Shown: in pieces, positions 1 through 43,055 of the stretch | How the letters are laid out: each line of letters begins with the position of its first letter | Position numbering within the stretch: position 1 is the stretch's first letter | Assembly (NCBI GenBank): GCA_011174845.1 | Contig: DUEW01000006.1 | Span: 56,459 to 99,513, forward strand | DNA: 43,055 nucleotides | Direction: 5' to 3' | From: Anaerolineae bacterium | GTDB lineage: Bacteria > Chloroflexota > Anaerolineae > Anaerolineales > E44-bin32 | The notes under the pieces: model-generated | The model's database searches: none | Told to the model about the DNA's origin: nothing | Seen by the model: only the letters and a program-made list of their open reading frames with translations | Translations under genes and position numbers: made by a program

Positions 1-292
1 AAGAATACCCCTTGCAAGCATCAATACCCATCCAATATATGGCATCGGATTTGTGAAATCCGTTGAACTTTTCATAGACGATAATCGTAGCTTGGATGAG
101 TGAATATCAATCATCGGGCAAGCGCTTGAAAAGGAAGCCTAGTCCGCTGATTGTGAAAATCGTGGATTATCCGATTCTACGCGAACAACGAATGGTATCA
201 TTCCCATACAAGGTCAGCTTAATTCTAGTTGTGGTTTAGCAACATCATCTTGCGGTTAACCACATCCAAATTAGAATAGGAAGCAGTTAAAG

Positions 293-1273
293 GTGCCAAG
301 CATGACCGATGTACCTTCCTTTTCCAAACGTCTCATTGAGAATATCGAGCAGACAATTGTTGGAAAGCAACCTTCGATCGAAATGGCTGTCATCGGTCTC
401 CTATGCCAGGGACATCTCCTGATCGAGGATGTGCCCGGTGTAGGTAAGACGGTGATGGCACGTAGCCTAGCTTGTTCGCTTGGGGGTTCCTTTAGTCGTA
501 TCCAATTCACGCCGGATATGTTGCCCAGTGACATCATAGGGGTTTCGATTTATAACCAGGTGAACCAAACTTTTGAATTCAAGTCGGGTCCAGTGATGGC
601 CAATATTGTCCTTACCGACGAGATCAATCGCGCCACACCCAAGACGCAATCCGCCCTTTTAGAGGCGATGGAGGAACGCCAAGTCACCGTTGATGGCGTG
701 ACACATCCCTTACCCAATCCTTTTATGGTGCTCGCCACACAAAATCCCATCGAGTATGAGGGGACCTTTCCACTTCCTGAAGCGCAGTTGGATCGTTTTC
801 TGCTACGGATCCAGTTGGGATACCCCGATCCAAATGACGAAGTCATCATGATGAAACGACAGCAATTTCGTCATCCTTTGGAAGACCTAGAGCAGGTTGT
901 CTCGGTAGAGGAACTGAAGAAAACACAGGAAGCTGTGAAGGAAGTTTACGTATCTCCAGCAGTGGAGCGTTACATTGTGGATTTGGTCAGTGAAACTCGA
1001 CATCACGCGGAGGTCTCGTTAGGCGCAAGCCCACGGGGTAGCCTGTGTTTGTACCGAACCGGACAGGCGCGTGCGGCGATGTTGGGTCGAGATTTTGTGT
1101 TACCCGATGACATTAAAGCCAACGCTGTTCCCGCATTGAGCCATCGATTGATCCTCAATCCAGGAGCCCGGCTTAGAAACCTAAACTCCACAGATGTTGT
1201 GCAACAGATTTTGAAGGAGGTTCCTGTACGAGGAGGCGAACAAGAGGATCCTCAGAAAACCAAATCCAACTGA
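293..1273 (+). CDS. MoxR-family AAA+ ATPase
   Basis: ORF 326 aa; Walker A '[16 protein letters not shown]', '[29 protein letters not shown]' and '[24 protein letters not shown]', typical of MoxR; followed by DUF58 and transglutaminase genes. Confidence 0.95.
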
Positions 1274-1349
1274 TGTTGGTTGGCCCGCCTAGTAAGTCTA
1301 CTTTGTGGGTTGAGGTGGAACCTCTCACCTGTGGAGGTTTTATCTTCCA

Positions 1350-2612
1350 ATGCCGAAGGTTACGCAAAGATTAAATACACGCCTGATGCCCTTTTTAGTG
1401 GGTGTGTTATTTCTGATTCAACTTATTGAACCTTTTCGAGGTTGGCAAATTTTGCTGGTGGGATTGGGTGGTGTATGGCTTCTGGGCTATTTATGGGCTC
1501 GTTCTTTAGCCCGAGGTCTGCGATTGATGCGCGAGATACGTTTCGGTTGGGCTCAGGTTGGCGACCGATTGTTGGAACGCTTCACGCTGGAGAATAGGGG
1601 CCGCCTCCGAGCGTTATGGGTTGAAGTTGTTGATCATTCTTCGCTGCCAGGGTATCAGGCCAGCAGGGTGGTGTCTGTCGAAGGAGAGCGATCCATCCGA
1701 TGGTTCAAGAAGGCAGTTTGTGCTCATCGAGGACTCTTCAGACTAGGACCATTAAGAATGCGCACGGGTGATCCTTTTGGCTTGTACACAGTTGACCTGG
1801 AGTATTCGCTATCCATCCCGCTCTTGGTTATGCCGCCTGTCCTGCCGCTACCTACCATTGAAGTGGCGGCTGGTGGAAGGCCTGGTGAGGGGCGTTTGAA
1901 AACCGATGATTTGGAGCGAACCGTTAGCGTATCTCATGTACGTGAATACCAACTCGACGACCAATGGCGTTGGATCCACTGGCCGACCTCAGCAAGACGT
2001 CAATCGCTTTATGTCCGCTCTTTCGATGGCGCTCCTGCTGGAGATTGGTGGCTCGTGCTTGACATGAATCGCGAGGTCCATATTGGCTTTGGACAAAATT
2101 CAACCGAGGAACATGAAGTGATCTTGGCAGCTTCTTTGGCAGATCGAGGCATTAGATCTGGACGAGCTGTGGGTTTAGTTGCCGCCAATGAGGAGTTGAT
2201 TTGGCTTCCCCCACGCGGGGGTGAGGGACAGCGTTGGCAAATATTGTATTGGCTAGCTCAGGTCGATCTTGGTGACCGACCTCTAGATGACTTGTTGACA
2301 AGGATGGGTCCAAGCTTGGGGAGGAACACTAGCCTGGTGATTGTTACGCCGTCCGTCGATAGTAGATGGATTCGGGCACTTGTTCCTTTAATAGACCGCG
2401 GCGTCATTCCTACTGTGCTGTTGCTTAGCCCTCGATCTTTCGGGGGTTCTAGTGAACCTGTTGAGGTTCAATCATCCCTCATCAACCTTGGTGTGACGTA
2501 TTACCTTATCGCGCGCGATCTGCTTGAAGATGCCACCGCTCGCTTTGATCAACTGGGCAAGATGTCCGGCATCCATGAGCCGGGACATAAAACTTGGGAA
2601 GTTATTTTGTGA
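1350..2612 (+). CDS. DUF58 domain-containing protein
   Basis: Two N-terminal hydrophobic segments, then 'VREYQLDDQWRWIHWPTSARRQSLYVRSFD', the DUF58 signature; operonic after MoxR. Confidence 0.92.
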   Translation: MPKVTQRLNTRLMPFLVGVLFLIQLIEPFRGWQILLVGLGGVWLLGYLWARSLARGLRLMREIRFGWAQVGDRLLERFTLENRGRLRALWVEVVDHSSLPGYQASRVVSVEGERSIRWFKKAVCAHRGLFRLGPLRMRTGDPFGLYTVDLEYSLSIPLLVMPPVLPLPTIEVAAGGRPGEGRLKTDDLERTVSVSHVREYQLDDQWRWIHWPTSARRQSLYVRSFDGAPAGDWWLVLDMNREVHIGFGQNSTEEHEVILAASLADRGIRSGRAVGLVAANEELIWLPPRGGEGQRWQILYWLAQVDLGDRPLDDLLTRMGPSLGRNTSLVIVTPSVDSRWIRALVPLIDRGVIPTVLLLSPRSFGGSSEPVEVQSSLINLGVTYYLIARDLLEDATARFDQLGKMSGIHEPGHKTWEVIL

Positions 2613-4999
2613 ACCGAATAAAATCTTGGGTTTCTCAGATACTGGACCGTCTGAATGTACTCTCCCTGAGTATGGTCCTGATCACATTGTATGTCGTGGC
2701 GCGAGGTTTGGTGAAGGTGGTACATGGGTTGGAACCCTCACTTCTATCGAATATGGTATGTTTTGGCACCCTGACAGGTTGGGTTCTGGCTTTGACACCT
2801 GTAACCGGATGGACAGCAAGCCTACTTGGTTTGTTAACTGGCATTTTGGTCGTCTTACTTCGCATCGGAAGGATTGGTCCAGATCTATTTACAATATTCC
2901 GCAATATGGCTGAGAATATTAGACCGATGCCATGGTGGATCATCGATCCTCAAACGCTAGATTGGACACCAATCACGACGGCTTTTTTGGATCTTATAGA
3001 TTCCATCGATGTTCTGTTAACCCGTTTGAGCGATTGGGTTCTGGCTTGGGTGAATGGCGAGCCAATATTTGATCCAGTCTCAATAGCAGTTGTATGGAGC
3101 TTAGCCATTTGGATTGTAGCGGTTTGGGCTGGTTGGGTTGTCCGCCGACGCCAAAAACCACTGCTTGCATTGATCCCCGCCGGTGCTCTGATAGGAATTA
3201 CACTCGCTTTTACAGGTTCGAGGACCACGAGTCTTTTCTGGCTGCTGATCACAATGTTACCGATGTTGGCAATCGTGAACCATGAAATACGGCAGCGTCA
3301 GTGGAGAAAAACAGGGATCCAATTTTCGCCAAGCCTTTGGCAGAGCATCGCCGTTTGGTCAATATTGCTGTCGATGGTGATTGTCGTTGCCGCTGCTCTA
3401 ACGCAGTCCATGTCACTAAAAGGCATCGTAGATTTTACGCGGAGGTTAAGAAGTTATGAGACGACGCAGAGGGAACAAGTAGCCGAATCACTAGGTATGG
3501 AGTTACAGCCGGTAGGTCAACCTGGTCAAATGCGATCACAAAGCAATGTAAGCATACCCAGTTCAAGCCGGCAACACCTCATCCGCTCAAGCCCAAAATT
3601 GTCTGAACAAGAAGTGATGGCTCTTCGAATAAGCCCTCCAGTTGGATCAGGTAAAGGCAAAGAGGGTGATGTAGTTGGACCGAGCGTCTATTTGCGTAGA
3701 AATACCTATGACCGCTACACTAGTCGAGGGTGGAAAACTGGCAATACGGAAGCCGAAAAGTACGAGGCTGGAGAGCAAGTTTCCCAGATTGATCTCCCAG
3801 GCCATCGATTAATAAAACAAGAGCTTGTTGCTATTGCTGAGCCGAGCCAAGCGGTTTACGTGGTCGGCACATTAGTCACGACAGATCAGGATTTCACTGT
3901 CGAGTGGCGATCTGCAGAAGATTCTTTCGGGGCTTTCTTCTCGGAGCCCACGAATAGTAGTCAGGTTGTCTCGCTCATACCCGTTGTGAGTGAGGATGAA
4001 CTACGTGCATCGGGCAGTGATTATCCAGATTGGGTAAAAACTCTTTACCTTTCGCTTCCAGATACGGTGCCTGGACGGGTGTTGACCTTGGCTCGTGATC
4101 TAACTGCCACCGCTCCGACCCCCTATGATCGGGCCCTCGCGATCGAATCCTATTTACGTGAATTTCCTTACACATCAGACACGCCGGTTCCATCGCTAGG
4201 ACAAGATGTCACCGATTATTTTCTCTTTGACCTACAAAAAGGATATTGTGACTACTACGCTACATCAATGGTTGTCTTGGCCCGAGCAGCTGGAATTCCT
4301 GCTCGTATGGTGGTTGGCTTCATGAGTGACAGATACGACCCTGATTTGGAGGCATATATCATCACGGAAGATCAGGCACATTCATGGGCCGAGATCTACT
4401 TCCCGGGATATGGATGGGTGGAATTTGAGCCCACGGCTGGATTGTCAACACACGAACGACAAGAATTTTATGTAGGGATCGAGCATGACGAACTTGAGAG
4501 ATTGTTGGAGATGGAAGGTCGAGATCGATTATGGTTGGATCTTGATCGTGTGACACAAAACAAAAACTGGAAGTTGGCAATATCAGTTAGCCTTCTTGCG
4601 ATAGGCGTAGGAGTTGTTGCTTGGTTCGTGGTCGATCGTTGGCGTTTGCTTCATTTATCTACGGTAGAAGTTGCATCAGAAGTTTATAACCGGCTCCAGC
4701 GGCATAGTAAGAAGCTTAAGATCAAAACAGATGTTGGAATCACTCCTTATGAACTTTCAGACATTGTTGTCAACCATGTGGCTCAAATGGCTCGGAGAAG
4801 ATTTTGGGGATGGGCCTTAGCTCCGGCCCAAGAGGAAATGATTTTTCTTACCAACAGCTACGCACAAGTAAGCTACAGCACGCATTTGTTGGGAGATGAT
4901 GCCAAAGGACAAATGATACGAACCTGGTGGAAGCTACGAAGGAGGTTTTGGATCGCTTGGCTTAGAACAAAGTTTGGGCGATTACCTTCTTCGGGATAG
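2594..4999 (+). CDS. Transglutaminase-like (TgpA-type) membrane protein
   Basis: 801 aa; N-terminal multi-TM region; transglutaminase core 'GYCDYYATSMVVLARAAGIPARMVVGF...DQAHSWAEIYFPGYGWVEFEPTAG'. TTG start overlaps the DUF58 gene; a GTG at 2609 is an alternative start. Confidence 0.93.
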   Translation: MGSYFVNRIKSWVSQILDRLNVLSLSMVLITLYVVARGLVKVVHGLEPSLLSNMVCFGTLTGWVLALTPVTGWTASLLGLLTGILVVLLRIGRIGPDLFTIFRNMAENIRPMPWWIIDPQTLDWTPITTAFLDLIDSIDVLLTRLSDWVLAWVNGEPIFDPVSIAVVWSLAIWIVAVWAGWVVRRRQKPLLALIPAGALIGITLAFTGSRTTSLFWLLITMLPMLAIVNHEIRQRQWRKTGIQFSPSLWQSIAVWSILLSMVIVVAAALTQSMSLKGIVDFTRRLRSYETTQREQVAESLGMELQPVGQPGQMRSQSNVSIPSSSRQHLIRSSPKLSEQEVMALRISPPVGSGKGKEGDVVGPSVYLRRNTYDRYTSRGWKTGNTEAEKYEAGEQVSQIDLPGHRLIKQELVAIAEPSQAVYVVGTLVTTDQDFTVEWRSAEDSFGAFFSEPTNSSQVVSLIPVVSEDELRASGSDYPDWVKTLYLSLPDTVPGRVLTLARDLTATAPTPYDRALAIESYLREFPYTSDTPVPSLGQDVTDYFLFDLQKGYCDYYATSMVVLARAAGIPARMVVGFMSDRYDPDLEAYIITEDQAHSWAEIYFPGYGWVEFEPTAGLSTHERQEFYVGIEHDELERLLEMEGRDRLWLDLDRVTQNKNWKLAISVSLLAIGVGVVAWFVVDRWRLLHLSTVEVASEVYNRLQRHSKKLKIKTDVGITPYELSDIVVNHVAQMARRRFWGWALAPAQEEMIFLTNSYAQVSYSTHLLGDDAKGQMIRTWWKLRRRFWIAWLRTKFGRLPSSG

Positions 5000-5406
5000 A
5001 TCAAACCTACTCCTTGTTAGCCGATCTTCTCGTAGCCACTTAACTATCAAATACACAATTCACAGACATATATCGCTTCACATCGTTCTTGTTTCCATGA
5101 AGATGTAGCGAGCAAGCGGCCACCACGATTTTTTGTTTATGGTTTCCAATACTCCCAGGCGTTCTTCTATCTCGATTTCATGTATAAGCCAGGAAACGAA
5201 AGGGGGTACATAGACGAAAAACTCAGAACCCTTGTTGGATAAGAATTTTGATCCGCGATTAATTGCTTAGATCTGCTTCTTTCAAAAAACCTTCTGCGCC
5301 AACTTGTGTTGAAATATCAACCTATCTCGTCCTCGGCCTATGAATCGTTTATTGTCCGTACGGCTTATCAAGGAATTTCTCCCCCTATACAACTTTATTT
5401 CATCTT

Positions 5407-6198
5407 CTAGCTGGAAGGCTGGTCACTTTTACGCCTAGAAATGATCTTTCTCGCCAATAAGACACCAACGAGGAGAATTGTAAGCAACGGGATGAAATAA
5501 AATGCCGCCGCAAGTATGTACAATGGAAGGTTACCTTCGGGAATAGGGAGCATTGACACAATAGAACCTAGAGGCGCGAGCAGTGCTATCAGGATGATTG
5601 TGATCCTGAGCACGGTGCTCATGGGCATCGCGTTATACACATAAAGGAAAAAGAGAATAGAGCCAAGCAAATGAATCCCTATGGTAAGGATGAGGAGGTG
5701 TAAGCCTCGTAAGCCAATGAAGTTCACAATGGCAATGCCACACCTTCCCTCAAATGCGAACTCTCTTAGGATTGAAGGGAATGGGCGTTGGTCGCCAGCT
5801 TGCGCCCAGATACTTACAATCAAGTACCCTTTTTTCGATGTTTCTGCTACATGAAAGAACCGGGCAAGATCGACACCCTCGCCTGGATGCAACGAAACTT
5901 CTTCGGTTTCGAACATTTGATAATGAGCTTCATAGCCGTCGATCCTTCCTGCAACAGAATATTGATATATTCTGTCGCTTGTATTTTTCGGAATTGTTAC
6001 TGAAATCCTGCCTTCCTCGTTTGTTGAGAGGATCGCGGGGCAGTGTATGGGCATGGGATCATAGGTGTCATCAATGGATGAGACATACGAGTACAAGCCG
6101 TTGATGCCTGCCATAAACAATCGGCTTGTGAGGTAAAGGTTTACAAAAATCCCGAAAGAAAAGGCCAAAATCGAGAAGTAATATCTTAGCTTTTGCAT
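5407..6198 (-). CDS. Membrane protein of unknown function
   Basis: 263 aa; N-terminal TM, extracytoplasmic beta-rich region, three C-terminal TM segments; intact ORF with tolerable coding character. Confidence 0.7.
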   Translation of the reverse strand: MQKLRYYFSILAFSFGIFVNLYLTSRLFMAGINGLYSYVSSIDDTYDPMPIHCPAILSTNEEGRISVTIPKNTSDRIYQYSVAGRIDGYEAHYQMFETEEVSLHPGEGVDLARFFHVAETSKKGYLIVSIWAQAGDQRPFPSILREFAFEGRCGIAIVNFIGLRGLHLLILTIGIHLLGSILFFLYVYNAMPMSTVLRITIILIALLAPLGSIVSMLPIPEGNLPLYILAAAFYFIPLLTILLVGVLLARKIISRRKSDQPSS

Positions 6199-6538
6199 TT
6201 TATCGATTTACCCTTTCGGTAACTTTGGGATGTTGAAGCGATTCCGATCCGGCAGGATGCCGAGTGATATTGATCCAGCGTTCCAAGAAATTCACTTACC
6301 CGAAATGACGATCAGGATTGGCACCTATTTTTCGTGAGCAAGATTGAGCCATTATGAAGATTTCGCTCATCGTACGCAAGCGATTGTGGTTTTGATTTAG
6401 ATTGAGTAGAGAAGGTGATTTGTGTTTGTAATGTGAATGTGATAAGCCCTTCCATCACGGCTTGGATGTCACAAACGCAACTTCAAGCGGCCACCTTTTG
6501 TAAACCACCTGTAAGTCCATTTCATAGGTTGAGTTGCT

Positions 6539-6781
6539 ATGATGAGATCACCTATGAATTGGATTTTACTTGCCTCTTTGTTTTATGCTCTTATCGGCGC
6601 GTTGCTTGTCCGGCGTTGCATGCGCGGTCTAGTGGTCCGTGCTACTGTAGGCGAGTGGGCTATGATGATTCTTCTGTGGCCGTTTTGTCTTAACCTATTT
6701 ACCTACCTGGAGATCGTACAATCCCAGATAGAAGCGCTGGAGGTGTGGGCATCTGACGAAGACAGTAAATCATCCTCATAG
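6539..6781 (+). CDS. Small membrane protein (two predicted hydrophobic segments)
   Basis: 80 aa ORF with two hydrophobic stretches ('WILLASLFYALIGALLV', 'AMMILLWPFCLNLFTYL'), followed by a strong hairpin at 6828-6852. Confidence 0.5.
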   Translation: MMRSPMNWILLASLFYALIGALLVRRCMRGLVVRATVGEWAMMILLWPFCLNLFTYLEIVQSQIEALEVWASDEDSKSSS

Positions 6782-6827
6782 AATCGGAATCTATTGATTC
6801 GTGAGGATCAGCGAGATAGAAATCAGC

Positions 6828-6852
6828 CGGCGGTGGGAATTTCCCACCGCCG
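6828..6852. terminator. Perfect 12-bp-stem inverted repeat between convergent genes, probable bidirectional terminator
   Basis: CGGCGGTGGGAA-T-TTCCCACCGCCG between the ends of 6539-6781 (+) and 6898-7329 (-). Confidence 0.7.
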
Positions 6853-6897
6853 ATTTACTGTGCGTTGTGGTGTCAACCTATGGGTATGTGCAGATTT

Positions 6898-7329
6898 TTA
6901 TGATTCCAACCGATCTTTTAAATTTTCTAAGCTTGTTCTTCCCTCACGTTTATTCATTTTCACGATGATGGTCTCAGCTAACTTTCCAAGCACTGGGATA
7001 GGTACGATGTACTCGGCCTCGACAGATAATCTTGTCCCTTCACCTTCGGGTTTGTACTCGTAGATAAACGTACTCTCGACGCCACCTTTGCTCTTCGTTA
7101 CGATGCGTTGATTAGGGATGACTTCGATAGTTTCAGTCGTGTCTTCCAACCTGACAACGGCCATTTTGTACACCCAGCTATCTTTCTTTCCACCTGATGG
7201 AAGTTCTTCGACGTCCTTGACATCCTCGAAACTTGGCCAGTATTTGGTATTGATTCTAGGATTTGTATGGTAATCGATCACTTTTTCCACCGGGGCGTTG
7301 ATGAAGATGCTATCCTTAAAAGTTACCAT
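6898..7329 (-). CDS. SRPBCC/START-like (polyketide cyclase/dehydrase-type) protein
   Basis: 'MVTFKDSIFINAPVEKVIDYHTNPRINTKYWPSFEDVKDVEELPSGG...'. The start is placed at 7329 because a GGAGG Shine-Dalgarno precedes it; the longer ORF extension to 7425 looks non-coding. Confidence 0.85.
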   Translation of the reverse strand: MVTFKDSIFINAPVEKVIDYHTNPRINTKYWPSFEDVKDVEELPSGGKKDSWVYKMAVVRLEDTTETIEVIPNQRIVTKSKGGVESTFIYEYKPEGEGTRLSVEAEYIVPIPVLGKLAETIIVKMNKREGRTSLENLKDRLES

Positions 7330-7489
7330 TAGGATCCCTCCTCTACTTTCTTTCGCTGTTGACCTCACACAACGGGGGCTGGCTTCTCTGGCAGGTTCTC
7401 TACCAACGGTAAGGTATATGGACACATGATATCCGGAGGATGGTGCTGATCTGCTCCACCCTAGTGCAGATTAAGGTGAGGAAACAACG

Positions 7490-7522
7490 AGCCCGGCCTC
7501 TTGCGAAGTCGGGCTTTTTTTC
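7490..7522 (+). terminator. Rho-independent terminator on + strand
   Basis: AGCCCGG-cctcttgcgaag-TCGGGCT followed directly by TTTTTT; no + strand CDS immediately upstream. Confidence 0.65.
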
Positions 7523-7670
7523 GATGTGACAAGGCTGCCGCTCATACCACCGAGGCAGCTATTTCCCTGCCAGGTTTTTCACCCCCATAGTACGCTTATT
7601 GCGTACAACGGTCCATTCTTTGAGTCAAGCTAATCCAATACTGAGCTCAATTCGGTGTTGTGTTTTTCCT

Positions 7671-8894
7671 CTAGTGGAACACCACCCCACAGATCGAAAC
7701 CAACGAGGTGCCTTGTTCGTCAGCGGGGCAGCGATCGTAGGCTACCTGTGTGCCCGTTACCGGGCTCAATGCACGCATCGTTAGATAGATGGGAGCCACG
7801 CCGCACACGTTATTGACGTCCTTCACGGAGCGGATGGCCTCAATAAACTCATCCGTATTACCAGAGCATACCTGCTCCAGCAATTCCTTGTCCGCTGCCT
7901 CTAACCGGGCACGACCAACAAGATCCAAGGGGTACCCCCCGAAAGCAGGGCCGACATGAGACAAATCGCCTGCCGCGACGACGATCGCGTTGCGATCTGA
8001 CAAAGATGATCGTAATGCTTCTGTCAGTTGATCGACGAGGAGATCCTTTTCAGCATCAGTCTCTTCGCCAAAAAAGTGTTCGAAGGTACCACATAGGATG
8101 GGGATAAGTTCACAGGGTTGCTCATCACGCATATAGTGCAGCCAGGTCGCTGCCAGTTCGATCGAATGTTCGCCGCGGTGGTAGAGCTCCTGAGCAAAGG
8201 CCTCTTCTTCTCCGATGGCACCTGCAATGTTTTCAACCACTTCCTGTTCTGTAGGTAGGACACCAAAGGGCGTAGCGTAATGCTGACGGGTGAGTGTCAC
8301 CCGGCCTTCGGGGCTGGAGTGGTCGGTCCCAACGATCACCGCTAGATCGGCAGCTCGAATATATTCCTCTGCAGATCCCCAAACCTGGGCATATACGGGT
8401 CCTCCGCGAGCGTAGTCGATGTGGGGGCTGATCAAGCCGCGCACTTCATCGAAGACAGGATGGTCATCCATTGCATCAAGGTAACCTTGCAAAAGTCCTC
8501 GGAGTTCATCGGGGTTTTCAGGATAGGTTGCGCCAGCGAGGGCTGGCTCGCGATGGGACGCTTGTCGGTATTCGCCAAGCGCTTGTACAAGAGCCTCCGC
8601 AGAGCGATCGTTGTCTAAGAGCAAGGCTTGATCAAAAGCGGTCAGGATTTGCTCGATCTCGCTTGGCGAGACGCTCATCCCGAAGCGGACAGCGATGGCC
8701 GCACTCAAGCTGCGGGCGTCACGTGTGCCATCGATGAAAGCCAGGAGAGGTCCCAGTTGCTGCGGGATAAATAGGGTTTTTTCCGTCAACCCCAGAGGAT
8801 CTCTTAAAGCTATGAGTAACTGATCGCCTCTTTGGAAGGGGCGTGCATCGACCGGCCTAAGTTTAGGGAACGGTTTTGTGTTTGGCAATGTCAT
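7671..8894 (-). CDS. AmmeMemoRadiSam system protein B (Memo family) with N-terminal extension
   Basis: 407 aa; 'GLISPHIDYARGGPVYAQVW', 'AVIVGTDHSSPEG', 'VVAAGDLSHVGPAFGG' are Memo-family motifs; about 110 extra N-terminal residues. Confidence 0.9.
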   Translation of the reverse strand: MTLPNTKPFPKLRPVDARPFQRGDQLLIALRDPLGLTEKTLFIPQQLGPLLAFIDGTRDARSLSAAIAVRFGMSVSPSEIEQILTAFDQALLLDNDRSAEALVQALGEYRQASHREPALAGATYPENPDELRGLLQGYLDAMDDHPVFDEVRGLISPHIDYARGGPVYAQVWGSAEEYIRAADLAVIVGTDHSSPEGRVTLTRQHYATPFGVLPTEQEVVENIAGAIGEEEAFAQELYHRGEHSIELAATWLHYMRDEQPCELIPILCGTFEHFFGEETDAEKDLLVDQLTEALRSSLSDRNAIVVAAGDLSHVGPAFGGYPLDLVGRARLEAADKELLEQVCSGNTDEFIEAIRSVKDVNNVCGVAPIYLTMRALSPVTGTQVAYDRCPADEQGTSLVSICGVVFH

Positions 8895-8971
8895 GCTTGC
8901 CTCATCGATTTCCTTAGCTTTCAGCGGTCCTCGCCAATGAGGCTCCCCCCAAATACCGAACTTTTCTAAAT

Positions 8972-9592
8972 CTACCTTCTCACCCAGTCCTCAACCCCCT
9001 TAGACATGATGAGTAGCCAGAATCGGTTACCTGTGTCTTGGAGCGTGGCGGCCGCCTCCCAGAATTTTAACACCGCGGGAATCTTGTAGAACTGATTACC
9101 AGTATCGCAGAAACGTTCGACGTTGTCTAAGGCCTCCGTCCAAGCATCACCGCTGCGTAGGACGAGGTCATGGATGGCTTCTGCCTCCTCTGGTGGGCTG
9201 ATGGATCGGACATTATGAACTGTGTTCTTCATGCTAGCGTTGTCCGCAGCCAATCGACCATCGCAGAGGACCTCATCTTTCCCACCTTCGGATTCCTTCA
9301 GTATCTCCCCGTCCCTCTGAAGCAGCGTCCCTGCATCCACGAGAAGGGGATACATCTCGTTCGCGTAGCGGATCAATTCCCGTAATTCGCTGTCATCTGG
9401 CAAGGCCGAGGGTTGATTCGCCGGGGGTGGAGGGATGGGATAAGGTGTGACCGTTGGTGGTGATGTGGGAATGGGCGTCTCATCGGAGGTTTCGAGTGAT
9501 GGCGTGCCTCTACCACAAGCTATGGTGATTATGATTAGCAATACTAGGAAAATCCATAGTCGACCCCGCATATTTCCCTCCACGGCTCTCAA
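8972..9592 (-). CDS. Predicted lipoprotein of unknown function
   Basis: Signal peptide with lipobox-like 'LIIITIACG', Pro/Thr-rich linker, helical C-terminal domain. Confidence 0.75.
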   Translation of the reverse strand: MRAVEGNMRGRLWIFLVLLIIITIACGRGTPSLETSDETPIPTSPPTVTPYPIPPPPANQPSALPDDSELRELIRYANEMYPLLVDAGTLLQRDGEILKESEGGKDEVLCDGRLAADNASMKNTVHNVRSISPPEEAEAIHDLVLRSGDAWTEALDNVERFCDTGNQFYKIPAVLKFWEAAATLQDTGNRFWLLIMSKGVEDWVRR

Positions 9593-9780
9593 TCCATTTC
9601 AAATCGATCTTATAATATGCATCGAGACGGCGACCGGAATTTTCATTTCCTATCCGGAGACACCGGTTCTTATCTTAGCACTCAAGCCGGGGTGATGAAA
9701 CAGTCCTAATGCCTCATTGCGGATCGAGATGGAGCGGACCTACAATTCGGTGGAAGTTCTAATAAACTGATAGGGGTAGG

Positions 9781-10599
9781 GTGGTGGATGTACCTCCACG
9801 ACTGAAGAGGTTATATTTTCAAAGACTGTGTATCGGAGTGGTAATATTTTTCGCCCTCGCGATGGCAGGCTGTAACGCGCCGTTCTCGCTCTTCGGAACC
9901 CCAACTCCGACCCCTAGTCTGACCCCAACGGCTTCGTCTACTCCCACCCATACGAACACCGCATCTTCTACACCCACGCCGACATTGACGTCATCAGCTA
10001 CGGACACGCCTACGATTACCCCAACTCCCACCATCACCTCTACACCGACGATCACTCCGACTCCGACCTTCGATTTCCCTGACGTGACCGCTTTCATGCA
10101 GGCTCACTGCCGTTATGGCCCAGGGACAGCCTACCTCCACGCGGGTGACCTCTACCCAGGTGATAGGGCTGTGGTCCACAACCGGAACGACAACGGTACC
10201 TGGTTATGGATCTTACCTGAGAAACAACCTTGGCATTGCTGGGTGTCTACCTCGGTGGTGGAGGTCGAAGGGGACATTTTCTCGGTGTCGGTCTATTACC
10301 ACCCACTACCTCGCACGACCTTCATCGGACCGCCTAAAAATGTCCAAGCTACTCGAAATGGCGATCAGGTTAAGGTCACCTGGGACCCGGTTAAATATAA
10401 TCCCTCATACGACTTACGGGGTTATTTAATCGAGGCCACCATCTGTCAGAACGGTTTCTTATTCTCTACTGCCGTTCACACCGACAGCACCTCCTACACC
10501 TTCACAGATGAGACCAGCTGCTCGGGTGAGTCAGGTGGGGTCCTTTATGCCGTAGAGAAACACGGCTATACCGATCCAGTTGTCATCCCCTGGCCGTAA
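9781..10599 (+). CDS. Lipoprotein with Thr/Pro-rich linker, SH3b-like and FN3-like domains
   Basis: GTG start; lipobox 'FALAMAGC'; linker 'TPTPSLTPTASSTPT...'; 'CRYGPGTAYL...TWLWILPEKQPWHCWV' SH3b-like; FN3-like C-terminus. Paralogous to 34020-34817. Confidence 0.85.
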   Translation: MVDVPPRLKRLYFQRLCIGVVIFFALAMAGCNAPFSLFGTPTPTPSLTPTASSTPTHTNTASSTPTPTLTSSATDTPTITPTPTITSTPTITPTPTFDFPDVTAFMQAHCRYGPGTAYLHAGDLYPGDRAVVHNRNDNGTWLWILPEKQPWHCWVSTSVVEVEGDIFSVSVYYHPLPRTTFIGPPKNVQATRNGDQVKVTWDPVKYNPSYDLRGYLIEATICQNGFLFSTAVHTDSTSYTFTDETSCSGESGGVLYAVEKHGYTDPVVIPWP

Positions 10600-10680
10600 A
10601 GTGAAGTTGTTTCAAGGACATGAGTTTGAGGGAAATTCCCTCCTATCACGCCTGTTTGTCTTGAAATGTGCTATTGAAGG

Positions 10681-11592
10681 TCATGCGTCAGGTTCTGTGG
10701 GATCTAATAGGGCGATCAAGCCTAATGTCCCCATGTCAGCAAACAACATGGGAGCCAGGAAAGGCGCGCCGCGAATGAAGCGCTCCGTCACGATTTTTCC
10801 CCCAGCAACAAGATCTTCGCTGACATGCAGGCTCAACCCCAGAATGCCCAGGATGATGAGAGCAATCATTGCACCCGTATAGATGATGTAATCACTTCGC
10901 CCGGGATTTTCTAGAGCGCCCATGATCACGGGTATCACTGTACCAATAATCCCCACTGCAGCTGAAAACCATAACCACGGATTGACGAATCCAGTACGAG
11001 CGTGATCGAAGATCATGCTGATTAGACTGGCCAAGACGCCTAACCCCACAAGGAAATAAAAGGCTCTTGTTTTACTAAAAGGTAGATGTAGCCGTATGCC
11101 TCGTATCAAAGTAAGAATCCCGCTCTCTGGGGGAATTTCAACCCAAGCAGCGCTCAGACCAAGAACCCCCACAAGCGAGAAAGTCAATGGTCCAAGGATG
11201 GGCGGTGCCCAAATTAGAAGATCTATGGTCACCCATTTTCCTGAAGGTCCAGTTGGTAGGATTCCTCGACGAATATGAAAGTACGCACCGAGAAGTCCGA
11301 CCATGATGCTGGCCACAAAGATCAGGCTTGCCATCACATTCGCAAACATTCGTCTCCGAAGGGAGACGAGACCTAATGTGAGCAGAAGTATCCCTGCAAT
11401 CGGGCCGAAGATGATGGGGATCCTCTCTTTTGGCACGATGGTGCCGCTGATGCTGTGCGCTAAGAAGATGTCGATTCCGAGGAAGATTTCGTTGATGGCA
11501 GCCATGAGCAGGATGAGCTGATCTCGTGAGAATGGGATCCTTTCGATCTTCCTCAGCGGAGGGAAAACGGTACCCAGGTGGTGCACCGTCAC
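10681..11592 (-). CDS. Polytopic membrane protein, partner of the octaheme cytochrome
   Basis: 303 aa with about 7-8 hydrophobic segments; its ATG overlaps the upstream cytochrome stop codon by 4 nt (11589-11592). Confidence 0.8.
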   Translation of the reverse strand: MTVHHLGTVFPPLRKIERIPFSRDQLILLMAAINEIFLGIDIFLAHSISGTIVPKERIPIIFGPIAGILLLTLGLVSLRRRMFANVMASLIFVASIMVGLLGAYFHIRRGILPTGPSGKWVTIDLLIWAPPILGPLTFSLVGVLGLSAAWVEIPPESGILTLIRGIRLHLPFSKTRAFYFLVGLGVLASLISMIFDHARTGFVNPWLWFSAAVGIIGTVIPVIMGALENPGRSDYIIYTGAMIALIILGILGLSLHVSEDLVAGGKIVTERFIRGAPFLAPMLFADMGTLGLIALLDPTEPDA

Positions 11593-12896
11593 TCGCCTTC
11601 CACTGCTTCGAGTAACTTTTCTTCAACCAACTCGCGTAACTCTGCAAGGTCGCTCAGTACCTCATATGCGCCGTGCCACTGGGTGTAGTCTGGTCCTTGC
11701 ATCCATACCCCAAATTTAGCTGTTCGACCCCAATGATGCCAAAGTTCGAAGTACAAATAATCGATCGGTTCATCAAAGGGGTATGCAGTGAGCAACCCTG
11801 CATCATTAAGAGGAGCGATGATCTCATTGCTCTCCACGACCCAGGCGTTTACAGCCTCGGTTGCCTTGTCGGCAGCATTGTAAAAATAACTGATCATGTT
11901 TTCGTTATGACATTGAAGACAAACGCTTTGCATGTTCGTCATGTTTTCTTCCCAGGATGGTCTACGCTCACTGATCGGTGCAAATAAGTACCAAGTGAGA
12001 CGCTCTCCAACATCGTGGGAAGTTTCTGTCGTGCCGAAACCTCCGAAGTGACATAATGCACAGGTTGCTGCTGGAAAATCATCGACCGTGAGTGTACCGG
12101 CATCTGCTTCCCAATTCCATTGATCCCCGCTCGTTGCGTAAGCAATTCCATGTGGCGATTCGTGGTAAATCTCCCATTGTGGATGGTCGGGACCGATGTG
12201 ACAAAAATTACAGGTCTCGGGTTTGCGCGCCTGTTCAAGCGTGAACATGTGGCGCAGGTGACACTTCTTGCACTGGCCTGTTGAACCATCCTGGGATGGC
12301 TTGCCTACATCATGGCAAGCCTCGCATGCGAAGCGCGTCACATCATGGCCTTCCAGTGCATACAAGGCATTGCGTGATTTGTCCGGGGCATAACTGCCCT
12401 CTGGAATTGCTTGGTACTCGAGGAGCTGTTCGGGCGTTAAATCTTGACTTCCCGCGTATGCTACATAAGCGGGCAGAGCATGGCGGCTCTGTAAGAACTG
12501 CTCTATCTCTGCTTCATGGCATTGTTGACATCGGGCGGTCGTGGGTTGTCTTAGTACAAAGGTGCCTTCATGCTCTACTGCGCCAGGATACCCACCTTCA
12601 ACTTCATGGCAATCGCGACAGCTGACCTCGGCAGCAGCCATCGTGCTGCGACCGAACTGTAGCACAATCCCTGGGGTGGTATTCCCGTGACAGACAACGC
12701 ACTCATCAATACTGGTGGCTAATGCGTTGGGCCTCCGATCGCTTTCGCTCTCTCTGGTTGCTGTCGTTCCAATAACCATCACCACTACGGCTAAGCCTAG
12801 CAGGACAATGACGATGATCAGGCCGGTGATCATTAATCGAGCTGAACGAACCACATTTGAGACCCGATCTGTGTCCATGAACATTCTCCTCTTCAA
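11589..12896 (-). CDS. Octaheme c-type cytochrome, hydroxylamine oxidoreductase (HAO)-like family
   Basis: Eight CXXCH motifs (CVVCH, CRDCH, CQQCH, CEACH, CKKCH, CNFCH, CALCH, CLQCH), 'CNFCHIGPDHPQWEIYHESPHGIAY' typical of HAO-like proteins, N-terminal membrane anchor. Confidence 0.9.
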   Translation of the reverse strand: MKRRMFMDTDRVSNVVRSARLMITGLIIVIVLLGLAVVVMVIGTTATRESESDRRPNALATSIDECVVCHGNTTPGIVLQFGRSTMAAAEVSCRDCHEVEGGYPGAVEHEGTFVLRQPTTARCQQCHEAEIEQFLQSRHALPAYVAYAGSQDLTPEQLLEYQAIPEGSYAPDKSRNALYALEGHDVTRFACEACHDVGKPSQDGSTGQCKKCHLRHMFTLEQARKPETCNFCHIGPDHPQWEIYHESPHGIAYATSGDQWNWEADAGTLTVDDFPAATCALCHFGGFGTTETSHDVGERLTWYLFAPISERRPSWEENMTNMQSVCLQCHNENMISYFYNAADKATEAVNAWVVESNEIIAPLNDAGLLTAYPFDEPIDYLYFELWHHWGRTAKFGVWMQGPDYTQWHGAYEVLSDLAELRELVEEKLLEAVEGE

Positions 12897-13054
12897 TTAC
12901 AATCCACAGTTCATCCTAGATCGGAAAGGATCAGAGCGGTTCAAGAATCGCGCCGTACATTAGAAACACAGTATATACTCGCGGCAAGCTCAACGTCAAT
13001 CACAATCGTGAAACTAAAGGGGCAACCCTCTTCCTACTTCGTTGTGGACTACGC

Positions 13055-14164
13055 TCACGACAAACCATGACGCTCCTTCACATGTCCTACAACCTCCTCA
13101 ACCCTTTTCTTTGTAAGTGCTTGCACTCGCTCATCGATTTGCGGAGCTTGTTGGTCTTCCAACCATTCTCCTCCATATTTGGCTTGATACTGGGGAGGGA
13201 GCTTTGTTGGGAACGACTGCTCGGACATGATAGCGAATGCCAGCGTCCATGCGCGTGGAACCACATCGATGTCATATCCACCACCTCCAAGCGCCAGCCA
13301 GCATGAAGACAGGTGGCTGAACTTTTCGAAGATTGTCTTATGTCCGTGGGTCGTGAGCACCAGGCTGGCTAAAGGGTCCAAGTAATGGGTGTCGACACCG
13401 AGTTGGGTCACAAGGATATCGGGTTCGAAACGTTCCACCAACGGTGGTACGATTTGATCGAATGCCCAAAGGTAGATCTCGTCATCGGTATAGGGTGGTA
13501 GAGGTACATTGACGCTGTACCCTTCTCCCTCACCGACACCGATCTCGTCGATAAAACCCGTACCCGGGAAAATTGTACGTCCACTCTGGTGTAACGAGAT
13601 TGTGAGCACCCGATCCGTGTCGTAGAAGGCGTTTTGAACACCGTCAGCGTGGTGAACATCGATGTCGACATAAGCCACTCTCAATCCTTGGTTCATTAAC
13701 CAATGGATGGCGATAGCCGCATCGTTGAAGATGCAAAAACCTGAGGCGAAGTTTGGTCCTGCATGATGTAGTCCGCCGCTGTAGCTGAAAGCGACCTCAC
13801 AGTCGCGATTCACCAGCAACTTTGCACCCAGGAGTGTGCAGCCCACTTTGAGCCCTGCTGATTCGAACATGCCGCTGAAAACAGGGTTGTCGCCTGGCCC
13901 GAAGCCATAGCGAGAAGCGGGGATGTGGATCTCCCCCTTGCTCAGGGATTGTACGACGTCGAGGTATTCCCGGGTGTGGAAGAGCGCCAGTTCTTCATAG
14001 CTTGGAGGGATTGGATCGATGACACGGACATTTGAGGCTTCGAAGGCTCCCAACTCATGGAGGAGATCATACGTGCGTTGTAACCGCTCTTGTTTAAGGG
14101 GATGATTCGGACCGAACCCACCCTGCCAAAGCTTGGGCGAATTGAGAAAGACGACCTTTCGCAT
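13055..14164 (-). CDS. Histone deacetylase / acetoin utilization (AcuC-like) family protein
   Basis: 'GGLHHAGPNFASGFCIFNDAAIAIHWL', 'VAYVDIDVHHADGVQNAFYDT', 'LALGGGGYDID': class I HDAC metal-site and catalytic motifs. Confidence 0.93.
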   Translation of the reverse strand: MRKVVFLNSPKLWQGGFGPNHPLKQERLQRTYDLLHELGAFEASNVRVIDPIPPSYEELALFHTREYLDVVQSLSKGEIHIPASRYGFGPGDNPVFSGMFESAGLKVGCTLLGAKLLVNRDCEVAFSYSGGLHHAGPNFASGFCIFNDAAIAIHWLMNQGLRVAYVDIDVHHADGVQNAFYDTDRVLTISLHQSGRTIFPGTGFIDEIGVGEGEGYSVNVPLPPYTDDEIYLWAFDQIVPPLVERFEPDILVTQLGVDTHYLDPLASLVLTTHGHKTIFEKFSHLSSCWLALGGGGYDIDVVPRAWTLAFAIMSEQSFPTKLPPQYQAKYGGEWLEDQQAPQIDERVQALTKKRVEEVVGHVKERHGLS

Positions 14165-14407
14165 GCAGGTATTTTAACTTCGATGTGAATTTCGAGACAC
14201 TCATGCTTATCTATACCTGGTAAGGAAGACGGGTTAGTGTGAGAGGCCATTGGAGCCCTACATTCATCCTCACTCCAATCCTCGACCTGAAAGGGAGGCG
14301 CTAGTTGAGTGCTCATATTTTCCAGGTAGAATCTATCTTGGTATTCTGCCCGACTTTCATACGATGCGTTTATGTTGCTCGAAAACAGTTGATAAGGCTT
14401 TACAAAT

Positions 14408-16933
14408 ATGACTGCGATTCAAGGTTTATCTGAGTCGGAAGCCCTCGCCCGACGCCAACGTGGTGAGGGGAATGATATCCGTCTTCAAACCAGTAGGTCT
14501 TATCGGGATATCCTGCGTCAAAACATCTTTGCTTTCATTAACATTGTCCTCTTCGGTATCGGTGCGGTATTGATTCTAATCGGGCGCATCGAAGACGCGG
14601 TCGTCAGCGTCCTCCTCATCTTGATGAACGTCATTATCGGAGTCTACCAAGAAGTGCGTGCCAAGCGTCAACTCGACCGTATCGCGCTGCTCACCCGACC
14701 CAAAATAGCCATCGTGCGTGATGGTCAGGAGCAGACCGTTGACCCATCTGAAATTGTGTTGGGTGATGTATTGGTTGCCCGTCCGGGCGATCAAATTGTT
14801 GTCGATGGTGTGATTGTTGGCGAAGGTGAGATGGAAATTGACGAATCCTTGCTCACCGGTGAATCGGATCTCATTCCCAAACACGCGGATGACAAGGTGC
14901 TGTCGGGAAGTTTTTGTGTCAGTGGGAGCGCGATGTACAAAGCGACGAAAGTTGGATTAGAGAGCTATGCGAATCAACTCACTGCTGGTGCGCGCTCTTT
15001 CCGCCTTGTGCAGACACCGTTGCAGAAGGATGTCGACTTTATCATCCGTCTCTTGACTTTGCTTGCCATCTTCATTGGGCTGTTGTTGCTGATTTCAGCG
15101 GTGCTGCTTGCCATCCCGCTAATGCGTAGTGTGCAGATGGCGGCAGTGATCGCCGGTTTAGTTCCAAATGGATTGTTCCTGATGCTAATCGTCGCGTACG
15201 CGATGGGTGCGTTGAGGATCGTCGGGCGTGGGGTGCTCGTCCAGCAGTCCAACTCCGTTGAATCGTTGAGCTATGTGGATGTCCTGTGTATGGACAAAAC
15301 TGGGACACTCACGACCAATAGCATTCGCTTTCACGGCGTAGAACCCATCGGAGTCGAGGAACAGGAACTTGAAAGCCTTCTAGGTGACTTTGCCAATAGC
15401 ACCTCCGTAAACAATCGCACCAGTGAGGCGATTATCGAGGCCTTAGGGGGACAGAAGCGGCCCAAATTGGATGAGATACCGTTCTCATCGGCTCGCAAGT
15501 GGAGTGCGCTCGCATTCGACGACGAGAAGCTAAGAGGAACCTACGCGCTGGGCGCGTTTGAAGCGCTTCAGCCATACCTCCATCCAGGGTTCGAACTATC
15601 AGAAAAAATCGAAGCGTGGTCTGAGGCTGGTTTACGTGTGCTGCTTTTCACCCATCATCCCGATGTGATAAGTTTGCACGAGAGCAAAGGAGATCCACAC
15701 CTACCAAAGAACCTCGTTCCTTTGGGATTACTTAGCTTTCTTGATGAACTCCGTCCAGCAGTGAAGGAGACTCTCGAGGGCTTCACAGAAGCGGGGATTC
15801 ATTTGAAGGTCATCTCTGGTGACCATCCATATACCGTCACGTCATTAGTAAAACAAGCGGGACTTCCTGCTGATTTCGAGGTCGCTGTTTCTGGCACGGA
15901 ATTGGCGCAAATGGATGATGCGCAATTCAATCAGGTCGCTGAAGAGATCTCGATATTCGGTCGCATCATACCCGAGCAGAAGGAACGATTGGTGGAGGCG
16001 CTTCGCGAGCGAGGGCATTATGTCGCCATGATCGGTGATGGGGTGAACGATGTCTTGTCCCTTAAAAAAGCAAATCTGGGCATTGCGATGCAAAGCGGCA
16101 GCGCGGCCACGCGCGCCGTCGCTGATATGATCCTACTTAATGATTCCTTCGACGCATTACCACCAGCGTTTATGGAAGGCCAGCGTATCATCAATGGGAT
16201 GAGGGACATCCTTCGCCTTTTTTTGACGAGGGCGATTTACTTTGCGCTGTTGATCATCGCAACATCGGTGATCGGAATAGGTTTTCCTTATGTGCCAAAG
16301 CATGCTACGCTGGTCACTCTTTTCACAGTGGGTATTCCTACCTTCGCGTTGGCGGCATGGGCGAAGCCTGGTAATGTGCCCAAAGAGGGGTTGATCCGAG
16401 CCGTGACGCATTTTGTTTTTCCAGCGGCTATCTCAACATTCTTGTTTGGGTTGATCATCTATGCGATAGCTTTTGGACTAGCTTATAGGGATGTCGAGGC
16501 GAGATCTTTTACGGTTACTCAAGAGGAAATCGAACGATTCCGAATCTCTGCAGGGATTGACTACGAGATCACAGCACCGGAGGAATATGCTAGCGAGGTG
16601 GCGACCTTAGTAGCTCAATCAGCTTTGACAACGTTCACGCTGTTAGCGGGTCTAGTCCTCGTGGTGTTTGTGGAGCCACCGACGGAATTCTTTGTGGGGG
16701 GTGACATCTACAGCGGTGATAAGCGTCCAACATTGTTGGTGATCGGGCTTATTCTTGCATCCCTTTCGGTGATGTTTATCGAACCGATAAGGACCTTTTT
16801 TGAAGTCCTCGTCTTACCACCCTTTGCTTACTTGATCATCGGTGTGGCGGTGGTTCTTTGGGTTTTCGTGCTGCGTCTGGTGTGGCAAGGCAACTGGTTC
16901 GAACGTTTCCTGCGGCTAGAATCGGTGAGGTAA
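14408..16933 (+). CDS. Cation-translocating P-type ATPase (HAD-IC; CtpE-like architecture)
   Basis: 841 aa; 'LTGESDLIPK', 'CMDKTGTLTTN', 'MIGDGVNDVLSLKKANLGIAM'; no N-terminal heavy-metal-binding domain. Confidence 0.93.
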   Translation: MTAIQGLSESEALARRQRGEGNDIRLQTSRSYRDILRQNIFAFINIVLFGIGAVLILIGRIEDAVVSVLLILMNVIIGVYQEVRAKRQLDRIALLTRPKIAIVRDGQEQTVDPSEIVLGDVLVARPGDQIVVDGVIVGEGEMEIDESLLTGESDLIPKHADDKVLSGSFCVSGSAMYKATKVGLESYANQLTAGARSFRLVQTPLQKDVDFIIRLLTLLAIFIGLLLLISAVLLAIPLMRSVQMAAVIAGLVPNGLFLMLIVAYAMGALRIVGRGVLVQQSNSVESLSYVDVLCMDKTGTLTTNSIRFHGVEPIGVEEQELESLLGDFANSTSVNNRTSEAIIEALGGQKRPKLDEIPFSSARKWSALAFDDEKLRGTYALGAFEALQPYLHPGFELSEKIEAWSEAGLRVLLFTHHPDVISLHESKGDPHLPKNLVPLGLLSFLDELRPAVKETLEGFTEAGIHLKVISGDHPYTVTSLVKQAGLPADFEVAVSGTELAQMDDAQFNQVAEEISIFGRIIPEQKERLVEALRERGHYVAMIGDGVNDVLSLKKANLGIAMQSGSAATRAVADMILLNDSFDALPPAFMEGQRIINGMRDILRLFLTRAIYFALLIIATSVIGIGFPYVPKHATLVTLFTVGIPTFALAAWAKPGNVPKEGLIRAVTHFVFPAAISTFLFGLIIYAIAFGLAYRDVEARSFTVTQEEIERFRISAGIDYEITAPEEYASEVATLVAQSALTTFTLLAGLVLVVFVEPPTEFFVGGDIYSGDKRPTLLVIGLILASLSVMFIEPIRTFFEVLVLPPFAYLIIGVAVVLWVFVLRLVWQGNWFERFLRLESVR

Positions 16934-16969
16934 GTTACAGGAATGCCTGCGGACTTCAAACCGATTGCT

Positions 16970-17962
16970 TCAAGGGTTCACTGATCTGGGGTGGGCTTCG
17001 AAGAAGTCCCAGATCACATCCGTGGCATTGATGTACAGGAAAATGCTTCCCAGGGTGGCGTTGAGTGGAGCACCGGGCCAGGTATGCCCGCCTCCTTCAA
17101 GCGTGTAGAAAGTCACCTCGACTTCCTCAGAACAGTTCATCCAGGTTTCCTTTGTGACGCTCGTGTGAGGGTGGCTAACGACGGGTGTGGGATCGCAACC
17201 GTCGCGCTCCGCCCAAGCCTCTACCCAAAGATGAACCGGCGGGACGTCGTTTTCTACTCCAGCATAAGGTATGGTCGGGTCATCCGTTCCATGGAAGACT
17301 AACACAGAAATTGGCTGATCAATTTTGCAGCGATCAAACGCGACGTGTCCACCTGAGACTGGGGCAATAGCTGCGAAGGTGTCCGACATATCGCAACCTA
17401 AACGATTCACCATCGTCGCGCCATTGGACATTCCAGTGGCATAGATGCGATCTGGGTCGATCCTGATTTCCCGTTGAAGAAAAATAAGCAGTTCATTGAA
17501 AAAATCCATATCGGCTTGGCCAGCTGGACCTGGGATGGGTCCTAGCCATGCTGGAGGGGCACCGATTGCCTGCGGATTGACGACGATGAAATTCTTTTCA
17601 TCTGCTCTCGCGTTCATCCCGCTTAAAAATTCCTGCTGGAAGGCGTCCTGTGTGACAGCGTGAAGGTTGATCACCAAAGGCATAGGAACGCCAGGCTGGT
17701 AATTAGGCGGTAAATGGACTGCAAACCAGCGCCTGGTTTCGTTCACTTCGATTGCAGTCACATACTCGCCGGGTGAGAGATACTTCTCAATGGGATGGCT
17801 AGTAGGGGTGTCTGTTGGCGAAGGGGATGGTGTTGATGATGGCAGAGGCGGTGTCTTGTGAGTGCTACAGGCGCTGATGAACAAGGCCAAGGTGAAGAGG
17901 AAACGGATTACGATGTTCCTTCTCATGACATACGTCCTGGTTTGGCTCCTTAGGAATATCAA
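16970..17962 (-). CDS. PHB-depolymerase/feruloyl-esterase-like alpha/beta hydrolase, predicted lipoprotein
   Basis: Lipobox-like 'FISACS'; Ser/Pro/Thr linker; 'PLVINLHAVTQDAFQQEFLSGMNARADEKNFIVVNPQA'; 'IYATGMSNGATMVNRLGCDM'; 'GGGHTWPGA'. Confidence 0.88.
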   Translation of the reverse strand: MIFLRSQTRTYVMRRNIVIRFLFTLALFISACSTHKTPPLPSSTPSPSPTDTPTSHPIEKYLSPGEYVTAIEVNETRRWFAVHLPPNYQPGVPMPLVINLHAVTQDAFQQEFLSGMNARADEKNFIVVNPQAIGAPPAWLGPIPGPAGQADMDFFNELLIFLQREIRIDPDRIYATGMSNGATMVNRLGCDMSDTFAAIAPVSGGHVAFDRCKIDQPISVLVFHGTDDPTIPYAGVENDVPPVHLWVEAWAERDGCDPTPVVSHPHTSVTKETWMNCSEEVEVTFYTLEGGGHTWPGAPLNATLGSIFLYINATDVIWDFFEAHPRSVNP

Positions 17963-18463
17963 CGAACCACAATAGGTAGATTACCGCCATTAACAACCCG
18001 ATGCTGACTATATAAAATGATGAGCTGCGATCAACTTACACTTCCATTCCATGTGTAAAATACTTTAGTAATGTATACCATTTCACCACGTTTTAGGTTC
18101 GGATGTTCTTTAGATCTGTTGGTTGGATCATAAATCACAGCTAACGCCAACGTTCTGGAGTGTTTCGAATCCTTGGAAGAAGAGAAGTCATTCCATTGAG
18201 TGGTGTTATACCTCCCATGGTGGATAAAATTCCTTCCTTCCCCTTAAAGCGCAAATAGACAAGATGTTGTAGTATAAGGGTAAGGACGCCGAGCATCGCA
18301 CCCCCTATGTCATCGTTCACAACATGGTTGAGGGGAAAATGGAGCCCAGCACCTCTGCGAGCTCCCTCCCGATACATCAAACGGGGTCAGCAATTGCGTT
18401 CCCATTTGCCATCTCGCTGAGGCTGGGTATGTCCCCTTCATGTGGGGTTAAGGAGAAGGGACC

Positions 18464-19420
18464 ATGTTTAGCCATATTCTCGTTCCTCTGGATGGATCTT
18501 CCCTAGCAGAGTGTGTTTTACCGCACGCGGTGGCGATGGCTCAAGCCTTCAATGCGCGCTCAACACTCGTCCGAGTGTTGGAGCGGTCCACGACAACAGG
18601 TCGACTCAAATCCGTCGATCCGTTGGAATGGCAAATGGTAAAAGCCGAAGTTAGCGCTTATCTCAACAATGTAACTGCCCGTCTACAAGAGATCGGCATA
18701 CAAGTAGAAAATGCCCTCCTAGAAGGTCAAGCTGCTGAGCGCGTCCTACAATACGCTCGTAGTCGGAATGCTGAATTAATTATCCTAAGCAGCCATGGGA
18801 GGAGCGGTCTAAGCGGTTGGAATGTCAGTGGTGTGGTTCAAAAAATCATCCTGCGTGCTTATGTGCCGACGATGATTGTTCGTGCTTACCGACCGTCTTT
18901 CGGTAAGCTAACAGGTTTACAATACCGTCGATTGCTGGTTCCGCTTGATGGATCTCAACGGGCTGAATGTGTTTTACCATTGGCTACCAAGTTAGCATAT
19001 CAGCATGAGTCTCAACTTATTCTTGCCCACGTAGTACAAAGACCCGAAATGCCCCGGCGTGCACCTCCTACACACAGTGATCTTGAATTGGCGAACCAGG
19101 TGACGGAGCGCAATCAGCTGGAAGCAGCCAAGTATTTAGAGCAACTGAAATCTCGTTTAGCTCTTGACGCTCAAGTTCACTTGATCGTTAGTGATCGTGT
19201 TACCGCGACATTGCATGAGTTGGTTGAAAGCGAAGAGATTGACTTGGTATTGTTAAGTGCCCACGGTTATTCAGGCGAATCCAGATGGCCTTATGGAAGT
19301 GTGACGGTAAGTTTTATCGCCTATGGTACAACCCCGTTGTTGATCCTACAGGATCTTCCTCTAGACGAAGTGGAGCCCACGCTGGCTGAGGTCGCAGCAA
19401 GAGAGCATAAGGGACACTGA
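18464..19420 (+). CDS. Tandem universal stress protein (two USP domains)
   Basis: 'MFSHILVPLDGSSLAECVLPHAVAMA' and 'YRRLLVPLDGSQRAECVLPLATKLA'; each half has 'SSHGRSG'/'SAHGYSG'. Confidence 0.93.
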   Translation: MFSHILVPLDGSSLAECVLPHAVAMAQAFNARSTLVRVLERSTTTGRLKSVDPLEWQMVKAEVSAYLNNVTARLQEIGIQVENALLEGQAAERVLQYARSRNAELIILSSHGRSGLSGWNVSGVVQKIILRAYVPTMIVRAYRPSFGKLTGLQYRRLLVPLDGSQRAECVLPLATKLAYQHESQLILAHVVQRPEMPRRAPPTHSDLELANQVTERNQLEAAKYLEQLKSRLALDAQVHLIVSDRVTATLHELVESEEIDLVLLSAHGYSGESRWPYGSVTVSFIAYGTTPLLILQDLPLDEVEPTLAEVAAREHKGH

Positions 19421-19423
19421 TAC

Positions 19424-22400
19424 GTGCAAAACGGCCAGCCTAGTCCTACCACACTAGAAACCGAGTCCCACTCTGGTGTATTCGAGACGGTGGGTCGATT
19501 GGAGAATTTGGCGCGCCGATTAGCGGAGAGACAAACCGTTACTAGATATCCCGTTCGTCGGAGCCCCATGACAAATCGTCTCAAGGAACTCGATACCCTT
19601 TTACACGACGCCTACCGCTATTTCGCTAAGGTATCCGAGGAAGATCCAACACTCTCCCAAGCGGCTGAATGGCTACTAGACAATTTCTATATAGGGCAGC
19701 AAGCACTGCGTCAAATCCGGGAGGATATGCCAGCCGGTTTTTATCGCCAATTACCCAAACTAGCTACACTACCCTTTGAGGGTTTCCCTCGCGTCTATTC
19801 ATTGGCTCGTGAAGTTATCGGGTATTGTGAAAACCGGCTAGAAGTTGGCATCGTAACCCGCTTCGTTCATGCCCACCAACGTATCAAATCGTTAACCATG
19901 GGCGAACTGTGGGCATTGCCGACCATGTTGCGTTTGGGGACATTGGAAAACCTAGTTGAAGCTCTTGCTCGTATCACAGGACTTCCAATTAAGGACAGTC
20001 GTGAGATCGCAATAGCATTGTCCTTCCCCATGACATTGACGGATGAGGAAATCGTCGCAAGTAGTATTGTCAGTCTGCGCACCTTGGCAGCGCAGGACTG
20101 GACAGCTTTCTTCGAAAACGTGAGTCATGTCGAGGGGATATTACGTGGCGATCCAGCGGAAATCTACCCTTATATGGATTTTGATACCCGTGATCGTTAC
20201 CGTAAAGTCATCGAGGAATTGGCTCGCCGAACATCATTTGATGAGGAAGAAGTTGCGAAGGAAGCCATTAAACTCATCAAAGATGTTCCCGCCCAGCAAG
20301 GGACTTCACGGGTCAATCATGTTGGTTTCTACCTCCTGGATGCAGGTCTTGTACAACTTGAAGCCCGTATTAACTTCCAACCTTCATGGCGTCTGCGGTT
20401 GCGTCGTTGGGTGTTCGCTCATCCTACCTTGATTTATTTCAATGCTATAGGCTTATTGGCCTTGGCTATCCTCTATAGCTTAATTCGTTATGTGCATATG
20501 GCGGGTGGGAATTTCTTACACCTTATCGGGACAAGTCTATTGCTCATCATACCGGGGTTGACCGTGGCAGTCGACTTGATCAATTGGCTCATCACAAACA
20601 CTGTTCAACCTCGTGTGTTGCCCAAAATGGAATTCAAGGATGGCATCCCAACCCAATATTGTTCTGTCATAGCCATCCCTGCACTCCTAAGCCACCCAAG
20701 CGATGTCGAATCCGTGTTACAGCAAATGGAACAGCATTATTTGGGCAATGCGGACCCACATCTTCATTTCATCCTGCTCACGGATTTCGTGGATGCGCCT
20801 CAACTTGAAATGCCCGGGGATCAAGCCTTGCTTGACTTGGCGAAGGCCGGTATCCAAGTTCTTAATACAAGATATGCTCGGGAAACTGATGATCTTTTCT
20901 ATCTTTTCCATCGACAACGAAAGTGGAACTCGAGTGAGGATTGTTGGATGGGGTGGGAGCGTAAAAGGGGGAAATTGGTCGAGCTTAATCGCTTGATTCT
21001 TGGTGAGACCAGTGAAACAGATAGAACTCCTGTTGAAAAGAGTAACGGTGAGACATCCTTCAGCCTAATAGTTGGGGATCTCGACATCTTGTCAAAGGTC
21101 AAGTATGTCATTACGCTGGATGATGACACCACTTTACCCCCTGGTGGTGCACGACGATTGATCTCTGCACTTGCACATCCTCTGAATCGTGCTGAATTTG
21201 ACCCTGTTACCGGGGACTTGATCTCCGGATACACAGTGCTTCAACCGCGAGTGGAGATGAGACCGGCGAGCGCGAACCAATCGATATTCACTCGGATATT
21301 CTCTGGAGACATCGGCTTGGATTTGTATTCGCGAGCGGTATCAGATGTATACCAGGACTTTTTCGGTGAAGGGATCTATGCCGGTAAAGGCATTTACGAT
21401 GTGGCTGCCTTCGAGCATAGCCTTAACGAACGGGTGCCCGAAAACACATTACTCAGCCATGACCTTTTTGAGGGGATCCACGGTCGCGCTGGGCTAGTGA
21501 CGGATGTGATTTTGCTCGAAGATTATCCTCCCAATTACCACATCTACACACAACGTTTACACCGATGGATCCGAGGAGATTGGCAGTTATTACCTTGGTT
21601 GTCGTTCAACGTGCCTCGAGAAAGTGGGGAGAGGGAGCCCAATGATCTCTCCGTGCTCAATAGATGGAAAATCTTTGATAATCTCCGCCGCAGCTTGATC
21701 ATGCCGTCGCTGTTGGCCTTAATCATCGCGGGTTGGTTGTGGTTGCCTGGGTCAGCGATCGTCTGGATGATGGTGGTCTTGCTTACTCCGGTGGTGCCGT
21801 TCGCAACTAGTTTGGTTAGTGGGTTGATTCGTGGTCTAAGGAATCTATCCATGGAGGGGTTCCTTCAGTCTATACAGCCGGTTGCCCTCCGGTGGCTATT
21901 AGCAATTATTTTTTTCCCTCATGAAGCTATCATCGTCTTAGACGCTGTTGCCGCGACGCTGGTCCGGCTGCTGATCACCCATAGACGTTTATTGCAATGG
22001 ACTCCCGCCGCGCATTCGATTCGTATCTTTGGCTTAGAAACAAAGCTGGCGCTGATGTGGAGGCGAATGATCGGAGCGCCAGTTATTAGTATGGCGCTTG
22101 CCATGTTGGTATGGCTGTTCAACCCAGTGGCATTACCCATCGCCGCTCCTTTATTACTCCCTTGGCTGATTTCGCCCATGATTGCACACTGGATCAGCCT
22201 ACATTCAGTTTACCGACCTCCTCCTCTTTCAGCGGATCAGCGTCAGCAGTTACGTGGCTTGGCTCGACGCACTTGGTGTTACTTTGAGCAATTTATCGGT
22301 CCCGACGATCATTGGCTACCCCCTGATCACTTTCAAGAAGATCCGCGCGGCATCGTCGCTCACCGCACCTCGCCAACGAATATAGGATTGATGCTGCTCT

Positions 22401-25400
22401 CCACCTTGGCTGCCTTTGACATGGGTTATCTCGGTCCATTGGATCTGGTTCTACGTCTACGCGCTACATTTGACACCATGGATCAGTTGGAACGTTATCG
22501 AGGCCATTTTCTAAATTGGTACGATACGAGCACGCTTGAACCGCTACCCCCACGCTATGTATCGACCGTTGACAGTGGTAACCTCGCCGCATGTTTGCTA
22601 GCCCTGAGGCAAGGTTGTCTGGAATTACCTCAAACGCCAATCCTGCTCTGGCAACGTTGGCAGGGTCTCCTCGATATTTTGGCTGCCCTCAGCGAGACGT
22701 TAGAAGATCTTGATAGCAAGGAACTTGAGCATGTCCTAAGACCATTACAGGCATACTTGGATCATCTTCGTGACCGGATCCTCGCGGTGCAATACGAACC
22801 TGAAAATTGGCCGCAACTGTGGTCCTATCTATATAACGAAGCATGGCAAGAATTGAATCAACTTTTAACGTCGTTTGTTGAATCCGGCGCTTCTATGCTC
22901 GACGCCATGCTGCTGAGCGATATGCGCATTTGTGCGGACCATATTCAAAATCATCTTTTCAGTGCGAACCGCGAAGCGAGCATGATGCTTCGGTGGCTTA
23001 CTCTTTTGAAACAACCCCCGCGCCTATTTCAGCACCTGAAGAAGGATCCGACGAGTACTGAAGACGACCGTAAAGATATTGAGGTGATGTGGCAAGCATT
23101 GGTTGCTGCCTTGCCAACAACGGCACGGCTCACCGAGGTGAAGGAGGTTTGCAGAGCTGCGCAGATTCTCGTGTCAGAGCTGCGGGAGCGGATCACCGAT
23201 CAAACCGGCCCATTGGACCAAATCGAGGAAGCCAGGATTTGGTGTAAGCAACTAAACGAGGAGTTGAGAGATGCCCGAATGGCAGTAGAGGTCATATTAT
23301 ATGGCTATAGAGACTTAGCAGAGCTAGCAGAAGTGTTCTTCAACGAGATGGACTTTGGTTTCTTATTTGACCCTAAACGCCAGGTATTCCACATTGGACA
23401 CAACGTTGCTGCTGAGAAGTTAGACCAGAATTACTACGATTTGTTAGCGTCCGAGTCGAGAATAGCCAGTCTGTTGGCGATTGCCAAGGGTGATGTACCT
23501 CAAAGTCATTGGTTGCACCTCGCCCGTCCCCTGACAAAAATTGATGGCACCCGAGTGCTCCTCTCTTGGAATGGGAGCATGTTCGAGTATCTCATGCCCT
23601 TATTGCTATTACGTGGTTACGAAGAAACCCTTCTAAATCAAAGTTGTCGCGTGATTGTCAGGCGTCAGATTCAGTACGCGCGTCATAGAGGCAGCCCCTG
23701 GGGCATCTCTGAGTCGGGATATTATCGGTTCGATGCGAATATGAATTATCAATATCGGGGATTTGGGATTCCAGGTCTGGGTTTCAGGCGTGGGCTAGGC
23801 GAGGATCTGGTCATTTCGCCCTACGCTTCTCTGATTGCCCTCTCGCTTTTCCCACAATCTGTAATGGGAAATATCCAGCGGCTTCTAGAGCTTAAGATGG
23901 TAGGACATTATGGTTTTTATGAAGCTATTGACTACACCTCTTCACGTTTACCTGCGAAGCAGGAGCATGCAATTGTGCAATCCTACATGGCGCACCATCA
24001 AGGCATGATCTTGATAGCTCTTGCTAATTATCTTCAAGATGAGGTGATGGTAAGGCGCTTCCACGCTGATCCCCGTGTACAGAGCGTAGATATGCTCTTG
24101 CAAGAGAGGGTGCCGAGGCGAGTCTCTGTCGAATATCCACACCCTCAGGAAGTAAGACCTATCCATCCGGCTGAATCTTTGGTCGTAATCTCACCTTGGC
24201 AGGTTCCGGTGGACAGGTCGCTCCCCTATGTGAATTATCTCTCCAACGGTCGGTATTGTGTGTTCATCACAAGCTCTGGTGGAGGTTTTAGCCGTTGGCA
24301 AGGAATCGACCTTACGCGTTGGCGTGCTGACACTACCCTCGATGCCTGGGGAACCTGGATCTACATTCAAGATAGGGATCTTGGCGCTCTCTGGTCAGCC
24401 ACTTATCAACCTACAGTTTCTCCCCCAGAAAGCCAAACAGTGCTCTTTTCACCCCACAAAACTGAATTTCAACGACGAGATCACGATATCTCCCTGCATA
24501 TGGAAATCACCGTACCGCCGGAAGATGATGTAGAGGTTCGGCGCCTCACCCTGATCAACCATAGTGATCGTACGCGACACTTGGCGTTAACTAGCTACGC
24601 TGAAGTCGTTCTTGCGCTCCAATCTGATGACAGACGTCATCCGGCCTTTAATAAACTTTTTGTAGAAAGTGAATATCTGCCCGAATTCAATACGATGTTG
24701 TATCGCCGTCGTTCCCGTTCTGCGGATGAAACTCCAATCTACATGGCTCACTCACTGGTGTTGGAGCAGGGTCTTGACATCACGGGCGCTTATGAAGGTG
24801 ATCGGGGTCGATTTCTTGGTAGAGGCAGATCTCCCCGTTCACCAGTAGCCTTAGAAAGAACGGATCGATGGCTTTCTGGAGCCATCGGTTCCACCTTGGA
24901 TCCGATCATGGCCCTTGGTCAGGAGATTCAACTGGAACCGTACACGAAGGTGCAGATTGCTTATATGACCCTGGCAGCAGGTTCGAGAGAAGAGGTCCTG
25001 GAGCTTGTTGACCGATATCAGGCATGGCATCGGATTGAACGGTCTTTTGACCTTGCCCGAGCTCATAGCGAACGTGAGCTGCGACAATATGGTCTCTCAA
25101 GCCGGGATGTCGAATACAATCAACTCCTCTTGTCCTTTCTCCACTACCCTTATAAAGATCTACGAGCTGATCCCAATACACTGGCCACCAATACGAAAGG
25201 ACAATCAGGATTATGGGCCTATGCAATTTCTGGCGACTATCCGATTCTGTTGGTAAAGATCAAAAACTTGGAAGAATTGGCTCTGGTACGTGAAGTACTG
25301 CTAGCTCATGCTTACTGGCGTGAAAAAGAGATCAAGGTCGATTTGGTCATCGTCAATCAACGGGAAACGGGGTACGACCAGGAATTGCAAGCGCAACTTC

Positions 25401-28105
25401 TCCAACTTATCAAGCGAGTTAAAGCTGACACTTGGCTGGATCGACGGGGTGGAATCTTTTTATTACGCGCTGATCAAATGCGAGAGGACAATCGGGTACT
25501 GCTGGAAACGGCTGCTCGAGTTATTCTCGATGGAAGGAAAGGTTCTCTACCTGAACAGCTTGATCAACTGCGTCCCTACCCGGCTCGTCTTCCGCACTTT
25601 GTTCCCACATTACCCGGTCCTGAAGATGTCGAACCAACGCCACCTTTGATCCGTCCCACGGATCTTCTATTCGATAACAGCATCGGTGGATTCAGCCCTG
25701 ATGGACGAGAGTATGTGATTTGGCTTGAGCCAGGCCAATGGTCACCAGCCCCCTGGGTCAACGTCATCTCCAATCCCAATTTTGGCTTCCTGGTGTCCGA
25801 GTCAAGTTTAGGCTTTACCTGGTGCGAAAATAGCGGCGAGAACCGGCTGACCCCTTGGCGCAATGACCCGGTGAGCGATGATCCGGCTGAGGCTTTGTAT
25901 TTACGTGATGAAGAAACAGGGCAGATTTGGTCACCCACACCCTCGCCCGCTGGTACATCAGCTCCTTATCTAATCCGACACGGAGCTGGCTACTCTGTCT
26001 TCGAGCATCATAGCCATGGCCTCAAACAGCAATTACGTATATTTACTCCCCAGGACGCACCTATAAAGGTGATTGGATTACGGTTAGAAAACATGTGGCA
26101 TCGTCATCGACGGATAACAGCGACCTATTATGCTGAATGGGTACTGGGCACAGACCGGGATGAAACCCAACAATATATTGTGCTTGAGTTCAATCCTGAA
26201 ACCCAAACGCTTCTAGCTCGTAATCCTTATAATGCCGATTTTGGTGAACGGGTCGCATTTTTAACCACCATTGAAGAACCTCATGGTCTGACTGCTGATC
26301 GGGCTGAATTTCTCGGTCGGATGGGAAGCCTGCAACGTCCAGTAGCGTTGGCGCGCGTCGGCCTAGCCGGCACAGTAGAAAGTGGTCTGGATCCGTGTGC
26401 GGCGATACAACTTCATGTTGAATTAGACGCTGGAGAGGGTAAAGAAGTCTTTTTCTTGCTGGGAGAGGAAAGAGATCATCAAGCTGTGCTCAAATTAGTG
26501 AAGCAATACCAAGACCCGGCGCATATAGAGGCAGCATGGCAGGGTCTACAAGAGTTATGGGACAACCTCTTAGGTGCCGTCGAGGTGGTAACACCCGACC
26601 CGACCATGAATTTACTCACGAACCGTTGGTTGTTGTACCAAGTGATATCTAGTCGAGTCTGGGGAAGGTCTGCTCTTTATCAATCAAGTGGGGCTTATGG
26701 CTATCGAGATCAACTTCAAGACGTCATGGCCCTAATGTATTCAATCCCGGAGGTTGCGCGAGATCACATCTTGGATGCTGCATGTCATCAATTCGAAGAG
26801 GGGGATGTCTTGCATTGGTGGCATCCGCCCTCCGGCCGAGGAGTGCGTACACGCTGTTCAGATGATCTATTATGGCTTCCATATGTGACGGCACATTATG
26901 TTGCCACAACCGGTGATCACTCAATCTTAAGTGAACAAATACCCTTTCTGAAGGGTGAGCCCCTGGAAGAGGACGAGCAGGAGCGGTATGGTCATTATGT
27001 GACCATTGGTGAGAGTCATACACTCTATGAGCATTGTCAACGAGCGTTGAAGAAAGGTTCAACGAGGGGTCAGCATAACCTACCCCTGATCGGCAGTGGG
27101 GATTGGAACGACGGTATGAGTCGGGTGGGCATAGAAGGCCGCGGTGAAAGTGTATGGCTGGGGTGGTTCTTATACGCTACCTTGAATCGTTACGCTTCCT
27201 TGTGTGATCTTATGGGTGATGAGGAGCAAGGAGCCTCATACCGACAGCAGTCATCGGAATTGCTCCAGGCGATAGAAGCGAACGCTTGGGATGGGAATTG
27301 GTACCGGCGAGCGTATTATGACGATGGCACACCACTGGGATCGATCGAAAATAATGAATGCCAGATCAATTCCATTGTTCAATCTTGGGCTATCTTATCC
27401 GGAGTAGCCAACGACGAGGTGGCTCGAGGTGGATCTCAGAAGCTTGGTCATGAAATCCGTGGGCGAGCGGAGCGCGCCATGAAATCCGTCACTGAACGAC
27501 TTGTGCGCGATGACCAACAGATATTGCTTCTTGTCCCCCCATTCGATAAGACATCACGTGATCCGGGGTATATCAAGGGTTATCCGCCGGGTATCCGCGA
27601 AAATGGGGGTCAATATACGCACGCTGCGTTGTGGATCGCATGGGCTTTTGCTGATTTAGGGGAGGGGGATCGCGCAGAGGCATTGTACCGGATCCTAAAT
27701 CCCATTTACCGCGGAAACACGCTAGATAAAGTCGAACGCTATAGGGTAGAACCCTATGTTGTGGCGGCGGACGTGTATAGCGTTCCGCCTCACATTGGAC
27801 GGGGTGGTTGGACCTGGTACACTGGCTCGGCAGGTTGGATGTATCGCTTGGGTTTGGAGGCCATCCTAGGATTGCGACGGGTGGGAAAGGCGCTTCAAAT
27901 CAATCCTTGCATTCCTGGCAAATGGTCTGGCTATGAAATCACCTACAAGGATGGGGATACCTCTTATCGCATCCTCGTTGATAATCCAGAAGGCGTCAAC
28001 TGTGGGGTAAAGGAAACGACGTTGGACGGAAAGATCCTGACTGGTGTGGATATTCCACTATTGGAAGATGGTGAAGATCATACAATCCACATCAAGATGG
28101 GCTGA
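19424..28105 (+). CDS. ndvB: Cyclic beta-1,2-glucan synthase-like protein (NdvB/Cgs type; GT84 + glucoamylase-like + GH94 regions)
   Basis: 2893 aa; 'YVITLDDDTTLPPGGARRLI', 'LHRWIRGDWQLLPWLSF', 'YGFYEAIDYTSSRL...IVQSYMAHHQGMILIAL', C-terminal GH94-type 'GSGDWNDGMSRVG' and 'HIGRGGWTWYTGSAGWMYRLGLEAILGLR'. GTG start 3 bp after the USP stop. Confidence 0.93.
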   Translation: MQNGQPSPTTLETESHSGVFETVGRLENLARRLAERQTVTRYPVRRSPMTNRLKELDTLLHDAYRYFAKVSEEDPTLSQAAEWLLDNFYIGQQALRQIREDMPAGFYRQLPKLATLPFEGFPRVYSLAREVIGYCENRLEVGIVTRFVHAHQRIKSLTMGELWALPTMLRLGTLENLVEALARITGLPIKDSREIAIALSFPMTLTDEEIVASSIVSLRTLAAQDWTAFFENVSHVEGILRGDPAEIYPYMDFDTRDRYRKVIEELARRTSFDEEEVAKEAIKLIKDVPAQQGTSRVNHVGFYLLDAGLVQLEARINFQPSWRLRLRRWVFAHPTLIYFNAIGLLALAILYSLIRYVHMAGGNFLHLIGTSLLLIIPGLTVAVDLINWLITNTVQPRVLPKMEFKDGIPTQYCSVIAIPALLSHPSDVESVLQQMEQHYLGNADPHLHFILLTDFVDAPQLEMPGDQALLDLAKAGIQVLNTRYARETDDLFYLFHRQRKWNSSEDCWMGWERKRGKLVELNRLILGETSETDRTPVEKSNGETSFSLIVGDLDILSKVKYVITLDDDTTLPPGGARRLISALAHPLNRAEFDPVTGDLISGYTVLQPRVEMRPASANQSIFTRIFSGDIGLDLYSRAVSDVYQDFFGEGIYAGKGIYDVAAFEHSLNERVPENTLLSHDLFEGIHGRAGLVTDVILLEDYPPNYHIYTQRLHRWIRGDWQLLPWLSFNVPRESGEREPNDLSVLNRWKIFDNLRRSLIMPSLLALIIAGWLWLPGSAIVWMMVVLLTPVVPFATSLVSGLIRGLRNLSMEGFLQSIQPVALRWLLAIIFFPHEAIIVLDAVAATLVRLLITHRRLLQWTPAAHSIRIFGLETKLALMWRRMIGAPVISMALAMLVWLFNPVALPIAAPLLLPWLISPMIAHWISLHSVYRPPPLSADQRQQLRGLARRTWCYFEQFIGPDDHWLPPDHFQEDPRGIVAHRTSPTNIGLMLLSTLAAFDMGYLGPLDLVLRLRATFDTMDQLERYRGHFLNWYDTSTLEPLPPRYVSTVDSGNLAACLLALRQGCLELPQTPILLWQRWQGLLDILAALSETLEDLDSKELEHVLRPLQAYLDHLRDRILAVQYEPENWPQLWSYLYNEAWQELNQLLTSFVESGASMLDAMLLSDMRICADHIQNHLFSANREASMMLRWLTLLKQPPRLFQHLKKDPTSTEDDRKDIEVMWQALVAALPTTARLTEVKEVCRAAQILVSELRERITDQTGPLDQIEEARIWCKQLNEELRDARMAVEVILYGYRDLAELAEVFFNEMDFGFLFDPKRQVFHIGHNVAAEKLDQNYYDLLASESRIASLLAIAKGDVPQSHWLHLARPLTKIDGTRVLLSWNGSMFEYLMPLLLLRGYEETLLNQSCRVIVRRQIQYARHRGSPWGISESGYYRFDANMNYQYRGFGIPGLGFRRGLGEDLVISPYASLIALSLFPQSVMGNIQRLLELKMVGHYGFYEAIDYTSSRLPAKQEHAIVQSYMAHHQGMILIALANYLQDEVMVRRFHADPRVQSVDMLLQERVPRRVSVEYPHPQEVRPIHPAESLVVISPWQVPVDRSLPYVNYLSNGRYCVFITSSGGGFSRWQGIDLTRWRADTTLDAWGTWIYIQDRDLGALWSATYQPTVSPPESQTVLFSPHKTEFQRRDHDISLHMEITVPPEDDVEVRRLTLINHSDRTRHLALTSYAEVVLALQSDDRRHPAFNKLFVESEYLPEFNTMLYRRRSRSADETPIYMAHSLVLEQGLDITGAYEGDRGRFLGRGRSPRSPVALERTDRWLSGAIGSTLDPIMALGQEIQLEPYTKVQIAYMTLAAGSREEVLELVDRYQAWHRIERSFDLARAHSERELRQYGLSSRDVEYNQLLLSFLHYPYKDLRADPNTLATNTKGQSGLWAYAISGDYPILLVKIKNLEELALVREVLLAHAYWREKEIKVDLVIVNQRETGYDQELQAQLLQLIKRVKADTWLDRRGGIFLLRADQMREDNRVLLETAARVILDGRKGSLPEQLDQLRPYPARLPHFVPTLPGPEDVEPTPPLIRPTDLLFDNSIGGFSPDGREYVIWLEPGQWSPAPWVNVISNPNFGFLVSESSLGFTWCENSGENRLTPWRNDPVSDDPAEALYLRDEETGQIWSPTPSPAGTSAPYLIRHGAGYSVFEHHSHGLKQQLRIFTPQDAPIKVIGLRLENMWHRHRRITATYYAEWVLGTDRDETQQYIVLEFNPETQTLLARNPYNADFGERVAFLTTIEEPHGLTADRAEFLGRMGSLQRPVALARVGLAGTVESGLDPCAAIQLHVELDAGEGKEVFFLLGEERDHQAVLKLVKQYQDPAHIEAAWQGLQELWDNLLGAVEVVTPDPTMNLLTNRWLLYQVISSRVWGRSALYQSSGAYGYRDQLQDVMALMYSIPEVARDHILDAACHQFEEGDVLHWWHPPSGRGVRTRCSDDLLWLPYVTAHYVATTGDHSILSEQIPFLKGEPLEEDEQERYGHYVTIGESHTLYEHCQRALKKGSTRGQHNLPLIGSGDWNDGMSRVGIEGRGESVWLGWFLYATLNRYASLCDLMGDEEQGASYRQQSSELLQAIEANAWDGNWYRRAYYDDGTPLGSIENNECQINSIVQSWAILSGVANDEVARGGSQKLGHEIRGRAERAMKSVTERLVRDDQQILLLVPPFDKTSRDPGYIKGYPPGIRENGGQYTHAALWIAWAFADLGEGDRAEALYRILNPIYRGNTLDKVERYRVEPYVVAADVYSVPPHIGRGGWTWYTGSAGWMYRLGLEAILGLRRVGKALQINPCIPGKWSGYEITYKDGDTSYRILVDNPEGVNCGVKETTLDGKILTGVDIPLLEDGEDHTIHIKMG

Positions 28106-28406
28106 GTCAATCGAGACACATCCCCCAAGCCAAATCTGAAAGTTGCGCTAAGTAAAATTACAATGTACAGCTTGGTGCTACCCTACCACGAAGCACGTTG
28201 GTAAACTTGTGGTATCTGACGTATATTCATGAGGCGTTGTGATTCCACGATCTTCTGGCTAAAACTAGGTGTAGCGAGTATATTTGGCTGATCATGGAGC
28301 GCGTCCGCATCTGTTCCTAACTCCGCTAAGGGAGAAGGAAGAGAAATAGAAACATACTCGCATTTCAATACCTTACACTCCATTTTGATATCTTAGGAAT
28401 GGTTTT

Positions 28407-30605
28407 GTGCGTTACTTCGTGAGATTGTTCATCATCTTGTGGACCCTTTCTGTGGTTGCTCTAACTGCTTGTGGTCAGCAACCTATCGCTTTGGATGAGG
28501 CAAGGGACCAACCATCGGATAGCACAGTTGCAACAGCTCCCCCTGCGAATCCAATAACTGAAACACGCTCAGCGACGACTGAACTTTTGGGCGGCGGGAC
28601 AGGGCGCATCGTTTTTTCCTCCTACCGCGATGGGGAGTCCGAAATCTATGTGATGGAACTCGATAGCAAGGAGGTGGAACGTCTGACGGACGATGATGCA
28701 CGGCTAAGCCAACCTGTTTGGTCACCCGATGGCAATCGGATCGCTTTCGTCCGCCGAAGAGGCGCTGAATACCTTGAAATCTTTGTCATGAACGCCGACG
28801 GTACGGGACAGGTTCGGGTCATGACAAATTATCGCTCTCTAGACATAGAACCCAGCTGGTCTCCGGATGGATCGAAAATCGCCTTTACTTCTTCAAGGGA
28901 TAGTTTTTACGACTCGTCAGATGAGAAGGTTACCGTACTCAATATCTATGTGCTAGACACGACAAATCTGCAACAAACAAAATTGACAAACACTCGGGCA
29001 TGGGATTCCTCACCAAGCTGGTCTCCTGAGGGCGAGAGGATCGTTTTTCAATCCTCCCGTGATGGCAACAATGAGATCTATGTCATGAACTCGGATGGGT
29101 CAGGACAAGCGAATCTGTCGAGGAACGCTTCCAGCGATGTAAGCCCCACCTGGTCACCTGATGGAAGAAAGATAGCGTTTGTTTCGGACAGAGGTGGGAA
29201 TGAAGATATCTATATCATGGACGCCGATGGCCGAAACCAGGTTAGTCTCACGGACCATAATGGCCAAGACAAATCGCCTGCTTGGTCACCAGATGGACAA
29301 TATATCGCGTTTCACTCCGACGAGGATGGCGACTTCGAGATCTACATTGTGAAGACCGATGGGACGGGCATGACGAAGTTGACGAATCATGGGGATTTCG
29401 ATGGCTTCCCCTCATGGCAACCCCCACGTTCAGCTCCACCTGTGGGCTCGATTCCTTCGGAACTTGATCCGACGAATATTCGACAGATGCTTGATTTCAA
29501 CCTGATGGACTGGTTAAGTGCGAACGCCATCCCGATGACTACCACTGAGCCTGGGCACAGTCTCGGTGACCTCGCTCCACTCGGTGAGTTGATCGGAGAT
29601 TCGCACGTTGTTAATCTCGGTGGACTAACCTTTGGGACGAGTGAATCCTTCACGATAAGGCACCGCATTCTGCAGTACCTCGTTAGAGAGCTAAGTTTCA
29701 ACACGTTAGTCTTTGAAATCGGTCAGGATGATGCGAAGCTGATCAATCATTACATTCAAACGGGGGAAGGGAATCCATCCTTATTTTTAGCGGAACTCGA
29801 CGATCCCCGGTGGAATACCCAAGAGATGCTTGATTTGATCGAGTGGATGCGTATCCATAACCAGGAATCTGGTACTGCACCAAAAATCAGCCTCTTTGGG
29901 TTTGAGGTGGATAATCCATTTTTACCTATGGATTTGGTCATTGCGAATCTTATGCGAATGGATCTTGGGGAAACCGAACGAAGAGAACTTGTCTATGAGT
30001 ATCTGGGGGAAAGAAGTAGTCAAGTGGTTGAAAATGTCGATTGGCTGCTCGGACAGGTTGGGTATAGAGCTAAGTTTATCCTTTGGGAGTACGACTATGA
30101 TTTCGCCGGAGCCGTCCAAGGAGGTTATTTAGGAAATATATCTTTCCACCCCTCAGTTGGCTCGATGTTAAGCGCGATCTATGAGGAGGATCCGTTTACG
30201 ATCGGATTTGCCTTTGGCAGAGGTGAGATGACCGCATTTGATTCGCTCTTTGAAGACAGGGTGTTGACGACAATAAAGGTCTCTTCAGCGCCACCAGGTA
30301 GTTTCGAATGGTTTGCCCGTAGCACGGCCTTACCAGTGTTTATTATCCCGATAAGGGAAACCTTCGATGAAGAAAGCCTTGAAACTGTTTGGCTCGATCG
30401 ACCACTTCTATCGCGCTTAACCCTCGGAGTGTATCAGCCAGACGATCCTAACAGTGGTTTTCATAACATCCGGCTCGCCCGTGTTTATGATGCCCTGGTC
30501 TACGTTGATCAGGTGAACCCCACCCAATTGCTCCAGCTTCCCCCGGGATCAGAATTTGAAAGCCAAGAAACTCCGTGTGCTGATCCCGGCATCTGTGTCC
30601 AGTGA
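28407..30605 (+). CDS. Lipoprotein: TolB-like PD40 beta-propeller fused to an erythromycin-esterase-like domain
   Basis: GTG start; lipobox 'VVALTACG'; repeated 'PxWSPDGxxIAFxSxRDGxxEIYVMNxDGS' units; C-terminal 'DLAPLGELIGDSHVVNLGGLTFGTSESFTIRHRILQYLVRELSFNTLVFE...NIRLARVYDALVYVDQVNPT'. Confidence 0.88.
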   Translation: MRYFVRLFIILWTLSVVALTACGQQPIALDEARDQPSDSTVATAPPANPITETRSATTELLGGGTGRIVFSSYRDGESEIYVMELDSKEVERLTDDDARLSQPVWSPDGNRIAFVRRRGAEYLEIFVMNADGTGQVRVMTNYRSLDIEPSWSPDGSKIAFTSSRDSFYDSSDEKVTVLNIYVLDTTNLQQTKLTNTRAWDSSPSWSPEGERIVFQSSRDGNNEIYVMNSDGSGQANLSRNASSDVSPTWSPDGRKIAFVSDRGGNEDIYIMDADGRNQVSLTDHNGQDKSPAWSPDGQYIAFHSDEDGDFEIYIVKTDGTGMTKLTNHGDFDGFPSWQPPRSAPPVGSIPSELDPTNIRQMLDFNLMDWLSANAIPMTTTEPGHSLGDLAPLGELIGDSHVVNLGGLTFGTSESFTIRHRILQYLVRELSFNTLVFEIGQDDAKLINHYIQTGEGNPSLFLAELDDPRWNTQEMLDLIEWMRIHNQESGTAPKISLFGFEVDNPFLPMDLVIANLMRMDLGETERRELVYEYLGERSSQVVENVDWLLGQVGYRAKFILWEYDYDFAGAVQGGYLGNISFHPSVGSMLSAIYEEDPFTIGFAFGRGEMTAFDSLFEDRVLTTIKVSSAPPGSFEWFARSTALPVFIIPIRETFDEESLETVWLDRPLLSRLTLGVYQPDDPNSGFHNIRLARVYDALVYVDQVNPTQLLQLPPGSEFESQETPCADPGICVQ

Positions 30606-30886
30606 ATATCGTTTCAATCGTCATGAATATGGCCACCTAAACGGGCAGATATCATCGGGGATGTATTCACGATCGAAATCAGCGTAGAAATTATGACCCA
30701 GCGGGCTTAAAATTTCATTCATGTGAGCAGATGTGAATCTAATGTCTTCCCCTAAGGATTCCCTTCTTCAGTGATGGTCTTGCTATATCGCTCTGATGTA
30801 AGGTCGTAAATGGACTATCAAATCGTATCCGGGGATCTTTAGTTGTTTCAACTACGAAAGTTTAGTAGTTGGTTCGGCACATTAAA

Positions 30887-33607
30887 TCATGGAATACGGG
30901 CGGATATTTCAGAAGCGGGTAATTGGAAGGTAGTAAAATTTCTACCGGGACCTGCGATCTCATCCCAACGGAAAGTTTCAATCAATACCGGCTCTTCCCC
31001 AAAATAATTGAAGAGCTTAACTTCTGTCCAGCCTAGATGGCCGCGTTCAATTCTTAATGTTAGCGTGCCATCCGGATCCATATCGGTAAAGAGGATATCG
31101 ATAACGAGCTCTACCACCCCTCTTTCTTCTGCTCTCTCAATTGGTTGCTGAAGAAAGAGATCACCATCGACCATCCCGGCGACTTCAGCTTCCTCGCTCA
31201 CCAAGACAATGCTCGGGCGAATCCAAGAAGCGCCATTGACGATTTTAAAGATTGTCCAATCGGAAGTGGTTGTAATATGAACTTGGGCACGGTATGTTGC
31301 AGGCCATTCGGTGTCGAGGAATTGATCGACAAATTCGCGCGTGAGCCTTAAATACCCCTCTGGGCCGAGTTCGCCATAATCGGAGTAGGTGAAATCCCGG
31401 TTGTTCGTCTTCCCCATGTCTGCTGGCTCAATCTGGGTCCCCTCATGCCACTCGTTGAAAGAGGTGATGGTGACCATCTGAGGTTCCACGCTGGTACCAA
31501 GAGCGGTTCGCCACTGCTCTTCGTATGTTGCGCCATCTCGACGAGGAACGTTGTAGCTCTCTGGATAGCCTATTCTCTGACCAGAGAAGCCAGGTATGAC
31601 ACTGGGGACGTACCATGCATGCTGAGGGATATTCCAAGCCCAGTTAAAACTTTCTCCTGGTACATGGTTTAGAGTGACGTAGTTATACATTCCGTCAAAA
31701 TGTCCACGGTCAATCCAATTGGCCTCGATTGTCTGAGCGATCACCAAACCGCCATCGGGCAAATTGTGGATCGCTTCTATTGCGTCCGCCCAATGTTCAG
31801 GTTCGATCGGTTCTCCCTCCGGGGGCATCTGCGTGATATTAAAAACGAAAAACAGGCCTTTCGGGCGGTCATCGGGGCTCCAACGACTTTGGGCATTTGT
31901 GCGGAAAAAGGCCGGATGGCTGCCGTATCTGGCGTAGAGGTATCGGATGTCTTCGACGATTCGGCCAGGGGAGCGTCCATCATACGGTTCAAGGTGAAAG
32001 GCGACCTTGAGGTTATATCGCTCTGCCATCTCGAGCAGGAGCATGACGGCCTCATCCTCGATAGAATCTCGTCCCCACCAAGATGTGATGACGACACCGA
32101 CGCCAGCCTGGCGAAGCCAAGCGAAGTGTTGCGCCACGGCATGGGGATCAAATGAACTGTAAGTACCTAAGAGTGGGTAATAATCGCTGCTGATGTCAAT
32201 CGGTGGATCGAAATCCGGTTCTTCCCAATGGATCCAACGATCGTGAATTTCTGGGTTACTGTACCAGGGGTAATAGAATATGCCTATCCTGTAGGAGGGT
32301 TCAGGGCCTTCAACCGGCGGGAAGGTCTTGGTTGGTAATGGGGTCGGTTCTGCTGGTAGTGCAGTTGCAGCGGCTGGTAGCGTGGGGCGGGGGGTTGGCA
32401 GAGGGGTTGAAATTGGCTGGGTGGTGAAAAGACCGTTTCCAGAGGTGAGCAATCCGATCACTACGATACCGACAATGATCACGCCGCCCGCTGCCCATCC
32501 CCAGACGGGTATCTTGAACCGTCCTCTCTTGACTACTGGCGTTGGTTCTAGCAGGGGTTCTACAACCGGAATCTCGGATTCGGGGATTTCGGGCTCAACA
32601 GGCTCTCTGATCTCCGGCTCCAAAACTTCGGGTTCAATGATCGTCGACTCTTTCTCAGGTTCTGAAATCACCTTGTCAGGTGCGAACGAAGGTTCTGGAG
32701 TGAGACCTTCCTCCTCTTCGGTAACCATTTCCTCGGGGATGACAACCTGTTCCTCAAAAGTCGCAACAGCCTCTGGCGCAACAGCCTCCCTCTCCTGCGT
32801 AATGTTTTTCTCGAGCTCAGCTGCGAACTCACCAGCGGTAGCGTACCGCCCTTCACGTTCTTTACATAGCACACGCTCGATGAGGGTTGCGAAATCGGGT
32901 TGTAGATCTGGTCTCGTGTCGAGGATGTTTGGTATTGGTTCTGTGATGTGTTTAATCGCGACACCGATCGGTGTGTCAGCTTCATAGGGGGGGTTCCCAG
33001 AGAGCATTTCGAACACGATCACACCGAGTGCGTACACGTCGCTCCGCAGATCGAGCTCGCGATCGCCGCGTGCTTGTTCGGGGCTCATATAGGCTGGAGT
33101 GCCGATAATCCCGCCCCCCGTGTAGGTGGTCGTCTCCTGAGTTAATTTAACGATGCCGAAATCGGTGAGGAAGGCATCGCCATGGTGATCAAACAAGATA
33201 TTTCCCGGCTTGATGTCGCGATGGATCATTCCTCGTTCATGAGCTTCGTCAAGGGCAGTGGCAAGTCTGGAAGTGATGTTCGAGATTTCTTCGAGGGAAA
33301 GTGGTCCCTGCTCTAATTTTGTGATCAGTGATCCGCCAATCATATGCCGCATGACGAGATAGGGTTGGCCTTCTTCCTCACCGAAATCGTAGACGGGGAC
33401 GATGGACGAGTGTTCAAGTGAGGCGATGGTCTTTGCCTCGCGCCTAAAGCGAGCGATAAAAGTGGGATCGTGCAGGAACTCGCGTGGAAGCAGCTTCACC
33501 GCTACGTCGCGCTCGAATCTCGGGTCGTGAGCGAGGTAAACCGTCGACATCCCGCCTCGACCGAGCTCCGAGAGGATTTCGTAGCGGCCGATCTTGCGGA
33601 GGGTCAC
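30887..33607 (-). CDS. Membrane Ser/Thr protein kinase fused to extracytoplasmic GH99-like (endo-alpha-mannosidase-type) domain
   Basis: N-term kinase 'LGRGGMSTVYLA', 'HRDIKPGNILFD', 'DFGIVKL', 'GTPAYMSPEQARG'; Glu/Pro-rich linker; TM 'GWAAGGVIIVGIVVIGLL'; C-term 'IGIFYYPWYSNPEIHDRWIHW' and 'TSFNEWHEGTQIEPA'. Confidence 0.92.
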   Translation of the reverse strand: MTLRKIGRYEILSELGRGGMSTVYLAHDPRFERDVAVKLLPREFLHDPTFIARFRREAKTIASLEHSSIVPVYDFGEEEGQPYLVMRHMIGGSLITKLEQGPLSLEEISNITSRLATALDEAHERGMIHRDIKPGNILFDHHGDAFLTDFGIVKLTQETTTYTGGGIIGTPAYMSPEQARGDRELDLRSDVYALGVIVFEMLSGNPPYEADTPIGVAIKHITEPIPNILDTRPDLQPDFATLIERVLCKEREGRYATAGEFAAELEKNITQEREAVAPEAVATFEEQVVIPEEMVTEEEEGLTPEPSFAPDKVISEPEKESTIIEPEVLEPEIREPVEPEIPESEIPVVEPLLEPTPVVKRGRFKIPVWGWAAGGVIIVGIVVIGLLTSGNGLFTTQPISTPLPTPRPTLPAAATALPAEPTPLPTKTFPPVEGPEPSYRIGIFYYPWYSNPEIHDRWIHWEEPDFDPPIDISSDYYPLLGTYSSFDPHAVAQHFAWLRQAGVGVVITSWWGRDSIEDEAVMLLLEMAERYNLKVAFHLEPYDGRSPGRIVEDIRYLYARYGSHPAFFRTNAQSRWSPDDRPKGLFFVFNITQMPPEGEPIEPEHWADAIEAIHNLPDGGLVIAQTIEANWIDRGHFDGMYNYVTLNHVPGESFNWAWNIPQHAWYVPSVIPGFSGQRIGYPESYNVPRRDGATYEEQWRTALGTSVEPQMVTITSFNEWHEGTQIEPADMGKTNNRDFTYSDYGELGPEGYLRLTREFVDQFLDTEWPATYRAQVHITTTSDWTIFKIVNGASWIRPSIVLVSEEAEVAGMVDGDLFLQQPIERAEERGVVELVIDILFTDMDPDGTLTLRIERGHLGWTEVKLFNYFGEEPVLIETFRWDEIAGPGRNFTTFQLPASEISARIP

Positions 33608-33911
33608 CCTCTAATCCTCTCTGGTGTATCCGATACCTTGCGGTCATTAATTGAACATGAATAGTTACATTATATGTCATTGTGGTCCTTGAGGCGTACA
33701 GGATTTGTAGAAAGCAAGCAAATAGGTAGAAAATCGAGATAGGAATGTAAAATGGTTTGTTTGGTTTGGGAAAACACGAGAAGCACATGATGTTGTTCTA
33801 GGGGTCGTTATGGGCAAGGCTATATATCATTTACCGAAGTCTGATGTTTCACCAGAGGGATTCCTCGGTTCTTGGATTTTTGTATGGCACAAGCGAAAGA
33901 ATCACTCGGGT

Positions 33912-33941
33912 TAAAAAAGTGGGCGACCGACAGGTCACCCC
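33912..33941 (-). terminator. Rho-independent terminator downstream of the lipoprotein at 34020-34817
   Basis: On - strand: GGGTGACC-tgtc-GGTCGCCC (one G-U wobble), then ACTTTTTTAA. Confidence 0.65.
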
Positions 33942-34019
33942 TGCTTCATTTTCCGAGCATCTGATCCAAGTTGACACGAAGAAAATGACAGCGAATGGAT
34001 AAGTCAGACCTCCAAACTA

Positions 34020-34817
34020 TTACGGCCAGGCTATCTTGTATGGTGGACCATAACCCAACTTATTGAATACACGGACCTGACCGTAGGAGTCCCCCGAACA
34101 GCCAGTCTTGTCGTTTAGCGTATAAGATGTGTTAGTCGTGCTATAAACCACGTCCATGAGATAGGTGCCGCTACAAATTCTCGCTTCGATCAAATAACCT
34201 AAATCGACAGACGGTGGTGCGGGATTCCAGCTGATTGTGACACTTGAACCGCTCCGGCTCGCTTTCACACCGGATATCGCGGGCACAGATGGGTTGATGT
34301 AGATGGGGGGATAGACCGTAGGCACGGTCATGATGTCCACGGAAGCAGTGACGAAGGATGCAGCGACCCAACAATGCCAGTCCGTGTCGTGTGGCAGTAC
34401 CCAAAGCCATGTGCCCGCATAGTTACGACCATCGAGTTGTGCGGTATCTCCATCAGAAAGCAGCCAAGCGTACAAATAAACCGGATCTGGCCCGTACCGG
34501 CAATTGACATTTCCATCGGCAGTGATAGTAGCTGGTTCCTCTGTAGGTGTGATTGATGGGGTTGGGGTATCGATTGGGGTTGGTGTATCAGTTTCCGTTG
34601 GGGTGAGGGTAACTGTAGGGGTATCGGTTGCAGTCGGTGTAATGCTCGCTGTTACGGTAACCGTAGGTGTATAGGTTGAAGTAAAGGTAGCAGTTTGTGT
34701 TGAGGTTGTAGTCGGAGGGATTGAGGTTGGCGTCGAGGTCGGAAGAGGGGGTGCTTCGGTTGCACAACCGGTAAGCAGGAGAAATGTCACGATGGCGAAA
34801 ATAAGCGTCTTTCTCAC
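34020..34817 (-). CDS. Lipoprotein with Thr/Pro-rich linker, SH3b-like and FN3-like domains (paralogue of 9781-10599)
   Basis: Lipobox 'FLLLTGCA'; 'NCRYGPDPVYLYAW...TWLWVLPHDTDWHCWV'; 'LGYLIEARICSGTYLMD...TSYTLNDKTGCSGDSYG...GYGPPYKIAWP'. Confidence 0.87.
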   Translation of the reverse strand: MRKTLIFAIVTFLLLTGCATEAPPLPTSTPTSIPPTTTSTQTATFTSTYTPTVTVTASITPTATDTPTVTLTPTETDTPTPIDTPTPSITPTEEPATITADGNVNCRYGPDPVYLYAWLLSDGDTAQLDGRNYAGTWLWVLPHDTDWHCWVAASFVTASVDIMTVPTVYPPIYINPSVPAISGVKASRSGSSVTISWNPAPPSVDLGYLIEARICSGTYLMDVVYSTTNTSYTLNDKTGCSGDSYGQVRVFNKLGYGPPYKIAWP

Positions 34818-35159
34818 TTGGCGCCTCCCCGAGTATTGTCCTCCCTAGAGAGCCTTTAATCACTAGGTAAATCTGCCTAATAGGGGAGATCTGGATTCAT
34901 ATGGAAAGTAACAAGGAGAAACTCTAACTGTAAATTTCACATCCGTTGACGAAGACTGCGATGAACGAGGATCTGATGCTCTGCTTGTGTGTAATCTGTC
35001 TTGAAACTGCGCTGCTTCCAATCATGCGGAGGGTGAGAAACAAGGAGGATTAGGTGCGCTGCTTATCCAACTCCCAGATCCATCTTACATTCATTAAAAT
35101 CAACCAAATCCCCAACCAACGCTGTCAGGGAATGCGTGTTTATTCAGTATGGCAATTAG

Positions 35160-36269
35160 CTACAAGCCACGACTTGATAAAAATTGTGCCAAACCATCGA
35201 GAACTGCGTCAATATCCTCCTCGTTTATCATCTTACCCATGTGTCCTACACGGAAGACGCGGTCTTTTAGGCTCTCTCCGAGACCTCCGGAAATCATGAT
35301 GTCGTGTTCGTCAAATAGGTAATGAACAATCTCTCCGGTTGGTACACCGGTTGGGCCGTAAATTGCTGTTGCCACAGGGGCAAGCTGATCATCTGGGGTA
35401 AATGGTTGCAGACCCAATTTGCGAACGCCGTCTCGAAGTCGTAATGCAAGCTGTGTGTAGTGTTGTATTCGCTTTTCAATACCATCCGCCAGTAAGCTGC
35501 GTAGACCTGCTCTAAGCGCAAGAATGTTATTGGTTGCCATGGTGACTGGATAGGGATGCCATTCGGCCCACTCTTCAGCAAATCGTCGCCACGTTTGAAG
35601 GTTGAGATACCAACCGTGATTTCGTTGTGGTTTAGCATCCATGACCTCCCAAGCGAGCTGGCTGATCGCGACCGTTGCCAAGCCAGGAGGCGCGCCGAGA
35701 CATTTCTGGGAGGCGCTCACACAGATATCGATCTTCCATTCATCAAATTCTAGTGGAACACCACCTAAAGATGACACCGCATCGACGATGACGGGCACTC
35801 GTCTTTTATTCGCTTCTAACGCGATCTCCGAAAGAGGATTCACGATGGCTGTTGCGGTTTCCAGGTGCACCATGATCAAAGCGGCAGCGTCGGGATGATG
35901 GTCGAATGTCTCTGCGAAGGCAGCGGGGTCTAGGGGTTCACCGAGGGGAGAATCGACCGTAACTATATTCAAACCATATTCGCGACAGATCTCACACAGC
36001 CGTTCGCCGAAGAAGCCGTTCTTACCGACGATAACCTTCTCGCCCGGCGCAGTCAGGCTGCCAATGGCTGCGTCCAAACCAGCAGATCCAGATCCTATAA
36101 GGATATGGACATCGCTCCGAGTTTTAAAAACAAGCTTTAGAAGGTCGATCGTCTCTTTATAAATTGCCAACCATTCCGCGCCATGGTGGGCTCTAACCGG
36201 GCTTCCCATTTCGCGTAACACATTTTCCTCGACGGATACCGGTCCGGGGATCATCATCTTGTATGGCAT
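35160..36269 (-). CDS. Class V PLP aminotransferase (alanine-glyoxylate / serine-pyruvate type)
   Basis: 'MIPGPVSVEENVLREMGSPVRAHHGAEW'; PLP-lysine context 'IDICVSASQKCLGAPPGLATVAIS'; 'FRVGHMGKMINEEDIDAVL'. Confidence 0.92.
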   Translation of the reverse strand: MPYKMMIPGPVSVEENVLREMGSPVRAHHGAEWLAIYKETIDLLKLVFKTRSDVHILIGSGSAGLDAAIGSLTAPGEKVIVGKNGFFGERLCEICREYGLNIVTVDSPLGEPLDPAAFAETFDHHPDAAALIMVHLETATAIVNPLSEIALEANKRRVPVIVDAVSSLGGVPLEFDEWKIDICVSASQKCLGAPPGLATVAISQLAWEVMDAKPQRNHGWYLNLQTWRRFAEEWAEWHPYPVTMATNNILALRAGLRSLLADGIEKRIQHYTQLALRLRDGVRKLGLQPFTPDDQLAPVATAIYGPTGVPTGEIVHYLFDEHDIMISGGLGESLKDRVFRVGHMGKMINEEDIDAVLDGLAQFLSSRGL

Positions 36270-36384
36270 ATTTATGACCCTATAAACAATATTTTGAAGT
36301 ATATATCTTTAGCGTGCATACGCGCATTTCCTGCAAAGGGCCAAATTATAGGAATCAGGATGGAGAAACGTGCTGTCCTTCGCT

Positions 36385-37254
36385 TCACTCAAATGTTATT
36401 TTTGCTAGAGGCTCAAGATTCGGGGGGTGGTCTGGCGCTTCGTGCTCATGGCCATACAAGATCCATTTACCTTTTATATTTAGAGCTTTCAGCGCAAGCT
36501 TGATATTCGCCATACAGATCCCGCCGTCATAGAAACGATAGGCCTGGCCTTCACCGGGGCCATATTTGGAGTTGTACCGTTTCACGAAAAGGTGCAACCC
36601 TCCATTGCGCCATAAGAACCGCCATGGTTGTGCATTGACCGCGGAGGGAGAAAACCGCGCAGCAGAAAGGATTGGAGAGAGATGATCTGGTGGGTTCGTG
36701 GGGAGGTCGAAAGTCTCTTGAAAGAAGAGTTGATTCAAAGGAAGCCGGGTGTTCCCCATAGGTACCGAACGCATCAGAGAATTCAAAGCACGTCCGGATG
36801 TAGATCTGGCTGGATGTCCGAATACCAGCAACGCGCCACAGCGAGAATCCGTTGGTAGATCAAGACGCAATCGATTTTCCTCCTCGCGATATAAGGTGCC
36901 AATGTAGCAGGTTCCGATTTCGAGGCATGTAAGTCGTACGACGATTTGTTCGACACGATACCCTAAATCGACCAATGGATATTGACTTCCGATGATGTAC
37001 GGAGCTAAGGCATGGGGTGGTGTAACAATGTATCCGTAAGCGCCCATGCTTGCGATGAAAGCTTTATCGATCAGCATGCCGTTATGATGAAGAACCTCGA
37101 ACTGGTTTTCATCAAGCAACGGTTCGACATTGTCGATGATATGTTGAACTTGGGCGATTATTTCTTTGTCCAACGGAGTTCGATCATACCGACGTACAGA
37201 ACGTCGGTTTAGAATCGCACGATACAGGTCGGTTTCAACTCTCTTAGTCATCAT
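36385..37254 (-). CDS. Nitroreductase-family protein
   Basis: 'LYRAILNRRSVRRYDRTPLDKEIIAQVQHIID', 'GYRVEQIVVRLTCLEIGTCYIG', 'ILSAARFSPSAVNAQPWRFLW'. Confidence 0.82.
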   Translation of the reverse strand: MMTKRVETDLYRAILNRRSVRRYDRTPLDKEIIAQVQHIIDNVEPLLDENQFEVLHHNGMLIDKAFIASMGAYGYIVTPPHALAPYIIGSQYPLVDLGYRVEQIVVRLTCLEIGTCYIGTLYREEENRLRLDLPTDSRCGALLVFGHPARSTSGRALNSLMRSVPMGNTRLPLNQLFFQETFDLPTNPPDHLSPILSAARFSPSAVNAQPWRFLWRNGGLHLFVKRYNSKYGPGEGQAYRFYDGGICMANIKLALKALNIKGKWILYGHEHEAPDHPPNLEPLAKITFE

Positions 37255-37359
37255 CGGTAGTATGCTAAAGTTTCCGGTTATTTGAATATGTTGTTTAATT
37301 CTATGTCAAGGAAAGCATGATAAATAGAGATACGCTAGACAGTTTGTAAGGAGTCATTG

Positions 37360-37483
37360 GTGAATCTACTGAAAAAAGATCAACTACGGGAGAGGGACCG
37401 GTATATATGGGGGTGTGGGCGCAGCCCACACCCCCATATTTATACCTCCAGGCTCCTTGGGGGTGTTTTTTCAGTGGTTTCAT
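37360..37483. repeat. Nested imperfect palindrome / MITE-like element
   Basis: Outer arms TGAAtCtACTGAAAAAA / TTTTTTCAGTgGtTTCA plus inner 15-16 bp perfect stem TATGGGGGTGTGGGC-gca-GCCCACACCCCCATA (37406-37438). Confidence 0.6.
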
Positions 37484-37637
37484 TGGTTATTCATGCGGTG
37501 AAATATGGGAATAAGTATAAGGTATGGCTATAAAATCTGCGCGATAATGGTTCGCGATGCAATCCATAACTCAATTGTATGCTCCTTTGCATTTTAATAC
37601 CTCCTTATTTACCCCCGGGTGAAAGAGACGCAAGGCC

Positions 37638-40600
37638 ATGGAAGACCTCACTGGAAAACAACTCGGTCAGTATCGGGTCGTCGAATCGTTGGGTGAAGGA
37701 GGCATGGCGGCGGTTTACAAGGCCTATCAGCCAGCGGTGGACCGCTATGTAGCTTTGAAGATCCTCCCACGACATTTCGCAAGCGATCCGGAATTCGTAG
37801 GTCGCTTTAAGCAGGAAGCTAAAGTCATTGCCAAGCTGCAACATGTTCACATTCTCCCGGTTCATGACTTCGGTGAATCTGAAGGATACACCTTCATCGT
37901 CATGCCTTTTATCGAAACAGGCACGCTTGCGGACATCTTAGACGATCGACCGCTCCCCCTGCTAAAAGTACGGAAATTCATCTCACAAGTTGGCGATGCT
38001 CTAGCTTATGCCCATTCCTGGAAAATTGTCCATCGTGACGTTAAACCGAGCAACATCCTGATCGATGACCGGGAAAATTGTCTGTTGACGGATTTCGGAA
38101 TCGCAAAGATCGTCGCGGGGACTACAAAATTCACGCAGACAGGGGCTACGATTGGGACACCGGCATATATGTCACCCGAACAGATCTTGGGCAAAAAGCT
38201 CGACGGACGCAGTGACATTTACTCTTTGGGTATTGTTTTATTTGAAATGGCGACCGGTCGCCAACCTTATCGGGCCGAGACACCACCGGCGATTTTCGTC
38301 AAGCATCTGCATGACCCTCTGCCCCTTCCTCGTACACTGAACCCCGATTTGCCCGAATCTTTAGAACGAGTGATTCTGAAAGCTTTGGATAAGGATCGCG
38401 ATAACCGATATGCATCAGCCGCTGACATGGTCCAAGCGGTAAAAGATGCGATCCCTGAAAAACCAAGGGACGAAGTGACCATTGTTGAACCAGATGTGGT
38501 ACCGGTTCCCGCCATTGCGGACGAAGAATTTCTCGAAGTCGAACCGGTCCCCCCACGACCAAGAGAACCGATCGTTCCCGAGGTCAGACGGGTCGAAGGC
38601 GCACCCCGGCGGAAAGTGCCTCGCTGGATTTACGGTTTAGGTGTATTGGCCTTGATCGCGTTTCTCGGGATCTTGTTGGTACCAAAGATCTTCCCCAGTG
38701 GTGTTGAGTTGACACCTGTGCCTACGGAGAGCCTCCCGACTTCTGAACCATCCGCGGTCGTACCAACGGAATTACCGCAAAAGTTAGGTGTTTCAGTCAA
38801 ATGGACCTATACGTCGCCAAGTGTCATCCAATATCTCGATTCGTGGGGCGATGGTATGGCAACGGGCGATCTTAATGAAGATGGAATTCCTGATGTGGCT
38901 TTTGGGACAAAAAATGGTTTCGTGGTGGTTGTCAATGGTTTCAATGGTGACGAGTTGTGGTCCTATCGCATCACGACTCAGATGGATGCTGCGGTCAACG
39001 TTGATATCGTGGATGTGAACAATGATGGTGTTCTAGAAGTCGTTGGAGCAGGGAAGGGGGACCAAGCGACGAATCAGCAAGCGATCATCAGTGCCTTTGG
39101 TCCCACTGGCATCAAACTCTGGGAAGCTCATGGCGGCTTTGAGGAAGTAACGGATTTAGCTTATGGCGATGTGGACTATGACGGTGATATGGACGTCTTC
39201 GCTTCTGTGGGCACCTATCCGTGGGGTGGTGGGGAGTTGATTGTCTTGGATGGCCGCACAGGTGTCCAACTCGCGTCGAAGAGTTTGGGGAGCGGTCATC
39301 CACAGGGCCTCGATATCGGGGACTTGGATGGCGATGGTGTTATAGAGGTCGCGGTCGAGAATTACGAGAACAAGGTATTCCTTCTAGATGGGCTTTCACT
39401 GGAGATCTTGTGGTCTCGTCAAAAAAGTTGGTATGGAAGGGATGTCCTCATCGCTGACGTTGATAGTGATGGCACTGGAGAAATTATCTCAGGTGCTGGT
39501 CAAGTTGCTGTTTTCGATCCCAACGGCAACCAGGAATGGTTGGCGGGTGTAGAAGAGGAGGGGATGGACATCTCAGTAGGAGATGTCAATGGAGATGGTC
39601 GTATCGAGATCATTCTCAGTTCAGGTTTTTCAGGTGTGTCTGCTGTGTTCGATGGGGGCGGTCAAACGCTATGGCAACGACAGCGGAGCGGTGTTCATGT
39701 CGTTGGCGATGTTAATGGGGACGGAGTGGATGATATTGTATTTGCCACGATCAGTTACTACGGTATTGAGCTTCCATATTCTATCGAGGCGGTAGATGGA
39801 GACAACATCACACTCTGGAGCTATCCAATGGACTCCATCTTCAACGAACAAGGTTTTGCCATGATCTTGGAAAACCTCGATGGTGATCCGACTCAGGAGG
39901 TGCTCGTAGCAAACGGGACGCAGCTCCTGGCGCTTGATGTCATCCGGGTGGGCAAAGAAATCGAAGAAGCTTCTATTCCGACCCAAGTTCCCAAGTCGGC
40001 ATACGACTTTGCTTTCGTGTCTATTCAGGGTGATGAGTATAGGCTGTACATATCCTCATCTTCGGACATGAAACTGGCACGCCAAATCCCACTGCCCCCG
40101 GGTTATGAGATCGTTCGCTGGCCCAGTTGGTGTGGGGATCGTCTCTACATTGAAGTGGCCGATGCTGAACAGATCGAACCACAAAGGATTTATATCGTTG
40201 ACCCCTTCATGGGCACTCAAGAGATGTGGCAGCCTACTGAACCCGGTTTTAGCAATCTAGGTACGCCGGCTTGTACCCCGGATGGGAAATCCCTAGCTTA
40301 TGCCGTATTTCGGGATGGACGCTACCAGATGGAGGTCGTAGATCTCCAGAACAATCGGCGGACTTTTACGACCGCTTCGATACAGGATGTCCATTTCGGC
40401 AACCCAAGTTGGTCGGCCAACACAGCTGAATTTTTATTTATGGGCTTCCGTGAGAACATGTACCGCCTCTGGCGAGTATCCGCTGAATTAGGTCGTGAAC
40501 CTAATGAGTTGTCTTTGAGGAATACATGGGATGGCAAGACGATAAATGATAGTCTCTATCCTGCGTTATCCCCCGACGGTCTCAAAGTGGCTTTCATATG

Positions 40601-40865
40601 CTCGATGGACGATTGGAGGTTATGCGTCCACGATCTCACGACTTGGCAGACGCAGTGGCTCCATAAGATTACGGCTTCCTACATCGAAGGAACGCTATCC
40701 GCACCGGGTACCCCATCCTGGTCACCAGATGGAAGATGGATCCTCTTCGCTACCGAAGATGACGGTGATCGCGACATTTATCGCATTCGACCCGATGGGA
40801 GCGGTTTAGAGAATCTCACGGTGGATTGGCCTGGGACTGAACTGATGCCTTCTTGGCGGAGGTGA
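37638..40865 (+). CDS. Membrane Ser/Thr protein kinase with FG-GAP/VCBS-type propeller and C-terminal PD40-like propeller repeats
   Basis: Kinase motifs 'LGEGGMAAVYKA', 'HRDVKPSNILID', 'DFGIAKI', 'GTPAYMSPEQ'; TM 'WIYGLGVLALIAFLGILLV'; seven DxxxDGxxD/E repeats; C-term 'PSWSPDGRWILFATEDDGDRDIYRIRPDGSGLENLT'. Confidence 0.93.
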   Translation: MEDLTGKQLGQYRVVESLGEGGMAAVYKAYQPAVDRYVALKILPRHFASDPEFVGRFKQEAKVIAKLQHVHILPVHDFGESEGYTFIVMPFIETGTLADILDDRPLPLLKVRKFISQVGDALAYAHSWKIVHRDVKPSNILIDDRENCLLTDFGIAKIVAGTTKFTQTGATIGTPAYMSPEQILGKKLDGRSDIYSLGIVLFEMATGRQPYRAETPPAIFVKHLHDPLPLPRTLNPDLPESLERVILKALDKDRDNRYASAADMVQAVKDAIPEKPRDEVTIVEPDVVPVPAIADEEFLEVEPVPPRPREPIVPEVRRVEGAPRRKVPRWIYGLGVLALIAFLGILLVPKIFPSGVELTPVPTESLPTSEPSAVVPTELPQKLGVSVKWTYTSPSVIQYLDSWGDGMATGDLNEDGIPDVAFGTKNGFVVVVNGFNGDELWSYRITTQMDAAVNVDIVDVNNDGVLEVVGAGKGDQATNQQAIISAFGPTGIKLWEAHGGFEEVTDLAYGDVDYDGDMDVFASVGTYPWGGGELIVLDGRTGVQLASKSLGSGHPQGLDIGDLDGDGVIEVAVENYENKVFLLDGLSLEILWSRQKSWYGRDVLIADVDSDGTGEIISGAGQVAVFDPNGNQEWLAGVEEEGMDISVGDVNGDGRIEIILSSGFSGVSAVFDGGGQTLWQRQRSGVHVVGDVNGDGVDDIVFATISYYGIELPYSIEAVDGDNITLWSYPMDSIFNEQGFAMILENLDGDPTQEVLVANGTQLLALDVIRVGKEIEEASIPTQVPKSAYDFAFVSIQGDEYRLYISSSSDMKLARQIPLPPGYEIVRWPSWCGDRLYIEVADAEQIEPQRIYIVDPFMGTQEMWQPTEPGFSNLGTPACTPDGKSLAYAVFRDGRYQMEVVDLQNNRRTFTTASIQDVHFGNPSWSANTAEFLFMGFRENMYRLWRVSAELGREPNELSLRNTWDGKTINDSLYPALSPDGLKVAFICSMDDWRLCVHDLTTWQTQWLHKITASYIEGTLSAPGTPSWSPDGRWILFATEDDGDRDIYRIRPDGSGLENLTVDWPGTELMPSWRR

Positions 40866-42751
40866 CCGTGCCAGGATCGAGGTCATCGGGATCATTTCCA
40901 CGTCTTCTCCTTGTTATCGGAATCTTCGCAGGCATTGCCATCCCGCTTTGTTGTGTGTTCTTGTGGGTCAGTATTGGATCGTGGGAGGAATTTACTAACA
41001 TTGCCGGTGAAATTCTGGGAATGAACCCCCCACCACCTTCCTTAACGCGAACCTCAACTTTGCCTCCGACTTCAAGCACGACTCCTACCGTCACAATAAC
41101 CCCAACTCCCAGCCAAACTCCGACCCCAACCCCAACCTATACACCTACACCTGATCCTCGGGTTCAAACGATACTTTCGCAGATGACCTTAAAACAAATG
41201 GTTGGGCAGTTGGTTATGACGGGCGTCAATGGACAGGAGGTGAGCGAAGCCACGTGTCAATTCATACGGCAGCTCGCGCCGGGCGCTGTAGTGTACCGGA
41301 CGGGCAATGTGATCTCGCCAGAACAATTGCGACAAACCTCATCCATTCTGCAGCGCTGTGCCCAAGCAGGAGGCGTCCCTCTCTTCATATCGGTGGATCA
41401 TGAGGGTCAATATGTCACTAGATTTCAAACCGTGGTTACCATTTATCCTCCTGCCATGGCGCAGGGAGCTACACTGGATGCCGAGATAGCTTATCGGGTC
41501 GCTATATCCGCTGCTAGCGAACTTGCTTTCAGTGGCGTAAATATGGTGTTGGGACCGGTAGCAGATGTGCTGATTGAATATGACAATACGGTCATCTCCC
41601 AACGATCTTTTGGTGGTGATCCAGAACTTGTCAGCGACTTCGTCGCGGGAGCGGTTAAAGGTTACCTTCAAGCTGGTCTGATCCCGGTGCTGAAACACTT
41701 TCCGGGACATGGGGGCGTTGCAGGCGACTCACATTACACACTTCCCATAGATGATGTCGATTGCCAATATTTACGATCGATTTATCTGCCCCCATTTCAA
41801 GCAGGTTTTGATGCCGGAGCCTCGGTTGTGATGACAAGTCACGTGGCTTTCCCGTGTCTTGACGAGACTGCTCGACCGGCCACTCTCTCAGAGGACATTT
41901 TACGGGTGTTGCGTGATGAGATGTTTTTTCAAGGCGTGATCCTCACTGATTCGATGAGCATGAGTGCGATAACGGAGGGGGGGCGTACGATTCCTGAGGC
42001 TTCGGTGGAGGCGGTGAGGGCGGGTGTTGACATGCTTCTCATCACCTCGCCAGAGCAAGCGCTAGCAACACGAAATCGATTAGAGATGGCCGTGCAGCAA
42101 GGTGAAATCTCCATGGATCGAATACAGGATGCCGTGGAACGAATACTTACCCTTAAGGCTTCCTCAGATCTTATTTCATTCCCTCTCTCTGAAACATCTG
42201 CACCAGACTGGGAAGCGAACCGTGCATTGGCCCTTGGTGTTGGTCATACGGCTTTGGCGTTGCTCAAAGACGAGCTGAATCTGGTTCCCATTCCATCGGA
42301 GTTGCGAAAAATTTTGATCATTGGTCCGACGGACGGATGGGGATTGTACCCATTATTGACCACCGCGCTTCACGCGAGCGGCTTTGAAACCTATGTCGTT
42401 CGTTACTCAAGTCCGTGGAGCGGTCCGATCCCTGAGGTCGGCTATCTGGAGAGCTTACCTAAACAGACAGCCGGATATGATCTTATCCTCATGTTGACAT
42501 GGGAGTCACATCTTAACCAATTTCGGTACGACGATCTATGGCAGGTGAACCTTGTCGAAGCTCTACTATTGACGGGGAAACCCATGATCGTCGTTGCATT
42601 GAAGTCACCGACAGATATCTTAGACTTTCCCCGCATTACTACCTATATGAGCACCTATGGAACTACGAGCGGACAGCTACAAGCTTTGGCGGATGCTTTG
42701 GTTGGGGACTATACACCGAGCGCACAAAGCCCATTACCTGGTCTTCCTTAA
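40853..42751 (+). CDS. Membrane-anchored GH3-family protein (beta-N-acetylhexosaminidase, NagZ-like)
   Basis: N-terminal TM, Thr/Pro linker, 'LKHFPGHGGVAGDSHYTLP' (KH(F/I)PGHG-x4-D-(S/T)-H motif) and 'VILTDSMSMSAI'; overlaps the kinase 3' end by 13 bp. Confidence 0.92.
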   Translation: MAEVTVPGSRSSGSFPRLLLVIGIFAGIAIPLCCVFLWVSIGSWEEFTNIAGEILGMNPPPPSLTRTSTLPPTSSTTPTVTITPTPSQTPTPTPTYTPTPDPRVQTILSQMTLKQMVGQLVMTGVNGQEVSEATCQFIRQLAPGAVVYRTGNVISPEQLRQTSSILQRCAQAGGVPLFISVDHEGQYVTRFQTVVTIYPPAMAQGATLDAEIAYRVAISAASELAFSGVNMVLGPVADVLIEYDNTVISQRSFGGDPELVSDFVAGAVKGYLQAGLIPVLKHFPGHGGVAGDSHYTLPIDDVDCQYLRSIYLPPFQAGFDAGASVVMTSHVAFPCLDETARPATLSEDILRVLRDEMFFQGVILTDSMSMSAITEGGRTIPEASVEAVRAGVDMLLITSPEQALATRNRLEMAVQQGEISMDRIQDAVERILTLKASSDLISFPLSETSAPDWEANRALALGVGHTALALLKDELNLVPIPSELRKILIIGPTDGWGLYPLLTTALHASGFETYVVRYSSPWSGPIPEVGYLESLPKQTAGYDLILMLTWESHLNQFRYDDLWQVNLVEALLLTGKPMIVVALKSPTDILDFPRITTYMSTYGTTSGQLQALADALVGDYTPSAQSPLPGLP

Positions 42752-42912
42752 GGGTTGAAACCAACTGTGGTTCAAGCTAGTCCAGGCGATATCTTTTTGT
42801 CCCCCAGGATGATATGCGCAGTGGGGATTTCATTCGGTCGTGGAAATCTTTGTAGAAAATGAATAGAAGAAAAACACAATCTCCTGAAAAGATATTAACT
42901 TGCTCGATCACT

Positions 42913-43025
42913 GTAGGGATATTTCACCGTTCGGGCCGCGAGCCCCGTCTACGCGGGGCGAACGGCTCCGTCTACGCGGGGCGAACGGCTCCGTCTACGC
43001 GGGGCGAACGGTGAATTGTCCCTAC
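42913..43025. repeat. Short inverted-repeat element containing 23-bp tandem repeats
   Basis: 21-bp termini GTAGGGAtAtTTCACCGTTCG / inverted GTAGGGAcAaTTCACCGTTCG (19/21) flank about 3 copies of CGTCTACGCGGGGCGAACGGCTC (42946-43011). Confidence 0.8.
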
Positions 43026-43055
43026 AATGTTGCAGGATATGGTTCATTCGTGAGG

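Follow-up and report, generated by a model that had tools for sequence, protein, structure and literature searches.

The window, a 43,055-nucleotide stretch of contig DUEW01000006.1 from an Anaerolineae (Chloroflexota) metagenome-assembled genome (MAG; 3.13 Mb, 81% complete), encodes a predicted transmembrane receptor Ser/Thr kinase with two different β-propellers, followed by the gene of a glycoside hydrolase of family 3 (GH3). In our main reading, to which we assign a probability of roughly 55%, this protein would be a Hanks-type receptor kinase that crosses the membrane once, has a swappable ectodomain formed by an eight-bladed FG-GAP propeller and a PD40 propeller, is co-translated with a NagZ-type GH3, and senses an extracellular glycan, the product of the GH3, or the GH3 itself. 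Pfam matches to Pkinase, FG-GAP_3, and PD40, together with a transmembrane (TM) helix read from the sequence, support the dual-propeller receptor kinase that had been proposed in an initial sequence-only reading of this DNA. The coordinates of all features are given in Table 1.

Table 1. Features of the kinase and GH3 genes; positions are those of the window
Feature	Position	Strand	Basis or remark
Conserved upstream element TTGTATGCTCCTTTGCAT containing ATGC-N6-GCAT, probable promoter or operator of the operon	37575..37592	+	Sequence conservation
Receptor Ser/Thr kinase, two predicted extracellular propellers	37638..40865	+	ORF, 1075 aa
Protein kinase domain, aa 12-262	37671..38423	+	Pfam Pkinase, E 1.6e-49
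Single TM helix, aa ~329-350 (RWIYGLGVLALIAFLGILLVP), basic PRRK before	38622..38687	+	Read from sequence
FG-GAP/VCBS propeller, aa 385-770, eight repeats, probably eight blades	38790..39947	+	PF13517 and PF01839 matches; model; Foldseek
Ca-type loop 1, DLNEDGIPD, aa 411	38868..38894	+	
Ca-type loop 2, DVNNDGVLE, aa 459	39012..39038	+	
Ca-type loop 3, DVDYDGDMD, aa 511	39168..39194	+	
Ca-type loop 4, DLDGDGVIE, aa 562	39321..39347	+	
Ca-type loop 5, DVDSDGTGE, aa 607	39456..39482	+	
Ca-type loop 6, DVNGDGRIE, aa 649, degenerate among orthologues	39582..39608	+	
Ca-type loop 7, DVNGDGVDD, aa 691	39708..39734	+	
Degenerate loop 8, NLDGDPTQE, aa 746	39873..39899	+	DLDGDPAQE in both orthologues
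PD40/TolB-type propeller, aa 786-1075, probably six blades	39993..40862	+	PF07676; TolB structures, E ~1e-8
GGAGG as Shine-Dalgarno sequence for GH3, immediately 5' of the kinase stop codon	40858..40862	+	Conserved in three genomes
Membrane-anchored GH3, NagZ-type beta-N-acetylglucosaminidase (predicted)	40868..42751	+	PF00933, 3.6e-74; PF01915

The protein consists, in this order, of the kinase domain, a juxtamembrane segment, one TM helix, the FG-GAP/VCBS region (~385-770), and the PD40 region (~786-1075). The catalytic residues K41, E60, HRD (132-134), N139, and DFG (152-154), as read from the sequence, are intact and conserved in the orthologues, and the kinase is predicted to be active. 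A kinase fold with its catalytic residues and one TM helix that divides it from a predicted ectodomain are the features of a Hanks-type (PknB-like) receptor. Sister kinases have the same layout, with a hydrophobic stretch after the kinase domain, and both propellers are likely to be located outside the cell. An assignment to the PASTA kinases (PknB/Stk1) was rejected: there was no PASTA match in Pfam, and the match to the PknB_PASTA_kin model (NF033483) is confined to the kinase part, with 331.7 bits versus a cut-off of 450. A viral-contig scan revealed no relatives. Propeller-bearing receptor kinases are known, including PknD and kinases with PD40 and WD40 domains (PMC2877116, PMC1262709), and few domains are attached to prokaryotic kinases as often as PD40 and WD40 (PMC2877116). 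The predicted topology resembles that of Mycobacterium tuberculosis PknD, which has a cytoplasmic kinase, one TM helix, and an extracellular β-propeller sensor (PMC2877116); PknD, however, contains one six-bladed propeller, whereas the window kinase combines an eight-bladed FG-GAP with a PD40 propeller and has a GH3 partner gene.

The FG-GAP_3 profile (PF13517) matched three stretches of the ectodomain (E 9e-17; 61.9 bits versus a cut-off of 26.9). The sequence-only reading had listed seven calcium-loop-like repeats and concluded on a seven-bladed propeller. All seven repeats are present, and they are not due to chance, since 5000 shuffles of the ectodomain gave a mean of 0.011 and a maximum of 1 exact D-x-[DN]-x-D-G-x-x-[DE] loops, as compared to the 7 observed. 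The count was nevertheless incomplete, because the degenerate eighth loop at residue 746 had been overlooked. An AlphaFold model of the domain (aa 380-775, 396 aa, three sequences as input) was obtained with a pLDDT of 73 and a pTM of 0.75. It contains seven complete four-strand blades, and the remainder provides three strands and an N-terminal strand region for an eighth blade; the N-terminus is of low confidence, and we read it as supplying the closing strand of that blade. Foldseek matches of the model include many eight-bladed propellers; BamB, the designed Ika8 and Tako8, and YxaL rank among the best, at moderate TM-scores of ~0.6, and BamB and YxaL are both eight-bladed. Whereas the pTM and the Foldseek matches support a β-propeller fold as such, the eight repeats, the strands for eight blades, and the eight-bladed matches indicate that the propeller probably has eight blades instead of the integrin-type seven, an alternative that was rejected in view of the repeats and strands. 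A single-sequence search of the domain in the PDB gave no match, and a profile search gave weak matches only, to ITFG2 and integrin. The model of the full ectodomain, also based on 3 sequences, was poor (pLDDT 55.6), and its Foldseek matches were uninformative.

The PD40 profile (PF07676) matched with an E value of 3.4e-13 (49.6 bits), and the region of 290 aa corresponds to a degenerate TolB-like propeller that was split by eye into six blades. The earlier description of PD40-type 'SWSPDG' repeats was correct as to the domain but not as to the motif, which occurs exactly once. The best relative of this PD40 domain outside the genus (34%) is the last part of an AAA-like ATPase fused to PD40 repeats (L044, 7850-11629, - strand).

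The GH3 protein has an N-terminal TM helix, a Thr/Pro linker, and a KHFPGHG-DSH dyad, so that the NagZ-type general acid dyad KH(F)PGHG...D-S-H is present (KHFPGHGGVAGDSH). Its structure matches were the beta-N-acetylglucosaminidase 6k5j (E 1e-69) and Bacillus subtilis YbbD/NagZ (3bmx, 7.7e-49), with which it has in common the GH3 fold family, the catalytic-dyad region, and the C-terminal domain; it differs from both in having an N-terminal TM anchor instead of a lipoprotein signal and a gene coupled to that of a receptor kinase. Since its score against the curated NagZ model PRK05337 is 170 bits, below the cut-off of 207, we refer to it as NagZ-type and not as NagZ. The previously noted 13-bp overlap with the kinase gene turned out to be a start-codon artefact: the listed start, TTG 40853, is CTG in one orthologue (L120), whereas GTG 40868 is conserved in all three genomes. 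The junction GGAGGTGAnCGTG, with this GTG and a GGAGG that abuts the kinase stop codon, is likewise conserved in 3/3 genomes, and because of this conservation the two genes are probably 2 nt apart and translationally coupled, which would imply co-translation. The three genomes with the kinase have exactly the same 18-bp element, TTGTATGCTCCTTTGCAT, 46-63 nt ahead of the kinase start; each genome contains it once, always before the kinase gene. Two further repeats were observed: a perfect inverted repeat, ATGGGGGTGTGGGC-GCA-GCCCACACCCCCAT (37405-37437), upstream of the kinase gene and not seen in either of the orthologous upstream regions, and a set of short repeats in tandem, GTCTACGCGGGGCGAACGGCTCC, that comes after the GH3 gene (42935-43012).

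Full-length orthologues of the kinase were found in two MAGs of the same genus, namely, Anaerolineae bacterium W379 (81% identical) and Anaerolineaceae bacterium bin52 (77%), and both retain the two-propeller architecture and the adjacent GH3 gene. The pair is thus present in 3/3 genus members that have the kinase; in bin52, a run of N breaks up the GH3 gene, and the assembly has a matching C-terminal fragment at another place. Neither protein had a match in 2/5 genus members, whose MAGs are 76-80% complete, and no equally close GH3 was found elsewhere in the family (27 genomes). Conservation differs between domains: the kinase domain is 86% identical in both orthologues, PD40 is about equally conserved (82-86%), and FG-GAP less so (75-78%). 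In these genomes, gene order is also shared over a wider region around the kinase, and for this reason the adjacency in the genus members does not count as independent evidence.

The orthologues also bear on the role of Ca2+, which had been put forward as a sensed signal. In such a receptor, the FG-GAP loops would fill and empty with environmental Ca2+ and thereby drive kinase activation, a reading that we consider improbable. Its basis is the seven canonical DxDxDGxxD-like loops and the cation-binding DxDxDG motif that VCBS propellers bear (PMC9218822). Against it, none of the three genus members has an intact loop 8, the chelating residues of loop 6 (DVTGDGRLN) and the glycine of loop 1 have each been lost in one orthologue, and the same Ca-type loops are present in FG-GAP domains of many proteins that are not kinases. 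In integrins, the FG-GAP Ca loops are structural. Given that loops 1, 6, and 8 vary or are degenerate, Ca2+ is more likely to have a structural role here than to be the signal sensed.

To place the receptor in a wider context, class and phylum samples of at most 400 genomes, with a limited number of loci per search, were inspected. (i) The kinase domains of the class sample that come closest, with up to 77% identity, bear unrelated ectodomains, which include TPR, Bmp and other periplasmic binding proteins, NHL, two-component regulator propellers, Sortilin/Asp-box, CarboxypepD_reg, PD40, and FGE-sulfatase (TPR and FGE were assigned by reading the sequence). (ii) The genome that contains the window also encodes Pkinase-PD40 and Pkinase-WD40-like receptors, which lack FG-GAP and have kinase domains 31-36% identical to that of the window kinase; for other chassis types of this genome, the values are 39-47%. 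(iii) At none of the 40 loci of close kinase domains did the frame of the kinase encode more than one FG-GAP loop, and a single kinase was present among 98 loci, many of them overlapping, of FG-GAP proteins; because genomes and loci were sampled, the true number is likely higher. This kinase (G282, L112, family f49; Pkinase-TM-FG-GAP-(ConA-like)-PD40-FG-GAP, 1482 aa) has a kinase domain 51% identical to that of the window kinase and shares with it the combination of FG-GAP and PD40; it differs in having two highly regular FG-GAP propellers and an additional weak 3keto-disac_hyd (ConA-like) match and in lacking a GH3 neighbour. We found no description of FG-GAP kinases in bacteria in the open-licence literature. 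While propeller-bearing receptor kinases as such are not new, the FG-GAP plus PD40 version with a GH3 partner is a new variation. The best reading of these sequence comparisons is that the conserved kinase-TM module serves as a chassis for exchangeable sensors, the window kinase being one version of a design used across the class.

We then considered the GH3 side of the pair, using 29 homologues from across the class (E below about 2e-69). Kinase or PD40 genes lie alongside 3 of them. In G394 (L239, family f49), a Pkinase-TM-PD40 gene runs directly into the GH3 gene, which is followed by a kinase with a LamG-like ectodomain; this operon resembles that of the window in the succession of kinase-PD40 and GH3 but is devoid of FG-GAP. 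In G414 (L247, f49), a PD40 ORF cut by the contig end stops at the base before the GH3 start codon, and in G168 (L235, f36), the GH3 gene is 15-30 nt from kinases on both sides. At least four kinases surround the GH3 gene at this last locus, with ectodomains that include PD40, FGE-sulfatase-like, and M14 carboxypeptidase domains. No kinase was found beside the remaining GH3s (29 loci at about 1.5 kb, 20 of those up to 5 kb). In the tree of the 29 GH3s, all kinase-linked members belong to one 9-member clade (support 95/96), of which five are paired with a kinase or PD40 gene and four are unlinked, and equal clustering was obtained in 13/500 label shuffles. The association of kinase and GH3 is wider than the genus and also wider than the FG-GAP domain, since in another family a GH3 accompanies a Pkinase-TM-PD40 protein that has no FG-GAP. 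The proposed kinase-hydrolase gene pair has thus held up, in the three kinase-bearing genus members as well as beside related GH3s in f36 and f49; propeller folds are predicted, and the adjacency is not unique to one strain. Most simply, a Pkinase-PD40/GH3 unit would have acquired FG-GAP, but in a PD40 tree the GH3-linked PD40s were not resolved as one clade with the PD40 of the window kinase.

These data allow two further alternatives to be weighed. The kinase might be an orphan receptor and the NagZ-type enzyme independent of it, the two being accidental neighbours in a slowly rearranging genus, as the shared wider gene order and the lack of a nearby kinase for most class homologues of the GH3 would permit; the conserved Shine-Dalgarno sequence that abuts the kinase stop codon makes this unlikely, as does the recurrence of the pairing in f49 and f36, where 0-30 nt separate GH3 from kinase or PD40 genes. 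The ectodomain may, on the other hand, be a scaffold or adhesin-like docking surface for the GH3 and other surface proteins, with the kinase reporting on or localising wall-remodelling enzymes, which we regard as possible, although rather unlikely. PD40/TolB-type propellers commonly bind proteins, PD40 is better conserved than FG-GAP, Pkinase-PD40 plus GH3 exists without FG-GAP, and the best PD40 relative sits on an AAA-like ATPase and not on a kinase, all of which would suit docking; docking alone, however, leaves the whole FG-GAP propeller added in the genus unexplained, and the co-occurrence with GH3 outside the genus is partial.

In the main reading, the FG-GAP propeller, placed between the TM linker and the PD40 propeller and with its blade loops held by Ca2+, would bind an extracellular glycan, a wall fragment, or the GH3 product, while the PD40 propeller would provide protein-protein contact with a second receptor or with the GH3. 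Ligand binding would alter dimerisation and, in turn, kinase autophosphorylation, and the membrane-anchored NagZ-type GH3, co-translated with the kinase, would act outside the cell. By analogy with receptors of the PknB/PknD type, activation by ligand-linked dimerisation may be expected here. Members of the VCBS superfamily are typically linked to the recognition of carbohydrates (PMC9218822), and since the partner enzyme is of the GlcNAcase type, a GlcNAc-containing glycan is our leading guess for the ligand; the polysaccharide sensing that had been suggested is, on the same grounds, plausible.

Several other genes of the window touch on similar themes. (i) A second receptor kinase, 4 kb away (30887-33607, - strand), has a GH99 domain (E 2e-62) after its TM helix; the SFNEWHEGTQIEP motif typical of GH99 is present, so that the ectodomain is apparently an intact glycosidase, and the protein is kept in W379 (71%). 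(ii) The gene at 28407-30605 (+) encodes a PD40 propeller fused to an erythromycin-esterase-like domain, a probable lipoprotein. (iii) A 2893-aa GH94/glucoamylase protein of the cyclic beta-glucan synthase type is encoded at 19424-28105 (+), and a double-Usp universal stress protein gene precedes it by 3 bp. (iv) Two similar Thr/Pro-rich lipoproteins (9781-10599, +, and 34020-34817, -) both contain a CRYGP...WHCWV module; the latter had no Pfam match.

The signals of bacterial receptor Ser/Thr kinases are mostly unknown, and the coupling to a glycosidase offers a concrete guess, namely, GlcNAc-containing glycans or muropeptides. More tentatively, the gene pair may belong to a class-wide system of the Anaerolineae, in which a near-constant kinase-TM chassis has repeatedly been re-fitted with new sensors and some of the receptors are co-translated with a NagZ-type glycosidase. 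Kinase and hydrolase would then form a module for the sensing of wall or glycan, with the hydrolase producing or removing the signal that is read by the propellers. The swapped-sensor chassis of the Anaerolineae would provide a natural set for the matching of ectodomains to ligands via one shared kinase readout.
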